From the NCBI RefSeq assembly GCF_003667275.1, contig NZ_RCNV01000001.1, positions 124,001 to 188,000 on the forward strand: a DNA stretch of 64,000 nucleotides. Reading direction: 5' to 3'. The position numbers and the translations under genes were made by a program. The notes under the pieces are model-generated. The model saw only the letters and a program-made list of their open reading frames with translations. It was not told the DNA's origin and made no database searches. Positions within the stretch are counted from its first letter, which is position 1. Each line of letters opens with the position of its first letter. Shown here piece by piece: positions 1 to 64,000 of the stretch. Source of the stretch: Mesonia aquimarina. GTDB lineage: Bacteria > Bacteroidota > Bacteroidia > Flavobacteriales > Flavobacteriaceae.

Positions 1-10
1 GGGTGATTTG

Positions 11-391
11 CTATTTTACAGCAATGGCACTAATTTCTACATTCACAAATTTTGGTAGATTGGCTACTTCAACAGTTTCTCGAGCAGGTGCGGTTTCTTC
101 ATCAAAATAAGTGGCATATACGTTATTAATTTCAGCAAAATTATTCATATCGCTAATAAAAATGGAGGTTTTTACCACATTTTCTAAGGTCATTTCAGCT
201 TCGTCTAGAATTGCTTTTAAATTTTCCATCACCAACCGCGTTTCATTTTCTAAAGAGTCGGTTACTAATTCGTTTGTGTCTGGATCTAAAGCAATTTGTC
301 CTGAAACGTATAATGTATCTTTAATTAAAACTGCTTGATTATAAGGACCAATAGGAGCAGGGGCATTTTTTGTAGTGATAATTTTTTTCAT
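11..391 (-). CDS. ridA: RidA family enamine/imine deaminase
   Basis: RidA (YjgF/YER057c/UK114 family) hydrolyses reactive 2-aminoacrylate and related imines released by PLP enzymes, acting as a cytosolic trimer. The 126-residue protein has the usual family length and the expected landmarks: N-terminal APIGPYNQA, the GQIALDP segment, and the C-terminal PARETVEVANLP stretch holding the substrate-carboxylate arginine (R104), followed by E119 near the end. The ATG at 391 is the only sensible start. It lies 13 nt downstream of the LptD-like gene on the same strand, so the two are probably co-transcribed. Family assignment is firm; the physiological substrate is inferred from the family. Confidence 0.95.
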   Translation of the reverse strand: MKKIITTKNAPAPIGPYNQAVLIKDTLYVSGQIALDPDTNELVTDSLENETRLVMENLKAILDEAEMTLENVVKTSIFISDMNNFAEINNVYATYFDEETAPARETVEVANLPKFVNVEISAIAVK

Positions 392-404
392 GTGCTGTAT
401 TATT

Positions 405-3107
405 TTATAAACTTCTATCCCGTTCTCTGTTTTTATCGTATTTAATATCGCTCAAGACGCTGGCTTTAATTCCGATAAAGAAATACCAAGAAGCTCTATT
501 TCCGAAAGGTGTCCAGTTAAAAGTCATTCGCCAACTCTCTAAATCTCGAGCAAAACGTAATTGTGTATAAGTAAATCCTTGATTTTTAAGATCGTAACCT
601 GAAGATGCTCCCACAGACCAACGCGGTGATAATTCTACATTCCCTGAAAACATAATTGAATGGGAAGAAATTTCACTATTTCGTGTAGCATTATCATAAG
701 TCATTGTGTAGGAAACTCGTAAATCCCAAGGAATTTTATAGTTATATCTTTCCGTGTCATTATTAACTACTTTTTCTTCCTCTTCTTTTTCATCATAGAA
801 CTCCCCATTTAAATCAGTAGATTTACCGAACAAATCATCCGGTCGGCCACCATTTCTGAAGGTTTCATTTTCTAATTCATCTGTATTTTCTTTGCCACCT
901 GTAAAATCTGAACTTGAAAAAGAATATCCAAAACTTACGTTTGCACGTGTTAACCTAAAGAGGCTTCCTCCATTATCAATATTTAATTGATCTATTCGTT
1001 GATTTTTATTATTCAACGCATACGGATCTAAAGCACCATTAAAATTGATATCAAATTTATCCTGTACAATAGGAAGTGTTCCTCTTATGGTTACCGGAGT
1101 TAATTTTAATGAATCTGCAGCAAGATCATAAGAGGTCGAAAATTGTAAGTTTTTCAGTAAGCTAATTTTCCTAGGTTCCTCACTAAGTGAATCTTTGGCT
1201 TCTACCTTAGCTTCAAAGTCATTTGTTACCGAAAGTCCAACCGAACTAGAATAGCGATTGTTAGGTGCTCCAAATAAAGTGTTCTGAAAGCGTGAATATT
1301 CAACAACTTCTTCTTCTAAACCGGAAGTTTCTGGAATAAGATAGCTATCGTAAAATTGATCAAATTTCGGATTAATATTATAACTAATCGAGGGTCGCAT
1401 CACATGACGAATGGCTTTAAACTTACTATCCTTATTAAATTTAAAAAGACCGTAAACAGTTGTTCCTATACTCGTATTAAAATTATAGGTCCTGTAAGAA
1501 TCAAATCCACCAACAGTATCAATTACGGTTTCTTGTTGTTGCTCGTCATACGACTGTCTGTAAGTTTTAAACAACCAATTTTCTTCAAATTGAGTTCCCG
1601 CACTAACACTAAAATATCTAAATAGTTTAAAGTTGGTATTAATTGGAATAGAATGTTTAATTCCAGTATTAGCATTTTTAAACATTTCCGGTTTAAAAAA
1701 TAGAGAATCTGTTGTTTGGTAACGATTTTCACCACGAATGTTATACTGTAAATTGATATTTTCTATAATACCTTTTTTTGTTCCGACTTTAGGAGCAAAC
1801 GGATAAATTCTGGCAACATTAGCTTGCAATGTTGGCAAGGTCATATTAATTTCTTGTGTTTGTGTGTTTTGATTGTGCGTGGCACTTAAGCTTAAATTAA
1901 CTTGTGGATCGCCTTCAAAAGTTTTAGAATAACTAACCGAAGAGCTCAAGTTATTATTCAGGAAATTCCCTGTGTTTGTTTGATTAATAGTTTGTTGATA
2001 ATACCTACTACTACCTAAGTTAACCGAAGCCTGAAAACGTGATGAAGGATTTGCTTTTTGATCTTGTTGATGCGTCCAACGCAAGTTGTAAATAGATTGC
2101 TCAGAAAAGTCAGGAAAACCGCGCTCTTCATTTAGTAATTTTTCATAACGAAAACTTACATTCCCTCTATATTGATACCGATTAGCGTAATTAGATTCTA
2201 ACCGAATCCCGTAACTTCCGTTGGTATAATAATCTCCTAAAACGGCAAGATCTGCATAATCACTTATCGCAAAATAATAACCACCGTTTTGTAAGAAATA
2301 ACCTCTGTTTTGGTTATCACCAAACGATGGAATTATAAAGCCTGAAGCACGTTCATCTGTTAATGGAAAATAACCAAAAGGTAAACCTATAGGTGTTGGA
2401 ACATCGGCAATGTACATATTAACAAATCCTGTAACTACTTTTTTATCAGGTACCATTTTAATTCTTCTGGCATAAAAATAATAGTCGGGATTATCAACGT
2501 CTTGTGCAGTAGTAAACTTCATGTTTTTCATGTAGTAAACCGAATCATTTTCTCTTTTGGTAGTTTCTGCTTTTAATTTAAACTCACCTTGTTCCGTTCT
2601 TGAATTATAAACTAGCGCTTTTTCGGTATCAAAATTAAAACGAATACTGTCGGGTTCAACCGTATTTTGCATTTGTGTAAATACCGGCTTTTGAGTATAT
2701 ACATCAGCAGAGTCTTGAATTCCAAAAGCATATACTTCATTTTTCTTGTTATCAAGAATAATCAATCCGGCTTTTATAGTCATATCCCCATAAACAATTT
2801 CGGCTTGATTATAGAGATAAACACGATCATTTTTTCTGTCAAATCGGATATAATCTTCAGCAGAATAGGTTACATCAGATTCAAGAAAACTTTGTTGTTG
2901 CGGTTTTACCGAGTCAATTTTAACCGAATCGCGTTCTTGTAAATTTATTTTTTCAGTAGGAACAAGCGTATCAATTTCTGGCGTATTTTCTTTTTCTACC
3001 GCAGGTATTCTGGGACGAGTAATCGTGTCAATTTCTTGAGCATGAATACTTTTGCTTAAAAATAGTATTGCAAAAATAAAAAGTATGTACGTTAAGTTTG
3101 TCTGCAA
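405..3107 (-). CDS. lptD: LptD-like outer-membrane LPS assembly protein
   Basis: This 900-residue protein resembles the proteins annotated in Flavobacteriia as putative LptD, which insert lipopolysaccharide into the outer leaflet of the outer membrane. An N-terminal signal peptide ending near HAQ is followed by a Ser/Thr/Pro-rich linker, an OstA-like beta-jellyroll region (about residues 80-230, including DMTIKAG and PIGLPFGYFPL) and a long Asn/aromatic-rich transmembrane beta-barrel to the C terminus. The only start that keeps the signal peptide is TTG at 3107, because an in-frame stop lies immediately upstream. A -7 box (TAATTTTG, 3155-3162) sits about 48 nt upstream. It diverges from the amidase gene. 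The assignment rests on architecture and gene order, since sequence similarity to proteobacterial LptD is weak. Confidence 0.85.
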   Translation of the reverse strand: MQTNLTYILFIFAILFLSKSIHAQEIDTITRPRIPAVEKENTPEIDTLVPTEKINLQERDSVKIDSVKPQQQSFLESDVTYSAEDYIRFDRKNDRVYLYNQAEIVYGDMTIKAGLIILDNKKNEVYAFGIQDSADVYTQKPVFTQMQNTVEPDSIRFNFDTEKALVYNSRTEQGEFKLKAETTKRENDSVYYMKNMKFTTAQDVDNPDYYFYARRIKMVPDKKVVTGFVNMYIADVPTPIGLPFGYFPLTDERASGFIIPSFGDNQNRGYFLQNGGYYFAISDYADLAVLGDYYTNGSYGIRLESNYANRYQYRGNVSFRYEKLLNEERGFPDFSEQSIYNLRWTHQQDQKANPSSRFQASVNLGSSRYYQQTINQTNTGNFLNNNLSSSVSYSKTFEGDPQVNLSLSATHNQNTQTQEINMTLPTLQANVARIYPFAPKVGTKKGIIENINLQYNIRGENRYQTTDSLFFKPEMFKNANTGIKHSIPINTNFKLFRYFSVSAGTQFEENWLFKTYRQSYDEQQQETVIDTVGGFDSYRTYNFNTSIGTTVYGLFKFNKDSKFKAIRHVMRPSISYNINPKFDQFYDSYLIPETSGLEEEVVEYSRFQNTLFGAPNNRYSSSVGLSVTNDFEAKVEAKDSLSEEPRKISLLKNLQFSTSYDLAADSLKLTPVTIRGTLPIVQDKFDINFNGALDPYALNNKNQRIDQLNIDNGGSLFRLTRANVSFGYSFSSSDFTGGKENTDELENETFRNGGRPDDLFGKSTDLNGEFYDEKEEEEKVVNNDTERYNYKIPWDLRVSYTMTYDNATRNSEISSHSIMFSGNVELSPRWSVGASSGYDLKNQGFTYTQLRFARDLESWRMTFNWTPFGNRASWYFFIGIKASVLSDIKYDKNRERDRSL

Positions 3108-3145
3108 TGCTTATAGTGCTATTTTTGTAAAGTTTGGCTTGCTTT

Positions 3146-3174
3146 TTGAATGCCCAAAATTACATATATTTTTG
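3146..3174 (+). promoter_or_regulatory. Promoter of the amidase gene
   Basis: A -33 TTG (3146-3148), an 18-nt spacer and a -7 box TATTTTTG (3167-3174) match the Bacteroidota housekeeping promoter (TTG, 17-23 nt, TAnnTTTG). Transcription would begin near 3180, ahead of the chosen ATG at 3242. Confidence 0.6.
3155..3162 (-). promoter_or_regulatory. -7 promoter box of lptD-ridA
   Basis: TAATTTTG read on the minus strand matches TAnnTTTG. It lies between the -33 and -7 elements of the divergent amidase promoter, so the two promoters overlap and may exclude each other. No clear -33 TTG is visible. Confidence 0.45.
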
Positions 3175-3241
3175 AAAGCTCGCCTGAGAAATTTATAAAA
3201 TAAAGTCAATCGTGATAAACAAACTTAATCAGTTATTCTTT

Positions 3242-4330
3242 ATGAAAAAGAATTTAGTTCATTTTTTCTTACTTCTCGTTTTTTTGGTAAGCATTAGTTT
3301 TTCAGTAGAAGCCTCTCAAAATCCAGCTAATAAAAAATTTATAGTAGTAATTGATGCTGGCCATGGAGGTAAAGATTCGGGGAATAGTTGGCACGGATTT
3401 AAAGAAAAACATATAGCGTTGGATATAGCTTTAAAAGTTGGTAAGGCTTTAGAAGCAAAAGAAAACATAAAAGTAATTTATACCAGAAAAACTGATGTTT
3501 TTATTCCATTACACAAACGGGCAGAAATTGCCAATAGTGCAAATGCAGATTTATTTGTTTCTGTACATTGTAATGGTCATGATTCTAATGCACATGGTAC
3601 TGAAACTTTTGTTTTAGGACTCCATAGAAGTAAGGATAATTTAGAAATAGCCATGAAAGAAAACTCTGTAATTTATTTAGAAGAAAATTATGAAGTAAAA
3701 TATGATGGTTTTGATCCAAACGACCCTGCATCTTATATGGGAATGACTTTAATGCAAGAAGAATACTTAGATCAAAGTGTCTTATTAGCTGATTTTATTC
3801 AAAAAGAATATACGGGCAATTTAAAAAGAGTTGATAGAGGAGTTAAACAAGCAGGTTTTTTAGTTCTTCGTGAGACTTATATGCCAAGTGTACTTACCGA
3901 AGTTGGATTTCTTAGTTATAAACCCGAAGGTTCATATTTAAATTCTAGTAAAGGAAAAGGAGAAGTTTCAAAGTCTATTGTCAATGGTATAAAAGACTAT
4001 ATCAATAGTATTAACCTTTATAATAATGAAGCAAATACTGCTCCTAAAAAATCTGAAATCTATGAAGACGTTACTTTTAAAGTTCAATTAGCTGCAGGTT
4101 CTACGCCCTTAGAAACGGCTCCTTATAACTTTAAAGGTTTAACAGGAGTAACTCGAGAAAAAGAAGGCAAATTATACAAGTATTATGTTGGGGAAACTTC
4201 AGACTATCTAGCCATACAAGCTAAACAAAGACTTGCAAAGGAAAAAGGATATTCCAGCTGTTATATTGTAGCTTTTAGAAAAGGAAAGAAAATTAGCGTT
4301 AATGAGGCGTTAAAAACTAAAGCTAAATAG
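3242..4330 (+). CDS. N-acetylmuramoyl-L-alanine amidase (Amidase_3) with SPOR-like tail
   Basis: This is a zinc amidase that cuts the bond between N-acetylmuramate and the stem peptide, probably for cell separation. The start is placed at ATG 3242, giving 362 residues, because a classic signal peptide (MKKNLVHFFLLLVFLVSISF) begins there; the longer GTG-3212 frame adds ten polar residues before it. Zinc ligands and catalytic residues are visible: H41 in VIDAGHGGKDSG, E55, H109 in FVSVHCNGH and E220 in VLTEVGFLS. The C-terminal ~80 residues (FKVQLAAGS ... YIVAFRKGK) look like a SPOR domain, which binds denuded glycan at division sites. It lies upstream of the MlaD-like gene, an order common in flavobacteria. 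Confidence in the catalytic family is high. Confidence 0.93.
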   Translation: MKKNLVHFFLLLVFLVSISFSVEASQNPANKKFIVVIDAGHGGKDSGNSWHGFKEKHIALDIALKVGKALEAKENIKVIYTRKTDVFIPLHKRAEIANSANADLFVSVHCNGHDSNAHGTETFVLGLHRSKDNLEIAMKENSVIYLEENYEVKYDGFDPNDPASYMGMTLMQEEYLDQSVLLADFIQKEYTGNLKRVDRGVKQAGFLVLRETYMPSVLTEVGFLSYKPEGSYLNSSKGKGEVSKSIVNGIKDYINSINLYNNEANTAPKKSEIYEDVTFKVQLAAGSTPLETAPYNFKGLTGVTREKEGKLYKYYVGETSDYLAIQAKQRLAKEKGYSSCYIVAFRKGKKISVNEALKTKAK

Positions 4331-4354
4331 TTCAACTTTTCTATATTTAATCCT

Positions 4355-4362
4355 TAAATTTG
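4355..4362 (+). promoter_or_regulatory. -7 promoter box before the MlaD-like gene
   Basis: TAAATTTG matches the TAnnTTTG consensus and lies 22 nt before the TTG start at 4385. No convincing -33 TTG is present. It may add a separate start for the downstream genes. Confidence 0.45.
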
Positions 4363-4384
4363 TCATTCACTAAATTTTATTCAT

Positions 4385-5332
4385 TTGAAACTAACCAAAG
4401 AAGTTAAAACTGCCTTACTCGTTATCGTTGCCATAATATTATTGGTATTTGGGTACAGTTTTCTTAAAGGAAATAATCTTTTAGAATCTAACAGAACTTT
4501 TTATGCTGTTTACGACAATGTAGAAGGTTTAGCAAAGTCCTCAAAAGTCACTATAAATGGGTTACAAGTAGGTAGCGTTACCGATATTACTTTTTTAAAC
4601 GAAAAAGGAAAACTATTGGTAAGTATGACTGTACAAAGTGATTTTCAGTTTTCTGATAATAGTGTAGCTCAGATTTATGGAGGTGGAATTATTGGAGGTA
4701 AGTCCATGGCAATTCTTCCAAAATATGAAGGTTCGCAAGCAAAAAGCGGCGATACATTAATAGGGGAAATTGATGAAGGTTTACTAGAATTAGTAAACGA
4801 CAGGTTAACACCTTTACAAAAAAAGGTAGAAAATGCAGTTACCAGTGCAGATTCTGTCTTAACAGGAGTTACAAAAATTCTTGATCCAGAAACACAAAAA
4901 AACCTAAAAGAATCTATAAAGAAGTTTAATAATAGCATGGAATCTTTTCAAGGCATTACAGCTTCTTTAGACGGACTTTTATCAGAAAATAGTGGTAAAT
5001 TAAACCGTACATTTACAAATCTAGATGAAACTTCTGCTAATTTCAATAAGTTTTCTGACACTTTAGCACAGGTAAATATGAATAAATTAGTAGGTGATTT
5101 TGAAAATGTTATTAATGATTTTCAACAAATTTCTAACGATTTAAATAACGGAAAAGGAACCGCTGGTAAGTTATTAAATGATGAAAGTGTTTATAATAAT
5201 TTAGATAACGCCACGCGTCAATTAGAAGAATTACTTCAAGACATCAAACTAAATCCTAAACGCTATGTTCATTTTTCTGTTTTCGGAAAAAACAACAAGC
5301 AATATGAAAAACCAGAAGATTCATTAAAGTAA
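4385..5332 (+). CDS. MlaD/MCE family lipid-transport protein
   Basis: MCE-domain proteins bind lipids in the periplasm for trafficking between membranes. The 315-residue protein has one N-terminal anchor (about residues 8-25, TALLVIVAIILLVFGYSFLK), an MCE domain at about 35-115 (FYAVYDNVEGLAKSSKVTINGLQVG is split around its start; IYGGGIIGGKSMAI near its end), and a long helical C-terminal region rich in Asn, Leu and Ser. The start is TTG at 4385, since no ATG precedes the membrane anchor. The ABC ATPase and permease partners (MlaF/E type) are not adjacent and must be encoded elsewhere. It lies 6 nt before the Fe-S membrane protein gene. Confidence 0.85.
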   Translation: MKLTKEVKTALLVIVAIILLVFGYSFLKGNNLLESNRTFYAVYDNVEGLAKSSKVTINGLQVGSVTDITFLNEKGKLLVSMTVQSDFQFSDNSVAQIYGGGIIGGKSMAILPKYEGSQAKSGDTLIGEIDEGLLELVNDRLTPLQKKVENAVTSADSVLTGVTKILDPETQKNLKESIKKFNNSMESFQGITASLDGLLSENSGKLNRTFTNLDETSANFNKFSDTLAQVNMNKLVGDFENVINDFQQISNDLNNGKGTAGKLLNDESVYNNLDNATRQLEELLQDIKLNPKRYVHFSVFGKNNKQYEKPEDSLK

Positions 5333-5338
5333 AAACCT

Positions 5339-6688
5339 ATGCAACTAATCGCTCAAATCCTTTTTATAATCGCCTTTGTTTTTGGAGTTGGATTTTTTAT
5401 AAGAAATATTCGTAAACTTACGCGAAACATCAAATTAGGAAAAGATATTGACCGCACTGACAATCCTAAAGAACGTTTTGCTAATATGGCAAGAGTAGCT
5501 TTGGGGCAATCTAAAATGGTACGTCGTCCTATCGCGGGGATTATGCATATTTTTGTTTATGTTGGTTTTGTTATTATCAATATAGAAGTATTAGAAATAA
5601 TCATTGATGGTATTTTTGGAACACACAGAATTTTTTCTTTTTTAGGTGGGTTTTATGACTTCTTAATTGCTTCTTTTGAAATCTTAGCTTTATTAGTTTT
5701 AATAGGTGTTATTGTATTTTGGTTACGTAGAAATATTCAGAAAATAAAACGTTTTTGGGCTAATGAAATGAAAGGCTGGCCAAAAAATGATGCCAATTAT
5801 ATTTTATATTTTGAGATGGTCCTTATGGCCTTGTTCCTTATTATGAATGCTACCGATTACCAATTACAATTAAATGGAGCAGATCATTATGCAAATGAAG
5901 CCGGAATTATGGGAAGCTTTCCCGTAAGTCAATATTTACTTCCACTTTTTGATGGGCTTAGCAATGCAACACTTATAATTGTAGAACGCGCTGCGTGGTG
6001 GCTTCATATTTTAGGAATTTTATTCTTCTTAAATTATCTTTACTACTCAAAACACCTTCATATATTATTAGCTTTTCCTAATACCTATTATGCTAACCTA
6101 AAGCCTAAAGGAGAATTTAATAACCTAGAGTCAGTAACAAACGAAGTGAAATTAATGATGGATCCTTCCGCAGATCCATTTGCTGCTCCAGATCCAGATG
6201 AAGATGAGCAAGTTCCCGAAAAATTTGGAGCTAGTGATGCTACCGATTTAAATTGGGTTCAGCTATTAAACGCTTACACCTGTACAGAGTGTGGACGCTG
6301 TACTTCAGAATGTCCGGCCAACCAAACCGGTAAAAAATTATCACCAAGAAAAATTATGATGGATACCCGAGATCGTCTAGAAGAAATAGGGGAGAACATC
6401 AATAAAAATGGGGAATACAAAGCAGAAGAAGATAATAAGCAATTATTAAACGACTATATTACAAAAGAAGAATTGTGGGCCTGTACCACATGTAATGCTT
6501 GTGTAGAAGCTTGTCCAATTGGCATAGATCCTTTATCAATTATTATGGACATGCGTCGTTATTTGGTAATGGAAGAAAGTGCAGCTCCAAATGAATTGAA
6601 TGTTGCTATGAGTAACATTGAAAATAATGGAGCTCCTTGGCCTTATAACCAAATGGATCGCTTAAATTGGGCTAAAGAAGAAGCTTAA
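5339..6688 (+). CDS. Membrane-bound 4Fe-4S oxidoreductase subunit
   Basis: A 449-residue electron-transfer subunit with an N-terminal helix, three or four further membrane helices up to about residue 250 (NarI/DsrM-like region), then a soluble domain with two 4Fe-4S motifs: CTECGRCTSECP starting at C315 and CTTCNACVEACP starting at C382. It lacks the cysteine-rich CCG module that HdrD/GlpC-type proteins carry at the C terminus; that module is encoded separately by the gene at 7159. The two proteins therefore probably form one membrane complex that moves electrons to or from the quinone pool. The substrate cannot be deduced. A HAD-like gene follows after 3 nt. Confidence 0.85.
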   Translation: MQLIAQILFIIAFVFGVGFFIRNIRKLTRNIKLGKDIDRTDNPKERFANMARVALGQSKMVRRPIAGIMHIFVYVGFVIINIEVLEIIIDGIFGTHRIFSFLGGFYDFLIASFEILALLVLIGVIVFWLRRNIQKIKRFWANEMKGWPKNDANYILYFEMVLMALFLIMNATDYQLQLNGADHYANEAGIMGSFPVSQYLLPLFDGLSNATLIIVERAAWWLHILGILFFLNYLYYSKHLHILLAFPNTYYANLKPKGEFNNLESVTNEVKLMMDPSADPFAAPDPDEDEQVPEKFGASDATDLNWVQLLNAYTCTECGRCTSECPANQTGKKLSPRKIMMDTRDRLEEIGENINKNGEYKAEEDNKQLLNDYITKEELWACTTCNACVEACPIGIDPLSIIMDMRRYLVMEESAAPNELNVAMSNIENNGAPWPYNQMDRLNWAKEEA

Positions 6689-6691
6689 TTT

Positions 6692-7138
6692 ATGGAGGGT
6701 GAAAAAAAGAATATCGAAAAATTGTTACAAGAGAAATCAGAAGATGGTTCTCACGTTAGTCCTATCTTGCCTTCAAAAATTAAGAATTTTTTAGTTGATA
6801 TTGATGGAACAATTACTGAAGATGTTCCTAATGAAGAACCTGAGCGCATGGAAACTTGCGAACCTTATTTAGATGCGCTAGAAACCGTAAACAAATGGTA
6901 TGATCAAGGACACAGAATTTGCTTTTTTACTTCTCGAACAGAAGCACATCGTGAAGTAACAGAAGCTTGGTTGAAAACACATAATTTTAAATACCATACA
7001 TTATTAATGGGTAAACCAAGAGGCGGTAATTATCATTGGATTGATAATCATATGGTTCAAGCTACACGTTATAAAGGAAAATTTACAGATTTAATTGAAA
7101 AAAAACATACTATTCAAGTCTTTAAAGACCACGAATAA
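6692..7138 (+). CDS. Small HAD-like phosphatase
   Basis: A 148-residue soluble protein with HAD-superfamily motifs: LVDIDGT (nucleophile D36 and acid D38), the Ser/Thr motif FFTSRTEAHRE, a lysine in MGKPRGG and the acidic segment HWIDNHM. This is a minimal cap-less HAD fold. The substrate is unknown. It is sandwiched between the membrane Fe-S subunit and the CCG-domain subunit with gaps of 3 and about 20 nt, so it is almost certainly co-expressed with them. I see no residues typical of sugar isomerases, so a phosphoheptose isomerase label would not be justified. Confidence 0.75.
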   Translation: MEGEKKNIEKLLQEKSEDGSHVSPILPSKIKNFLVDIDGTITEDVPNEEPERMETCEPYLDALETVNKWYDQGHRICFFTSRTEAHREVTEAWLKTHNFKYHTLLMGKPRGGNYHWIDNHMVQATRYKGKFTDLIEKKHTIQVFKDHE

Positions 7139-7158
7139 ATAGCATAAAAAAATTGATT

Positions 7159-7950
7159 ATGGCAGAAGCAATAAAAGTACCGACAATGGCAGAGTATATG
7201 GCAGAAGGAAAAAAACCCGAAGTGCTTTTTTGGGTTGGTTGTGCCGGAAGCTTTGATGATAGAGCCAAAAAAATAACCAAAGCTTTTGTAAAAATTCTTT
7301 CTAAAGCCGGTGTAGAATTTGCTGTTTTAGGAACCGAAGAAAGTTGTACTGGAGATCCTGCAAAACGTTCAGGAAATGAGTTTTTATTTCAAATGCAAGC
7401 GGTCACTAATATTGAAGTATTAAACGGTTATGAAATCAAAAAAATAGTAACGGCTTGTCCACACTGTTTTAATACCATAAAAAACGAATATCCAGAATTG
7501 GGTGGAAATTACGACGTAGTTCACCACACACAATTCTTGAAATCCTTATTAGAAGAAGGACGCTTAAAAGTTGAAGGCGGTAAATTTAAAGGTAAACGAA
7601 TTACTTTTCACGATCCCTGCTATTTAGGAAGAGCAAACAACGAATATGAAGCTCCACGTGATTTGCTGAGAAAGCTAGAAGTTGAGCTTATTGAAATGCG
7701 TAAATGCAAGAAAAATGGCTTATGTTGTGGCGCAGGAGGCGGACAAATGTTCAAAGAGCCTGAAAAAGGAAATAAAGACGTTAATATAGAACGTACCGAA
7801 CAAGCCATAGAAACTAATCCTGAAGTCATTGCTGCCGGTTGTCCATTCTGTAATACAATGATGACCGATGGTGTAAAAGGAAAAGATAAAGAAGGTAATA
7901 TTGAAGTAAAAGATGTTGCCGAAATGATTGCTGAAGCTGAAGAATTGTAA
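7159..7950 (+). CDS. CCG-domain Fe-S oxidoreductase subunit (HdrB/GlpC-type)
   Basis: A 263-residue soluble protein with two cysteine-rich CCG-type motifs (C-x34-CC-x~36-C-x2-C): C28, C63, C100, C103, where the second cysteine of the pair is missing (Ser-Cys instead of Cys-Cys), and a complete copy at C154, C189-C190, C228, C231. Such modules ligate a non-cubane cluster or act as the catalytic site in heterodisulfide reductase, glycolate and lactate oxidases. The start is ATG 7159; the longer frame begins at TTG 7153. It is the probable soluble partner of the membrane subunit at 5339, being the part that protein lacks. The oxidised substrate is unknown. Confidence 0.87.
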   Translation: MAEAIKVPTMAEYMAEGKKPEVLFWVGCAGSFDDRAKKITKAFVKILSKAGVEFAVLGTEESCTGDPAKRSGNEFLFQMQAVTNIEVLNGYEIKKIVTACPHCFNTIKNEYPELGGNYDVVHHTQFLKSLLEEGRLKVEGGKFKGKRITFHDPCYLGRANNEYEAPRDLLRKLEVELIEMRKCKKNGLCCGAGGGQMFKEPEKGNKDVNIERTEQAIETNPEVIAAGCPFCNTMMTDGVKGKDKEGNIEVKDVAEMIAEAEEL

Positions 7951-7978
7951 TTAAAACGCTCCCTAAATTTTAAAACCT

Positions 7979-8461
7979 ATGCTTGTTCCTTTTGATAGTT
8001 TACCAAATGATGCTAGAATTTGGATATACCAATCTAATAGACCTTTTACTGAAGATGAATTAAAAAAAATTAAGCCCCAATTAGATCAGTTTATTGAAAA
8101 TTGGACTGCACATGGTGCTAATTTAAAATCAGGTTATGTAATGCCTTACAACCGTTTTATTATCTTAGGATTAGATCAAGATATAAACGCCGCTAGTGGT
8201 TGTTCTATAGATGCTTCAGTTCATTTTGTACAATCATTAGAAAAAGAATATCAAGTAGATTTATTAGATAAAATGAATGTCACTTTTAAGCAAGGAGAAT
8301 TTATAGCTTATAAGCCCTTAGCAGATTTCAAAAAATTAGTGAAGAATAAATCTGTCTCACCAAAAACTATTGTTTTTAATAATTTGGTGAATACGAAAGA
8401 AGAATATCAATTTGATTGGGAAATTCCTTTACAAGAAAGCTGGCATAATCGCTTTTTATAA
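7979..8461 (+). CDS. Conserved flavobacterial protein of unknown function
   Basis: A 160-residue soluble protein beginning MLVPFDSLPNDARIWIYQSNR. Relatives in Flavobacteriia are, as I recall, often labelled ABC transporter ATPase, but this sequence has no Walker A, Walker B or ABC signature motif, so that name is unsupported. It has one conserved-looking GCSIDASVHFVQSLEK segment with a cysteine and histidine. It follows the CCG subunit after 28 nt on the same strand and may be the last gene of that transcript. No function is assigned. Confidence 0.7.
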   Translation: MLVPFDSLPNDARIWIYQSNRPFTEDELKKIKPQLDQFIENWTAHGANLKSGYVMPYNRFIILGLDQDINAASGCSIDASVHFVQSLEKEYQVDLLDKMNVTFKQGEFIAYKPLADFKKLVKNKSVSPKTIVFNNLVNTKEEYQFDWEIPLQESWHNRFL

Positions 8462-8532
8462 AAAATTCAGTTAAAAAATAATACTTGGTTTCATTATTGC
8501 ACGTTGTCTTTTCGTAAAAAGTGCTCTTATTC

Positions 8533-11451
8533 ATGACTAAAAAATTCTGTTTCTTTTTTATTTTGTTTTGTTGTGCATTTCAATTATTGGCACAACAAAA
8601 AAATCCTTTGGCTACTGAAGATTATTTAGTTCAAGAAGCTTGGGTAGATAGCGTTTACACTTCACTTTCAACAGAAGAAAAAATCGGTCAACTTTTTATG
8701 GTCGATATTTTTTCAAATAAAAGCAAAGCAGAAACCGATAAAATAAAAGAGCTCATTGAAGAACATCATATTGGTGGAGTTATTTTTTCTAAAGGTGGCC
8801 CACTTCAAGAAGCTAAATTAACCAATGAATACCAAGCGCTTTCTAAAATTCCTTTGCTTATAGGGATGGATGCAGAATGGGGATTAGCAATGCGTTTAGA
8901 TTCTACTTATGCTTTTCCTTGGAATATGACTTTAGGTGCGGTAGATGATAATTTATTGGTAGAACAAGTTGGAGCACAAGTGGCAAAACATTGTAAGCGA
9001 TTAGGGATTCATATAAATTTTGCTCCGGTAGCAGACATCAATGTTAATCCCGCAAATCCTATCATTGGAAATCGCTCTTTTGGCGAATCAAGAGAAAATG
9101 TTACTGAAAAAGCTGTTGCCTTTATGAAAGGAATGCACAGTGAAGGAGTTTTATCAAGTGCTAAACATTTCCCGGGACACGGCGATACCGATACCGATTC
9201 GCATAAAGCTCTACCAAGTTTAGATTTCAGTAAAAAAAGACTAGATAGTATAGAACTTTATCCTTTTAGAAAAATGATTCAAGAAGGAGTTTCTAGTATC
9301 ATGGTTGGTCATTTAAATGTACCTGCTTTAGATAACAGAAGTGGATCTCCCTCTTCAATTTCAAGACCTATAATAACCGATTTACTTAAAGAAAAATATC
9401 AGTATAAGGGGCTAATTTTTACCGATGCGCTAAATATGCGTGGTATTGCAGATTATGATGAACCGGGGAGAGTAGATTTGGAAGCTTTTTTGGCTGGAAA
9501 CGATATATTGTTAATTCCTGAAGACGTACCTAAAGCTTCAAAAATTTTATTGAATGCCTATCAAGATAGCCTTATAACTGAAAAACGTTTAAAGCACTCT
9601 GTTAAAAAAATTCTATCAGCAAAATACAAAGTCGGTTTAAATAATTACAAACCAATAGATACTACGTATTTAATAAAAGATTTAAATTCAATAAGAAACG
9701 ATTTAATTTACAGCGAAGTAATGGAAAAAGCTGTCACTGTTATCAAAAATAACCGTGGAGTTTTACCCATAAAAGAATTAAAGAATAAGAAAATTGCTTA
9801 TGTAAATTTTGGAGATGAAAACGGTGATGCATTTTTAAAGCAATTAAGAGATTATACAAGAATTGATAAAATTGAAGCCACTCACTTAAATGATTTACTT
9901 CTTCAGTTAAAAGATTATGATTTAGTAATTACTGGCTTGCATAAATCGAACGAAAGTCCTTGGAAATCTTATCAATTTACTGAAAAAGAATTGGTATGGC
10001 TTCACGAAATTGCAAGAGAAAACAATACAATTTTAAGCATTTTCACTAGACCTTATGCTTTATTGAATATAAAGTCTTTTACCAATTTAGACGGAATTAT
10101 TATTGGATATCAAAATAGTGAAATTGCCCAACAAAAAACAGCGCAAGCAATTTTTGGCGCTATTGACGCTAAAGGAAAATTACCGGTTAGCATTGGTAAA
10201 AGTTTCCCGGTAGGAACGCAATTTAAAACCAATTCTATTAAACGATTAGCTTACGGAATTCCGGAAAGTGTGGGCTTAAACTCTGCTAAACTTCATCAAA
10301 TAGATTCTATTGCGCAATTGGCAGTAGATAAAAAAATGACTCCAGGGTTACAAATGGTAATTGCGCGCAAAGGAAAAATAATCTACCGTAAAAATTTTGG
10401 TTACCACACCTATGAGAATAAACTACCGGTAACTGATAATGATGTTTATGATTTAGCCTCGCTAACAAAAATTTTAGCCACGTTACCTTTAATGATGGAG
10501 TTACACGAGAAGGGTGAAATTAATATGAACACCAAGTTAAAAGAAATCTTACCTGAAACTAAGAATTCTAACAAAGCAGATATTACACTCAAAGAAATGT
10601 TGAGTCATTATGCTCGTTTTAAACCGTGGATTCCTTTTTATATTGGCACTTTAGATAAGAAAACAAATAAAGCTTCATCTACCTATTTTAGAAATCAAGA
10701 TAATGTAACTTTTCATACTGAGGTTGCAAAAGATTTTTATATGCGTAATGACATTCAGGATTCAGTTTACACGGAAATCATTAAAAGTGATCTTTTAAGA
10801 AAAAAAGAATATAAATACAGCGATTTACCATATTATTTACTAAAAAAATATTTAGAAAGTTACTATACTTCTTCATTGGCAGATATAACTCAAGAAAATT
10901 TTTATGAAAATTTAGGTGCCAATAAAACCGGCTATTTACCTATTCAACGCTTCAACTTAAATAATATTATTCCTACCGAAAATGATGATTATTGGAGAGA
11001 TCAGCGTATACAAGGTTACGTTCATGATCAAGGAGCAGCAATGTTTGGAGGAGTAGGAGGACACGCAGGTCTGTTTAGCAATGCAAACGATGTTGCCAAA
11101 ATTATGCAAATGTATTTAAATGGTGGTTATTATGGTGGACAACGATTTCTAAAACAAGAAACTATAGATGCTTTTAATACCTGTTATTATTGTGAAGATG
11201 ATGTTAGAAGAGGTGTAGGTTTTGATAAACCTCAATTAGACGAAGTTGGTCCTACTTGTGGTTGTGTATCTATGACAAGTTTTGGGCACACTGGATTTAC
11301 GGGAACTTATGCTTGGGCAGATCCTGAAGAAGAAATTGTGTATATTTTCCTCTCTAACAGAACATTTCCCGATGCTACCAATCGGAAATTAATTTATGAG
11401 GATATTCGTACAAAAATTCAGCGTTTAATTTATGAAGCAATCGTTTATTAA
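8533..11451 (+). CDS. GH3 beta-N-acetylhexosaminidase fused to a beta-lactamase-fold serine hydrolase
   Basis: A secreted 972-residue two-enzyme fusion. The start is ATG 8533, immediately before the signal peptide MTKKFCFFFILFCCAFQLLAQ; a GTG frame begins 12 nt earlier. Residues about 35-370 form a NagZ-like GH3 domain with the KHFPGHGDTDTDSH loop carrying the Asp/His acid-base pair and FTDALNMRGI carrying the nucleophile Asp. A GH3 C-terminal-type domain follows to about residue 570. Residues about 580-970 are a class C beta-lactamase/esterase fold with S643-L-T-K646, a YSD motif and HTG in place of KTG. It probably recycles or trims peptidoglycan in the periplasm. Domain identity is secure; the substrate of the second domain is unknown. 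Confidence 0.9.
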   Translation: MTKKFCFFFILFCCAFQLLAQQKNPLATEDYLVQEAWVDSVYTSLSTEEKIGQLFMVDIFSNKSKAETDKIKELIEEHHIGGVIFSKGGPLQEAKLTNEYQALSKIPLLIGMDAEWGLAMRLDSTYAFPWNMTLGAVDDNLLVEQVGAQVAKHCKRLGIHINFAPVADINVNPANPIIGNRSFGESRENVTEKAVAFMKGMHSEGVLSSAKHFPGHGDTDTDSHKALPSLDFSKKRLDSIELYPFRKMIQEGVSSIMVGHLNVPALDNRSGSPSSISRPIITDLLKEKYQYKGLIFTDALNMRGIADYDEPGRVDLEAFLAGNDILLIPEDVPKASKILLNAYQDSLITEKRLKHSVKKILSAKYKVGLNNYKPIDTTYLIKDLNSIRNDLIYSEVMEKAVTVIKNNRGVLPIKELKNKKIAYVNFGDENGDAFLKQLRDYTRIDKIEATHLNDLLLQLKDYDLVITGLHKSNESPWKSYQFTEKELVWLHEIARENNTILSIFTRPYALLNIKSFTNLDGIIIGYQNSEIAQQKTAQAIFGAIDAKGKLPVSIGKSFPVGTQFKTNSIKRLAYGIPESVGLNSAKLHQIDSIAQLAVDKKMTPGLQMVIARKGKIIYRKNFGYHTYENKLPVTDNDVYDLASLTKILATLPLMMELHEKGEINMNTKLKEILPETKNSNKADITLKEMLSHYARFKPWIPFYIGTLDKKTNKASSTYFRNQDNVTFHTEVAKDFYMRNDIQDSVYTEIIKSDLLRKKEYKYSDLPYYLLKKYLESYYTSSLADITQENFYENLGANKTGYLPIQRFNLNNIIPTENDDYWRDQRIQGYVHDQGAAMFGGVGGHAGLFSNANDVAKIMQMYLNGGYYGGQRFLKQETIDAFNTCYYCEDDVRRGVGFDKPQLDEVGPTCGCVSMTSFGHTGFTGTYAWADPEEEIVYIFLSNRTFPDATNRKLIYEDIRTKIQRLIYEAIVY

Positions 11452-11499
11452 ATTACGTTAAACTTATTCTATTTTCGTCCTTACTCCTTCAGAAAGCCT

Positions 11500-11507
11500 T
11501 ATTTTTG
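11500..11507 (+). promoter_or_regulatory. -7 promoter box of bshA
   Basis: TATTTTTG matches TAnnTTTG, 43 nt before the bshA ATG. No clear -33 TTG. Confidence 0.4.
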
Positions 11508-11550
11508 AGCTTCAATCAGCGGTAAATCGTATTAAATTTTTAGATACAAT

Positions 11551-12678
11551 ATGAAAATAGGTATTGTTTGTTATCCTACTTTTGGTGGGAGTGGAGTAGT
11601 TGCTACAGAATTAGGAATGGCACTTTCTAAAAGAGGGCACGAAATTCATTTTATTACATACAAACAGCCTGTGAGATTAGAGCATCTTTCAAATCATATT
11701 CATTATCATCAGGTTAACGTACCCGAATATCCACTTTTTCATTATCAACCTTATGAGCTTGCTTTATCAAGTAAATTGGTTGATATGGTAAAGCTTCATA
11801 AAATTGAAGTTTTACATGTACATTATGCTATACCACACGCTTATGCAGGTTACATGGCAAAGAAAATGTTACGTGAAGAAGGCATCCATATTCCTATGGT
11901 CACAACACTTCACGGAACTGATATTACCTTGGTAGGAAACCACCCTTTTTATAAACCTGCCGTAACTTTTAGTATCAATAAAAGTGATGTGGTTACTTCG
12001 GTTTCACAAAGTTTAAAAGATGATACGCTAAAATATTTTGATGTAAAAACGGATATAAAAGTAGTTCATAATTTTATTGATTCATCTAAGCGAAAATCTT
12101 CATTTGAAGATTGTCAACGTGCGATAATGGCAAATGAAGATGAAAAAATTGTTACTCATATTAGTAACTTTAGAAAAGTAAAGCGTGTTGATGATGTTAT
12201 ACGTATTTTTCATTTAATCACGAAAAAAATAAAAGCCAAATTAATTATGGTTGGCGAAGGACCCGAAATAGAAAATGCCAAGCAATTAGCAAATGAATTA
12301 GGGGTGTTAGAAAAAGTTATTTTTATGGGAGAAAGCAATGAAATAAATAAGATACTTTGCTTTTCTGATTTGTTTTTACTTCCATCAGAAAACGAAAGTT
12401 TCGGCTTGGCAGCTTTAGAAGCCATGGTTAATGGCGTTCCTGTAATTTCTACAAATACAGGAGGATTACCGGAAGTAAACAAACATGGTTTTTCGGGTTA
12501 TTTAGCAGATGTAGGCGATGTAAAAACGATGGGAGAGTATGCTTTAGAAATTTTAAGTGATGCTGAAAATTTAACTAGGTTTAAGACGAACGCAAAAAAA
12601 ATGGCTTCAAAATTTGATATTGATGCGATCGTTCCACTGTATGAAAAGGTTTACGAAGAAGCATTACAAAAATCTTGA
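11551..12678 (+). CDS. bshA: N-acetyl-alpha-D-glucosaminyl L-malate synthase
   Basis: BshA is the GT4-family enzyme that joins GlcNAc from UDP-GlcNAc to L-malate, the first step of bacillithiol synthesis. The 375-residue protein starts MKIGIVCYPTFGGSGVVATELG, the characteristic BshA N terminus, and carries the GT4 C-terminal motif SENESFGLAALEAM (E-x7-E) followed by GVPVISTNTGGLPE. Length is normal. bshB and bshC are not adjacent. Bacillithiol is the expected low-molecular-weight thiol in this group, which fits a thiol-dependent detoxification role for other genes in the window. The start codon ATG 11551 begins the Rossmann fold directly. Confidence 0.95.
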   Translation: MKIGIVCYPTFGGSGVVATELGMALSKRGHEIHFITYKQPVRLEHLSNHIHYHQVNVPEYPLFHYQPYELALSSKLVDMVKLHKIEVLHVHYAIPHAYAGYMAKKMLREEGIHIPMVTTLHGTDITLVGNHPFYKPAVTFSINKSDVVTSVSQSLKDDTLKYFDVKTDIKVVHNFIDSSKRKSSFEDCQRAIMANEDEKIVTHISNFRKVKRVDDVIRIFHLITKKIKAKLIMVGEGPEIENAKQLANELGVLEKVIFMGESNEINKILCFSDLFLLPSENESFGLAALEAMVNGVPVISTNTGGLPEVNKHGFSGYLADVGDVKTMGEYALEILSDAENLTRFKTNAKKMASKFDIDAIVPLYEKVYEEALQKS

Positions 12679-12703
12679 AGCCAAACTTTTTAAAACTTAT
12701 TTT

Positions 12704-13204
12704 TTAGAACTGATAACGGACACCGATTGCTAAATCTGGAGCAAAATTATCAATTACATCATAATCGCTAAAACCGATTTCTGGTCTAAAATCTAACGAA
12801 AGTAATAAAGGAATATCAAAATTATATTCAATCCCTATATTTCCTGCCACAAAAGCAAAAGCGCCATCATCTGGATCATTATCATTTAGAAAATCGCGAT
12901 TATCGCTAACACTTCCTAAACCGGCACCAAGACCAGCATACCAGTTAAAGCCACCTTCAATATTCCATACCCAATGGTAAAGACCTACCAATTTAAAAGC
13001 ATCAAAATCGTTGTCATTTCTCCAACCAAGGTCAAATTCTAACCTATTATTGTTAGAACCAACCGCCCTCTGGTAAGAAACTTCAGCTCCAAAACCATTA
13101 GCACCACCTAATCGAAGCCCTAACGCGTTTTTAGAGATTTCCTGTGCTTGAGAAGTCATAAAACCTCCCATTACTAATGCTGCTACTAAAAGTATTTTTT
13201 TCAT
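12704..13204 (-). CDS. Small outer-membrane beta-barrel protein
   Basis: A 166-residue protein with signal peptide MKKILLVAALVMGGFMTSQAQ followed by alternating hydrophobic/polar strands (LGLRLGGANGFGAEVSYQRAV, LEFDLGWR, WYAGLGAGLGSV) and a C-terminal YQF, typical of an eight-stranded barrel. The start is ATG 13204: the upstream TTG at 13225 is itself part of the -7 promoter box, so it cannot be in the message. It is convergent with bshA. Function is unknown; related proteins are simply called outer-membrane beta-barrel proteins. Confidence 0.83.
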   Translation of the reverse strand: MKKILLVAALVMGGFMTSQAQEISKNALGLRLGGANGFGAEVSYQRAVGSNNNRLEFDLGWRNDNDFDAFKLVGLYHWVWNIEGGFNWYAGLGAGLGSVSDNRDFLNDNDPDDGAFAFVAGNIGIEYNFDIPLLLSLDFRPEIGFSDYDVIDNFAPDLAIGVRYQF

Positions 13205-13222
13205 ATTTGTTTTGTTTAATTT

Positions 13223-13230
13223 CAAAGGTA
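13223..13230 (-). promoter_or_regulatory. -7 promoter box that fixes the barrel-protein start
   Basis: TACCTTTG on the minus strand fits TAnnTTTG and lies 18 nt before the ATG at 13204. Its final TTG is the alternative start codon of the longer frame, which rules that start out if the promoter is real. Confidence 0.55.
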
Positions 13231-13330
13231 TTTTTAAAAATCGATTCTAAATTTTTGCTCTAAATAATTTTTTGTTAATCTTATTTAAAAAGTGTTAAAT
13301 TAAATTTCTATCAACTACATTAAATAACAT

Positions 13331-16225
13331 ATGAAAGACAAGCTTCACCAATTGGCTAAATCATTAAAAGGAGAACTCTTTACAGATGAGTTATTGAAAG
13401 CCATTTATGCTACAGACGCTTCGGTATACAGGGAAATTCCTTTAGCGGTAGCTTATCCGAAAGTTGATGAAGATATTAAGTATATTATAAAATTTTGTAA
13501 TGAACATAATTGCTCTATAATTCCGCGTGCGGCTGGAACTTCTTTAGCTGGACAATGCGTAGGAAAAGGAATTGTTGTTGATATTTCTAAATACTATACC
13601 AAAATTCTTGATTTTAATGAATCAAAAAAAACAATTCGAGTTCAACCCGGAATTATTCGTGATGATTTAAATCGGTTTTTAAAATCATATGGACTTTTTT
13701 TTGGTCCTAATACATCAACTTCTAATCGCTGTACCATTGGGGGAATGGTAGGCAATAATTCTTCTGGTACAACTTCTATTAAATATGGAGTTACACGCGA
13801 TAAGGTTCTTGCTATAGATTGTTTATTGGCAAATGCTAGTGAAGCAACTTTTTATGCTGATTCTTTTCAAGTTGAAAAATCAAAAACAAAGAACTCTCCT
13901 AAAGCTGCTGAAATATCCGATAAAATTCATCAGTTAGTTAGTCCCGAAAAAGTTCAAAAAGCGATTAAGGAAAATTTTCCGAAACCTGAAATTCATAGAA
14001 GAAATACCGGTTATGCACTAGATGAAGTTTGGAAAAATAATGAATTAAATATTCCCAAATTATTAGCCGGAAGCGAAGGAACCTTAGCTTTTAGCACGGC
14101 AATTACGTTAAAATTAGACGAGCTTCCTCCAAAGTATTCCGCTATGATAGCGGCTCATTTTAGTAGCATTTCAGATTGTTTAAATGCAGTAAAACCTTTA
14201 ATGAAGCACGAGCTTTTTACGTGTGAAATGATGGATAAAACTATTTTAGATTGTACAAAAGCCAGTTTAAAATATAAAGAAAATCGATTTTTTATAAATC
14301 AAGATCCTGAAGCTATTTTAATGTTAGAAGTTTGCGCTGATGTTCAAGCTGATTTAACTATTAAAATTGAAAATTTATTAGCCTCTATAAAAAAGGAAAC
14401 CAATGCTTATGCACAACCCGTTTTATATGCTGAAGAAATTGAATATGCTGTAGAATTAAGAAAGGCAGGTTTGGGACTTTTAGCAAATTTACAGGGTGAT
14501 AAAAAAGCGGTTGCTTGTATAGAAGACACCGCAGTTGCACTTGATGATTTAGCTGATTATATAGCTGAATTTACGCAGTTGATGAAGAATTATAATCAAA
14601 AAGCTGTTTATTATGCTCATGCCGGTGCTGGTGAGTTGCATTTGCGCCCGATTTTGAATTTGAAGAAATCAGAAGATGTCGTTTTATTCAAAAAAATAAC
14701 TAGAGATGTAGCTCTTTTAGTGAAAAAATATCAAGGAGCTTTTAGTGGAGAACACGGCGATGGTATTGTGAGAAGCACCTTTATTAAGGAAATAGTAGGA
14801 GAGGAGTTGTACAAAACATTTCAGCAAGTAAAATCAATTTTTGATCCAACTAAAATTTTTAATCCCGGAAAAATTGTTGATCCATTACCCATAGAACAAA
14901 GTTTACGATATCAACCCGACAGAAATGAACCACAGATTTCAACTTTTATGGACTTTTCTGAAGATAATGGGTTTTTACAAGCGGTAGAACGTTGTAATGG
15001 AAGCGGCGATTGTAGAAAACCAGTAGCAGCCGGCGGAACAATGTGTCCCAGTTATCGAGCTACTAAAAACGAAAAAGACACTACGCGGGCACGGGCAAAT
15101 GCTTTAAGAGAATTTCTAACTAAAAGTGACCAAAAAAATCGTTTTGCTCATAAAGAATTAAAAGAAGTTTTAGATTTATGTATAAGTTGTAAAGCTTGTA
15201 AAAGTGAATGTCCTTCTACGGTAGATATGGCTAGTTATAAAGCTGAATTTGAATATCAATACCAAAAAGAAAACGGAAGTTCATTACGTACAAAAGTGTT
15301 TGCATATAATGATAAAATAAATCAATTGAATAGCAAAATTCCTAAGGTAGCAAACTTTTTTATGCAACAAAAATTCACTTCAGGAATGATGAAGTCTTTC
15401 TTAAAAATAGCTCCGGAAAGAAGTTTACCATTGGTTGCAGAAAAATCATTGATTAAAAAAATTAAGAACAAAAAAGTTGATTTAAAACCTATTAAAAAGA
15501 CAAAAAGCGTTTATTTATTTATAGATGAATTTACCAATCATTTAGATGTGAAAGTAGGAGAGGATGCTATAAATCTTCTGGTGAAACTTGGCTATGAAAT
15601 TAAGTTTTTGGACCATTTAGAAAGTGGAAGAAGTTTTATTTCAAAAGGATTTTTAGAAGAAGCAAAAAAAGTAGCCCAAAAAAATGTTGCAATTTTTTCT
15701 GAAGTAATCCATTCAGATACACCATTAATCGGTATAGAGCCATCAGCAATCTTATCTTTTAGAGATGAATATTTACGCTCAACAGATCAAAAAAAAGCAG
15801 CCCAAAAAATTGCAGAAAATACTTTTTTAATTGAAGAGTTTATAGCTTCAGAAATAGGTAATGGAAACATAACTTCTGATCAATTTTCATCAGCTAAAAG
15901 AAAGGTAAAAATACATGGGCATTGCCATCAAAAAGCACTTTCTAATGTAAAATTTACTTTTGATATGCTTAATATCGTTCAAAATTATGAAATAAGTATT
16001 ATTCCGTCTGGTTGTTGCGGTATGGCAGGCTCTTTTGGTTACGAAAAAGAACATTATACCATTAGCATGAAAATTGGGAATCAAACATTATTTCCAGCTA
16101 TAAAAAAAGCAGCTACAAAAACTATAATCGCAGCAAATGGAACAAGCTGCAGACATCAAATAAAAGATGGGACTAAAAAAATTGCAATGCACCCTGTGAG
16201 TATATTGTTTGAAGCTTTAAAGTAA
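13331..16225 (+). CDS. FAD-linked oxidase with Fe-S and CCG domains (D-lactate/glycolate dehydrogenase type)
   Basis: A 964-residue fusion of a GlcD-like flavoprotein and a GlcF-like Fe-S protein. Residues about 1-265 are the FAD-binding PCMH-type domain (IPRAAGTSLAGQCVG; TIGGMVGNNSSGTTSIKYG), 270-515 the oxidase C-terminal domain (AHAGAGELHLRP; GEHGDGIVRS), 545-625 a ferredoxin-like region with CISCKACKSECP and a more irregular first cluster site (CNGSGDCRK ... MCPSYR), and the end is a cysteine-rich module (HGHCHQKAL; SGCCGMAGSFG). It probably oxidises a 2-hydroxy acid such as D-lactate and passes electrons to quinone. The exact substrate is inferred from family only. A strong bidirectional terminator follows. 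Confidence 0.88.
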   Translation: MKDKLHQLAKSLKGELFTDELLKAIYATDASVYREIPLAVAYPKVDEDIKYIIKFCNEHNCSIIPRAAGTSLAGQCVGKGIVVDISKYYTKILDFNESKKTIRVQPGIIRDDLNRFLKSYGLFFGPNTSTSNRCTIGGMVGNNSSGTTSIKYGVTRDKVLAIDCLLANASEATFYADSFQVEKSKTKNSPKAAEISDKIHQLVSPEKVQKAIKENFPKPEIHRRNTGYALDEVWKNNELNIPKLLAGSEGTLAFSTAITLKLDELPPKYSAMIAAHFSSISDCLNAVKPLMKHELFTCEMMDKTILDCTKASLKYKENRFFINQDPEAILMLEVCADVQADLTIKIENLLASIKKETNAYAQPVLYAEEIEYAVELRKAGLGLLANLQGDKKAVACIEDTAVALDDLADYIAEFTQLMKNYNQKAVYYAHAGAGELHLRPILNLKKSEDVVLFKKITRDVALLVKKYQGAFSGEHGDGIVRSTFIKEIVGEELYKTFQQVKSIFDPTKIFNPGKIVDPLPIEQSLRYQPDRNEPQISTFMDFSEDNGFLQAVERCNGSGDCRKPVAAGGTMCPSYRATKNEKDTTRARANALREFLTKSDQKNRFAHKELKEVLDLCISCKACKSECPSTVDMASYKAEFEYQYQKENGSSLRTKVFAYNDKINQLNSKIPKVANFFMQQKFTSGMMKSFLKIAPERSLPLVAEKSLIKKIKNKKVDLKPIKKTKSVYLFIDEFTNHLDVKVGEDAINLLVKLGYEIKFLDHLESGRSFISKGFLEEAKKVAQKNVAIFSEVIHSDTPLIGIEPSAILSFRDEYLRSTDQKKAAQKIAENTFLIEEFIASEIGNGNITSDQFSSAKRKVKIHGHCHQKALSNVKFTFDMLNIVQNYEISIIPSGCCGMAGSFGYEKEHYTISMKIGNQTLFPAIKKAATKTIIAANGTSCRHQIKDGTKKIAMHPVSILFEALK

Positions 16226-16256
16226 AAAAAGAGTACAAATAACTGTACTCTTTTTT
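16224..16256. terminator. Bidirectional terminator
   Basis: Perfect 7-bp stem (16231-16237 with 16244-16250, loop AATAAC) extended by an A-tract on the left and a T-tract on the right. It serves the FAD oxidase on plus and the lipoprotein gene on minus, which converge here. Confidence 0.85.
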
Positions 16257-16261
16257 AAAAA

Positions 16262-17095
16262 TCACTCTTCTAGATCTACATTGTAAGAAAGTAAAGTTTG
16301 AGTTTCTATAATGGTATTGCTTTCAGGAATTTCTATAGGTAAAGGAATGCCTGATAAATCTAACTGATAGCTAAAGTTAGTATTGCTATAAATAAGTCCT
16401 ACATCTTTGGCATAATAGTTAGTAGATTTTAAAACTTCTTGACTTTCTAGAATGGTAAAAGGACCACCAAATGGATTTTGAATTATAACTTCTGCAACTA
16501 AACTTACACTAGATGAAATCACATCATTGTAAGTTGTATCGCCAGCTTCGAATTCATCAAAAGAATCTTCCTGTTGTGTTGTTATCGTATAATTTATATC
16601 TGTATTAATTCCTTGTAGAGTTTCAGTAAAACTTCCTGTTGAAGTATAAAGCTCTGTTCCGCTATTTTCATATTTACTATAAACAACAGCATTTTCGATA
16701 GGGATTTCAAAACTAGGTAAACCTTGTACTTCAAAAGATATATTTCCGTCTGCAATTAGATTTTCCTGGTTTTTAGAAATATTCGCTTTTGAAAACACTT
16801 CTGTAGCGAAGCCTATATAACCACCGGCATCTGGTTGTGTAGTAGATAAATCGAAAATTTTGGTATCATTTTCTTCAGAAGAATTTTCAACACTTAAAGT
16901 TTCTTCATTTTCAATAGTTGAATTATCCTGTAAATCTCTAAAATTATTATACGTCCAAGAATTTCCTGTTTTTAGTGGAAAATAATTACTTGTTGAGGGC
17001 TGAGGATCTGGATTGGAAGTTCCATCATCATCACTAGAACAAGCCACAAAACCAGTTACTATAAAAGCCAAAAGGCCTAATTTTAATTTTTTCAT
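16262..17095 (-). CDS. Surface-type lipoprotein of unknown function
   Basis: A 277-residue lipoprotein with signal peptide and lipobox ending FVAC, followed by SSDDDG. Acidic residues right after the lipobox cysteine resemble the lipoprotein export signal that sends Bacteroidota lipoproteins to the cell surface. A Pro/Ser linker leads to a beta-rich domain beginning YFPLKTGNSWTYNN, a motif seen in many flavobacterial secreted proteins, and rich in Thr, Asn and Glu. No catalytic motif is seen. It is transcribed towards the shared terminator at 16224. Confidence 0.75.
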   Translation of the reverse strand: MKKLKLGLLAFIVTGFVACSSDDDGTSNPDPQPSTSNYFPLKTGNSWTYNNFRDLQDNSTIENEETLSVENSSEENDTKIFDLSTTQPDAGGYIGFATEVFSKANISKNQENLIADGNISFEVQGLPSFEIPIENAVVYSKYENSGTELYTSTGSFTETLQGINTDINYTITTQQEDSFDEFEAGDTTYNDVISSSVSLVAEVIIQNPFGGPFTILESQEVLKSTNYYAKDVGLIYSNTNFSYQLDLSGIPLPIEIPESNTIIETQTLLSYNVDLEE

Positions 17096-17143
17096 GATTA
17101 AATATTTTTTACTAATTTAGAAAAAATACGGCAAAAAAAATTA

Positions 17144-17977
17144 TTACGAGCTTTTTTTTGAAGTAATCGTAATGGCAGCTAGTAAATTTTGCATTTGGTT
17201 TGTATCTTCATTTTCGTGCTTTATTTTAGGATATTCACTCTGATCAAAAGTTACTAGTTTCCACTTTTTTTTATGATATTCTAAAGCAGTTAAATTTTCT
17301 ACCCAATCACCTGAATTTAAATATAAGCACGTCCCAGTTCTATTGACTTTTCTAACGATTTGTGGTTGATGTATATGACCGCAAATAACATATTTGTAAC
17401 CATTTTCTATGGCCAAATCAGAGGCAACTTGCTCAAAATCTTGAATATGCTTTACGGCTTTTTTTACACTGTTTTTTATTTTTTTTGAAAGTGAAAACTT
17501 TTCCTTTTTCAATAATAATAACCACCAATTTAAAAATCTGTTGAATAAAATAAGTAAATCGTAGCCCCAGCCGCCAAGTTTAGCTATCCATTTGGCATTT
17601 TGTATAGAAGCATCAAAAACATCGCCATGAAAAAACCAAGCCTTTTTCCCGTCTAATTCTAAAACCAATTTATCTACCACAGAAATTTTCCCCATAGAAA
17701 TATCACTGAATTTTCGTAGCATTTCATCGTGATTTCCAGTGATGTAAATAACCTCTGTACCTTTAGCTGATAAATCTATAATTTTTTTGATAACCTCTAA
17801 ATGAGATTTTGGAAAGTAGCGTTTTCTAAATTGCCATATATCTACTATATCGCCATTTAGAATTAATTTTTCGGGTTTTATGCTGTTTAAATAAGCTAGT
17901 AATTCTTTTGCATGACATCCAAATGTTCCTAAGTGAACATCAGAAATTACCGCTATTTCAACTTTTCTTTTTTTCAA
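17144..17977 (-). CDS. LpxH-like metallophosphoesterase (UDP-2,3-diacylglucosamine diphosphatase family)
   Basis: A 277-residue calcineurin-like phosphoesterase with two-metal motifs: D13 and H15 (ISDVHLG), D43 (LNGDIVD), N82-H83 (GNHDE), H117 (FFHGD) and CGHIHQPQ near residue 200. In lipid A synthesis such enzymes cleave UDP-2,3-diacylglucosamine to lipid X. The start is TTG at 17977, with an in-frame stop directly upstream, so no ATG option exists. The gene stands alone, between a lipoprotein gene and the divergent aroC. The lipid A role is a family inference; several paralogues of this type have other substrates. Confidence 0.78.
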   Translation of the reverse strand: MKKRKVEIAVISDVHLGTFGCHAKELLAYLNSIKPEKLILNGDIVDIWQFRKRYFPKSHLEVIKKIIDLSAKGTEVIYITGNHDEMLRKFSDISMGKISVVDKLVLELDGKKAWFFHGDVFDASIQNAKWIAKLGGWGYDLLILFNRFLNWWLLLLKKEKFSLSKKIKNSVKKAVKHIQDFEQVASDLAIENGYKYVICGHIHQPQIVRKVNRTGTCLYLNSGDWVENLTALEYHKKKWKLVTFDQSEYPKIKHENEDTNQMQNLLAAITITSKKSS

Positions 17978-18117
17978 TTAATTCAAGTAATTACAGCCAC
18001 AAATAAAGGCTATGTTTTTTAGATGTAGATTATCCCCATTTTAACCTTAGTTAAATTTTTTGTTACCTAATTTAAAGGAAAGCTCAAATTCTATTTTCAA
18101 ATATTGTCTTAAAAAAT

Positions 18118-18125
18118 TACATTTG
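18118..18125 (+). promoter_or_regulatory. -7 promoter box of aroC
   Basis: TACATTTG fits TAnnTTTG, 14 nt before the aroC ATG, giving a very short leader. A TTG at 18104-18106 is too close to be a normal -33 element. Confidence 0.45.
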
Positions 18126-18139
18126 TTGAAAACAGCTTT

Positions 18140-19210
18140 ATGGCAGGAAATTCCTTTGGCAAAATTTTTAAATTAACCACCTATGGAGAATCGCACGGAA
18201 ATTCTATTGGTGGCATTCTGGAAGGTTGCCCGCCAAATGTAACTATAGATTTAGATGCTATTCAATATGAGTTAGATCGCAGAAAACCGGGACAATCTGC
18301 TATTGTAACACAGCGTAAAGAAAGTGACACCGTAGAAATACTCTCTGGAATTTTTGAAGGAAAAACTACCGGAACTCCCATTGGATTTCAAATTAAAAAT
18401 AAAGATCAAAAATCTAAAGATTACAGCCATATAAAAGATGTTTACCGTCCTAGTCATGCAGATTTTACTTATGATAAAAAATACGGACATCGCGATTATC
18501 GTGGTGGCGGAAGATCTAGTGCTCGTGAAACAGCTTGTCGTGTTGTGGCAGGTGCTATTGCAAAACAGTTATTAAATCAAATCAAAATTACTGCCTTTGT
18601 TTCTTCTGTTGGTAAAATAGAACTTCAAAAAGAATTTAGAAACCTTGATTTCTCTGAAATAGAAAAAAATCCCGTTCGTTGTCCGGATGCAAAAAAAGCC
18701 GGTGAAATGGAAAAATATATCAAAGCTATTCGAAAAGAAGGTGATACTGTTGGCGGAACAATTAGTTGCATTATAAATAATGTACCTATTGGTTTAGGCG
18801 AACCGGTTTTTGATAAATTACACGCACAATTGGGTAAAGCAATGTTGTCTATAAATGCAGTAAAAGGCTTTGAATATGGCAGCGGTTTTGCAGGAACACA
18901 AATGAAAGGAAGCGAGCACAACGATCGTTTTTTGGAAACAGAAAAAACCAACACGAATTTTAGTGGCGGAATTCAAGGTGGAATTTCTAACGGAATGGAC
19001 ATTTATTTTAAAGTTGCTTTTAAGCCTGTAGCAACCTTAATGCAAAAACAAGAAACCATCAATACAGATTCTAAAAAAGTTGAAATGCAAGGAAAAGGAA
19101 GACACGATCCTTGCGTTGTTCCTAGAGCTGTTCCTATTGTTGAAGCTATGACTGCGTTGGTTTTAGCCGACTTTTATTTATTACAGAAAATTAATTCAGA
19201 TAAAAATTAA
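18140..19210 (+). CDS. aroC: Chorismate synthase
   Basis: AroC converts 5-enolpyruvylshikimate-3-phosphate to chorismate using reduced FMN, the last step of the shikimate pathway. The 356-residue protein has the family signatures GESHG near the N terminus, [20 protein letters not shown], and the late motif [18 protein letters not shown]. Length is normal. The symporter gene follows after 9 nt and could be co-transcribed. Confidence 0.97.
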
Positions 19211-19219
19211 ATAACCTAT

Positions 19220-20524
19220 ATGAAAAAATTAGCACTACACTGGCAAATATTATTAGGAATGGCATTGGGCGTTGTTTTTGCCCTACTCTTAAGTAATTTT
19301 GCTTGGGGAAGCGATTTTATTTCAGATTGGATTAAACCATTTGGAACTATTTTTATAAATGCCTTAAAACTTATCGCAGTTCCCTTAATTTTAGCTTCAC
19401 TTATTAAAGGAATTTCCGATTTAAAAGACATTTCGCAACTTTCAAAAATGGGTTTTCGGACCATTTCAATTTACATAATGACGACAATTATTGCTGTTAG
19501 TATTGGTTTATTAACAGTAAATATTGTTAAACCAGGAAATACAATTTCTGAAGATACTCGAACAGAATTGGTAGAAAGTTATGGCGGTGATGCTGATCTT
19601 ACAAGGCAAAACGCTCAAAAACAAAAAGATGCCGGTCCGCTACAAGCTTTAATTGATTTGGTTCCCGATAATATTATTGGGGCTGCCGGAAAAAATTCTA
19701 ATATGTTACAGGTTATTTTCTTTGCTATCTTTTTTGGTGTTTGCCTTATACTTATTCCCGAAAAAACAGCACAACCTGTAAAAGACTTTTTTGATGGTTT
19801 TAATGAAGTTATTCTCAAAATGATTGATATCATTATGTTAGCTGCACCTTATGGTGTGTTTGCGTTGCTCGCGGCATTAGTGGTAGAAGCCCCAAGTGCC
19901 GATTTGTTTGCGGCTTTAGGAATGTATGCACTTTGTGTTGTTGGCGGACTTTTTATAATGATCATTATTTATACATTAATAGTTTGGATTTTCACAAAAA
20001 AATCGCCTAGCTTTTTTATAAATGGTATTTCTCCGGCACAGCTTTTAGCATTTTCAACTAGTTCTAGCGCGGCAACATTACCGGTTACTATGGAACGTGT
20101 AGAAGAGCATCTTGGTGTAGAAAAAGAAGTAACCAGTTTTGTTTTGCCTATCGGGGCTACAATAAATATGGACGGAACTAGTCTGTACCAAGCAGTAGCT
20201 GCAGTTTTTATTGCCCAAGCTTTTGGTATGGAATTGTCTATTGCCACGCAATTAGGAATTATAGCCACAGCAACATTGGCCTCAATAGGCTCTGCTGCTG
20301 TTCCAGGAGCAGGAATGGTAATGCTAGTTATTGTGTTGGCACAAGCAGGAATTCCTGAAGCTGGTTTGGCACTAATTTTTGCGATAGATCGCCCATTAGA
20401 TATGTGTAGAACTACAGTAAATGTTACGGGTGATGCTTCGGTTTCTATGTTAGTAGCAAAATCGGTGAATAAATTACGTGATAAACCACTTGTAAAAAAT
20501 TGGGATGATAATTATAAAAAATAA
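19220..20524 (+). CDS. Dicarboxylate/amino acid:cation symporter (DAACS family)
   Basis: A 434-residue inner-membrane transporter of the glutamate/C4-dicarboxylate family (SLC1 fold) with about eight helices. The serine-rich re-entrant loop (STSSSAATLPVT) and the substrate/cation site (GATINMDGTSLYQ; NVTGDASVS) are intact. The D394-like aspartate region appears as FAIDRPLDMCRTTVNV. It would import glutamate, aspartate or succinate with Na+ or H+. It lies directly downstream of aroC and ends 9 nt from the convergent DCC gene, whose coding region contains its apparent terminator. Confidence 0.92.
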   Translation: MKKLALHWQILLGMALGVVFALLLSNFAWGSDFISDWIKPFGTIFINALKLIAVPLILASLIKGISDLKDISQLSKMGFRTISIYIMTTIIAVSIGLLTVNIVKPGNTISEDTRTELVESYGGDADLTRQNAQKQKDAGPLQALIDLVPDNIIGAAGKNSNMLQVIFFAIFFGVCLILIPEKTAQPVKDFFDGFNEVILKMIDIIMLAAPYGVFALLAALVVEAPSADLFAALGMYALCVVGGLFIMIIIYTLIVWIFTKKSPSFFINGISPAQLLAFSTSSSAATLPVTMERVEEHLGVEKEVTSFVLPIGATINMDGTSLYQAVAAVFIAQAFGMELSIATQLGIIATATLASIGSAAVPGAGMVMLVIVLAQAGIPEAGLALIFAIDRPLDMCRTTVNVTGDASVSMLVAKSVNKLRDKPLVKNWDDNYKK

Positions 20525-20533
20525 CTGAATTTT

Positions 20534-20956
20534 TTAATCTAAAAATTTTGCCTGTATTTCCGGTGTAGGAATCATACAGGCATTTTTTTTACCAAACCAT
20601 TTATAACGATTTTTAGCTATAAAATCATAAACAAGGTTTCTAAAGCCTTCAGGGAAGTTCAATAATAAACTTGCCAAGACAGCATAAATACCGGGTAACT
20701 TTTTTCCTATTTCTAAGGCTGCGCTAGATTTTATATAGTATGCTTCTCCCGGAATTATTAAAATCATAGAATCAATTTCTGAAGTATCAATTCCGCGTTC
20801 TTTGGTAAGCTTTTGACCAATTTCACTTTGTAATGATGCAAACCTAAAAACATCTTTTTTGTCTTTTTTAATAATAAATTGAATTGCGTTATTACAAAGA
20901 TTACAAACGCCGTCAAATAAAATTAGTTGTTTTTTTTCGGTTGCTTTTTTCATCAT
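20534..20956 (-). CDS. DCC-family thiol-disulfide oxidoreductase
   Basis: A 140-residue protein with the defining N-terminal DGVCNLCN motif (C18-x2-C21), the thioredoxin-like redox site of the DCC (YuxK) family. C-terminal part includes a hydrophobic helix and the RNLVYDFIAKNRYKWFGKK segment. Its first ATG overlaps the mutS2 stop by 4 nt (ATGA), so translation is probably coupled. Physiological partner unknown. The last codons overlap a plus-strand terminator. Confidence 0.88.
   Translation of the reverse strand: MMKKATEKKQLILFDGVCNLCNNAIQFIIKKDKKDVFRFASLQSEIGQKLTKERGIDTSEIDSMILIIPGEAYYIKSSAALEIGKKLPGIYAVLASLLLNFPEGFRNLVYDFIAKNRYKWFGKKNACMIPTPEIQAKFLD
20549..20590 (+). terminator. Terminator of the symporter gene inside the convergent CDS
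   Basis: Perfect 9-bp stem TGCCTGTAT/ATACAGGCA (20549-20557 with 20574-20582); the 16-nt loop contains a further TTCC/GGAA pairing; eight Ts follow (20583-20590). It is oriented for the plus-strand transporter but lies wholly within the 3' end of the DCC gene. Confidence 0.7.
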
Positions 20957-23136
20957 TTTTTTGCGCGTTGTACAAGCTCTAATTTATCTAAACCTACTTC
21001 GGTAGTAAACATTCCGTAATTAACAATAGCTTTTCCTTTTTCAATTTTATCAATAGAACCTACAGATCTACTATCTTCCAACCTAACGCGATCGTCAACT
21101 TTAAAAGAAACTATTTTTTTCTCTGCTGCTTTTTTTGCTTTTTCTTCTTCCAGCTTTTTTTCTTCTTTTTTCTTTTCGCGAATTACAGTAATTTTCTTTT
21201 CAGCTTCTTTCTTTATTTTTTCTTCTTTTGCTTTTTTCTGTTTTTGCTGTTTTTTAGTTTCTTTTTTTCGCTTAGAATTTTCAATAGCAACTAACTTTAA
21301 AAACTCTCCTATTAACTCTTTTTTATTATTGTTATTGAAAAAACTCTTACTCAACGAATCTATTTTCTGACCTAAATGAATATACCGTTGATTACTATCA
21401 TATAACTCTTGAAAACCTTCTAACTTTTGCTGAACGCGGGAATTTATTTCCTCTAGACGTTCTTTTTTTTCAGCAGCTTTTAATTCTTTTTCTTTTAAGC
21501 TAGATGTGGTTTTTTGAAGCTTAGAACGCTCTTGCTGAAGTTTAGCTATACTTTTATCAAACCTGATTTTTCCGCGTTCTACTTTCTTTTTAGAACGATT
21601 AATTAAGCTATACGGAATACCATTTTTTTGTGCTACTTCAAACGTGAATGAACTGCCGGCTTCCCCTAAATGCAATTTGAATTTTGGCTGAAGGCTCTTT
21701 GAATCAAATAACATGTTAGCGTTACTAATAGCTTCGGTTTCACTAGCCATCTTTTTTAAGTTAGCATAGTGAGTTGTTATAATTCCGTATGAATTTTTCT
21801 CATAAAAAACTTCTAAAAAAGTTTCAGCTAAAGCGCCACCGAGTTCAGGGTCGCTTCCTGTCCCAAATTCATCAATCAAAAACAGCGTTTTATCATCACA
21901 CTTCCTAAGAAAATACTTCATATTTTTTAACCGATAAGAATAAGTACTTAGATGATTTTCAATACTTTGGTGATCGCCAATATCGGTTAAAATTTTATTG
22001 AATAAACACATTCTGCTGTATTCGTGAACCGGAATCAGCATGCCGCTTTGCAACATAATTTGCAGTAATCCAACAGTTTTTAAGGTGATACTTTTTCCGC
22101 CGGCATTAGGACCCGAAATAACAATAATTCTATTATCAGGATGTAAATTAATATCCTGCGGATAAGTTTTTTTATCTGATTTTTTATTATTTAAAAATAG
22201 TATTGGATGATAAGCTTCTTTTAATTGAAGCTCTCTGGTTTTAGTTATTTTAGGTAAAACGGCATCTAATTTTTCTGCATATTTTGTTTTTGCCGCTATA
22301 ACATCTATATCACTTAAATAGTTTTGATATTCAATTAATAATTCACGATAAGGCCTTATTTGATTGGTAAGCGCTTTTAAAATCCGTTTAATTTCTTCGC
22401 GCTCTTCGTATTCTAAATTATTCAGCTCTCGCGAATGCCGTAAAGTTGCTTCTGGTTGAATATATACAATACTACCAGTTTTAGAATTACCTAAAATTGC
22501 ACCTTTTACTTTTCGTCTATGCATTGCCGAAACAGCTAAAACACGCACATTATCTACAACAGATTCTTTAATTTCATCTAAATAACCATAACTATGATAA
22601 CGAGAAAGATCGCTAGAAAAACTCGAATTTATTTTTCCACGGACTTGATTAATTGAACGTCTAATATTTTGTAATAAAGGCGAAGCATCATCTTTTAACT
22701 CACCAAATCTATCAATTACTTTATTTATCGCTTCAATTAAATCTGTTGTAAAATCTATTTCCTGAGAAGTTTTAAACAAAGAAGGATAAACTTCACGGTA
22801 TTTTTTAAAATATAAAATATGTGTATTTACCGTTTGTGAAATATTGGCAATTCGGCGAAAACCAATAACTTCTAAAATACTATCTTCTATTGCTAAAAAT
22901 CTGATCTCTTGCTGAATAGGATCAAATCCATGATTGGGAATCCTAGTTTCCTGAAGCGCAGAAGACTTATACTCATTGGTTTGATGTAAGCCGAAAAGTG
23001 CTTCATCATGAGATTTAAATGGCTTTATGTTAAGGGATTTTTCCTTTCCTAAATCTGTAATGCAAAGCTCTTCAATTTGCTTGCAAACACTAGGAAATTC
23101 TAAATCGCTAAGGGTTTTATCTGTTATTTTTATCAT
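20953..23136 (-). CDS. mutS2: MutS2-family ATPase without Smr domain
   Basis: A 727-residue MutS2-type protein: core/clamp region from the N terminus (TLSDLEFPSVCKQIEELC), an ATPase domain with Walker A GPNAGGKS (about 342-349), LIDEFGTGSDPELGGA and TTHYANLK, then a very Lys/Glu-rich coiled coil (about 510-670) and a short KOW-like C-terminal domain (VDDRVRLEDSRSVGSIDKI). MutS2 proteins usually end in an Smr nuclease domain; none is present here, nor a DNA-mismatch recognition domain. It may act on ribosomes or recombination intermediates rather than mismatches. A -7 box at 23165-23172 precedes it. Confidence 0.9.
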   Translation of the reverse strand: MIKITDKTLSDLEFPSVCKQIEELCITDLGKEKSLNIKPFKSHDEALFGLHQTNEYKSSALQETRIPNHGFDPIQQEIRFLAIEDSILEVIGFRRIANISQTVNTHILYFKKYREVYPSLFKTSQEIDFTTDLIEAINKVIDRFGELKDDASPLLQNIRRSINQVRGKINSSFSSDLSRYHSYGYLDEIKESVVDNVRVLAVSAMHRRKVKGAILGNSKTGSIVYIQPEATLRHSRELNNLEYEEREEIKRILKALTNQIRPYRELLIEYQNYLSDIDVIAAKTKYAEKLDAVLPKITKTRELQLKEAYHPILFLNNKKSDKKTYPQDINLHPDNRIIVISGPNAGGKSITLKTVGLLQIMLQSGMLIPVHEYSRMCLFNKILTDIGDHQSIENHLSTYSYRLKNMKYFLRKCDDKTLFLIDEFGTGSDPELGGALAETFLEVFYEKNSYGIITTHYANLKKMASETEAISNANMLFDSKSLQPKFKLHLGEAGSSFTFEVAQKNGIPYSLINRSKKKVERGKIRFDKSIAKLQQERSKLQKTTSSLKEKELKAAEKKERLEEINSRVQQKLEGFQELYDSNQRYIHLGQKIDSLSKSFFNNNNKKELIGEFLKLVAIENSKRKKETKKQQKQKKAKEEKIKKEAEKKITVIREKKKEEKKLEEEKAKKAAEKKIVSFKVDDRVRLEDSRSVGSIDKIEKGKAIVNYGMFTTEVGLDKLELVQRAKK

Positions 23137-23148
23137 AGTAATTTTTCC

Positions 23149-23172
23149 TACTTTCGTAGCTGGGCAAATTTA
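23149..23172. promoter_or_regulatory. Divergent promoter boxes of mutS2 (-) and ung (+)
   Basis: On minus, TAAATTTG (23165-23172) matches TAnnTTTG for mutS2. On plus, TACTTTCG (23149-23156) matches with one mismatch for ung. The two lie within 46 nt of intergenic DNA. Confidence 0.45.
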
Positions 23173-23182
23173 ATCAATAATT

Positions 23183-23848
23183 ATGAAGGTAAACATAGAT
23201 AAAAGCTGGAAAAAACAACTTGATTCAGAATTTGAAAAAGATTATTTTAAGGACTTAACTGATTTTATAAAAGAGGAATATACTAAATATACGTGTTTCC
23301 CTAAGGGCAAAGATATTTTTGCTGCTTTTGACTATTGTTCTTTTGAAGATGTAAAAGTGGTTATTTTAGGTCAAGATCCATACCACGGAGTAAATCAAGC
23401 AAATGGTTTATGTTTTTCTGTGCAAGATGAAATTGCTATGCCGCCTTCATTAATCAATATTTTTAAAGAAATTGAAAAAGATGTTGATCAGCCATTTCCT
23501 AAAACGGGAAATTTAGAGCGCTGGGCAAAGCAAGGCGTATTATTATTAAATGCCACATTAACTGTACGCGCTCATCAAGCTGGAAGTCATCAAAATAAAG
23601 GTTGGGAAAAATTTACGGATACGGTAATTTCTACTATTTCAAACGAAAAAAAAGATGTTGTATTTTTACTTTGGGGCGGATTTGCAAAGAAAAAAGTGAA
23701 ATTTATTGATGCGGATAAACATCATATTCTAACTTCCGGACATCCCTCACCATTGAGCGCAAATAGAGGGTATTGGTTTGGTAATAAACATTTTAGTAAA
23801 ACCAACAAGATTTTAGCCTCAATAGGAAAAGAAACTATAAAGTGGTAA
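23183..23848 (+). CDS. ung: Uracil-DNA glycosylase
   Basis: Family 1 UDG, which removes uracil from DNA in base excision repair. The 221-residue protein has the water-activating motif GQDPYHG with catalytic D65, the FLLWGG segment and the DNA-intercalation loop HPSPLS near residue 190. Full length and intact. Start ATG 23183. It is divergent from mutS2 and convergent with a 38-codon membrane peptide gene on minus. Confidence 0.97.
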   Translation: MKVNIDKSWKKQLDSEFEKDYFKDLTDFIKEEYTKYTCFPKGKDIFAAFDYCSFEDVKVVILGQDPYHGVNQANGLCFSVQDEIAMPPSLINIFKEIEKDVDQPFPKTGNLERWAKQGVLLLNATLTVRAHQAGSHQNKGWEKFTDTVISTISNEKKDVVFLLWGGFAKKKVKFIDADKHHILTSGHPSPLSANRGYWFGNKHFSKTNKILASIGKETIKW

Positions 23849-23965
23849 TTACTTTTTAGCTGAAGAAACGCGCGGATCGCTGTTATCTTCTGCATTTCTA
23901 CTAAAAAGAAAAAGCAAAGTATTGATTAACAATAAAAGTGCTAAAGATCCAAAAAAGTATAACAT
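23849..23965 (-). CDS. Possible 38-residue membrane peptide
   Basis: An ATG-initiated minus-strand frame in the ung-ppk1 gap encodes 38 residues: one hydrophobic helix (residues 1-22, MLYFFGSLALLLLINTLLFL) followed by a polar tail (SRNAEDNSDPRVSSAKK). The pattern of one N-terminal transmembrane helix then a charged cytosolic tail is that of real small membrane proteins, and its stop codon lies directly against the ung stop. No clear promoter box is seen upstream. Function unknown; conservation would be needed to confirm it. Confidence 0.5.
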   Translation of the reverse strand: MLYFFGSLALLLLINTLLFLFSRNAEDNSDPRVSSAKK

Positions 23966-24107
23966 CGCTACAGTTGTTTTTGTTAAGTTGCATTTAGTAG
24001 ATGTAACTAGTTCAAAAAGGTTGCGTGAATGTTATGAAATTATTTATAAAAAATTAAATAAATCCTCAAGTAACTGATTTTTAAAGGAATATTTTTAAGC
24101 TAAAAAC

Positions 24108-26168
24108 TTAAACTTCAGCTTCATTTTTAGATTTAAGATAAGAATAAATCTCGTATTGCGACCTGATTTTTTCTTGGTTCTTTTTTTGTTTTACATACTT
24201 GTTTTTTTCCTTATGATCTTGAACTCTTGCTTTTACATTATCTTGCAATTGAATATTTAAAATGTCTTTAAATTCTTGTGCAATTTCAGGATCATAGACC
24301 GGTGCAAGTACTTCTATTCTACGGTCTAGATTTCTATTCATCCAATCTGCACTTCCAAAAAAGAGTTCTTCTTCTCCATCATTATGAAAAATATAAATGC
24401 GTCCGTGTTCTAAATAACGATCAATTATACTGGTCATATAAATATTTTCGCTTAAATTTTTTACCCCGGGAATTAAACAAGTGAAACCACGAACAAGCAA
24501 CCTGATCTGAACCCCTTTTGAACTTGCTCTATACAATAAGTCGATAATTTCTTTATCTTCTAAGCTATTCATTTTTGCAGTGATTTTGGCTTCTCTTCCA
24601 GCTTCTGCGTGATCAATTTCTCTTAGAATCATATTTGTAAACGCTTGTCGTGTATTAAAAGGAGAAACTAAGAGATTTTTTGTTCGCGGTACTATTAATT
24701 CTCCTTGCAAAACTTTAAAAACGCGATTTAATTCTTTGGTCAATTTTTTATGTGCCGTAAAAAGTGCGTGATCACAATAAATTTTACTCGTTTCACTGTT
24801 AAAATTACCTGTACCAATATAGGCGTAATGTGAAATTTCATCCTCTTCTTGACGTGTAATTAGCAAAATTTTGGAATGCACTTTAATTTTAGGAAAGCTG
24901 TAAATTACTTCGGCTCCTTTTTCTTCAAATTTTTTCCCCCAATGAATATTATTTTCTTCATCAAAACGAGCTTTTGCTTCAACAAAAACGGTAACTTTTT
25001 TATTATTTTTTAAGGCTTTTAAAATAGATGAAGTCAACTTAGACTCATCTGCAACCCGATATAAGGAAATTTTAATTTCTGTAACCTGCTTATCTGTTGC
25101 GGCTTGTTCAACAAATTTTTCTACATAAGAAAAAGACATGTAAGGGTAATGCACTAACTGATCTTTTTCTTTAATGGTTGAAAAAAAATCGGTAGATTTT
25201 TCTAAATGCGCATGCGCAATTGGCGGCAACTCTTCGTAAAATAAATCTTTGTTATTTGTAGGGTCTGGAAAACTAAAAAAATCGCTGAAATTATGATATT
25301 TACCACCAGGCATCATATCAATTTTTCCAAGTCCTAAATGCTTGCGCAATTTTTTCTGAAGAGATTTTGGCATTTCAGCATCGTACAATAAACGTGTGGG
25401 TTGGCCGTCTGTTCTTTGCTGTAATGACTCATAAATTTTTTCGGCTAGAACACCTTCAAATTGATCGTCTATATAAAGTTCTGCATCTCGCGACATTTTA
25501 ACTTGATAGATTCCGGCTATTTTTTTGTCAGGAAAAATTTGATGCATTTGCAGCCTTAAAATGTCATCTATAAATGTAATATAATACTCATCATCTTCAT
25601 TTGAAAAATTGAAAAATCGACCATTTTTATCAACAGGAATATTTACCAATCCTGCTAAATTAGAATCTCTAAAACTTACAAAAAGATAAATGGTATTGTT
25701 TTCTAAAAAAGCCTTTTTATCACTTTCAAAATCAATTAATTGCGGTTCTATATTTTTAGCGATTTGTAAATTAAAATACTTTTCGGCTTCAATTTTCTGG
25801 GAAGTTGAATAGTGTGTTTCTTCAATTAAATTAATAGAATTTTCTTGAAGTTCCGGTAAAATTTGATTGTGAAAAATATGCCCAAATAATTGTTGATGCT
25901 CTTTAACCTCTGCTATAATTTGTTTTACTTTTTTTGAAGGTTTTAGAGCTAACTTTTTTCTCAGGCTCTTTTTTATTTTTTTTATTTGACGTAGTTGAGA
26001 AACCCGAACGCGATAATATTCGTCTAAATTGGAAGAAAAAATGGCTAAAAATTTTAATCGCTCATACACCGGATTCCTTTTATCTTCAGCTTCTTGTAAA
26101 ACTCGCTTATTGAAGCTTAACCAATTAAGATCGCGGTGTTTAAATTTTTCTTCTATGGGTGTTGTCAT
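24108..26168 (-). CDS. ppk1: Polyphosphate kinase
   Basis: PPK1 reversibly transfers the gamma phosphate of ATP to polyphosphate. The 686-residue protein shows the four-domain family layout: N-terminal domain (HRDLNWLSFNKRVLQEA), head domain, and two PLD-like C-terminal domains with the phosphorylated histidine H431 in KVHSKILLI, and YIGTGNFNSETSKIYCDHALF. The C terminus is Lys-rich. It has its own well-formed promoter (26186-26215), separating it from the phosphorylase operon upstream. Confidence 0.96.
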   Translation of the reverse strand: MTTPIEEKFKHRDLNWLSFNKRVLQEAEDKRNPVYERLKFLAIFSSNLDEYYRVRVSQLRQIKKIKKSLRKKLALKPSKKVKQIIAEVKEHQQLFGHIFHNQILPELQENSINLIEETHYSTSQKIEAEKYFNLQIAKNIEPQLIDFESDKKAFLENNTIYLFVSFRDSNLAGLVNIPVDKNGRFFNFSNEDDEYYITFIDDILRLQMHQIFPDKKIAGIYQVKMSRDAELYIDDQFEGVLAEKIYESLQQRTDGQPTRLLYDAEMPKSLQKKLRKHLGLGKIDMMPGGKYHNFSDFFSFPDPTNNKDLFYEELPPIAHAHLEKSTDFFSTIKEKDQLVHYPYMSFSYVEKFVEQAATDKQVTEIKISLYRVADESKLTSSILKALKNNKKVTVFVEAKARFDEENNIHWGKKFEEKGAEVIYSFPKIKVHSKILLITRQEEDEISHYAYIGTGNFNSETSKIYCDHALFTAHKKLTKELNRVFKVLQGELIVPRTKNLLVSPFNTRQAFTNMILREIDHAEAGREAKITAKMNSLEDKEIIDLLYRASSKGVQIRLLVRGFTCLIPGVKNLSENIYMTSIIDRYLEHGRIYIFHNDGEEELFFGSADWMNRNLDRRIEVLAPVYDPEIAQEFKDILNIQLQDNVKARVQDHKEKNKYVKQKKNQEKIRSQYEIYSYLKSKNEAEV

Positions 26169-26185
26169 AAATTTTGAGCTTTTCT

Positions 26186-26215
26186 CAAAACTACAAAGAA
26201 GCCCGGCAGCGACAA
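26186..26215 (-). promoter_or_regulatory. Promoter of ppk1
   Basis: On the minus strand: -33 TTG (26215-26213), a 19-nt spacer and -7 box TAGTTTTG (26193-26186), a textbook Bacteroidota promoter, 17 nt before the ATG. Confidence 0.65.
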
Positions 26216-26240
26216 TTTAAATTTCTGTTAAATAAAATTT

Positions 26241-27104
26241 TTAAATCAACTTGTTTAGAGTAGATAAAATTAATTTATCCATAGTTTTTTGCGGCTTTTT
26301 ACTGAATTCTCCCGTTGCCCTATTGGCCATAATCGCATTTAGAGATATTGCTTGATGCCCTAGTAGTTTAGACAAACCATAAATACCACTGGTTTCCATT
26401 TCTAGGTTAGTGATTTTCTGATTTTTATAAAAAAACGACTGTAGTTTTTTAATAAAATTTTGATCGTATAATTTAGCACGTAACGCTCTACCTTGTGGAG
26501 CATAAAAACCAACATTTGTTGCAGTTATTCCTTTTATAAATGTTGGATCTTCTAAAAATAAATCAGTTAATTTTTTATCAGAAGAAATTATATAGGGCTT
26601 TGCTAAATTTTCTAATTTTAGGTGATTATGAACTGCTGAACAAAATTCAAGATCATTTTCAAAACCTTTATAATAATGGAGAAGTGAATCAAAACCGATA
26701 GCTTTTTCTGAAACTAAAAAAGAATCTAACGGAATATTTTCTTGTAAAGCTCCCGAGGTTCCAATTCTAATAATTTGCAAACGCGTTAAACTTTTTTTTA
26801 CGGTCCTTTTTTTTAAATCTATATTAACTAGCGCGTCAAGCTCATTTAATACAATATCTATATTATCGGTGCCAATCCCTGTAGAAATAACTGTAATGCG
26901 TTTATTTTTAAACCAACCGGTTTGCGTATGAAATTCCCTTTTTTGAATTTTTAAATCAATCTTATCAAAAAATTTGCTCACTTCTGAAACGCGATCCGGA
27001 TCGCCTACTGTAATTATAGTTTCAGCAATATCCTCTGATTTTAAATGAAGATGATAAACACTTCCATCAGGATTTAAAATTAATTCTGAAGCCTTTAAAC
27101 TCAT
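26241..27104 (-). CDS. Nucleoside phosphorylase (uridine phosphorylase-like)
   Basis: A 287-residue PNP/UDP-family enzyme that would split nucleosides with phosphate to base and ribose-1-phosphate. Motifs: GDPDRVSEVS phosphate-binding loop, RIGTSGALQE, and NLEMETSGIYGLS with the Glu that contacts ribose. The base specificity (uridine versus purine) cannot be told from sequence alone. It is the last gene of a four-gene minus-strand operon, 1 nt after the DUF1835-like gene. Confidence 0.88.
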   Translation of the reverse strand: MSLKASELILNPDGSVYHLHLKSEDIAETIITVGDPDRVSEVSKFFDKIDLKIQKREFHTQTGWFKNKRITVISTGIGTDNIDIVLNELDALVNIDLKKRTVKKSLTRLQIIRIGTSGALQENIPLDSFLVSEKAIGFDSLLHYYKGFENDLEFCSAVHNHLKLENLAKPYIISSDKKLTDLFLEDPTFIKGITATNVGFYAPQGRALRAKLYDQNFIKKLQSFFYKNQKITNLEMETSGIYGLSKLLGHQAISLNAIMANRATGEFSKKPQKTMDKLILSTLNKLI

Positions 27105-27105
27105 C

Positions 27106-28032
27106 TTATAATTTTAAAAGAGATTGTTCTTCGGGATTATATAAAAAATTGTATTTAGAAACACCTCCATAAATAGTATCGTCTTGTAAATCTCTGTAAA
27201 AATTTTGTTTCTCCTCTAGCGCTAAAATGCCATTTTCTGTTAGTTTAAAAAACTTAGAGTTTTCATTAAAAAAAGGCTTTAGTTTTTTTATGATTTTCAC
27301 GTATTGTAAAGCATTATAACCGTAATATCCTTGATACTGTAAGGCATAACCTAATAATTGCTTTTGCGAAATAATTTGATTGTTTTTAATCAGTTTTAAA
27401 ATATTTAATTCAATAACATTTAAACCACTTTTAATATTCGGGAAACGCTCTAAATGAGCTCTTATGCAGCTAGATACAAAGGTGAAATTAGAACTTTTAT
27501 TAAGTTCGGGTTTCAATTTCAATGGGTTATTTCCACAGTAATATTGCCAAATAGAATCTGCAAAATCTAAATCGTCATCATTCAATTCTATTTTTTTATC
27601 AAAAAGTAATTGTAATTCATTTTCGTCTAAACTGGAGATAGCGCGTAAATTACTATTTTCTAACTGCGAAATGGTGGTAATATAAATCTTAAAATTGTTT
27701 TGCTGTTGTCTAATAAATTGCAGCGCAGCTAACATATTTATATAGCTGAATAAATCAAAATCTAACCAAATTATAATTTCATCATTTTTATTAAAATGTT
27801 TAATTTTTTCGAGCTGTGATAAAAAATTTTCTTCATAGTTTTTATATGAAATTTGATATGTTCTTTTTAGAAATTCTTTCCGAAGCTTTATAAAATCTGT
27901 TGTTGCCACTTCGTAAGATATTGCTCCTTCACACATCATTTCTCTCCAGGTGAGTATGTGTTTTGCAAGTCCAAAATTTTTTAATTTTTCTGAACAAGAA
28001 TCGCCATTTGTTATGTGTAAAGTTTTTTTCAT
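27106..28032 (-). CDS. DUF1835-like protein
   Basis: A 308-residue soluble protein with an N-terminal LHITNGDSCSEKL motif and a WREMMCEG segment, as in the DUF1835 family, and a C-terminal helical domain (NALQYVKIIKKLKPFF). The start is ATG 28032, which leaves a 7-nt gap after the SUI1 gene; the longer frame begins at GTG 28053 and would overlap it. Function is unknown. It is co-transcribed with a translation factor homologue and a nucleoside phosphorylase, which might hint at RNA or nucleotide metabolism, but this is weak. Confidence 0.72.
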   Translation of the reverse strand: MKKTLHITNGDSCSEKLKNFGLAKHILTWREMMCEGAISYEVATTDFIKLRKEFLKRTYQISYKNYEENFLSQLEKIKHFNKNDEIIIWLDFDLFSYINMLAALQFIRQQQNNFKIYITTISQLENSNLRAISSLDENELQLLFDKKIELNDDDLDFADSIWQYYCGNNPLKLKPELNKSSNFTFVSSCIRAHLERFPNIKSGLNVIELNILKLIKNNQIISQKQLLGYALQYQGYYGYNALQYVKIIKKLKPFFNENSKFFKLTENGILALEEKQNFYRDLQDDTIYGGVSKYNFLYNPEEQSLLKL

Positions 28033-28039
28033 ATCAATT

Positions 28040-28369
28040 TTATCCGCCAACACGTTTTACTGAAAAACCTTTTTCTTTTAATATTTTCATAATTTGCGGG
28101 CGGTAATCTCCTTGTATAATTATTTGGTCATTTTTTGTGGTACCACCAACGCCAAGTGTTGTTTTCAACTCTTTAGCCAACTTTTTAAAATCTTCATCGG
28201 CACCTGTATAACCTTCAATTATCGTGGTTGCCTTTCCTTTTCTTTTTTCGTATTTACAAATAAGTGGATCGTCTTGCATCCAAAGTTTATTTTCTTCAGA
28301 TGAATTTTCTGTATTTTCATCCGGTTCGTGATCCGGAAATAAATTTTGCAACTGATCTTTTAAATCCAT
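28040..28369 (-). CDS. SUI1/eIF1-like translation factor (YciH family)
   Basis: A 109-residue protein whose C-terminal 80 residues form the SUI1 fold (KGKATTIIEGYTG; LKTTLGVGGTTKNDQIIIQGD), the bacterial eIF1 homologue that can discriminate at the initiation step. The N-terminal 35 residues are acidic and low-complexity. It sits 6 nt after the 2OG oxygenase gene and 7 nt before the DUF1835 gene. Confidence 0.92.
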   Translation of the reverse strand: MDLKDQLQNLFPDHEPDENTENSSEENKLWMQDDPLICKYEKRKGKATTIIEGYTGADEDFKKLAKELKTTLGVGGTTKNDQIIIQGDYRPQIMKILKEKGFSVKRVGG

Positions 28370-28375
28370 ATTATT

Positions 28376-29332
28376 TTATTCTTTTATAAGACCTATTTCT
28401 ATTAAACGTTGGCGAAGAAATTCTCCAGCAGTAATATCCTCATATTGTTTTGGATGTTCTTTATCTATACATAAATCTAAACAATCTAATTTCATATCGC
28501 TCCGTGGATGCATAAAAAACGGAATAGAATAACGTGGTTCGTGCCATTTTTCTTTTGGCGGATTTATTACGCGATGAATAGTTGAACGCAACTTGTTATT
28601 AGTATGACGTTCTAACATATCGCCAACATTTATTACCAATTCATCTTTATTGGGAATTGCATCTATCCATTCCCCATCTTTGCGCATAACTTGTAGACCT
28701 CCTGAAGAAGCTCCCATCAACAAGGTAATTAAATTAATATCACCGTGCGCTCCAGCTCTAACGGCGCCTTTTGGTTCTATCTCTATGGGTGGATAATGAA
28801 TTGGACGTAGAATACTATTTCCATTACTTGCCCAATGATCAAAATAATCTTCCTCTAAACCTATATACAAAGCTAAAGCTCTTAATACATAAATACCTGT
28901 TTTTTCAAGCATTCTGTAAGCTTCCATTCCTGTATGGTTGAAATCTTTTAATTCTTCAACGTGAATATTTTCAGGGTATTCCTCACTTAAGTTTGCATTT
29001 TCATCAGATTCTTGTCCAAAATGCCAAAATTCTTTTAAATCGCCTTCTTTTTTGCCCTTGGCGTGTTCTTTTCCAAAAGAAATATACCCACGTTGTCCGT
29101 TGAGTTCTTCAATTTCATATTTTTTTTTCACTTCTAGTGGAAGCGAAAAAAAAGTTTTTACTTCTTTATAAAGTTCTTTTTCTAAGTCTTCACTTAGAAA
29201 GTGATTTTTTAAGGAAACAAAACCTATCTCTTCGTAGGCTTTTCCTAATTCATCAACAAACTTCTGCTTACGCTTTTGATCTTCAGAAAGAAAGTCATCA
29301 AGATTAACACTCGGGATATTTTTTAAGGACAT
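28376..29332 (-). CDS. 2-oxoglutarate/Fe(II) oxygenase, isopenicillin N synthase family
   Basis: A 318-residue non-haem iron oxygenase. The iron triad is H196-x-D198 (AHGDINLITLL) and H253 (STIHRVI); the 2-oxoglutarate-binding RxS pair is R267 and S269 (PRYSIPF). The N terminus (IPSVNLDDFL ... GFVSLKNH) is the usual DIOX_N domain. Substrate unknown; relatives act on small molecules. First gene of the operon that continues with SUI1, DUF1835 and phosphorylase genes; a -7 box lies at 29372-29379. Confidence 0.9.
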   Translation of the reverse strand: MSLKNIPSVNLDDFLSEDQKRKQKFVDELGKAYEEIGFVSLKNHFLSEDLEKELYKEVKTFFSLPLEVKKKYEIEELNGQRGYISFGKEHAKGKKEGDLKEFWHFGQESDENANLSEEYPENIHVEELKDFNHTGMEAYRMLEKTGIYVLRALALYIGLEEDYFDHWASNGNSILRPIHYPPIEIEPKGAVRAGAHGDINLITLLMGASSGGLQVMRKDGEWIDAIPNKDELVINVGDMLERHTNNKLRSTIHRVINPPKEKWHEPRYSIPFFMHPRSDMKLDCLDLCIDKEHPKQYEDITAGEFLRQRLIEIGLIKE

Positions 29333-29371
29333 ATGAAAAAAAATGGATTTACAGCAATATTAATTTTACTA

Positions 29372-29379
29372 CAAAGTTA
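29372..29379 (-). promoter_or_regulatory. -7 promoter box of the oxygenase operon
   Basis: TAACTTTG on minus fits TAnnTTTG, 39 nt before the ATG at 29332. No TTG at the expected -33 distance. Confidence 0.45.
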
Positions 29380-29461
29380 GCCAATTTAATTATTCTTATA
29401 GAGAATGACTGAACTAGAAATTAAAATTCAATATTCATTCAAAATACTAACTTAAAATTTT

Positions 29462-29469
29462 TAGATTTG
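29462..29469 (+). promoter_or_regulatory. -7 promoter box of the E1 dehydrogenase gene
   Basis: TAGATTTG fits TAnnTTTG, 24 nt before the ATG at 29494. Confidence 0.4.
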
Positions 29470-29493
29470 AGAGTATAAAACCATGCAAATCTA

Positions 29494-31497
29494 ATGAGTC
29501 AACTCAATTTTACTGAATATAAGCCGATTTCAGAAACAACATTATCTCCAGAGTTAGTAAAGAAACTATATTTTAACATGCTAAAACCTCGAATGATAGA
29601 AGAGAAAATGCTCATTCTTCTTCGGCAAGGTAAAATTTCAAAATGGTTTAGCGGGATTGGGCAAGAGGCTATTTCAGTAGGTGTTACCAGTGTGTTAGAC
29701 GATGACGAATATGTATTACCGATGCATCGTAATTTAGGAGTTTTTACCACAAGAGGTATTCCACTAAACCGTCTTTTTTCACAATGGCAAGGCAAGGCAA
29801 ATGGTTTTACAAAAGGACGTGACAGGAGTTTTCATTTTGGTTCGCAAGAATTTAAAACGGTAGGCATGATTTCCCATTTAGGACCGCAGTTAAATGTCGC
29901 TAACGGGATAGCCTTAGCCCATAAATTAAAGCAAGAAGCAAAAATAACCGCGGTTTTTACCGGTGAAGGAGGAACAAGCGAAGGCGATTTTCATGAGGCA
30001 TTAAATATTGCTTCGGTTTGGAGTTTGCCTGTCTTATTTTGTATAGAAAATAATGGATATGGTTTATCAACGCCAGTATCAGAACAATATCATTGTGAGC
30101 ACTTAGCCGATCGAGGCAACGCTTATGGGATGGAAGCACATATTATTGAAGGAAATAACATTCTTGAAGTCTATACCAAACTTGAAAATATTACCAGAAG
30201 TATGCGCGAAAACCCTCGTCCGGTACTTGTAGAGTTTAAAACCTTTAGAATGCGCGGGCATGAAGAAGCAAGCGGAACAAAATATGTACCCGAAGAATTA
30301 ATGAATTTTTGGTCGACTAAAGATCCTATAGATAACTTTTTGCAATTTTTACACGAAGAAAATATTCTAAGTGAAGAAGAAAACACCACTTTTAAAGAAA
30401 AAATTTTAGCAGAAATAAACCAAGCTTTACAAGAAGCAAATAAGGAAGAAGAAATAAGCTCAACTCCCGAAAAAGAGTTGACCGATGTATATCAACAATT
30501 TGAAGAAGCTGTATTTGCTCCAAAGCAGGAAAAAGAAGAAATTAGATTTATTGATGCCATTACAGCAGCTTTAGATCAATCTATGGACCAACACGAAGAC
30601 TTAGTGATTATGGGGCAAGACATTGCTGATTATGGTGGTGTTTTTAAAATTACCGAGGGTTTTTCAGAAAAATTCGGGAAAGAGCGCGTACGCAATACCC
30701 CGATCTGTGAATCAGGAATTGTATCTGCAGCTATGGGACTTTCTATAAAAGGAATAAAATCGATAGTAGAAATGCAATTTGGCGATTTTGTATCATCAGG
30801 ATTTAATCCGATTGTCAATTATTTAGCAAAAGTTCATTACCGATGGAACCAGAATGCAGATGTTGTGGTTAGAATGCCTTGTGGAGCAGGAGTAGGTGCC
30901 GGCCCTTTTCACAGTCAGACAAACGAAGCCTGGTTTACTAAAACCCCGGGATTAAAAGTAGTTTACCCCGCATTTCCTTATGATGTAAAAGGATTGCTGA
31001 TTAGTGCCATAAATGATCCCAATCCCGTTCTGTTTTTTGAACATAAAGCATTGTATAGAAGTGTAAAACAAGAAGTGCCTACTAATTATTATAGTTTACC
31101 TCTTGGGAAGGCTGTTTCACTGCAAGAAGGAACCGAAGTTTGCATTATAAGCTATGGTGCCGGGATTCACTGGAGTTTAGAATATTTAAATACGCATCCG
31201 GAAGTTTCAGCTGAATTGATAGATTTACGCACATTACAACCCTTAGACAAAGCGGCAATTTTTAAAGCCGTACAAAAAACAGGTAAAGTAATAATTTTAC
31301 AAGAAGATTCAGCTTACGGAGGAGTTGCTGCAGAAATATCATCTCTCATTTCAGAACATTGTTTTGAATACTTAGACGCACCGATTAAACGGGTAACCAG
31401 TATGGAAACGCCTATCCCTTTTGCCACAAATTTAGAAAGAGATTACCTTTCTACAGCACGCTTAGAAGAAGCTTTATCAGAATTATTGGCTTATTAA
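29494..31497 (+). CDS. 2-oxoacid dehydrogenase E1, fused alpha and beta subunits
   Basis: A 667-residue thiamine-diphosphate enzyme in which E1 alpha (about 1-330) and beta (about 345-667) are one chain. The alpha half has the ThDP-binding motif GEGGTSEGDFHEALN ... ENNGYGLS and the HFGSQE phosphorylation-loop-like region; the beta half has MGQDIADYGGVFKITEGF and the transketolase C-terminal domain. It most likely decarboxylates branched-chain 2-oxoacids, feeding branched fatty acids typical of these bacteria, or pyruvate; substrate choice is not readable here. E2 and E3 are not adjacent. This fused form is common in Flavobacteriia. Confidence 0.92.
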   Translation: MSQLNFTEYKPISETTLSPELVKKLYFNMLKPRMIEEKMLILLRQGKISKWFSGIGQEAISVGVTSVLDDDEYVLPMHRNLGVFTTRGIPLNRLFSQWQGKANGFTKGRDRSFHFGSQEFKTVGMISHLGPQLNVANGIALAHKLKQEAKITAVFTGEGGTSEGDFHEALNIASVWSLPVLFCIENNGYGLSTPVSEQYHCEHLADRGNAYGMEAHIIEGNNILEVYTKLENITRSMRENPRPVLVEFKTFRMRGHEEASGTKYVPEELMNFWSTKDPIDNFLQFLHEENILSEEENTTFKEKILAEINQALQEANKEEEISSTPEKELTDVYQQFEEAVFAPKQEKEEIRFIDAITAALDQSMDQHEDLVIMGQDIADYGGVFKITEGFSEKFGKERVRNTPICESGIVSAAMGLSIKGIKSIVEMQFGDFVSSGFNPIVNYLAKVHYRWNQNADVVVRMPCGAGVGAGPFHSQTNEAWFTKTPGLKVVYPAFPYDVKGLLISAINDPNPVLFFEHKALYRSVKQEVPTNYYSLPLGKAVSLQEGTEVCIISYGAGIHWSLEYLNTHPEVSAELIDLRTLQPLDKAAIFKAVQKTGKVIILQEDSAYGGVAAEISSLISEHCFEYLDAPIKRVTSMETPIPFATNLERDYLSTARLEEALSELLAY

Positions 31498-31577
31498 ACT
31501 AAGGTTAAAATTAGCGTAGTATTAACATTTTATCGTTAAACATTCTTAATTTTATTTTATTGAAAAAAATTGCTCAG

Positions 31578-31585
31578 TAAATTTG
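31578..31585 (+). promoter_or_regulatory. -7 promoter box of the lipocalin-OmpA pair
   Basis: TAAATTTG with a TTG 15 nt upstream (31560-31562), giving a leader of about 55 nt before the ATG at 31648. Confidence 0.45.
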
Positions 31586-31647
31586 ATTGAAACAAGTTAA
31601 GTATAACTTTTATTGAAGCTGTCTTAGCAACAATCTAAACCAATCAA

Positions 31648-32139
31648 ATGATGAAAAAAATTATGATGTTATGTTGTACCGTAGTGTTTTTAATCTCTTG
31701 CGGAACAACTAAAATTGAACGACAAGCCGAACGAACTTTTAAGGGGAATTGGACGTTAAACACCATTACCTATCCTAATAGCAGCGGTTTTGTTGATGTA
31801 ATGCTATTTGATCACGCCAAAGCAAATTGCTTTAGAAATTCTAGTTGGGCTTTTATTTCAAACAATAATCAAGGGAATTACAGTTTGAATGGTGCCGATT
31901 GTCCTTCAGGAACACAAGATTTTACTTGGGCGGTACAAGAAGTAGATCCTGAAAGTGGATTATATGACTTTACACTAAAACGCGTAAGTGAAGACGAAAA
32001 TGCCAGAAAAATAAAACAAGGCTATCGTTTAAGTTTAAAGAGTTTATCGGAAAATAATATGGTTTGGGAACAAACTGTTTCTTTTGAAGGTAAACCTTTT
32101 ATTATAAGAATGAGTTTTTCAAAAAGTGCTAACCTATAA
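31648..32139 (+). CDS. Lipocalin-like lipoprotein
   Basis: A 163-residue lipoprotein with a signal peptide and lipobox LISC (Cys at about residue 19), then a small beta-barrel-like domain starting FKGNWTLNTITYP, the GxW motif typical of lipocalin-like proteins, with two further cysteines. Probably anchored in the outer membrane; ligand unknown. It is followed after 9 nt by an OmpA-family lipoprotein, and the pair probably forms one transcript ending at the 32872 terminator. Confidence 0.78.
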   Translation: MMKKIMMLCCTVVFLISCGTTKIERQAERTFKGNWTLNTITYPNSSGFVDVMLFDHAKANCFRNSSWAFISNNNQGNYSLNGADCPSGTQDFTWAVQEVDPESGLYDFTLKRVSEDENARKIKQGYRLSLKSLSENNMVWEQTVSFEGKPFIIRMSFSKSANL

Positions 32140-32148
32140 ATCTAAACT

Positions 32149-32847
32149 ATGAATAATTTTATAAAGAAGACCCTAGCAGGAACAATAGCCGTTGCTTTTC
32201 TATTTACCGGTTGCGATGCCATTAAAAACGCAAATAACACTCAAAAAGGCGGAGCTGTAGGAGCGACCGGCGGAGCTGTAATTGGTGGTGTTATTGGGAA
32301 TAATGTAGGCGATGGAGATAATACAGCGCTTGGAGCCATTATTGGTGGTGTTGTTGGTGGTGCTGCCGGCGCATACATTGGAAACCGCATGGATAAACAA
32401 GCAAAAGAAATTGAAAATGAAATTCCCGGTGCGGAAGTAACACGTGTTGGAGAAGGTATTAATGTAACTTTTGACGAAAATAGCGGGGTTTATTTTGCTA
32501 CTGAAAAATATGATCTCAACGAGCAATCTCGAAATTCATTAAATAAACTTGCTGCAATTTTTAAAGAGTACCCAGATACCAATGTTTTGGTAGAAGGACA
32601 TACAGACAATACTGGAAGTGAAACCTATAATATGACGCTTTCAAAAAATAGAGCACAAGAAGTTACAGATTTCTTTTCTTCACATGGTTTATCCAGTTCA
32701 AGATTTACTACTAAATGGTATGGAGAAACACAGCCCAAGTATGATAATTCTACAGCTGATGGAAGAGCAAAGAATAGACGAGTAGAATTGGCTATTGTAG
32801 CGAACGAAGAATTGAAGGAAGAAGCTAAAGAAAACGCAGATAATTAA
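32149..32847 (+). CDS. OmpA-family lipoprotein with glycine zipper
   Basis: A 232-residue lipoprotein: lipobox FTGC, a glycine-zipper segment (about 35-85; GAVGATGGAVIGGVIG and AIIGGVVGGAAGAYIG) that can insert in or span a membrane, and a C-terminal OmpA domain that binds diaminopimelate in peptidoglycan (VEGHTDNTGS ... NRAQEVTDFF ... GRAKNRRVEL). It would tie the outer membrane to the wall, as in the YiaD family. Confidence 0.92.
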   Translation: MNNFIKKTLAGTIAVAFLFTGCDAIKNANNTQKGGAVGATGGAVIGGVIGNNVGDGDNTALGAIIGGVVGGAAGAYIGNRMDKQAKEIENEIPGAEVTRVGEGINVTFDENSGVYFATEKYDLNEQSRNSLNKLAAIFKEYPDTNVLVEGHTDNTGSETYNMTLSKNRAQEVTDFFSSHGLSSSRFTTKWYGETQPKYDNSTADGRAKNRRVELAIVANEELKEEAKENADN

Positions 32848-32871
32848 TACTGCTAATTAATTTTAAGCAAC

Positions 32872-32906
32872 AAAAAAACCGGCTGAATTTTTAGCCGGTT
32901 TTTTTT
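32872..32906. terminator. Bidirectional terminator
   Basis: GC-rich stem ACCGGCT/AGCCGGT with 8-nt loop, extended by A-tract (left) and T-tract (right). Ends the OmpA transcript on plus and the hpf transcript on minus. Confidence 0.88.
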
Positions 32907-32924
32907 ATTTAGTATCTAGATCTT

Positions 32925-33230
32925 TTAATGATGAGTAGTCATCTTTTCTTTCTTTTTCTGTAATTGCGTTTTTAATTCATTTACAGTTTTACTTAAAGCG
33001 ATATCAAAATTTTCTTCGTTTGCCGAGGCAAAAATTCTTGGACCCGGTAAACTCAATTGTATTTCACACACACGACCTTTTTCATTAGTTGAGGATTTTT
33101 CAGTTTTAAAATAAACTTCAGCGCTTACTAAAAATTCATAACGTTCTTTCAGTTTATCTAATTTTTCATTTGTTAGGTTTTCTAAGCGTTCACTAGCTTT
33201 TACATGTACATAATTAAAATTGGTATCCAT
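32925..33230 (-). CDS. hpf: Short ribosome hibernation-promoting factor
   Basis: A 101-residue HPF/RaiA-family protein that binds the 30S decoding region in stationary phase. It has the N-terminal beta-alpha-beta fold (VHVKASERLENLTNEKLDKL ... VCEIQLSLPGPRIFA) but no long C-terminal dimerisation domain, so it is a short-type factor. The tail is Lys-rich and ends in two histidines. Upstream on minus, TATCTTTA is a one-mismatch -7 box. Confidence 0.9.
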   Translation of the reverse strand: MDTNFNYVHVKASERLENLTNEKLDKLKERYEFLVSAEVYFKTEKSSTNEKGRVCEIQLSLPGPRIFASANEENFDIALSKTVNELKTQLQKKKEKMTTHH

Positions 33231-33348
33231 AGTATATTTTTTAGTTAGTTTAAAGATACTGTTCTAAGATTAAGTTTCCTAAAAATTTAATACAGTTTTA
33301 GGATAGTTTTTATGAAGTGATAAAATTCTTTTATAAAGGACTAAAATG

Positions 33349-33376
33349 TTGTTAAACTAGTACTTAGTAACTTTTG
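33349..33376 (+). promoter_or_regulatory. Candidate promoter of the aconitase gene
   Basis: TTG (33349-33351), 16-nt spacer, then TAACTTTTG (33368-33376), a -7 box with one extra base. The ATG follows at 33422. Confidence 0.4.
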
Positions 33377-33421
33377 TAATCCGTAAATTAAGGGAAAATT
33401 AATCAAATAAAAACTTTATTT

Positions 33422-35392
33422 ATGGCTGCGTTAAACGTAACTCAAAAATTGATAAACGAACACCTATTAGAGGGAGAGTTAGTCCCTGGAAAAGAAATAG
33501 GATTAAAAATAGATCAAGCACTTTTACAAGACGCAACAGGAACACTCGTTCAATTAGAATTAGAAGCTATGGGCTTGGATAAAGCCAAAACTGAAGTTGC
33601 TGTACAATATGTAGATCATAATTTATTGCAGACAGATTTTAAAAATGCAGATGATCATTTATTTCTAAAAACAGCTGCACAACGCTTCGGACTTTGGTAT
33701 AGTCGCCCCGGAAATGGTGTTAGTCACCCGGTTCATATGGAACGTTTTGGGAAACCCGGTAAAACTTTGGTAGGTTCTGATAGTCACTCCTGTGCTGCAG
33801 GATCTTTAGGAATGTTAGCAATTGGAACGGGAGGTTTAGATGTGGCTTCCGCCATAGCAGGTCAGCCTTATTATGTAAAAATGCCAAAAGTGATGGGTGT
33901 AAAACTCACCGGAAAATTACCCGATTGGGTTAGTGCTAAAGATATTATTCTAGAAATGTTACGTCGTTACGATGTAAAAGGCGGAGTTGGAAAAATAATT
34001 GAATACTATGGTGATGGTTTAAAACATCTAAGTGCGATGGATCGTCATGTTATTGCTAATATGGGCGCAGAGCTAGGCGCTACAACCACCGTTTTTCCTA
34101 GTGATGAGGAAACGAAACGCTTTTTAAAATCACAAACACGTGAAGAAGACTGGCGTGAAATGATTGCAGATGAAGGTTGTGAATACGATTTACACGAAGA
34201 AATTGTATTAGATGATTTGGTGCCGTTAATTGCTTTACCTACAAGTCCGGGTAATGTCGTTCCGGTGAGTGAAGTAGCCGGAAAAAAAATTAGTCAGTGT
34301 GTAATTGGCTCATCTGCAAATCCCGGATTGCGTGATTTTTGGATAGCCGGTGCTATTTTAAAAGGTCAAGCTGTACATCCTGAAGTGAGTTTAGATATCA
34401 ATCCGACTTCACGTCAGATTATTCAGAATATGATTGAAAATAAAACTTTCGCTAATTTGATTACTGCCGGAGCGCGTTTTCACCAAAGTGGTTGTATGGG
34501 TTGTATAGGAATGGGACAAGCACCTGCCAGCGGAACGATTAGTTTACGTACCATGCCTAGAAACTTCCCGGATAGAAGTGGTACTAAAGATGATCAAGTT
34601 CATTTATGTAGTCCAGAAACTGCAGCAGCTTCAGCAATTACCGGAGAAATTACCGATCCACGTGATTTGGAGAAGAAAATGAATATGAAATATCCAAAAT
34701 ATAAAAGTCCGGAAATGCATATTATTAAAACCGATATGTTATTGGCTCCGCCCGAAGATGGTAGTAAAGTGGAATTAAAAAAAGGACCGAATATTAAATC
34801 TCTACCTCATATTGAAGAATTAAAAGATACTGCTGAAGTACCGGTATTGCTGAAAATGGGTGATAATATTTCTACAGATGAAATTCTAAAAGCAGGAGCA
34901 GAAGTTCTACCGTTTAGAAGTAATTTACCAGAAATAAGTAAATATGCATTTACCGTAGTAGATGAAACGTATTACGACAGAGCAATGGAGAGCAAAGATC
35001 AATATGGCGGGCATATTGTAGTAGCAGCCGATAATTATGCTCAGGGATCAAGTAGAGAACACGCAGCTATTGCACCGAAGTACCTGGGGCAAATTGCTGT
35101 ATTGGCTAAAAGTTACGCGAGAATTGCTTGGCAGAATTTAGTGAATTTTGGTATCCTTCCGTTAGAATTTGAAAATAATGCAGATTACGAAAAAATTGAT
35201 CAGGCAGATATGGTTAAATTCAAGAATTTACGAGACGATGTAAAACAACGAAATCCTATTGAAGTTGTATTTAAGAAAAAGAATGGAGAAGAAGTTGCAA
35301 TAAAAACAAAACATTCTATGAGTGATCGGCAAATTAGAGTTCTTCTTAAAGGAGGAATTATTAACGACTTCAAAGAAAAGCTTACTGATTAA
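33422..35392 (+). CDS. Aconitate hydratase, short (Aquifex-type)
   Basis: A 656-residue aconitase, which isomerises citrate to isocitrate in the TCA cycle. The three cysteine ligands of its 4Fe-4S cluster are visible: C124 (SDSHSCAAGS) and C358/C361 (SGCMGCIG). The swivel domain is fused at the C terminus (GDNISTDEI; NYAQGSSREHAA). The protein is about 100 residues shorter than the mitochondrial-type enzyme and resembles the group I know as Aquifex-type putative aconitases. The REP-like cloverleaf follows its stop. Confidence 0.92.
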   Translation: MAALNVTQKLINEHLLEGELVPGKEIGLKIDQALLQDATGTLVQLELEAMGLDKAKTEVAVQYVDHNLLQTDFKNADDHLFLKTAAQRFGLWYSRPGNGVSHPVHMERFGKPGKTLVGSDSHSCAAGSLGMLAIGTGGLDVASAIAGQPYYVKMPKVMGVKLTGKLPDWVSAKDIILEMLRRYDVKGGVGKIIEYYGDGLKHLSAMDRHVIANMGAELGATTTVFPSDEETKRFLKSQTREEDWREMIADEGCEYDLHEEIVLDDLVPLIALPTSPGNVVPVSEVAGKKISQCVIGSSANPGLRDFWIAGAILKGQAVHPEVSLDINPTSRQIIQNMIENKTFANLITAGARFHQSGCMGCIGMGQAPASGTISLRTMPRNFPDRSGTKDDQVHLCSPETAAASAITGEITDPRDLEKKMNMKYPKYKSPEMHIIKTDMLLAPPEDGSKVELKKGPNIKSLPHIEELKDTAEVPVLLKMGDNISTDEILKAGAEVLPFRSNLPEISKYAFTVVDETYYDRAMESKDQYGGHIVVAADNYAQGSSREHAAIAPKYLGQIAVLAKSYARIAWQNLVNFGILPLEFENNADYEKIDQADMVKFKNLRDDVKQRNPIEVVFKKKNGEEVAIKTKHSMSDRQIRVLLKGGIINDFKEKLTD

Positions 35393-35411
35393 TCTTAAGA
35401 AAGTTATCGAT

Positions 35412-35558
35412 AAAAAAAAGAGCTTGTCTAAAAAGTCAATTTTTGCCAGCCTGAACTATATTCAGGTTCTCACACTGATTTGTATTTCAGTAAGATGAGA
35501 TTCTGAAATAAATTCAGAATGACATTTTTTTAATCTTTTTAGACAAGCTCTTTTTTTT
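35412..35558. repeat. REP-like cloverleaf element / bidirectional terminator
   Basis: A perfect 24-nt inverted repeat (35412-35435 with 35535-35558, core GAGCTTGTCTAAAAAG) encloses 99 nt with three smaller hairpins: CCTGAA/TTCAGG (35450-35466), ACTGA/TCAGT around 35474-35492, and a perfect 8-bp ATTCTGAA/TTCAGAAT with 5-nt loop (35500-35520). The last hairpin followed by GACA is the REP-like motif widespread in flavobacterial genomes. A- and T-tracts at both ends make it a terminator for the converging aconitase and ArsC-like genes. Confidence 0.75.
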
Positions 35559-35576
35559 TACAGTTATAATAAATTA

Positions 35577-35981
35577 TTAAGGTTGTGGAATTTCTCCTGT
35601 GTCCGTATCAAATAAAGTTTTTAAATCATTAGATTGTTTTACTTGTACCGCGCGATTTCCTCTAACACCTATAGGAAAAACTAAGGTTTCAGGATTATTC
35701 GCTAAAACTTTCATAGCATCAGTTTCATCAAGTTCTACATGATCATTTCCATATTTTTCCTTAAAAATAGGATGATCTTGATCTATTAATTTATCCACAG
35801 TAACGTCCAGCATATCTGCAATTTCTGCCCATTCTGTTCCGGTTAGGTTAGATTGTAATAAATCTACCGGTAAAACTTTTAAGTTTGAAGATTCTGCGTG
35901 AGCTCTTACTTTTTTGCCCAATTCACTTTTAGAATCATAATAAACGATTAATTGGCGGTCATTTTTTGCTATCACGGTCAT
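35577..35981 (-). CDS. ArsC/Spx-like protein lacking cysteine
   Basis: A 134-residue protein with a thioredoxin-like N terminus (LIVYYDSKSELGKKVRAHAESS) and the C-terminal ArsC-family segment NNPETLVFPIGVRGNRAVQV, where arsenate reductases have the Arg that binds substrate. It contains no cysteine at all, so it cannot do the CX5R or Spx-type redox chemistry. It is probably a structural or regulatory descendant of the family. Stand-alone gene; shares the cloverleaf terminator with aconitase. Confidence 0.72.
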   Translation of the reverse strand: MTVIAKNDRQLIVYYDSKSELGKKVRAHAESSNLKVLPVDLLQSNLTGTEWAEIADMLDVTVDKLIDQDHPIFKEKYGNDHVELDETDAMKVLANNPETLVFPIGVRGNRAVQVKQSNDLKTLFDTDTGEIPQP

Positions 35982-36068
35982 AGTTTTTTTTTAATTGATT
36001 TTTAAAGTAAAGGTTAAATATTTAATAACACAAGAAAATTAGGGCTTTGTTAGGGAAGGTTTAAGATT

Positions 36069-39000
36069 CTATTTGGATTTTAAGTAATAACGTAGTCCGA
36101 GTTGAAAATTATTAGAATAAAAATTCTTTAACGTATAAAATTCGGCATTTCCAGTGAGATAAAAATAGGGGAGTACTGGGTAATTTATTTCACCTCTAAA
36201 ACGTTGAAAACTTTCAGAAAAAGTATCTAAAAAAGTTGCTGCACCTAAGCTGAATTTTAGTTCAGATTTAGGATCTATATACATATAATCTAAACCGATA
36301 CCGCCATATAAACGCTCTTTGATTGTCCAATACGGATAACCATCTTCACGATTATCGCTTCCTAACATTCCTGAAATTTCTGTGTATGGAAGAAGTGTTG
36401 ATTGCTGCTGAATTTTGAAACCATAGCCTATATTAGCAAGCAGCATTCCATCAATAACATCATCGCTATAATAATTGGTTTCTAAATTTAAAATTCCGCG
36501 CCAGTGTTTATCGAACTGCATTTCTTCATAGATATTAAGCTGCGTTTGATAAATATCTAAGGTATATGCCGGACCTGTGATTGCAGGTCTTATAAGTAGT
36601 TGAACAGAATTAAATAGACTGTCTTTTGCAAAAGAAACATTGGTTTGTAGATGAAAGAAGGCTTTAGAAGCTTCATTAAATTCTACTCTTGCAAGACCTC
36701 CATAATTCAGCTTTTCGTTGCGTTCTTTCCGGTTAAATGTATATTCAACTCCATATAAATTTTGATCTATATTATTGGTGTAGTTTTGATCGATCTGAAG
36801 CGCATAAGCTTTATATTGTGTAAGACCGAATGTATGTGTATTGGCAGCATTGTCGCGAATACCGTAGCCCACTTTATTGCCGAGTGAAGTCGGTTGTAAG
36901 CGATCTGCAATCATCGAACTTTTAGTTTCAATAAAATCATTGGTATTGACACGTGATTTTTTTTGAATGTCTTCCGAAATTTTTTCATCAATTAATTCGG
37001 GGAAATCTTGTACTATTTTTTCTTGTATATCAATTTCCGTGTAGATAATTTCTTTATTGATTTTTTCTTTCAAATCATTTTTTTCCTTTCCCTTGGGAAG
37101 GGATGTAGTAAGTTCAGCTGAATTGTATAGGTTGTCAGAATACAAATATATCTCGGCTAAAGTTGCTTTTAATTCTTCAGGATTTTTGGCAGTCGCTATA
37201 TTTTCATCATAAACTTTTTGTACATTTTCAAGATCTTGCAATTCATAATACCAAAGTATTTTATCTTTTACCGGAAAGTTTTCTGCACAATTAGACCAAG
37301 CAAGCGCTTTTCGGTAAGTTCCTTGATCGCCAAAGGCATAAGCAATAGAATAAGCTTGTTTTACTAAATCTTTATTTTTACAAGGCGTTTCATTAATTAA
37401 TTCTTGCGTAACTATTAGAGGCTTATGTTCTAATAAATAACTGATATAACGCGAGTAATTTTCCTCTTTTAAAAACTTATATTCTCCTAATTGAATGCGC
37501 CATTCTTCTTTTGTTTCTTTGGGAATTGTATTAACGCAGTTTGACCACTTTACGGCTTCTTTATAATTTTCTTTATCGGCGTAAATCCATATAATATCAG
37601 TAATTAACTCTTCGGTTAAAAAATTAGAGCAAGGTTGAAGCGTATCTACAATTTGCAGTGCTTTTTCTTGATTTGAATATAAAATAGTTGCAAAATAAGT
37701 CGCTTTATCGTCTTTATTTTCAGTATTCTGAAGTAATTGTAATTGCTGTGTTGTGCTTAGTTTTGAATTATCAATTGGCTGAAAATGTTGATCGTATTGT
37801 TGTTTAAGTTCAATATTATCGGGATTAAATTTTATTTCCCGTTCAAGCCATTTTTTTTCTATGGCTTCAGTTGGATAAAAACTTTCTTGTGCAATAACTT
37901 TAGAAAGTGCTACAATTTCTGTTGATGGATTTTGCGTATACTTTTTTTCAAGTATGGGCCAAATTTCATCGTTTCTACTTTCCCAACCTAAATATTTATT
38001 GAGCTCTCTTATTTGCTTTTGATCTGTATTTTTTTCCTGATTTATTTCTTGTTTTAGAACTGCAATTGCTTTATCTACTTTTTCTTCAGCGATATAATGA
38101 TTAATTTTTTCTCGATTGTTTTCAAAAACTAAGCTATCTTTTGTGTAATTTTTGTAGTCTTCAAGAACACTTTGCACCGCTGTATTTTCTTTATCTTCTA
38201 AAAAAAGTGGAATTTCAATTTTATTCTCTGAGGTGTTGACAGTAAAAAGATAGCCTTGAAGCAATTCAGTTTTAGAAAATTTCCATTGTTTTTTTTCTAA
38301 ATATGTTTCCAACTCTTTTTGGTGTTCTTTAGCAATATAAGTAAACCAAGATTGTTGTTCATCAATTTTTTGATTGCCTGTAACCTGATAAAATTTTTCT
38401 TTTTGTTGGTGTTTATACGACGTATTTCTCCATTTTTCTGTTATTTCTGCTCCTTCTTTAACCGAATAAAAATTCATTAAAGGAAATCTAGCTTTGGTTT
38501 CTTGCAAATAGGTTTGAAAGCGAGGTAATAATCCTGGAGAACCATCTTTAGAAATACGCCAACCTAAATCTAATTTATTTCTAAATTCATAATTTCCGGC
38601 ACTTAATTTATTGCTTTCATCAGCAACTTGATAAACATCATCGGGATGTAAAAAATGGGTCCAAATACCGGTGTATAAATAGAGTGATTGCTGATTGAAT
38701 TCTTCGGCATCATCAAAAACGTAACCACTTGTAATTCTGGGAAAATTAAAGAAATGATCGTTAAAAGGTTCCGGATCAAATTCTCTGGCGCCACCTTCTT
38801 CAAAATCACCCATATAAATGCTGCAGTTGTATCTAAGACTAGGCATTCCTTCTTCTAAAGCAGCCAGACCTAAGCTATCTATAATATTGCTTGGCGGAAC
38901 ATAGGTTATGGGTAATTTACCATAGCGTCCGGCTTTCCACTTTTTTCTTGCTGATTTTAAAGCACTCACCATAAAAGCTTTATTAGGCCATTCTTCTTTG

Positions 39001-40091
39001 GTTAAGGAAACGTGATTGTAGCCGTGTAAATCTAAATCGTGTTTACTTTTTCTAACTTCTCGTGCTAACCAACCCGATTGAGCTTGTTCCTTTTCCTCTT
39101 TTATAAACGTATTGCTTTCCCATTCTTTAAATAAAAATGGCGGATCGGTTAAATTTCTATAATCAAAGCATAAATACGTAGAGTAGATTAAGTTTTCATC
39201 TTCAGCCAATTGAAGCATATCTGGCCACCAGACTTCTCTGTAATATTCACTTTGAGTGATGTTCATTTCAGATTTAATATTTTCCTTTTTGATGTTATAC
39301 ATCGGTGCGGGAAAATCATCTAAAAATATTGTACTTACATTGGCTACCGGATAAGGGACACCTTCTAAACCGGCTAAAATGGCTGAAAAAAATAAACCGC
39401 GGTCTTCCTTTTCTGCATATTGTGTGGTGTTAAAGGCAATAACTTTTCCCTTACCAAGATTATTTTTTATGATGAGGGGAAAGCTCTTGTCTGTAAAACT
39501 TGTAGCCCAAATATCTACTCGGTTTGAAAAGTTATTCTCAGTAAGACCATAATGAGGAACTTTATTTTGATAAGGTCTTTCTTTAAAATTGGGTAAGTAA
39601 GGAATATTAAAAAAATAACCTTGCGGCTCTTGCGTTACTGCATAGTCCGCATTTTGTTTAATTCCACTTAAAAACCCAAAACGTTTATTTTCAGTAGTAT
39701 TGGGTAAAAACAAGGTCCCACCCGAAGCTACAAATTGCACCACACTCTCCATGGCTTTGTTACTTAAGGGTTTTAAATCGTAGATTACTACAACTCGGGA
39801 AGTTTTAGGTATTTTAGCATCTTGATTAAAGTTTTCGAGGCTAATTTTTCCGAAAGGTATTTTGGCGTAATCTAATGCTTTCCGAATTTGTTTATTACAC
39901 GTAATGCTTTGCGGATTTTGATTATTTACCAAATAGGTAACTAGCGGATTTTCGCTAACAGGATCAAAAACAACACGATCTATACTTTCGGGCTCTAATA
40001 TTTTGCCATCGTCTTCTTGACAAGAAATTGAGCACATCACTATAAAAAAACAACTTAGTATTTTAAATAAAATAGCTGTAAAATGTTTCAT
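36069..40091 (-). CDS. Pel-type polysaccharide deacetylase fused to helical scaffold and beta-barrel
   Basis: A 1340-residue outer-membrane protein, last gene of the Pel-like operon. Signal peptide and lipobox (SISC, C24, followed by QEDD) suggest a lipoprotein. Residues about 30-590 resemble the PelA deacetylase/DUF2194 region: DD258-259 in IFLDDFPAP, H356-x3-H360 in HGYNH and H482 in FLHPDD match the metal and catalytic pattern of carbohydrate deacetylases. About 600-1010 is an all-helical, TPR-like region with repeated KxxxxWSNC units, like the PelB periplasmic scaffold. About 1040-1340 alternates strands rich in Tyr, Asn and Gly ending GLRYYLKSK, a likely export barrel. So deacetylation and export seem combined in one chain. 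Domain limits are by eye; the fusion is a direct reading of one open frame. Confidence 0.75.
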   Translation of the reverse strand: MKHFTAILFKILSCFFIVMCSISCQEDDGKILEPESIDRVVFDPVSENPLVTYLVNNQNPQSITCNKQIRKALDYAKIPFGKISLENFNQDAKIPKTSRVVVIYDLKPLSNKAMESVVQFVASGGTLFLPNTTENKRFGFLSGIKQNADYAVTQEPQGYFFNIPYLPNFKERPYQNKVPHYGLTENNFSNRVDIWATSFTDKSFPLIIKNNLGKGKVIAFNTTQYAEKEDRGLFFSAILAGLEGVPYPVANVSTIFLDDFPAPMYNIKKENIKSEMNITQSEYYREVWWPDMLQLAEDENLIYSTYLCFDYRNLTDPPFLFKEWESNTFIKEEKEQAQSGWLAREVRKSKHDLDLHGYNHVSLTKEEWPNKAFMVSALKSARKKWKAGRYGKLPITYVPPSNIIDSLGLAALEEGMPSLRYNCSIYMGDFEEGGAREFDPEPFNDHFFNFPRITSGYVFDDAEEFNQQSLYLYTGIWTHFLHPDDVYQVADESNKLSAGNYEFRNKLDLGWRISKDGSPGLLPRFQTYLQETKARFPLMNFYSVKEGAEITEKWRNTSYKHQQKEKFYQVTGNQKIDEQQSWFTYIAKEHQKELETYLEKKQWKFSKTELLQGYLFTVNTSENKIEIPLFLEDKENTAVQSVLEDYKNYTKDSLVFENNREKINHYIAEEKVDKAIAVLKQEINQEKNTDQKQIRELNKYLGWESRNDEIWPILEKKYTQNPSTEIVALSKVIAQESFYPTEAIEKKWLEREIKFNPDNIELKQQYDQHFQPIDNSKLSTTQQLQLLQNTENKDDKATYFATILYSNQEKALQIVDTLQPCSNFLTEELITDIIWIYADKENYKEAVKWSNCVNTIPKETKEEWRIQLGEYKFLKEENYSRYISYLLEHKPLIVTQELINETPCKNKDLVKQAYSIAYAFGDQGTYRKALAWSNCAENFPVKDKILWYYELQDLENVQKVYDENIATAKNPEELKATLAEIYLYSDNLYNSAELTTSLPKGKEKNDLKEKINKEIIYTEIDIQEKIVQDFPELIDEKISEDIQKKSRVNTNDFIETKSSMIADRLQPTSLGNKVGYGIRDNAANTHTFGLTQYKAYALQIDQNYTNNIDQNLYGVEYTFNRKERNEKLNYGGLARVEFNEASKAFFHLQTNVSFAKDSLFNSVQLLIRPAITGPAYTLDIYQTQLNIYEEMQFDKHWRGILNLETNYYSDDVIDGMLLANIGYGFKIQQQSTLLPYTEISGMLGSDNREDGYPYWTIKERLYGGIGLDYMYIDPKSELKFSLGAATFLDTFSESFQRFRGEINYPVLPYFYLTGNAEFYTLKNFYSNNFQLGLRYYLKSK

Positions 40092-40095
40092 TTAA

Positions 40096-42096
40096 CTAGA
40101 ATAATAATTCTTTAATTTTACTTTGCTTCGGAACGTTTACTATTTCATAAACTTTAACCAAACTACCTTGATAAAATACGTTTACTCGGCGTCCTTTGGA
40201 TTTTAAAATATCTATATTTTTCTTAGCTCGATCTTGAATATTTGGATTCAGTTTTGTTTTTTTTCCTAAACTAGCTTCATTCTCATACAAAAATACAAAA
40301 GTGCTTTTAGGTAAAACTGCATCAGGATTTCTTTTGAAATAATCCTGTACGTTTCTAAACGAATTATAAATAGAGTCTTTTTTAATATAGTTTTTATTGA
40401 AATAATTGTAATTGATAAAGTAATGACTGTCTTCGCTAATAACACTATTATTTTGCGTATTGACAACTGCGTAAGAATAGGGCAGGTGCTTAGAATTTAA
40501 TTTATCGTAAGCCTCCATTATTGGTTCTTTGGTTTCGTTCTTTTTAAACGGAATTTTTTCAGTTTCCGCTTTTCCTATCCAAATAAAAAGGCTACAAATA
40601 ACTATAGTACTCAGTATTGCTTCAAATGAAAAATTCCATTTAAAGTTTAATGAAAAAAGTTCTAATATTCCAACGAATAAAAAGAGTGAAATTCCAAAAA
40701 GTAAAGGTATAAAAACAGCTGCGGTAATATTTAAAAGATCTTCATCTACAATTAAATATTCGATCTTATAAGCCTGTAAAAATATACTTAGAAAAATGGC
40801 AATTGCTAAGGCACCATTATATTTTTTGGGATATTTAAGGTATAATGGAATTGCAACTACAACACAAGCTAAACTTGCCCATTGGTAATAATTCAGTAAT
40901 TGATCAAACGGTAAAATTAATTGTGGTAAATAGGTGTAAGACGTATAATTATATAGGTTGGAATTAATAAACTGAATTAAATCATAATTCAGTACCCAAG
41001 CAGCAATCAAGTGAATTAAAAAAGTAAAACTTAACGCAATTAAATAAGCTAATAAAGATCGGTATAAATAGCGTTTATTTCGTTTGAGATTTAAAATTGA
41101 AATCAATAACACAAAAGGAAAAACAATAAAAAGGGCTACAAACAAATCGGTAAAAATAATAGCAGCATATAAGTATGACATCCAACGTAAATAGGTTGAA
41201 GTATTCTTTCTAAGGCTGGTTGGTTTTATGTTGTACATTATTGCTGGAAGCCCTAAAATAAGCGCAAAAAATATAGATTTGTGTTGTGTAATTAAATTAA
41301 TATTTAAAGGTAAAAGAGGATATAATAAGGTAAAAGATAAGGCTGCAATTAAGGCTGGTACTAATTTTTTTGAGGTTAATTTATAGGTAAACCAAAATAA
41401 AATAACGGCGAGTAATGAAGATTCAAGTAAGCCAAAAGATGCTAAAGCAATGGTATCTGTAATACCGGTTAACTCTCCGTAAACATTCATAATTAAATAT
41501 TCGCCCATCATGCTTCCTTCATGAAAAAACCAATGTTGGTTGGTTAAGTCTTTTATCTTATGAAGATCGCTGTACCAAATATCAGAAAGGGTAAAAGTAT
41601 CAAAATTGAAAAAATAGTAACGAGATGCAAAGCATAACAAAGCTATAAAAACAGCTAAGCCAATTTGCCATTTTAAATCGATAGCGGTGAGTCTTTCTTG
41701 TTCTGTTTTTGTAGAGTCTATCCGCTTTTTTAAATTGTATTTACTGACTAATTTTTTTTCTTTCTCAAAATTTCTAACCGTATAAATAATTAGTCTTTTA
41801 CGCATTTTAAGAAATTGGTGGGTAAAATTTTTCTTAGAATTTAAGTTCAGAAAAACTAAAATCATAAACCCGGCTAGAACACTTAGACACACCAATAAAT
41901 CGAAGGCATTAAGCTGTGTAAGTAGCATGCTTACCAGCATAATAACCGAAATAAACATAACAAAACGTGCTATAAAATAATCTAATCCCCGTTGATTTGA
42001 GTCTTTAAATGAGATTAATTGTTTTATAACGTAGATAAAAAAGACAAATAAAACTATGCGTAACGGCCCAATAAACATCGAAGAAATATAGTCCAT
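40096..42096 (-). CDS. Polytopic membrane protein of the Pel-like operon
   Basis: A 666-residue inner-membrane protein with about 13 hydrophobic helices: three near the N terminus, a cytosolic Lys-rich loop (about 90-145), a further ten or so helices to about residue 510, and a soluble C-terminal domain of about 150 residues. The first outside loop after helix four carries DIWYSDLHKI, acidic residues placed as in GT-C glycosyltransferases, but similarity is too weak to assign. It occupies the position where proteobacterial operons have PelD/PelE, yet shows no GAF or GGDEF domain. It lies 4 nt from genes on both sides, so membership in the system is likely. Confidence 0.65.
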   Translation of the reverse strand: MDYISSMFIGPLRIVLFVFFIYVIKQLISFKDSNQRGLDYFIARFVMFISVIMLVSMLLTQLNAFDLLVCLSVLAGFMILVFLNLNSKKNFTHQFLKMRKRLIIYTVRNFEKEKKLVSKYNLKKRIDSTKTEQERLTAIDLKWQIGLAVFIALLCFASRYYFFNFDTFTLSDIWYSDLHKIKDLTNQHWFFHEGSMMGEYLIMNVYGELTGITDTIALASFGLLESSLLAVILFWFTYKLTSKKLVPALIAALSFTLLYPLLPLNINLITQHKSIFFALILGLPAIMYNIKPTSLRKNTSTYLRWMSYLYAAIIFTDLFVALFIVFPFVLLISILNLKRNKRYLYRSLLAYLIALSFTFLIHLIAAWVLNYDLIQFINSNLYNYTSYTYLPQLILPFDQLLNYYQWASLACVVVAIPLYLKYPKKYNGALAIAIFLSIFLQAYKIEYLIVDEDLLNITAAVFIPLLFGISLFLFVGILELFSLNFKWNFSFEAILSTIVICSLFIWIGKAETEKIPFKKNETKEPIMEAYDKLNSKHLPYSYAVVNTQNNSVISEDSHYFINYNYFNKNYIKKDSIYNSFRNVQDYFKRNPDAVLPKSTFVFLYENEASLGKKTKLNPNIQDRAKKNIDILKSKGRRVNVFYQGSLVKVYEIVNVPKQSKIKELLF

Positions 42097-42100
42097 AATT

Positions 42101-42904
42101 CTATTTGAATGTTGGTAAATTTTGCAAATCTATCTGACCGATAAAATAAGGCCAATTTTTTTGTTTAATTCTTTTTAAAATACTCTTTTTCATTTTTTTT
42201 GTTCCGGCATATTCAATAAAAATAATTGGAAGTTGATAATTTGTGTGAATTGTTTCCAATTCATCGAGTTGTTCTTTAAACTCTTTTTTTGCGCGTAATC
42301 TATATTTGTTTTTATCGAAGTTATAATTACTGGCAACAGATTCTATCGCAATAGCATCAATATAATTATGCGTATCTTCCGCTATTAACAAACCGGCATT
42401 TTGCATTAAAAATATATCAGGAAATTTTTGCTTTACTTTTTGTAAAAAAATTACTAATTCAAATTTATTTTCAGGAGTTGGTCCGTATTTAGTATAATTA
42501 TCAATATTATCTAAAAACATTCCGTCTAATCCTTTTTCTTGCTTATTCAACCAAAATAAATCCAATAAAGTTTCTTGTGTTATTTCATCTCTTAAATTTA
42601 GAATGTGACTGTTCCACAATTTATTTTCACCCAAAGTTTTACCTTCTAGCTTTTCATAATGAATGGCAGCTTCATTAACTTCACCCAAACTTATATAGCC
42701 TAAAACGTATTTATTATTTTCTTTTAAGGTTTTTACATCTGCTTTAGAAAAATGAGTTCCTTCAATAATAACGTAAGTATAGCCTTTTACCTGTTCCGGA
42801 TAAAAGTCACCATAACAAAATAATACGGGTTGTTTAGGTTGTTGCGCAAAAAGCTTGAAACTAAAAAAAAGCATAGCAATAAAAAGTAGTTTAATAAGCC
42901 GCAT
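42101..42904 (-). CDS. Secreted GH114/PelA-type glycoside hydrolase
   Basis: A 267-residue periplasmic or secreted protein. Signal peptide to about residue 20 (FKLFAQQ), then a TIM-barrel resembling the endo-alpha-1,4-polygalactosaminidase family and the N-terminal hydrolase domain of PelA: LGYISLGEVNEA, GLDGMFLDNIDNY (D127, D132), FLMQNAG and AIAIESVASNY (E188, candidate acid/base). It would cut galactosaminogalactan- or Pel-like polymer. In Pseudomonas PelA the hydrolase and deacetylase are one protein; here they are separate genes. It overlaps the PelG-like gene by 14 nt. Confidence 0.8.
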   Translation of the reverse strand: MRLIKLLFIAMLFFSFKLFAQQPKQPVLFCYGDFYPEQVKGYTYVIIEGTHFSKADVKTLKENNKYVLGYISLGEVNEAAIHYEKLEGKTLGENKLWNSHILNLRDEITQETLLDLFWLNKQEKGLDGMFLDNIDNYTKYGPTPENKFELVIFLQKVKQKFPDIFLMQNAGLLIAEDTHNYIDAIAIESVASNYNFDKNKYRLRAKKEFKEQLDELETIHTNYQLPIIFIEYAGTKKMKKSILKRIKQKNWPYFIGQIDLQNLPTFK

Positions 42905-44501
42905 AATAAAAATAATCTAATCGTTTAAAAAAACGAATGGTTAAACGTGTGGTATAAGCCATAAAGAAAAATGCACCAACTAACAGCCCAATAGCACTAT
43001 ATTCATAAGAAATTATACGGCTACAAAGTACGCCGATTCCCACATTTACAAAGCAAGCTAAAATAAGTGCTGTTAATGGTTTTTTATGCTGATTTAAGGT
43101 GTACATATATAAAACATTCAGCATTCCTAAAGTTAAAAACAAATATCCAAAACCGCCAATTACAGAAACCTCTATACTTAAGGCTGAAAGAGATTCATCA
43201 AATCCGGCTTTATAGCCCCAAGGTTTTGTAATTACTGCATACAATAAAATTCCTATTAAAATGGCACTTCCCGTAAATAAACCTAAATGTTTATAATACA
43301 TTTGAAGCATTTTTTTATTGAAGTTTTCTAATTTGTGGTAAGCTATAGTTCGTTGATAATAATCCATTTTCCTACAAAACGAAGCAATGCTGTATTCTAA
43401 AACCCCTGCGAGTAAGAAAAATACAAGAATTGCTAAATCCATACCAATCTCATAATCTTTTTCATAATAAACAATATAGGGTAAATTTCTATCTAAAGTA
43501 GAAGACCAGGCCAAAATTCTATCGGTAAACACAAATAAAAAAATTAATGTTCCATAGAAAAAATAGTCGAAATTTCTGTAAACCGAAAGCATCATTTTTG
43601 GAGTTACATTATTTCTTCCTTTATCTTTTTTAATGGTACGTTTAAAGAAAAAATGTAGATAAGCCAATGCCAAGATGCTTGCCAAAACAATTCCGCCCCA
43701 GTGAATATAATAGACTTTAATATTGGTAAATAAATGTACGGCTAAGGCACTTGAGGTTGCTATAAAAATAACCAATGATATTGCCCAACGTTCTTTTATA
43801 GTATATAAAGAGGATAACGAGAGTAATAAAATACTGATTAACAAAGCATAACTAAATACAATTCCTAAAAATAAAAATGGATAGAGGTGTAAGAAAAAAT
43901 TGATGCCGGTAATGACGAGAAAAATCCCAAAAATAAGTTTAATACCGGTTTTTAAAATATTGATAACAGATTTTCGCGTCATCTCGTAGTCTTGATTATA
44001 CCAATAATAAGAAACTTGTTTTCCCATTACTTGTACAAAACCACCGGTGGTTACCAAACCAATGATCACCCCTAAAACTACCGCAGTAGATTGCAAACCG
44101 TTAAAGCCAGAAAAGGTCCATAACGAAAAACCAAAAAAGACAATACAAGCGATTTGAATAAATACCGGAAATGTGTGAAAAATTCCTGTACTGTATTCTT
44201 TTACAAATAAAACTTTTCTAGCAATAGTATAATTATTAACCGATATTTTTTGAAATTCTTTTTGTTCGGCTTCTAATTGCTTTTTATTTTTTAATTCAGG
44301 AAGTTTAGCATGGCCAATTTCATCAAAAATGTGATGAGCTATAGTTTCTATAGATTCAAATCCGTAATCTTCAGGAACATCGATATCTCGAATTCCTAAA
44401 GATTCTATGGTGGCCATAACCACTTGAACATTAACGGGTTTTCCGTTACGTTCTTTTATCATCCTTATTAATTCAACTAAAGCTTCTTGATGATTATTCA
44501 T
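42891..44501 (-). CDS. pelG: PelG-type exopolysaccharide transporter with N-terminal extension
   Basis: A 536-residue inner-membrane protein with about 12 helices starting near residue 108 and the PelG-like segments GGFVQVMGKQVSYYWY and SVIGGFGYLFLTLGMLNVLYMY. PelG is the MATE-like transporter that, with PelF, moves the growing polymer across the inner membrane. The protein is about 80 residues longer than Pseudomonas PelG; the extra part is a soluble N-terminal region of about 100 residues with charged helices (MNNHQEALVELIRMIKERNG). Start ATG 44501 overlaps the end of pelF by 8 nt, which argues that the extension is really translated. Confidence 0.88.
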   Translation of the reverse strand: MNNHQEALVELIRMIKERNGKPVNVQVVMATIESLGIRDIDVPEDYGFESIETIAHHIFDEIGHAKLPELKNKKQLEAEQKEFQKISVNNYTIARKVLFVKEYSTGIFHTFPVFIQIACIVFFGFSLWTFSGFNGLQSTAVVLGVIIGLVTTGGFVQVMGKQVSYYWYNQDYEMTRKSVINILKTGIKLIFGIFLVITGINFFLHLYPFLFLGIVFSYALLISILLLSLSSLYTIKERWAISLVIFIATSSALAVHLFTNIKVYYIHWGGIVLASILALAYLHFFFKRTIKKDKGRNNVTPKMMLSVYRNFDYFFYGTLIFLFVFTDRILAWSSTLDRNLPYIVYYEKDYEIGMDLAILVFFLLAGVLEYSIASFCRKMDYYQRTIAYHKLENFNKKMLQMYYKHLGLFTGSAILIGILLYAVITKPWGYKAGFDESLSALSIEVSVIGGFGYLFLTLGMLNVLYMYTLNQHKKPLTALILACFVNVGIGVLCSRIISYEYSAIGLLVGAFFFMAYTTRLTIRFFKRLDYFYYAAY

Positions 44502-46020
44502 AACTAACTTTAGTTTGCTGCATTGCTTTCAATTTGTTTTTTTGTGAATTTACCCGTTCATAGGCATCTTCATAATCACCAATAAAATTTGCTAATGTGA
44601 AATTTTCTACAACACGTTTTCTGGCGTGTTCACCCATTTTTTTTCGTAAGTCATCATCCTTCAAAAGTTTTATGACAGCTTTTCCAATTTGTTCTGCATC
44701 TTTTGGTTTACAAGAAATTCCTGAAAATTCATCTAAGGCTTCTTTTACGCCACCAACATCTGTAGCAACTACAGGAACACCGCAACCCATCGACTCTAAA
44801 ACAGTGTATGGAAAGCCTTCAGAAATAGAGGTTAATATAGAAATATCACCTTCGGGAAAAATTAAATGCGGATTAGGCCGTGGCCCCATCAATTTAAAAT
44901 TCTCTTCTAAGCTTAATTCTTTAATTAGGTCTAAGCATTCGGCGGTATATTCGGGTACAGCTTTGTCATCACCATAAATTAAATATTGAACATTTGGTAT
45001 TTCTTTTTTTACCACTGCGCAAGATTTAATCATGGTTAGTACGTCTTTCAATTCAAAAATTCTTGCAGCTGCAACTACTGTAGGAATATTTTTTAAATGC
45101 TCGGGTTTTTCTCTGGGTTTAAATAATTTATGATCTATCCCATTATAAATTATTTGTAATTTATCAGGCGAAGCTCCGTAAGATTTCTCCCATTTTTTAT
45201 TGAATTCATTTACAGAAATAATTGAAGCGGCTTTGTAATAAGTCAATCTTGCCACGGCTTCAGAAAAACGAATCAATAAATCTTTTAAAAAGAAGGGGTA
45301 TTCTGAATTGTTTATAGCTAATAAACGTTCTCTAATAAAAACGCCATGTTCGGTTAGCATAATAGCAGTACCGTGTTTGTAATGCGCAATTAATGCTGGG
45401 ATTAAGGGAAAACCACTAAGCGTTAAGTGTGCTATATCTACTTTTGGCACATCTACAATAGCTAAAGGAATTAAAAAGCGATACAACCAACGCAAACCGA
45501 CAGTTAAATCTAAAATACTGGCAGTTGGATTGTGTTTTCTTTCAATATAATCTGAAACAATTTTTACATAGGTATCCCACACAATTTTTTCGCGCATGGT
45601 TTCTTTATAATCAAAGTCTTCAAAATAAAGCCAAAGTCTATAGAAAACATCATCTAAAGCTTCTACATTTTTTTCATCATTATAAACTAAATGAAGTAAT
45701 CGCTCAAAAATCGGAATAAATTTTTCAGCAATAATCTTAGATGTGGTAAACTCTTTTCTACCTACCGTTTTGTAATATTCATCGCCATAACTCGTATAAT
45801 CATGAGGTTCATCTGGCGTCCATAACGGTACCTGTAGTACTTTTTTTATATTTTCTCCCAGTTCGTAACGCGGTTCTAATTCAAAACCAGCATTTATAGA
45901 ATAGAGGGTGTAATTTGCGTTACTTACTTGATTACATAATATATGCGACCACGTAGAAACTCCGCCACCATTAAATGGATAAGTTCCTTCTGTGATAAGC
46001 ATCACTTCAATTTTTTTCAT
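44494..46020 (-). CDS. pelF: PelF-type glycosyltransferase
   Basis: PelF is the cytosolic GT4-family synthase of Pel polysaccharide, using UDP-GlcNAc/GalNAc. The 508-residue protein carries the family hallmarks: LITEGTYPFNGGGVSTW at the N terminus, LTEHGVFIRER in the middle, and E401-x7-E409 in SEGFPYTVLESM followed by GCGVPVVATDVGGVKEAL. Length matches PelF. It is the first gene of a five-gene minus-strand operon. About 128 nt separate it from the divergent DEAD-box helicase gene; TATATTTA on minus is a one-mismatch -7 box. Confidence 0.9.
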   Translation of the reverse strand: MKKIEVMLITEGTYPFNGGGVSTWSHILCNQVSNANYTLYSINAGFELEPRYELGENIKKVLQVPLWTPDEPHDYTSYGDEYYKTVGRKEFTTSKIIAEKFIPIFERLLHLVYNDEKNVEALDDVFYRLWLYFEDFDYKETMREKIVWDTYVKIVSDYIERKHNPTASILDLTVGLRWLYRFLIPLAIVDVPKVDIAHLTLSGFPLIPALIAHYKHGTAIMLTEHGVFIRERLLAINNSEYPFFLKDLLIRFSEAVARLTYYKAASIISVNEFNKKWEKSYGASPDKLQIIYNGIDHKLFKPREKPEHLKNIPTVVAAARIFELKDVLTMIKSCAVVKKEIPNVQYLIYGDDKAVPEYTAECLDLIKELSLEENFKLMGPRPNPHLIFPEGDISILTSISEGFPYTVLESMGCGVPVVATDVGGVKEALDEFSGISCKPKDAEQIGKAVIKLLKDDDLRKKMGEHARKRVVENFTLANFIGDYEDAYERVNSQKNKLKAMQQTKVSYE

Positions 46021-46124
46021 AAATAGAAATGTAACCGTTCTAATTAGTTGATAAATATAAAATACTTTACGTAAAAAAGATGTTGAATAGTTTTTTTTAA
46101 TGCTTCAACTGAATACATTTCGCT

Positions 46125-46132
46125 TAAATTTG
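46125..46132 (+). promoter_or_regulatory. -7 promoter box of the DEAD-box helicase
   Basis: TAAATTTG fits TAnnTTTG, 16 nt before the ATG at 46149. Confidence 0.45.
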
Positions 46133-46148
46133 CAGAAAAATAAAAGCG

Positions 46149-47264
46149 ATGAGTACATTTTTAGAATTAGGTGTAGATAAAAATCTTGTAAAAGGCCTAA
46201 ACGAATTAAATATCAAACAGCCTACCGAAATCCAAGAACAAGCAATTCCGCTTTTATTAAGTGAAAACACAGATTTTATTGGTTTAGCACAAACCGGAAC
46301 CGGAAAAACTGCCGCTTATGGTTTACCTATTTTGCAAAAAATTAATCCGGAAAAGCCTGAAATTCAAGCTTTAATTTTATCACCAACACGAGAATTAGTG
46401 CTTCAGATAAAAAAGCAACTTTTCAAGTTTACAAAGTATTGTGATCATAAAATTTTTGCGGAAGGTGTGTATGGAGGTGAAAAAATTGACAAGCAAATAA
46501 AAGCCTTAAAGCGACCAACTCATATTGTTATTGCTACTCCGGGAAGGTTAGTAGATTTAATGGATCGTGGTGATATTAAATTGACGAATGTGAAAACCCT
46601 AATTTTAGATGAAGCTGATGAAATGCTCAGCATGGGTTTTAAAGACGATTTAACCAAAATTCTAGCCCAAACAGCAAGACAAAAAAATACCTGGCTATTT
46701 TCTGCTACAATGCCGGAAGAAATTCAACGGATTGTAAAAAAATATATGTCGCCAAAAGCGCCACAAGTTGCAACAAATAAAAAATCGATTATTAACGATA
46801 ATATTACGCATCAATTTGTGCGTGTAACGCGAGAAAATAAAGACGATAATTTAATTGGTATCCTTGATAATCAAAAAAAGGAGAGGGGAATTATTTTTAC
46901 GCGTACAAAAGCTCACGCACAACAAGTTACCAAAATGCTGAAAGAAGAAGGTTTTTCAGTGGACGCTTTAGAAGGAAATATGCAACAAAAAGAACGTGAA
47001 AAAGCTATGCGTGCCTTTAAAAAAGAAAATTTGCAATATCTTGTTTCTACTGATGTTTCAGCCAGAGGAATTGATGTACAAGATTTAGGTTTTGTTATTC
47101 ATTACCAATTACCAGATCAATTAGAATATTACACACACCGAAGTGGAAGAACTGCGCGCGCAGGAAATACCGGATTTTCAATTGCCTTGGTTTTACCACA
47201 CGAAATGGAATTGATGAAAAGCATCAGCAAAAAATTAAACATTCAGTTTAAAGAGAAAAAATAG
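46149..47264 (+). CDS. DEAD-box RNA helicase
   Basis: A 371-residue ATP-dependent RNA helicase with the full motif set: Q-motif (QPTEIQEQAIP), AQTGTGKT, PTRELVLQ, TPGRLVD, DEADEML, SAT, the second RecA domain with STDVSARGIDVQDL and HRSGRTAR. There is no C-terminal tail or RNA-binding extension, unlike CsdA or DbpA, so it is a minimal core helicase. It probably acts in ribosome assembly or mRNA turnover. Confidence 0.94.
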   Translation: MSTFLELGVDKNLVKGLNELNIKQPTEIQEQAIPLLLSENTDFIGLAQTGTGKTAAYGLPILQKINPEKPEIQALILSPTRELVLQIKKQLFKFTKYCDHKIFAEGVYGGEKIDKQIKALKRPTHIVIATPGRLVDLMDRGDIKLTNVKTLILDEADEMLSMGFKDDLTKILAQTARQKNTWLFSATMPEEIQRIVKKYMSPKAPQVATNKKSIINDNITHQFVRVTRENKDDNLIGILDNQKKERGIIFTRTKAHAQQVTKMLKEEGFSVDALEGNMQQKEREKAMRAFKKENLQYLVSTDVSARGIDVQDLGFVIHYQLPDQLEYYTHRSGRTARAGNTGFSIALVLPHEMELMKSISKKLNIQFKEKK

Positions 47265-47356
47265 GTTGATTATTTTGTTGAAATAAATCAGTTTAATTCA
47301 ATTAAAATCAATTTGTTATGGTAATTATTTAATTCCGAAATTTGTAAATTTTTTTT

Positions 47357-47444
47357 CGTCATTCTGAACTTGATCCGGAATCCCATATTATATTGAAAAA
47401 ACAAAACCTTCAGGATGAGAACTTGAATCAAGTTCAAGTTGACG
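47357..47444. repeat. Degenerate REP-like inverted repeat
   Basis: Between the converging helicase and recQ genes. A 17-nt left arm beginning CGTCATTCTGAACTTGA pairs with the right arm ending at 47444 at 14 of 17 positions. The right half contains a perfect small hairpin (GAACTTGA/TCAAGTTC). The left unit repeats the ATTCTGAA...-GAAT theme seen in the 35412 element. Confidence 0.55.
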
Positions 47445-47476
47445 TTAAAATGGAATTCATCGCTTACATTCAATAA

Positions 47477-49585
47477 TTATTTATTGATGATTTCTAAACT
47501 TAATCTAATGGTATGATAAGGCATTTTTTCTTCAAAATATTCAAAATAAGGTTTTAAACCATCAGGTGAATTTAATTCAGTTTTTGCCTTTTTTACTTGT
47601 TCTACTTCAGCTTTAGAAACATAATTATAGATGTTAATTTTTTTACCTTCAGCATATAGTTTAGCGAGATGAGAATAAATGGTTGTTTCGCTTAAATCGC
47701 GCTCTGCTGCAATTGCTTCAATAGGTTTTTCTTGTTGAAGCATTTCCAGTGTTTTTAAATAGGTGGTTCCCTTCTTTTTCTTAGTTTTCTTTTTCGATTT
47801 CAAAAATTCTCGAATTTCAGCTATAAATTCATCACCATAAACTTCAAGTTTTCGCTGACCAACGCCGTTTATTTTCATAAAAGCATCATCACTCAATGGT
47901 CGTTCTCTTTCAATTTCTTTTAGCGTAGCATCATTAAAAACTAAGTAGGCAGGAATATCTTCTTCTTTGGAAATTTTATAACGCAATTGTCGTAAACGCT
48001 CGAATAACGAATCTTTTTTACGCGCTGATTTTGTTGGAGTTTGTTCCTTTTGTTGTTCTTTAACGGCTTGTGGTTTGGTTAAAAATACCTGTTGATTTTC
48101 AAACAAGACTTTTTTAGAAAATTCAGTTAATTGCAAAGCGTTTTTCCGGTGAAAAGCAATTTCACAATATCCCTGATTTATCAACTGCGTTAAATAATGT
48201 TGCCAATCGCGCCAAGAAGTGTCACTTCCAATTCCATAGGTTTTCAGTTCTGTGTAACCATTTTCTAAAACCGCTTGATTTTGAGCGCCTCGTAAAATAT
48301 CGATAATCATTCCCGCGGATTCACTTTCTTTAGCACGTGCAATACAAGAAAGTATTTTTTGAGCCAGAATAGTTCCCTCAAAAAACTCCGGCGGATTTTT
48401 ACAAACATCGCAATTACCGCAATTTTCGGCTAAAAGTTCCCCAAAATAACCCAATAAAATTTTTCTTCTGCAATCGGTTGCTTCCGCAAATTGCTTCATC
48501 CGTTCTAATTTCGCGTTTTGTAATTCTTCATTTGCAGCACCTTCTGTAAATCTTCTCAACTGAATTACATCTGCATAGGTATGAAAAAGTAACGCGTAGG
48601 AGGGAAGTCCGTCACGACCAGCACGACCAATTTCTTGATAATAGCCTTCAATATTTTTGGGCATGTTATAATGAATTACAAAACGAACATTCGACTTATC
48701 GATTCCCATTCCAAAAGCCACTGTAGCGCAAACGATTTTGGTTTTATCGAAAATAAAATCTTCCTGAACTCGGGTTCGATCGTCAAAACTTAAACCGGCA
48801 TGATAAGCGGTTGCTTCAATTCCTTTTTTCTGAAGTTTTTCAGCTAAATTTTCAGTTCCTTTTCGGCTTAAACAGTAAATAATTCCTGATTCATCGGGAC
48901 GTTTTTCTATAAATCGAATAATTTGAGAAACACGATCTGTTGCCGGACGAACATCTAATTCAATATTTTTTCGATCAAAAGAACTTATAAATTCTGAAGC
49001 ATGTGGAATATTTAACTGCTGTAAAATATCTTTACGAGTAGCTTTATCTGCTGTTGCGGTTAAGGCAATTATAGGTATTTCTGGCAATGATTTTTTTAAA
49101 AAACCAAGTTGTTGATAGGAAGGTCTAAAATCGTGACCCCAAGAGGAAATACAATGCGCTTCATCTATAGCAATGCAGCTGACATAAGTTGGTTTTAAAA
49201 TATCGTTTAAAGCGGAAAGACTTTCTGGAGCGACGTAGAGTAATTTTAATTTTTGCTGACTTACTTTTTCAAAAATTTCTTGTTGTTCGGCTGCTTCTTG
49301 ACTGCTATTAAAAAAAGCAGCTTCAATTCCATTTGCCCGCAAACCATCCACTTGATCTTTCATCAGCGCGATTAATGGGGAAATTACAATGGTAACGCCT
49401 TCAAAGAGTAAAGCCGGAAGTTGAAAACATATAGATTTTCCGCCGCCGGTTGGCATAATAACCAATGCGTCTTCTTTGTTTGAAACGGTAGTGATTATTT
49501 TTTCTTGCTGTGGCCGGAAATTCTCATATCCAAAATATTTTTTAAGAGTAGGATAAAGTTGTTCTTGTAATTCACTAACAGCCAT
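47477..49585 (-). CDS. recQ: ATP-dependent DNA helicase RecQ
   Basis: A 702-residue 3'-5' DNA helicase for recombination and replication-fork repair. Motifs: FRPQQEKII, MPTGGGKS, DEAHCISSWGHDFRPSY, QEIGRAGRDG, zinc-binding C-terminal RQC cysteines (CRRKI ... CGNCDVC), an HRDC domain (about 520-600, FERLRQLRYKISKEEDIPAY) and a C-terminal HTH-like segment (LQQEKPIEAIAAERDLSETT) as in the longer RecQ proteins. Full length. Own promoter box at 49608. Confidence 0.95.
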   Translation of the reverse strand: MAVSELQEQLYPTLKKYFGYENFRPQQEKIITTVSNKEDALVIMPTGGGKSICFQLPALLFEGVTIVISPLIALMKDQVDGLRANGIEAAFFNSSQEAAEQQEIFEKVSQQKLKLLYVAPESLSALNDILKPTYVSCIAIDEAHCISSWGHDFRPSYQQLGFLKKSLPEIPIIALTATADKATRKDILQQLNIPHASEFISSFDRKNIELDVRPATDRVSQIIRFIEKRPDESGIIYCLSRKGTENLAEKLQKKGIEATAYHAGLSFDDRTRVQEDFIFDKTKIVCATVAFGMGIDKSNVRFVIHYNMPKNIEGYYQEIGRAGRDGLPSYALLFHTYADVIQLRRFTEGAANEELQNAKLERMKQFAEATDCRRKILLGYFGELLAENCGNCDVCKNPPEFFEGTILAQKILSCIARAKESESAGMIIDILRGAQNQAVLENGYTELKTYGIGSDTSWRDWQHYLTQLINQGYCEIAFHRKNALQLTEFSKKVLFENQQVFLTKPQAVKEQQKEQTPTKSARKKDSLFERLRQLRYKISKEEDIPAYLVFNDATLKEIERERPLSDDAFMKINGVGQRKLEVYGDEFIAEIREFLKSKKKTKKKKGTTYLKTLEMLQQEKPIEAIAAERDLSETTIYSHLAKLYAEGKKINIYNYVSKAEVEQVKKAKTELNSPDGLKPYFEYFEEKMPYHTIRLSLEIINK

Positions 49586-49607
49586 AAAATCTTTTTTTTG
49601 AAGAATT

Positions 49608-49615
49608 CAAAAGTA
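49608..49615 (-). promoter_or_regulatory. -7 promoter box of recQ
   Basis: TACTTTTG on minus fits TAnnTTTG, 22 nt before the ATG at 49585. Confidence 0.45.
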
Positions 49616-49637
49616 AGGAAAAGGAGGGAAGCGCACT

Positions 49638-49665
49638 AAAAAAGCGACCTTAAAAGATCGCTTTT
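49638..49665 (-). terminator. Terminator upstream of recQ
   Basis: Stem AAAAGCGA/TCGCTTTT with inner CTT/AAG pairing and, read on minus, a T-tract after the stem. It ends the transcript of the small hydrophilic protein at 49692 before the recQ promoter. Confidence 0.65.
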
Positions 49666-49691
49666 GGTATCATTTTATAAAAAGCAGCAGC

Positions 49692-49973
49692 TTAATTTTT
49701 AGTGCTGTGATCTTCTTCTAAATTGTTGTGAGTTCCGCCCTGACTGTAAATATCGTTTTCTTCATCTTTTAAGCCGCGTTCTCCTTTATTTTTCTTTGCT
49801 TTATCGCTTCCCGGGATATCTAAATCTTTTCCTTCAAAATCAGGTTTACGTTTACGATTTCTAAGAAAATCGTCATCGCCACCGTCGGTATGAACATTTT
49901 CATTTTCTAGACGTTCTTTTTCTTGTGGTGTGATTTCTGAATTATATTTTTCATCTTTCTTCTTAGTACTCAT
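49692..49973 (-). CDS. Small highly charged hydrophilic protein
   Basis: A 93-residue protein made almost wholly of charged and polar residues (Lys, Asp, Glu, Asn), with segments such as PDFEGKDLDIPGSDKAKKNKG. No hydrophobic core, signal peptide or known motif; likely intrinsically disordered. Stand-alone gene with its own terminator. Function unknown. Confidence 0.65.
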   Translation of the reverse strand: MSTKKKDEKYNSEITPQEKERLENENVHTDGGDDDFLRNRKRKPDFEGKDLDIPGSDKAKKNKGERGLKDEENDIYSQGGTHNNLEEDHSTKN

Positions 49974-50100
49974 AATTTTTTCTTTTTAAGATACCAACAA
50001 AAAATTATTTTATAAAATGTTTTAACTTGATTTAACACGCGAGTATTAAAATTGATACTTCTTTTTAAGAATAAATAATATTTTAGTCCGCAAAAACCTG

Positions 50101-50108
50101 TAATTTTG
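50101..50108 (+). promoter_or_regulatory. -7 promoter box of the MFS transporter gene
   Basis: TAATTTTG fits TAnnTTTG, 24 nt before the ATG at 50133. Confidence 0.45.
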
Positions 50109-50132
50109 CACTTCAATTTCTGAGCTGTTTTT

Positions 50133-51404
50133 ATGGCAAAAAATGATCCTTACGCGGCACTTCGCTATAAAGAATTCAATATATTTTTACTTGTTCGTTT
50201 TGCAATAGTTTTTGCATGGTCTATGCAATTTATCGTTATAGAATGGCAGGTTTATAGCTTAACTAAAAATCCACTTTCGTTAGGGATAATTGGTCTTATG
50301 GAAGTTATTCCGGCAGTTTCTTTGGCTTTATTTGCCGGACATGTTGTAGATCAAAAAGAGAAAAAAAGCTTGTTATTAAAATGTTTGCTAGGTTTTTCAG
50401 TCATTAGTATTGGTTTATTTTTACTGACTTGGCCCAGAATTGTAGCCGATTTTAATCAGCAAAAAATATTATATGCTATATATTTCTTGGTTTTTCTCGG
50501 CGGAATTGTTCGCGCTTTTATGGGACCGACCATTTTTTCATTGTTCTCTTTAATTGTACCGAAAAAAGTTTATCCAAATGCAGCTACCTGGAGCAGTTCG
50601 GTTTGGCAAATGGGAGCCGTTTTAGGTCCGGCCTTGGCTGGTTTTTCAATTCATTGGATTGGCGTTCATTGGTCAATGTGTTTAATTTTCTTTTTTTCCT
50701 TAACCGCTTTAATCGGTTTAACTCAAATACAAACAAAGCCAATTTTAAATCCGAAAATAGGAGAAAATGTTTTCAAGAGTCTACGAGAAGGCGTGCAATT
50801 TGTGTTTAGTAAGAAAGTAATTTTAGGAGCACTTACTTTAGATATGATTGCCGTTCTATTTGGTGGGGCGGTGGCACTACTACCGGTTTTTGCTCAGGAT
50901 ATTTTAAAAGTTGGTCCAGAAGGTTTTGGGGTTTTACGTGCTGCGCCAGCAGTTGGTGCGCTACTTACTATGTTTACTTCAGCTTATTTTCCGTTGAATA
51001 AAAATGCAGGTTTAAAATTATTAAGCGCCGTTTTCTTATTTGGAGTTTGCATCATCATTTTTGGACTTTCTTCTTGGTTTTGGATTTCAGTATTGGCCTT
51101 GTTTTTTAGTGGCATAACCGACGGAATTTCTATGATTATTAGACAAACGATTCTTCAGTTAAAAACGCCGGATGAAATGCGCGGTCGAGTAGCTTCTGTA
51201 AACTCAATGTTTGTGGGTTCTTCTAACGAATTGGGCGCTTTTGAAAGCGGATTAACCGCAAAATTAATGGGAACAGTAACCGCGGTGATTTTTGGTGGAA
51301 GTATGACCGTAGCGACCGTAATTGCAACGGGAACATTTTTTCCTAAATTACGTAAATTAGACCTTCAGAAAGATTTAGAAGAACATGAAAAAGCCACTGC
51401 TTGA
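50133..51404 (+). CDS. MFS exporter (EntS-like)
   Basis: A 423-residue transporter with about 12 membrane helices and the MFS loop motif between helices 2 and 3 (FAGHVVDQKEKKS). The overall pattern (LRYKEFNIFLLVRF at the start; MRGRVASVNSMFVGSSNELGAFESG near helix 10-11) is that of the EntS/MFS_3 branch, which exports siderophores and drugs. Its stop overlaps the longer frame of the Crp/Fnr gene, and the two are co-transcribed; the cargo is unknown. Confidence 0.85.
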   Translation: MAKNDPYAALRYKEFNIFLLVRFAIVFAWSMQFIVIEWQVYSLTKNPLSLGIIGLMEVIPAVSLALFAGHVVDQKEKKSLLLKCLLGFSVISIGLFLLTWPRIVADFNQQKILYAIYFLVFLGGIVRAFMGPTIFSLFSLIVPKKVYPNAATWSSSVWQMGAVLGPALAGFSIHWIGVHWSMCLIFFFSLTALIGLTQIQTKPILNPKIGENVFKSLREGVQFVFSKKVILGALTLDMIAVLFGGAVALLPVFAQDILKVGPEGFGVLRAAPAVGALLTMFTSAYFPLNKNAGLKLLSAVFLFGVCIIIFGLSSWFWISVLALFFSGITDGISMIIRQTILQLKTPDEMRGRVASVNSMFVGSSNELGAFESGLTAKLMGTVTAVIFGGSMTVATVIATGTFFPKLRKLDLQKDLEEHEKATA

Positions 51405-51406
51405 TA

Positions 51407-51988
51407 ATGAATAATTCTCAACAAAAAATTTTAGCACACGTTCAAAGAAATATTCTGCTTTCAGATAAAGAAGCGACTGAGTTTTTAAGCATTTTAAGTG
51501 AGGTGAAGCTTCGAAAAAAACAACAACTTATTCAACCTGATCAAGAGGTTTCTTCAGAATATTATGTAGTAAAAGGCTGTTTGAAAGCTTATTACGTAGA
51601 TATAAATGGCGACAGTCATATTATTCAATTTGCAATAGAAGATTGGTGGATTAGTGATTTTGAGGCTTTTTTTATTGATAAACCCGCAAGGTTATTTGTA
51701 GAAGCGATTGAAGATTCCGTTTTATTAGCACTAAATAAATCTTCTTTGGAAACCTTGTATAAACGTATTCCAAAATTTGAACGCTTTTTTAGAATAAAAA
51801 CCACCAATGCGTTTGTGAGTTTGCGAAAACGAATTTTATCATCACTTCAAAAAAATAGTAAAGAGCGTTATATAGAATTTTGCCGAGACTATCCTACTAT
51901 GGAAAAGCGAATTCCGAATTATCAAATCGCAAATTACTTAGGTATTAAGCCAGAAACGTTAAGTAGAATTCGAAAAGAGTTGGCATAG
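51407..51988 (+). CDS. Crp/Fnr-family transcriptional regulator
   Basis: A 193-residue regulator with a cyclic-nucleotide-binding-like beta-roll (about 20-130, SSEYYVVKGCLKAYYVD) and a short C-terminal helix-turn-helix (IPNYQIANYLGIKPETLSRI). There are no Fnr-type cysteines and the cNMP phosphate-binding residues are not obvious, so the signal is unclear. ATG 51407 is preferred over TTG 51401 because it lies just after the MFS stop. It may control the adjacent transporter and the downstream DJ-1/old yellow enzyme pair. Confidence 0.87.
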   Translation: MNNSQQKILAHVQRNILLSDKEATEFLSILSEVKLRKKQQLIQPDQEVSSEYYVVKGCLKAYYVDINGDSHIIQFAIEDWWISDFEAFFIDKPARLFVEAIEDSVLLALNKSSLETLYKRIPKFERFFRIKTTNAFVSLRKRILSSLQKNSKERYIEFCRDYPTMEKRIPNYQIANYLGIKPETLSRIRKELA

Positions 51989-52072
51989 ATTAACATTTTT
52001 TAACGCGTTTACCTAACTTATATCAATGGAATAATAAAGGGATCTCCGTAATTTTATCAAAAAAATATTGCT

Positions 52073-52753
52073 ATGAAAAAGATTTTATTTGTACTTACCA
52101 GTAACGATAAATTAGGAGATACAGGAAATAAAACCGGTTTTTGGATCGAAGAGTTTTCTTCTCCATATTATTTACTTAAAGATGCAGGCTTTAGTATAGA
52201 TTTAGCTTCTCCTAAAGGCGGACAACCCCCTGTTGATCCTAATAGTGAATCAGAAGATGCACAAACAGAAAGTACCAAGCGCTTTTATAATGATAAAGAA
52301 ACACAAGAAGTTTTGGCGAATACGCAACAACTTTCTTCGGTAAATCAAGAAGGTTATGATGCGGTTTTTTATCCGGGTGGTCACGGCGTTTTATGGGACT
52401 TGGTTGATAGTAGCGAATCTAAAAAGCTTATTGAAAGTTTTTATCAACATAAGAAACCCGTCTCTTTTGTATGTCACGCCCCTGCAGTTTTAAAAAATAC
52501 CAAGGATGCTGATGGAAATCCGTTAGTAAAAGGAAAAAAAGTGACTGGATTTACAAATCAAGAAGAAGAAGCTGTTCAATTATCTGAAGTTGTTCCTTTT
52601 TTATTAGAGGATATGTTAATCGAAAACGGAGGTATTTACAGTAAAATAGAAGATTGGCAGCCTTATGCTGTTGAAGATGGATTACTCATTACGGGTCAAA
52701 ATCCTGCTTCCTCAGAAAAAGTTGCAAAATTACTCATCCAAAAATTAAGCTAA
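52073..52753 (+). CDS. DJ-1/PfpI-family protein (Hsp31-like)
   Basis: A 226-residue class I glutamine amidotransferase-fold protein with the nucleophile elbow FVCHAPAVL (C134-H135) and the GGHGVLWDL oxyanion region, as in the Hsp31-like branch known for glyoxalase III or deglycase activity on methylglyoxal. It ends exactly at the start of the old yellow enzyme gene. A one-mismatch -7 box (TAATTTTA) lies about 20 nt upstream. The exact activity is inferred. Confidence 0.88.
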   Translation: MKKILFVLTSNDKLGDTGNKTGFWIEEFSSPYYLLKDAGFSIDLASPKGGQPPVDPNSESEDAQTESTKRFYNDKETQEVLANTQQLSSVNQEGYDAVFYPGGHGVLWDLVDSSESKKLIESFYQHKKPVSFVCHAPAVLKNTKDADGNPLVKGKKVTGFTNQEEEAVQLSEVVPFLLEDMLIENGGIYSKIEDWQPYAVEDGLLITGQNPASSEKVAKLLIQKLS

Positions 52754-53863
52754 ATGAAAAAACAAGCCTTATTACAAGACTATAATTTAAACGGATTAAA
52801 ATTACCAAATAGAGTTGTCATGGCTCCTATGACTAGAAGTAGAGCCGATAATCCCGATAATGTACCAACCGAAGAATTACACGGTGAATATTACAAGCAA
52901 CGCGCTTCAGCCGGGTTAATAATTTCTGAAGGATCGCAAGTTTCTAAAGAAGCAGTAGGTTATGTAAATACACCCGGAATATATTCAGAAAAACAAACCG
53001 AAGGATGGAAAAAGGTTACCAAAATGGTGCACGAGGCCAATGGTAGGATTTTTATTCAGCTTTGGCACGTGGGTAGAATGTCGCATCCCGATTTTCATAA
53101 CGGAGAAAAACCTGTGGCTCCTTCAGCCATAAATCCTGAAGCAAAATCTTTTACACCAGATGGTTTTAAAGATACGGTAACCCCAAAAGAAATGACGATT
53201 GAAGACATTAAGCGAACCGTTCAAGATTTTGCAAATGCAGCGAAAAATGCAATGGAAGCCGATTTTGATGGCGTTGAAATTCATTCTTCTAACGGATATT
53301 TATTTCATCAATTTTTTAATGGAACTTCTAATCACCGAACCGATGAATACGGCGGAAGCATAGAAAACAGAGCACGATTTTTATTTGAAGTTTTAGATGC
53401 GGTAAAAGAAATAATGCCGGAGAAAAAAATAGGTTTACGACTAAATCCTTCGCTTGATGGCATTTTCGGAATGAAAATGGATGAAGAAACCATTCCCACT
53501 TTTGATTATATTGTAAATAAATTAAATGATTATGATTTAGCGTATTTACATTTATCTGAACCTTTTAATGATGTATCTGACGTTCCCTACGCAGTAAAAG
53601 AAATTGCAAAACATTATCGCCCGATTTACAACGGAACCTTAATGATTAATACTGCTTTTGATCAAGAAAAGGGAAATAAAGTTATTGAAAATGATGATGC
53701 CGATTTAGTTGCTTACGGAAAACCATACATTTCAAATCCTGATTTGGTTGAACGATTTGAAAAAGATATTCCTTTAAGTGATTGGGATGAGGAAACTTTT
53801 TACGTTCCCGGTAAAAAAGGTTATTTAGATTATGAAGCCAAAGCTAGAAAAGAAAAAGTATAA
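52754..53863 (+). CDS. Old yellow enzyme family alkene reductase
   Basis: A 369-residue FMN enzyme that reduces the C=C of electron-poor alkenes with NAD(P)H. Motifs: APMTRSRA at the N terminus, H177-x2-N180 and Y182 in EIHSSNGYLFHQF for substrate activation, and the NHRTDEYGGSIENRARF FMN segment. It starts directly at the end of the DJ-1 gene with no gap, so the two are translated together. Probably detoxifies reactive electrophiles. Confidence 0.94.
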   Translation: MKKQALLQDYNLNGLKLPNRVVMAPMTRSRADNPDNVPTEELHGEYYKQRASAGLIISEGSQVSKEAVGYVNTPGIYSEKQTEGWKKVTKMVHEANGRIFIQLWHVGRMSHPDFHNGEKPVAPSAINPEAKSFTPDGFKDTVTPKEMTIEDIKRTVQDFANAAKNAMEADFDGVEIHSSNGYLFHQFFNGTSNHRTDEYGGSIENRARFLFEVLDAVKEIMPEKKIGLRLNPSLDGIFGMKMDEETIPTFDYIVNKLNDYDLAYLHLSEPFNDVSDVPYAVKEIAKHYRPIYNGTLMINTAFDQEKGNKVIENDDADLVAYGKPYISNPDLVERFEKDIPLSDWDEETFYVPGKKGYLDYEAKARKEKV

Positions 53864-53883
53864 AAAATAAGTTAATTAAAAAT

Positions 53884-53917
53884 AAAAAGGTTTACAAAAA
53901 AGTAGGCCTTTTTTTAT
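53884..53917 (+). terminator. Terminator of the DJ-1/alkene reductase operon
   Basis: 12-bp stem (53884-53895 with 53902-53913, two G-U pairs, A-rich loop) followed by a T-tract. Confidence 0.7.
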
Positions 53918-53977
53918 ATATTATTTTAAAAAATTTAAAATAAGCATTTAGTATTTTTATTATCAAAAACCTATCCT

Positions 53978-54132
53978 TATCTTTACAAAAATTTTGATGA
54001 GGCTTATCGCTTTACGTTCGCAGGATTACTTCTTAGAAAAAATCTATTTTTAATTACGCTCTTCCTTTGATTTTGTTTCGCGATTTTCTCTTTCCTAATT
54101 TTTATAAAGGAATTTTAATTTAAAACTACTGA
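53978..54132 (+). promoter_or_regulatory. Candidate promoter and long leader of the cold-shock gene
   Basis: TATCTTTA (53978-53985) is a one-mismatch -7 box; transcription from there would give a leader of about 140 nt, unusually long for this window and typical of cold-shock genes. The leader holds an 18-codon ATG frame (53997-54053, MRLIALRSQDYFLEKIYF) and a TTCC/GGAA hairpin at about 54090-54111. Confidence 0.4.
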
Positions 54133-54588
54133 ATGTCAAGATCTGGACAAACACAAAACAAACGCGAAAAAGAAAAGAAAAAGCTTAAAAAGCGTAAGGA
54201 AAAAGAATTAAAAAAGCAGCAACGTAAAGAAAACTCAAATAAAGGAGCTTCTTTTGAAGATATGCTGGTTTATGTAGATGAAAATGGAAACCTTACGGAG
54301 ACACCGCCAGATCCAGATAAAAAAGTAGAAGTGGAAGCCGACGAAATTGAGATTGGTGTTCCTAAAAAAGAAGATAGAGAAGAAGTCGATACGCAACGTA
54401 CCGGAAAAATCTCTTATTTTGATCACTCAAAAGGATATGGTTTTATTTTAGATAATGATACCGGAGAAAAGTTTTTTGTACATATTAGCGGCTTGATTGA
54501 CGAATGCGAAGAAAATGATACGGTAGTTTATGAGCTTGAAAAAGGCTTAAAAGGTATGAATGCCGTACAGGTAAAAAAAGTAGTTTAG
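54133..54588 (+). CDS. Cold-shock domain protein with basic N-terminal extension
   Basis: A 151-residue protein. Residues 1-40 are a Lys/Arg-rich stretch (KREKEKKKLKKRKEKELKKQ), 41-85 an acidic linker, and about 88-151 a complete cold-shock domain with RNP1 (KGYGFI) and RNP2 (FFVHI). It should bind single-stranded RNA or DNA; the basic tail probably adds nonspecific RNA binding or helps chaperone activity. Stand-alone gene with a long leader and a strong terminator. Confidence 0.9.
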   Translation: MSRSGQTQNKREKEKKKLKKRKEKELKKQQRKENSNKGASFEDMLVYVDENGNLTETPPDPDKKVEVEADEIEIGVPKKEDREEVDTQRTGKISYFDHSKGYGFILDNDTGEKFFVHISGLIDECEENDTVVYELEKGLKGMNAVQVKKVV

Positions 54589-54611
54589 TTTTTTTACATA
54601 CAAACTTATAT

Positions 54612-54643
54612 AAAAAAAGCCTGTAAAACTACAGGCTTTTTTT
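54612..54643. terminator. Bidirectional terminator
   Basis: Perfect 14-bp stem (54612-54625 with 54630-54643, loop AAAC) with A- and T-tracts. Serves the cold-shock gene on plus and the membrane-protein gene on minus. Confidence 0.9.
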
Positions 54644-54648
54644 ATGCG

Positions 54649-54972
54649 TTAATCTTTTAAAAAACGTTTAAACCCCATCCGTTTTAGCATTTTCTTTTCA
54701 AAACTCCAGAAAAACTTAAATTGTCCAAAAATCCATCCATAAGAAATTAATAATACCTGATAAAACGGAAAAATTAAAATAATTCTTAGGCTATAATATA
54801 ACAAACCACCCCACAAGAAATTTTCACCAAAATGAGCTCTATTTAAATGAATAAGCTCTAAAAAAGGTTTGGCTACATAAACCGATGAAGAACCGGTTAT
54901 TCCAAAAACTATAAAAATAATAATCAGCTGAAAATTTGAGGAAATTCCCCAGCGCTCTTTTAATTTTTTCAT
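54649..54972 (-). CDS. Small membrane protein of unknown function
   Basis: A 107-residue protein with two to three hydrophobic helices (IIIFIVFGITGSSSVYVA; LWGGLLYYSLRIILIFPFYQVLLI) and basic ends. I recall relatives in Flavobacteriia mislabelled as prolipoprotein diacylglyceryl transferase; it is far too short for that. Its ATG overlaps the stop of the upstream lipoprotein gene by 4 nt, so the two are coupled. It is last in the SerC-SerA-RlpA direction. Confidence 0.75.
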   Translation of the reverse strand: MKKLKERWGISSNFQLIIIFIVFGITGSSSVYVAKPFLELIHLNRAHFGENFLWGGLLYYSLRIILIFPFYQVLLISYGWIFGQFKFFWSFEKKMLKRMGFKRFLKD

Positions 54973-55376
54973 CTTAATTTTTGATTATATTTTTCCTCGA
55001 AGAATACAAAATAATTATATAGTAAATAGTTTACTTCGTAACCGTAATCTATTTGCGGTGAATAATCTATTATTAAAGGATATAAAGATTTATCGTAACT
55101 TGGGCTATTTACTCGCACATTATATTCCTGTACATAGCGCCTGTTTTTTAATTCTAAATAGGTCTGACTGTAATGCCTGCGTGGCGGTTGTGTAGCCAAC
55201 CAAGCATTAAAACCATTTTCAATAATGATAACTTCATATTCTAAGCTATCATTAGCTATTCTTAAGGTATCTTCTTTATTATTAGTTTTTTTTGAAAAAT
55301 TATTAGGCGTCTTTTTTGATGAAGCGCAATTGCATAACAAAAAACAAACCGCTAAAATACTCAGAATATATCGCAT
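54969..55376 (-). CDS. Small lipoprotein of unknown function
   Basis: A 135-residue lipoprotein with lipobox LCNC (about residue 17) and a polar linker, then a compact Tyr/Asn-rich domain (LELKNRRYVQEYNVRVNSPS; NYLLYNYFVFFEEKYNQ). A similar conserved family occurs in flavobacteria, but no activity is known to me. One nt separates it from rlpA upstream. Confidence 0.75.
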   Translation of the reverse strand: MRYILSILAVCFLLCNCASSKKTPNNFSKKTNNKEDTLRIANDSLEYEVIIIENGFNAWLATQPPRRHYSQTYLELKNRRYVQEYNVRVNSPSYDKSLYPLIIDYSPQIDYGYEVNYLLYNYFVFFEEKYNQKLR

Positions 55377-55377
55377 A

Positions 55378-56142
55378 TTATTTTGAATTTCTTAAAGCTG
55401 AAAAATCAATTATAAAACTATCAGGATATTTTTTACTAACACTTTTTTTATTGAATTCTTCAGCATCTTCACGATCGTTAAATTTTCCGATAATTAAGCT
55501 ATATACCTTTACTTCTTGTACCGTTTTTACTTGAATAGTGATTTCTTTTTGAAAGCTAACTTTTAAGTTATCAGCTAACCGCATTAAATTAGCTACCTCC
55601 TGAAAACTACCAATTTGTATACCAAACCAATCTGGTTGAATACGATCTATAGAAAGTTCATAAAACTCTTTAGGATCATTTTCAACTTTAATAGTGTCAG
55701 TTTTTTCAACTATATTTTTGATTGATTTTTTCTTCTTTAAAGCAATTTTTTCCTGTTTTTTTTCTGGCTCAACAATGGCTGTATCATCGTTGATATCAAC
55801 AACCTCAAGTACAACATCGGTTACGCCGGTATCAATAAAATCAAGTTTTTCGGCAGCTGACCTGGATAAATCTATAATGCGATTACTAACAAAAGGTCCA
55901 CGATCATTAATTCTAACTATTATTGAAGTATCGTTAGCCAAATTTGTGACTTGAACCTTAGTATTAAAAGGTAAATGCCGATGTGCTGCAGTAAAAGCTT
56001 CTTGACTAAATCTTTCTCCATTAGCGGTAAGCCTTCCTTCAAATTTATTTGAATAAAAAGACGCTTTTCCAGTTTGGACTTGTGCAAAAAGACTAGAAAA
56101 ACAGATTAAACTTAAAAAAAATAGCAGTGAAAATTTATACAT
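55378..56142 (-). CDS. rlpA: RlpA-like septal ring lytic transglycosylase
   Basis: A 254-residue secreted protein: signal peptide to LFAQ, a double-psi beta-barrel ([19 protein letters not shown] ... [18 protein letters not shown]) with the Asp of the [12 protein letters not shown] motifs for cleavage of denuded glycan, a charged linker, and a C-terminal SPOR domain ([20 protein letters not shown]). It acts on peptidoglycan at the division site. Neighbours serA upstream (2-nt gap) and the lipoprotein downstream suggest one operon. Confidence 0.92.
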
Positions 56143-56144
56143 AG

Positions 56145-57107
56145 TTAATTTTTTACCGACGCAAATGCCGTAATAATCTGTTCAGCAAGCTCTGTTCCAA
56201 TTCTATCTTGTGCTTCTTTTGTAGCACCTCCAATATGTGGACTAAGCGATAATTTTGGGTTCATTAAAATTTTTATTTCCGGCGTAGGTTCACTTTCAAA
56301 AACATCTAAAGCTGCAAATGCAAGCTTTTTTTCTTCTAAGGCTTCTAATAATGCTTTTTCATCAACAACTCCACCACGTGCAGTATTAATGATTCCTGCG
56401 CCTTCTTTCATTAATTCAATTTCACTTTTTCCTATGATATAATTTTTTTGAGCCGGAACATGTAATGTAATAAAATCAGCTTTTCTTAAGACTTCTTCTT
56501 TAGGTTCTGTTTTTACGGTTAGGCTTATTTTTTGTCCGTCAAAAAATTCTAACGTTACTTTCTTTTCACTTTGGTTATTATCACTAGCAATAACGTTCAT
56601 TCCTAAACCAAGTGCAATTTTTGAAACCTCGTTACCAATTCTTCCAAAACCAATTACTCCTAAGGTTTTTCCGCGAAGTTCGATTCCTTTGGCGTAACTC
56701 TTTTTTAATTCTTTAAACTTAGAATCGCCCTCTAGCGGCATATCTCTGTTAGAATTTTTAAGAAAACGAACACTGCTAAGTAAATGTGCGAAAACTAATT
56801 CGGCTACACTACTAGAAGAAGCAGCGGGAGTATTGATTACTTTTATCCCTTTTTCTTTGGCGTAATTTACATCAATATTGTCTAAGCCAACTCCACCACG
56901 ACCAATCATTTTTAATTGAGGACAAGCATCTATTAAATCTTTTCTAACCTTTGTAGCACTTCTTACTAAAATTATTTCAATTGAATTTTCATTTAAATAA
57001 TTTGCCAATTGATCTTGAGCAACTTTAGTTAAAATTACTTCAAATCCGGCGTTTTCTAATTGCTGAACTCCTTTTGCTGAAATTCCGTCGTTTGCTAATA
57101 TTTTCAT
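56145..57107 (-). CDS. serA: D-3-phosphoglycerate dehydrogenase
   Basis: Oxidises 3-phosphoglycerate to 3-phosphohydroxypyruvate, the first step of serine synthesis. The 320-residue protein has the NAD-binding motif [11 protein letters not shown], the RSATKV and GGVGLDN loops and the catalytic His in [12 protein letters not shown]. It has no C-terminal ACT regulatory domain, so it is the short, non-ACT type and unlikely to be inhibited by serine through that domain. It follows serC after 7 nt. Confidence 0.93.
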
Positions 57108-57114
57108 AGATTTT

Positions 57115-58179
57115 TTATGCTTGTGTTTCTAATTCTTTCATTACTTGTACCAAAATTTCTACACTTTCTAAAGGAAGCGCATTGTACATTGAAGCGCGAT
57201 AACCGCCTACACTTCTATGACCGTTTAACCCGTTGATTCCTGCAGCTTTCCATAAATCATTAAAGAGCTCTTCTAATTTTGGTTCGGTTAAGGTAAAAGT
57301 TGCATTCATTATAGAGCGGTCTGCTTTTTCAGCGTAACCTTTAAATAGAGGGTTTCTGTCAACTTCTTGATAAATAGCAGATGCTTTTTTATTATTTATT
57401 TTTTCAATTTCATTAATTCCGCCTAAATCTTTTAACCATCTCAACGTTAACATAGAAACGTAAACGGCATAAACCGAAGGTGTATTGAACATGCTTTCTT
57501 TACCAATATGAATTTGGTAATCTAACATAGAAGGAATTTGGCGAGTTACTTTTCCTAAAATAGATTCTTTTACAATAACTAAAGTAGTACCGGCAGGACC
57601 CATATTTTTTTGAGCTCCAGCGTAAATTAAATCAAATTGTGAAAAATCTAAATTTCTCGAAAAAATATCGCTACTCATATCACAAACCAACGGAATAGGG
57701 GAGTTAGGAAATTCTTTTATCTGTGTGCCAAAAATTGTATTATTGCTAGTGCAATGAAAATAATCAGCATTAGTAGGTATAGAATATCCTTTCGGGATGT
57801 AATTGAAATTTTTATCTTTTGAGGAAGCAACTTCTTCTATTTCGCCAAATAATTTTGCTTCTTTTATAGCTTTTGTAGACCAGGTACCAGTATTTAAGTA
57901 GGCTGCTTTTTTTTCTAATAAATTATACGCCGTCATTAAAAATTGTGTACTGGCACCACCTTGTAAAAATAAGGCTTTATAACCTTTATTTTCTAAACCT
58001 AATAATTCTAAAGATAGTTGTTGTGCTTCTTCCATAACCGACACAAAGTCTTTGCTTCGGTGTGAAATTTCTAATATTGATAAGCCAGAATTATTAAAAT
58101 CTAGAATAGCTTCTGAAGCTTCTTTAAAAACCGATTGTGGTAAAATACAAGGACCGGCACTAAAATTATGTTTTTTCAT
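57115..58179 (-). CDS. serC: Phosphoserine aminotransferase
   Basis: PLP enzyme converting phosphohydroxypyruvate to phosphoserine, also acting in pyridoxal phosphate synthesis. The 354-residue protein has KHNFSAGPCILP at the start, LQGGASTQF, and the PLP lysine in YAGAQKNMGPAG. First gene of the serC-serA-rlpA group; candidate -7 box TAATTTTA about 40 nt upstream (one mismatch). Confidence 0.95.
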   Translation of the reverse strand: MKKHNFSAGPCILPQSVFKEASEAILDFNNSGLSILEISHRSKDFVSVMEEAQQLSLELLGLENKGYKALFLQGGASTQFLMTAYNLLEKKAAYLNTGTWSTKAIKEAKLFGEIEEVASSKDKNFNYIPKGYSIPTNADYFHCTSNNTIFGTQIKEFPNSPIPLVCDMSSDIFSRNLDFSQFDLIYAGAQKNMGPAGTTLVIVKESILGKVTRQIPSMLDYQIHIGKESMFNTPSVYAVYVSMLTLRWLKDLGGINEIEKINNKKASAIYQEVDRNPLFKGYAEKADRSIMNATFTLTEPKLEELFNDLWKAAGINGLNGHRSVGGYRASMYNALPLESVEILVQVMKELETQA

Positions 58180-58243
58180 AGCTTTTGTTGTTGTGTGTAA
58201 TGTCTAAAATTACAAAGTATGCATTAAGATAAAAAGTTTAAGC

Positions 58244-59305
58244 TCACAAATTTGATAAGAAGGCTAAAGTGTCTACATTATCTGCATAATCATATAATTG
58301 TGGTTGTTGCGTACTACCAAAATTTATATGATCATCTTCTAAATTTTTAGAAACAATACATTGTAAATTTTCTTCTTTTTCTTTTAGTATTTTTTCTAAT
58401 TGATTTTTGTCGGAATATCGCTCATAAAAAAGGCAGCCAATAGGTGATGAAAACCCATCATCTTCTTTTAAAATAAGAAAATTATTATCGAATAATTTTT
58501 GTTCACTCATTAAATAAACCGCTTTATTATAATCGTAATTATTAGCGTATTTATGTTGATTTATAATCGGATTCCATTCATAAATAGCTTCAAAAAAAGT
58601 TTTAAAATCATAATTTTCGGGCACAAATAATTTAGAAACATTTCTGCATCCTAATCCATAATATCTAAAAATATCTTCGCCTAAATTTTTTAAATCTTCA
58701 TTAGATTCTTCTCCGGTTAAAATTGCTACAGAGTTTCTGTTTTTTCTAATGATATGTGGTTTTTTACTGAAGTAATATTCAAAATATCGGGCGGTATTAT
58801 TACTTCCTGTTGCAATAACCGCATCAAAATTTGGTAATTTTTCATCAGCAATTTCAATAGCATTTTCAAATTCAGGCTCAATACTTTTTAAGTAATCAAT
58901 AAGTGCCGGAAGTAAAAGTTTATCATTTGAAGATAATTTCAGTAAAGCTTGGTGGCCGGAAATTAAAACTGATAAAAAATCGTGAAATCCAACTAGCGGA
59001 ATATTTCCCGCCATAATAATAGCTATTTTTTTTGACTGCTTATTGTTAGCAAAATCATAAGGTTCTAACCAACTTTCTAAGTTTTCTAGTTGTAAGGCTT
59101 TCGCCCATTGCGCTAAAGAAAAATAAATATTTTCTTTTGTAAACCAACCATTATAATGAATGGAGTCTGCAATAGCTTTATCTAATTGCCGGACATGTTT
59201 TTCTTCATGAGCTTCCCAAATATCATTATTAGATTCTTTAGTAATAAAACGGGCTAAAAAATCGCCTAATTTGGCAAAGGAAGCTTTACGTGTTTCTATC
59301 ATCAT
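58244..59305 (-). CDS. LuxC-type acyl-CoA reductase
   Basis: A 353-residue protein with the features of the LuxC/acyl-CoA reductase family: NIPLVGFHDFLSVLISGH, KLSSNDKLLLPAL, ATGSNNTARYFEYYF and a cysteine in YGLGCRNVSKLFVPE that would carry the acyl thioester. It should reduce an activated fatty acid to aldehyde. It is not in a luminescence operon. It diverges from a ferredoxin gene, with overlapping promoter regions, and the ferredoxin could be its electron partner in some role; this is inference. Confidence 0.83.
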   Translation of the reverse strand: MMIETRKASFAKLGDFLARFITKESNNDIWEAHEEKHVRQLDKAIADSIHYNGWFTKENIYFSLAQWAKALQLENLESWLEPYDFANNKQSKKIAIIMAGNIPLVGFHDFLSVLISGHQALLKLSSNDKLLLPALIDYLKSIEPEFENAIEIADEKLPNFDAVIATGSNNTARYFEYYFSKKPHIIRKNRNSVAILTGEESNEDLKNLGEDIFRYYGLGCRNVSKLFVPENYDFKTFFEAIYEWNPIINQHKYANNYDYNKAVYLMSEQKLFDNNFLILKEDDGFSSPIGCLFYERYSDKNQLEKILKEKEENLQCIVSKNLEDDHINFGSTQQPQLYDYADNVDTLAFLSNL

Positions 59306-59310
59306 ATAAT

Positions 59311-59341
59311 TTGGTTATGAACCCGAATGGCTTTATTTTTG
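59311..59341 (+). promoter_or_regulatory. Promoter of the ferredoxin gene
   Basis: -33 TTG (59311-59313), 20-nt spacer, -7 TATTTTTG (59334-59341). The ATG at 59327 of the longer frame lies between the two elements, which fixes the real start at ATG 59372. Confidence 0.65.
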
Positions 59342-59343
59342 TG

Positions 59344-59351
59344 CAAAGTTA
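59344..59351 (-). promoter_or_regulatory. -7 promoter box of the acyl-CoA reductase gene
   Basis: TAACTTTG on minus fits TAnnTTTG, 2 nt beyond the -7 box of the plus-strand ferredoxin promoter, so the two polymerases would compete. Confidence 0.5.
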
Positions 59352-59371
59352 CACAAACTAAAACGAATAAA

Positions 59372-59725
59372 ATGGCTATTATTATAACAGATGAATGCAT
59401 AAATTGTGGTGCTTGCGAACCAGAATGTCCAAATACTGCTATTTACGAAGGTGCAGATGATTGGCGTTATGCAGACGGAACAGATTTAGAGGGAAATGTT
59501 GTATTGCCTGATGGAAAAAAAGTAAGTGCAGAAGAAGCACAAGAACCTGTTAGTGACGAATTTTACTATATAGTTCCTGATAAATGTACAGAATGTAAAG
59601 GTTTTCATGATGAACCACAATGTGCTGCGGTTTGTCCAGTAGATTGTTGTGTACCCGATGAGGATAATGTAGAAAGTGATGAAACTTTACTAGCAAAACA
59701 ATCGTTTATGCATCAGGATGAGTAA
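59372..59725 (+). CDS. 2x[4Fe-4S] ferredoxin
   Basis: A 117-residue ferredoxin of the long-loop type. Cluster motifs: [12 protein letters not shown] near residues 9-20 and, after an insertion of about 45 residues, [22 protein letters not shown], where the second motif has a long C-x8-C spacing as in Chromatium-type ferredoxins. Acidic overall. Start ATG 59372; the longer frame starts inside the promoter. Confidence 0.93.
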
Positions 59726-59737
59726 TTTTATTTTTTG

Positions 59738-60319
59738 ATGAAAAAATTCGGATGTTATTTTTTTGTGATTTTATTTTTGGTAAGTTCTTGTCAGAAAGTA
59801 AAAAAAAAGAGCAATGAATTTATAGATCATTCAAAAACTGAACTTGCTGATTTTTCTAAAAAAACCTGGAAAAATTCTGTAGAATTTACCTTTAGATCAC
59901 TTTCTTCGGTAGAAAATGTAAATTTAGGAGAAATATATGCTCCACTTAAAGATAGTTTGAAAATTCACCAAAATAACGGTGTTCGGTTCAATTCTCCGTT
60001 AGGGTTTAATTCTTGTTTTTTTAAGTATAAGGCAGATAAAAAAGAGGTTTTAGAATATTTATCTATTGTAGATACAAGGCTTCCTAATATTTCTGATGAA
60101 AACTATTTGAAAACAGACGGGGATGAAATATTTAAAAGTCTTTCTTTTATAGAAGAAATTTTTCCGAAATATAACGATAGAATAAGTTTTTTTTATGAAG
60201 TGAAAGACAATCCTAATTTTGAATTTTATCGCTGTAATAAATATCCTCGAGCCAATTATTTAGCTATTAATAGAAAAAGCGGAATGATTTATCATTTAGT
60301 AAGTTATTATTGGGATTAA
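59738..60319 (+). CDS. Lipoprotein of unknown function
   Basis: A 193-residue lipoprotein with lipobox VSSC (about residue 18) and a Lys-rich polar segment, then a mixed alpha/beta domain (SLGEIYAPLKDSLKIHQ excluded its edges; FYRCNKYPRANYLAINRKSG). Start is ATG 59738; a TTG precedes it directly. It follows the ferredoxin after 12 nt on the same strand. No recognisable family. Confidence 0.7.
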   Translation: MKKFGCYFFVILFLVSSCQKVKKKSNEFIDHSKTELADFSKKTWKNSVEFTFRSLSSVENVNLGEIYAPLKDSLKIHQNNGVRFNSPLGFNSCFFKYKADKKEVLEYLSIVDTRLPNISDENYLKTDGDEIFKSLSFIEEIFPKYNDRISFFYEVKDNPNFEFYRCNKYPRANYLAINRKSGMIYHLVSYYWD

Positions 60320-60354
60320 CTTTTTTTATTCTTTAAAAATCTCTTTCAAGGATT

Positions 60355-60386
60355 TTGTAAAGTAATCATTTCATTCCGTATCTTTG
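60355..60386 (+). promoter_or_regulatory. Promoter of ychF
   Basis: -33 TTG (60355-60357), 21-nt spacer, -7 TATCTTTG (60379-60386), a close consensus match. The TTG at 60384 of the longer frame lies inside the -7 box, so translation starts at ATG 60408. Confidence 0.7.
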
Positions 60387-60407
60387 CAACTTCAAAAAAT
60401 CAAGAGC

Positions 60408-61502
60408 ATGAAAGCAGGGATTGTAGGATTACCTAATGTTGGAAAGTCAACTTTATTTAATTGTTTATCAAATGCAAAAGCACAAAGTGCTAACTTTCCT
60501 TTTTGTACAATAGAACCTAATGTAGGTGTAGTAAACGTACCCGATACCAGACTTCAAAAATTAGAAGAGTTGGTAAACCCAGAACGCGTTTTACCGGCTA
60601 CAGTAGATATTGTAGATATTGCCGGATTAGTAAAAGGAGCAAGTAAAGGTGAAGGGTTGGGTAATCAATTTTTAGGAAATATTCGTGAAACCGATGCTAT
60701 TCTGCATGTTTTACGTTGTTTTGATAATGATAATGTAGTTCACGTAGACGGAAGCGTAGATCCTATTAGAGATAAAGACACGATAGATATGGAACTGCAA
60801 CTGAAAGATCTTGAAACTGTCGAAAAAAAATTAGATAAGGTAAAACGTGCAGCTAAAACAGGAAATAAAGAAGCGCAACGAGAAGAAGGAATTCTGTTAA
60901 AATTAAAAGAAGGTTTAGAACAAGGGAAATCGGTTAGGGCTATAGAAATTTCTACTGAAGACCGTATGGAATATGTAAAACCTTTACAATTTATTACAGA
61001 CAAACCGGTGCTTTATGTTTGTAATGTTGACGAAAAATCAGCTACTAGCGGAAATGAATATGTAGATCAGGTTAAAGAAGCTGTAAAAGATGAAAACGCA
61101 GAAGTTCTAGTTTTAGCAGTAGGAATTGAAGCTGATATAGCTGAATTAGAAGATTTTGAAGAACGTCAAGTGTTTTTAGAAGATATTGGTTTAACAGAAC
61201 CAGGTTCGGCAAAACTAATTCGTTCTGCTTATAAGTTGTTAAATCAACAAACGTATTTTACAGCTGGAGAAAAAGAAGTAAGAGCTTGGACGGTTCACGT
61301 GGGCGCAACTGCACCGCAAGCTGCAGGTGTAATTCATACAGATTTTGAAAAAGGTTTTATTAGAGCTGAAGTCATTAAATATGATGATTATGTAAGCTAT
61401 GGTAGTGAAGCAAAAGTTCGTGATGCTGGGAAGTTGGGAGTAGAAGGTAAAGAATATATTGTGCAAGATGGAGATGTAATGCATTTTAGATTTAACGTAT
61501 AG
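60408..61502 (+). CDS. ychF: Ribosome-binding ATPase YchF (Obg family)
   Basis: A 364-residue P-loop protein beginning MKAGIVGLPNVGKSTLFN with the family's hallmark switch to ATP preference; DIAGLVKGASKGEGLGNQFL follows, then a coiled-coil insertion (about 125-165) and a C-terminal TGS domain (FTAGEKEVRAWTVHVGAT ... YIVQDGDVMHFRFNV). YchF/OLA1 binds ribosomes and responds to oxidative stress. Start ATG 60408 is fixed by the promoter. Confidence 0.96.
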   Translation: MKAGIVGLPNVGKSTLFNCLSNAKAQSANFPFCTIEPNVGVVNVPDTRLQKLEELVNPERVLPATVDIVDIAGLVKGASKGEGLGNQFLGNIRETDAILHVLRCFDNDNVVHVDGSVDPIRDKDTIDMELQLKDLETVEKKLDKVKRAAKTGNKEAQREEGILLKLKEGLEQGKSVRAIEISTEDRMEYVKPLQFITDKPVLYVCNVDEKSATSGNEYVDQVKEAVKDENAEVLVLAVGIEADIAELEDFEERQVFLEDIGLTEPGSAKLIRSAYKLLNQQTYFTAGEKEVRAWTVHVGATAPQAAGVIHTDFEKGFIRAEVIKYDDYVSYGSEAKVRDAGKLGVEGKEYIVQDGDVMHFRFNV

Positions 61503-61547
61503 TTAACATATTTAATAGGTTTACCGAAATTATCGGTTAAATAGTCT

Positions 61548-61582
61548 AAACTGCTGTTAGAAGTAATAACAGCAGTTTTTTT
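61548..61582 (+). terminator. Terminator of ychF
   Basis: Perfect 12-bp stem (61548-61559 with 61567-61578, 7-nt loop) ending in a T-tract. A smaller ACCGA/TCGGT hairpin lies upstream at 61523-61537. Confidence 0.85.
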
Positions 61583-61637
61583 ATTTCGTATTTTTATAAA
61601 TTATTGACTGATGTTAACAATAAATTAAGTATTTTAC

Positions 61638-63839
61638 GTGTTGAAAAAAGTAATTATTTTGAAAGGTCTACTGTATTTCATCTTTTTACTCATATCCGGA
61701 ATTTCTTTAGGACAAGAAATATCTACTGATTCTTTGCGGAAAACACTAGATAAAGCTTATACAGATTATAATAAAAATGACCTAAAAGAATCTGTAAAAA
61801 AAGGAATGCTTTTACTTGATATGGCTCATCGAGTAAATAATGATCTTTACATCGCTGAAGCATATTATTTATTAGCATTAAATGACGAAACCACCCGAAG
61901 TTACAAACAAGCCGAAGCTAAATATAAAAAAGCACTTTCTCGGGTAGAAAAAATTCAAGACTCTACATTTTTAGTATTACTTTATAATGGGCTAGGAAAC
62001 GTTGCCGCTATAAATGATGGGAATTTTAAAGATTCAGAAATTTATTACCAAAAAGGCTTACGAATCAGTAAAGCAATTAACGATCCTTCTAGAATTGCAT
62101 TATTAGCAAATTTATGTTGGAATTATCTAGATTTAAATAAAACAAATAAAGTATCTCCCTATATAGACGATTTTAATGAATTTCTTAAGAAACCAACACA
62201 AGATGCCAATACAAGACATTTTATAGCCAATATAAATCATATTCTTGGTCGTTATTACAGTCAATTGAAAAAATACGAGTTATCAGAAAAATATTTTAAT
62301 GATGCCATTATAATTAGTGAGAAAAATGAAATGTGGACTGAACTCAAAAACGCTTATGAATACCGAAGTCAGTCCTATGAAGATCAAGGAAAGTATAAAA
62401 AAGCCATAGCAGATTTAAGAAAATATTCATTTTATAAAGAAAAATATTTAAATGAAAGTAGCCTAGAACAACTAAAAAAAGAAGAAGCTCGTTTAGATGT
62501 TCAAGAATACCAGCGTGCTTTAAAAACTGCAGAACGTGAAAAAACATTAATGGCTTCAGTGGCAGAAACAAAAAATAAATTATTGTGGGTATACGGTGTA
62601 GCACTTATTAGTTTGCTACTTTTTTTCGGGCTTATTTTTAAAGAAAATCAAGCAAAAAAGAGATTGATCACAACACTTAACTTTAAAAATGAGGAACTAA
62701 AAAAAGCAAAAAAAGAAGCCGAGATAGCGGCAGAAACTAAAAAACAATTCATTGCAAATATTAGTCACGAAATTAGAACTCCCTTACATGGTGTTGTGGG
62801 AATAACTTCACTTTTATTATCTCAATCTGAAATTTCTGAAGACAACAAGCAATTATTAACATCGCTTAAGTTTTCTGGTGATTATTTACTTAGCCTTATT
62901 AATAATGTATTATTAATGAGTAAAATTGACAATGATAAAATTAAAGTTCAGCCTAAAACAATTAATATAGAAAACTTAACGACCAATATTTTATACTCGG
63001 TAAAATTTCAAGCCGAAAAAAATAATACAAATGTTGTTTTTGATATAGCCAAAGATGTTCCATATCAAATTATTGCTGACGATAGTATTTTATATGAAAT
63101 AATTATCAACTTAATTGAGAATGGAATAAAATTCTGCAAAAATGGTCAAGTTAAGTTAAAGATAGATGCTCTTGCAAAAGATGAAGAAGATTTGATGCTG
63201 CGTTTTTCTATTATTGATAACGGCGTGGGGATTCCAGATGATAAAAAAGAAATAGTTTTCGAAAAATTCTCGCAAGTGTCACTGGATAAAAGTATTATGG
63301 AAGGAACCGGTATTGGGCTTTCTATTGTAAAAAGCTTATTACTTTTGTTAGAATCAGACATTCATCTAGAAACAGAAGAAGGCAAAGGCTCAACTTTTTA
63401 TTTTGATTTAAAATGTAAGCAAGTAAAAGATTCTAAACGTACCATTTCAACCAATGGAGAAGAAAATAAATATAACGGCAAAAAAATACTATTGGTAGAG
63501 GATAACGAAATTAATAAAATGGTTATTAGAAAATACCTTACTGCTTATGAGTTTGAATTAGAGATAGTTTCAGATGGGTTAGAAGGTTTTTCAGCAATTA
63601 AAGAAAATAATTATGACCTTATTTTATTAGACATAAATATTCCTTCCATGAATGGTTTTGATATCGCTGATAACGCTAGAAAAATTGGGGTAAAAACTCC
63701 TATAATTGCCGTAACTGCTTCAGAGTACAATGAAGTAAAAAATCAAGTAGAAGATTCAGGAATGAATGATGCTTTAATAAAACCATTCAGCAAAGAAAAA
63801 CTGGTTCAGCTTATTCAAACTTACCTTTCTTCACCTTAA
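61638..63839 (+). CDS. TPR-containing hybrid sensor histidine kinase
   Basis: A 733-residue two-component kinase. N-terminal signal sequence, periplasmic or outside region of TPR repeats (about 35-290), one membrane helix (about 315-335, LLWVYGVALISLLLFFGLIF), a coiled coil, HisKA domain with phospho-acceptor H377 (ISHEIRTPLHG), HATPase with NLIENGIKF, DNGVGIPDD and GTGIGLSIVKS, and a C-terminal receiver domain with D665 (LILLDINIPSMNGFD). No output domain, so phosphate must pass to a separate regulator. The start is GTG 61638 or TTG 61641; there is no ATG nearby. Confidence 0.9.
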   Translation: MLKKVIILKGLLYFIFLLISGISLGQEISTDSLRKTLDKAYTDYNKNDLKESVKKGMLLLDMAHRVNNDLYIAEAYYLLALNDETTRSYKQAEAKYKKALSRVEKIQDSTFLVLLYNGLGNVAAINDGNFKDSEIYYQKGLRISKAINDPSRIALLANLCWNYLDLNKTNKVSPYIDDFNEFLKKPTQDANTRHFIANINHILGRYYSQLKKYELSEKYFNDAIIISEKNEMWTELKNAYEYRSQSYEDQGKYKKAIADLRKYSFYKEKYLNESSLEQLKKEEARLDVQEYQRALKTAEREKTLMASVAETKNKLLWVYGVALISLLLFFGLIFKENQAKKRLITTLNFKNEELKKAKKEAEIAAETKKQFIANISHEIRTPLHGVVGITSLLLSQSEISEDNKQLLTSLKFSGDYLLSLINNVLLMSKIDNDKIKVQPKTINIENLTTNILYSVKFQAEKNNTNVVFDIAKDVPYQIIADDSILYEIIINLIENGIKFCKNGQVKLKIDALAKDEEDLMLRFSIIDNGVGIPDDKKEIVFEKFSQVSLDKSIMEGTGIGLSIVKSLLLLLESDIHLETEEGKGSTFYFDLKCKQVKDSKRTISTNGEENKYNGKKILLVEDNEINKMVIRKYLTAYEFELEIVSDGLEGFSAIKENNYDLILLDINIPSMNGFDIADNARKIGVKTPIIAVTASEYNEVKNQVEDSGMNDALIKPFSKEKLVQLIQTYLSSP

Positions 63840-63922
63840 TATACTTGTTAATTACTTTCTGTAATTCGGGTTTCATTTTTTGTTAAAACGTGCTATATTA
63901 GCGGTACATCATCTTTAATTTT

Positions 63923-64000
63923 ATGGCAGAAGAAACCAAGTACACAGAAGAAAATATACGTTCGCTTGACTGGAAAGAACATATTAGAATGCGTCCCGGA
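63923..64000 (+). CDS. parE: DNA topoisomerase IV subunit B (partial, 5' end)
   Basis: Only the first 26 codons are in the window ([20 protein letters not shown] then IRMRPG). [12 protein letters not shown] matches ParE of Bacteroidota better than GyrB, which has LEGMEHVRMRP. The rest lies beyond the window end. Confidence 0.8.

Follow-up and report, generated by a model that had tools for sequence, protein, structure and literature searches.

How the interaction between PelA and PelB coordinates deacetylation with export in Pseudomonas is described as unclear in the accessible sections of PMC12022489. The window analysed here, a stretch of 64,000 nucleotides from Mesonia aquimarina, raises the question of whether both steps can be held by one polypeptide: the initial annotation read positions 36069–40091 as a single chain made of a carbohydrate deacetylase, a TPR-like scaffold and an export barrel. 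Homology, mapped motifs and predicted folds support this reading. The frame exists, is uninterrupted and carries the residue numbering first given to it; its strand had been left unstated and is in fact the minus strand, on which a single open frame of 1340 codons begins with ATG, while a plus-strand reading is ruled out by 88 stops. The domains follow one another as a lipoprotein-type signal, a CBM114-like domain, a CE26-like de-N-acetylase, a beta-rich domain, a TPR-like superhelix and a 16-stranded barrel. The gene is the last of a tight operon, in which it follows PelF, PelG, a separate PelA-like hydrolase and a polytopic membrane protein. The features are listed below in the direction of transcription.

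44494..46020, minus strand: PelF glycosyltransferase (NCBIfam PelF)
42891..44501, minus strand: PelG exporter, 536 aa, first hydrophobic segment at residue 107 (PF16933)
42101..42904, minus strand: secreted glycoside hydrolase, counterpart of the hydrolase domain in PelA (GH114 in Pfam; PDB 5TCB)
40096..42096, minus strand: polytopic membrane protein, 666 aa, kept in the operon (locus comparison, alignment)
36069..40091, minus strand: fusion gene, 1340 aa (frame, DUF2194, PDB 9ZAU homology, predicted folds)
40020..40091, minus strand: signal peptide and lipobox ending at Cys24, residues 1-24 (sequence; Cys kept in 73/75)
39342..39959, minus strand: alpha/beta/alpha domain, putative equivalent of the PelADA CBM114, residues 45-250, approximate limits (homology, model)
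38472..39341, minus strand: predicted carbohydrate esterase domain, residues 251-540, approximate limits (DUF2194, 9ZAU homology, model)
39315..39320, minus strand: D258-D259, catalytic base and metal ligand motif (each kept in 74/75)
39012..39026, minus strand: H356-x3-H360, zinc ligands (each kept in 74/75)
38736..38738, minus strand: R452, equivalent of the base-coordinating R458 of PelADA (kept in 74/75)
38637..38648, minus strand: H482-P-D-D485, catalytic acid and equivalent of PelADA D491 (H482 and D485 kept in 74/75)
38208..38471, minus strand: predicted beta-rich domain after the esterase, residues 541-628, approximate limits (model; PelADA architecture)
36942..38183, minus strand: predicted TPR-like helical superhelix, 27 helices, residues 637-1050 (model; Pfam TPRs in the divergent homologue G647)
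36084..36935, minus strand: predicted 16-stranded barrel, residues 1053-1336 (model and structure comparison)
36561..36575, minus strand: predicted five-residue helix between strands 7 and 8, residues 1173-1177 (model; PelB Plug-I position; weak evidence)

The N-terminal part of the fusion is homologous to PelADA, the Pel de-N-acetylase of Bacillus cereus (PDB 9ZAU, E 3.3e-41), and residues 54-589 correspond to DUF2194 in Pfam (E 3.7e-70). In PelADA, D262-D263, H350, H354 and H488 are reported as base, zinc ligands and acid (PMC13254593, accessible part); they align with D258-D259, H356, H360 and H482 of the fusion, and PelADA residues D262, D263, H350, H354, P404, P405, R458, H488 and D491 are all identical in it. 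A deacetylase reading requires its motifs to cluster in one active site, and as far as prediction can tell they do, each residue having its counterpart in the zinc site that the 9ZAU crystal structure shows. Active-site residues are kept in 74 of 75 close relatives, the exception always being the same protein (L099), whose active site is lost. PelADA R140 is replaced by threonine in the fusion. The N-terminal model (pLDDT 91.4) matches Agd3 (6nwz, Z 15.8 over 499 residues) and PelA (9cgy, Z 15.2 over 447); 9ZAU, which that structure library may lack, is absent among the fold-search matches listed for this model. The Foldseek list is topped by GH42 and ThuA-like domains, which share an alpha/beta domain with the model; a glycosidase reading of the module was rejected, since the module carries esterase motifs and is homologous to 9ZAU. 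The fused deacetylase resembles the Gram-positive PelADA (CE26), and the evidence does not place it in the Pseudomonas PelA type (CE21).

For the C-terminal part, an AlphaFold2 model built from a 72-row alignment has 27 helices in the middle part followed by 16 strands (mean pLDDT 90.5), in agreement with the helical middle and strand-rich C terminus initially described. The orientation of the TPR part relative to the barrel is uncertain, given a pTM of 0.60. In structure comparison, this model best matches 4y25, which we take to be PgaA (structure title: polysaccharide outer membrane secretin; Z 22.6), BcsC (22.6) and PelB (21.5), and the next barrel follows at Z 14.9. At the level of prediction, the claim of a closed barrel is borne out, as the 16 predicted strands match closed 16-stranded exporters from the first strand to the last. 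The predicted helix at residues 1173-1177 has the same position, between strands 7 and 8, as the Plug-I helix of PelB (PMC12141448, accessible part), a small feature that is not decisive.

The modelled C-terminal half is tied to the PgaA, BcsC and PelB exporters by fold comparison only. Pfam and profile searches with this half gave no sequence-level match to any of the three; the profile search against solved structures returned repeat proteins and chance matches but no exporter, and a Pfam scan of ten barrel segments gave nothing meaningful. In the divergent homologue G647, Pfam recognizes TPRs and, weakly, PgaA_barrel (E 0.0064, 16.1 bits, below the cut-off of 27). Because the links are those of fold and PgaA, BcsC and PelB are nearly tied, a PelB origin of the barrel is not established.

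The fusion is conserved. An eight-row alignment search of genome contigs returned 290 relatives, of which the best 80 were kept; a single-sequence scan of genome contigs matched 19 stretches, none of them a relative. An ORF longer than 1250 aa is present in 74 of these best 80 of 290 loci, a set that favours the fused form because it was chosen as best matches to the whole query. The blastp alignment reaches at least query residue 1335 in 71 of the 74 long ORFs, and in the other three it ends at 883-884 despite an ORF length of 1304-1330 aa. Five of the six loci without such an ORF are truncated by contig ends (L062, L067, L082, L089, L094) and in the sixth (L096) the gene is split into two ORFs. 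The fusion is therefore neither a chance product nor an assembly artefact. The five-gene order is found in 68 of the 80 loci, and 11 of the 12 others are cut by contig ends.

A search of 395 Bacteroidota genomes with DUF2194 only, which is free of the whole-query bias, gave the same answer: a long match was present in 27 genomes, in all of them within frames of 1268-1349 aa. These are exactly the genomes with PelF above its cut-off (27 and 27, of 395); the count was confined to matches exceeding the curated cut-off, since at E 0.001 the PelF search matches 394 of the 395 genomes, through general glycosyltransferases. Other proteins of the same domain order, which were also sought, do exist, as enzyme, TPR and barrel HMMs occur together in one ORF in 18 of the 19 cases examined.

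The neighbouring genes point to the same pathway. The PelF protein scores 173.9 bits with NCBIfam PelF (cut-off 100), and PelG 37.6 bits with PF16933 (cut-off 29, E 1.6e-09), with no NCBIfam match at E 0.1. The hydrolase matches PelA (PDB 5TCB, E 3.3e-15); its E188, kept in 72 of 72 sequences, aligns with a glutamate at which 5TCB and 5TSY differ. For the 666-aa membrane protein, the profile search gave no solved structure, and its family has one Pfam match, DUF7314 (E 0.00065), in one of 28 members.

From sequence and models together, the fusion is likely to be one polypeptide that both modifies and exports a Pel-like amino-sugar polymer. In the cytoplasm, PelF would polymerise the chain, which PelG would then move over the inner membrane; in the periplasm, the CBM114/CE26-like module would take the emerging chain and strip its N-acetyl groups by means of the zinc site. 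The cationic deacetylated chain could then pass along the TPR-like superhelix, which is anionic (net charge of -18 across residues 636-1048), and through the 16-stranded barrel out of the cell, and the separate PelA-like hydrolase would trim chains that stray from the export path. We infer the enzyme activity, the nature of the polymer and the direction of transport, as well as a role of the fusion as a substitute for the docking of PelA to PelB in Pseudomonas; the modification step would in this way be fixed at the export pore.

The same machine might instead handle a non-Pel polymer, such as one of GlcNAc or mixed hexosamine, with a Pel-like mechanism but a different product. The barrel is as near to PgaA as to PelB in fold comparison, and the residues E115, W147 and D231, through which PelADA contacts the sugar, correspond to D105, F138 and E227 in the fusion, although the domain itself is present and an acidic or aromatic character is retained at all three positions. 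However, PelF, PelG, the hydrolase of PelA type and the deacetylase of PelADA type are all components of the alpha-1,4-GalNAc pathway, and we judge another product unlikely. Far less probable is an import or utilisation system, in which the barrel would take up a foreign amino-sugar polymer for degradation by the deacetylase and the hydrolase: a glycoside hydrolase and a deacetylase beside an outer membrane barrel form a common utilisation layout in Bacteroidota, but the same operon encodes the glycosyltransferase PelF and the exporter PelG, and fold comparison places the TPR-barrel in the exporter class. This reading was rejected on those grounds.

Within the preferred reading, that of a modification-and-export protein, the site of anchoring allows two topologies. 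A lipidated N terminus is predicted: C24 closes a lipoprotein-type signal (judged by eye) and the cysteine is kept in 73 of 75 close relatives, but it is not universal, a lipobox-like cysteine being present in 14 of the 19 fused proteins of a wider phylum set. As the other five have none, no single anchor fits all fused proteins. No uniform surface-export motif follows the lipobox cysteine (acidic residues at +4, +5 and +6 in 29, 38 and 33 of 73), so no conclusion on surface export is drawn. In Bacteroidota, a lipobox cysteine more naturally means outer-membrane sorting, and its conservation in close relatives would favour a chain that folds back, with the lipid in the outer membrane and the enzyme beside the pore. 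The competing arrangement, also compatible with the main reading, is a trans-envelope bridge, in which the N terminus, held by a lipid or signal anchor, would lie at the inner membrane by PelG while the rest of the polypeptide crosses the periplasm to reach its own barrel. PelADA is proposed to contact PelG through its N-terminal transmembrane helix (PMC13254593, accessible part), PelB, whose N-terminal apolar segment lacks a cleavage site, may connect the two membranes (PMC12141448, accessible part), and 27 predicted helices plus the enzyme module would make a long rod. We consider this bridge conceivable but rather doubtful.

The control of the system may also differ. GGDEF domains were not found in 29 of 32 carriers, which suggests that c-di-GMP control is probably missing in fusion carriers; none was found in the genome of M. 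aquimarina itself, in a search whose control matched in 8 of 14. The PelD_GGDEF model gave no match in this genome, and its control search matched nowhere either. There is no small PelC-like lipoprotein among the five operon genes, and no counterpart of PelC, PelD or PelE was recognised. Tentatively, and with less than even confidence, we propose for Bacteroidota a minimal five-gene Pel machine that would do without c-di-GMP, PelD and a PelC ring. A single polypeptide would capture the chain leaving PelG, deacetylate it and conduct it across the periplasm and outer membrane, and the 666-aa polytopic protein would replace PelD/PelE as the control point. More generally, DUF2194 in Bacteroidota gains a likely function, this phylum would be added to those with Pel-type biofilm systems, Pel control without c-di-GMP is suggested, and a natural single-chain version makes the coupling of deacetylation to export testable.

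No description of a single-chain Pel-type deacetylase-exporter was found in the open-access literature searched, and the accessible parts of PMC8305213 and PMC9012183 contain no account of a deacetylase-pore fusion. The latter, in the same part, reports pelADEFG genes in candidate phylum KSB1, placed in or beside the Fibrobacteres-Chlorobi-Bacteroidetes superphylum. In Fusobacteriota, a pel-like cluster in Cetobacterium somerae holds PelF, PelG, hydrolase and DUF2194 genes together, as here. However, DUF2194 is a separate protein there and in Fusobacterium vincentii (609 aa in C. somerae, 621 aa in F. vincentii), and TPR and barrel HMMs had no match in the stretch from either species.

The N-terminal module is shared with B. 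cereus PelADA (CE26 and CBM114), with homology along residues 52-488. PelADA is a single-span membrane protein of 610 residues from a Gram-positive bacterium, with three described domains that include neither TPR nor barrel (PMC13254593, accessible part). The best structural matches of the C-terminal half, PgaA (PNAG) and BcsC (cellulose), are pores separate from the deacetylase (PgaB; PMC12022489, accessible part). In Zymomonas, a BcsZ-BcsC fusion joins a periplasmic polysaccharide enzyme to an outer membrane pore (PMC7112194, accessible part), but that enzyme is a hydrolase of the cellulose pathway and not a deacetylase. The PelA-PelB-PelC system of Pseudomonas is alike in that a deacetylase acts beside a 16-stranded barrel carrying a TPR scaffold, and the short helix predicted between strands 7 and 8 has its parallel in PelB. 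In that system, PelA and PelB are two proteins that interact and PelA holds both the hydrolase and the CE21 deacetylase (PMC12022489, accessible part), whereas in M. aquimarina a covalent link joins the deacetylase to the predicted pore and the hydrolase has a gene of its own.

The gene under study is read on the minus strand through 1340 open codons, and it closes a compact run in which adjoining genes share 8 or 14 bases or sit 4 bases apart:

44494-46020, minus strand, PelF
42891-44501, minus strand, PelG
42101-42904, minus strand, glycoside hydrolase
40096-42096, minus strand, 666-aa membrane protein
36069-40091, minus strand, the fusion, final gene of the run

In PelG, about 106 residues precede the first hydrophobic segment, and the Pfam PelG match begins at residue 111. 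The 666-aa protein is polytopic with a soluble C-terminal part (14 hydrophobic windows in a simple scan, some of them overlapping); it matches no Pfam family above cut-off, a search of solved structures gave no relative, and it is present in 77 of 80 loci (the best 80 of 290 matches). It is a candidate replacement for PelD/PelE. At eight other loci (L135, L136, L137, L141, L142, L144, L148, and L149), a second PelF-like glycosyltransferase of approximately 395-430 aa lies directly upstream of PelF.

The initial annotation had proposed that the last gene joins a carbohydrate deacetylase, a TPR-like scaffold, and a beta-barrel in one chain, and the computed homology, active site, and fold class agree with it. 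The sole Pfam match above cut-off is DUF2194 (residues 54-589, 237 bits), with DUF2334 as a weak second match below it. Among solved structures, PDB 9ZAU stands out (E 3.3e-41 with the single sequence, 2.6e-62 with a profile). This is PelADA of Bacillus cereus, which its report presents as a zinc de-N-acetylase acting on alpha-1,4-GalNAc oligomers and as the founding member of CE26 and CBM114 (PMC13254593). The two proteins share 113 identities over 417 aligned pairs; the base (D262 in PelADA, D258 in the fusion), the zinc ligands (D263, H350, H354; D259, H356, H360), P404/P405 (P399/P400), R458 (R452), the acid H488 (H482), and D491 (D485) are all identical. When the window protein was aligned with 74 relatives, D258, D259, H356, H360, P400, R452, H482, and D485 were each kept in 74 of the 75 proteins, with the same sole exception at all eight positions. 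That exception (L099, 8983-12897) is a full-length relative that has other residues at the base, zinc-ligand, and acid positions and whose flanks hold none of the other four operon genes; judged from its sequence, it looks like a pseudoenzyme that retains scaffold and barrel. The AlphaFold2 model of the enzyme half (54-row alignment, the window protein plus 53 of the 74 relatives) reached pLDDT 91.4 and pTM 0.91, and its VIA-align matches include a putative peptidoglycan deacetylase (Z 18.9), Agd3 (Z 15.8, 499 residues, rmsd 6.2), and P. thermotolerans PelA (Z 15.2, 447 residues, rmsd 8.2).

The C-terminal model (72 rows, the window protein plus 71 of the 74 relatives; pLDDT 90.5, pTM 0.60) comprises 27 helices (residues 637-1050) followed by 16 strands (1053-1336). 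In Foldseek, its top five matches were polysaccharide exporters: BcsC three times, 4y25, which we take to be PgaA, and PelB. VIA-align gave Z 22.6 for PgaA (270 residues, 3.3 Å), 22.6 for BcsC 6tzk (294 residues, 3.5 Å), and 21.5 for PelB 9h80 (322 residues, 4.7 Å), the next-best barrel being OmpG at Z 14.9. Because the three exporters are nearly tied and the C-terminal half of the window protein has no sequence-level match to PgaA, BcsC, or PelB, we place the fusion in the exporter class by its predicted fold and make no claim of descent from PelB. Independent support comes from the divergent homologue of genome G647, where Pfam identifies DUF2194 and TPR families at significant scores and PgaA_barrel weakly (E 0.0064, below cut-off). 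Net charge is -18 in the TPR part, -13 in the esterase, and only -4 in the barrel, a pattern that broadly fits a chain turning cationic.

Of 75 close relatives, 73 carry the lipobox cysteine; it is missing from L053 and from L074, whose N terminus is incomplete. In the wider Bacteroidota set, 14 of the 19 fused proteins have a lipobox-like cysteine. Lipidation is therefore widespread but does not define the fusion. OprM and CsgG are precedents for outer membrane pores that carry a lipid.

Synteny was computed in two sets. Among the best 80 of 290 matches to the whole fused query, all five genes occur in the same order and orientation at 68 loci; of the other 12, 11 lose the upstream side to a contig end and the twelfth is L099. 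Because of how these loci were chosen, the set favors the fused form. A DUF2194-only search of 395 Bacteroidota genomes, which is free of this bias, gave matches in 46 at E 0.001, of which 28 were above cut-off and the other 18 short and below it. Of the 28, 27 are long (at least 347 of 582 positions) and lie in frames of 1268-1349 aa; the last (G603) covers 95 positions at 30.8 bits in a 696-aa frame. PelF exceeded its cut-off in 27 of the 395 genomes, the same 27 with a long DUF2194. Flanks were taken for 18 of these plus genome G388; in 18 of these 19, HMM searches found enzyme, TPR, and barrel together in a single ORF, and the remaining one, G647, was resolved by Pfam. The five genes stand in order in 17 of the 19, often with a gap the size of one further gene separating PelG from the hydrolase; of the two exceptions, one has the hydrolase as two ORFs, and G647 has no hydrolase match in the stretch. 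Fusion is therefore the rule in Bacteroidota wherever a long DUF2194 is found. In Mesonia profundi, one copy (L006) is broken by a stop codon close to its start and L074 also has a stop there, its frame beginning at query residue 78; in Aquimarina sp. (L096) the copy is split into two ORFs. These interruptions reflect either a decayed gene or a sequencing error.

Fusobacteriota have an outer membrane, and their DUF2194 is a separate protein of 609-621 aa adjoining PelF, which shows the unfused state in another phylum with such a membrane. Two of their pel-like clusters with unfused DUF2194 (L130, L131) lie on plasmid-labelled records of 0.7 and 2.1 Mb, respectively; judged by its size, the 2.1 Mb record looks like a chromosome with the wrong label.

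No GGDEF match was found in the window genome, with the same search positive in 8 of 14 control genomes, and 29 of 32 carriers are without GGDEF (G460, G464, and G647 have it). Since PelD binds c-di-GMP in the described Pel systems (PMC7112168) and GGDEF is mostly absent, the Bacteroidota version probably runs without c-di-GMP in most carriers. The PelD model search had no positive in the controls either, so PelD absence is not readable from it. At two deeper Bacteroidota loci the cluster includes additional putative regulators. In L133 an HD_5 protein (4115-5737) separates PelG from the hydrolase, and L132 has SpoIIE+GAF and GAF+HD_5 proteins (5962-9538).

The window gene is real and conserved and most likely encodes a single-chain Pel-type deacetylase-exporter. 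Its homology, active site, fold class, and synteny are computed results, while its activity, its polymer, the direction of transport, and any advantage of being fused are what we infer. The barrel in the PelB cryo-EM structure has 16 strands, with the short helix Plug-I lying between strands 7 and 8 (PMC12141448). Similarly, a five-residue helix (1173-1177) is predicted at that position in the window protein, a small point of agreement. Where PelB has the variable Plug-O, the fusion has a strongly conserved G-Y-P-Y-W (residues 1251-1255, strand 11-12 loop; n = 75: G 73, first Y 48 with F in 21, P 75, second Y 72, W 70), a possible sugar-binding lid. The open-access literature, with few subscription papers in scope, yielded no account of a deacetylase-pore fusion or of Bacteroidota Pel operons in the portions consulted, and the word "Bacteroid" is absent from the main text of three Pel papers (PMC13254593, PMC12022489, PMC12141448) and two surveys (PMC7112194, PMC7112168). 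Since a BcsZ-BcsC fusion is reported in Zymomonas (PMC7112194), enzyme-pore fusion is not new as a principle; what is new, within the open-access literature searched, is that a Pel-type operon encodes a deacetylase fused to a pore.
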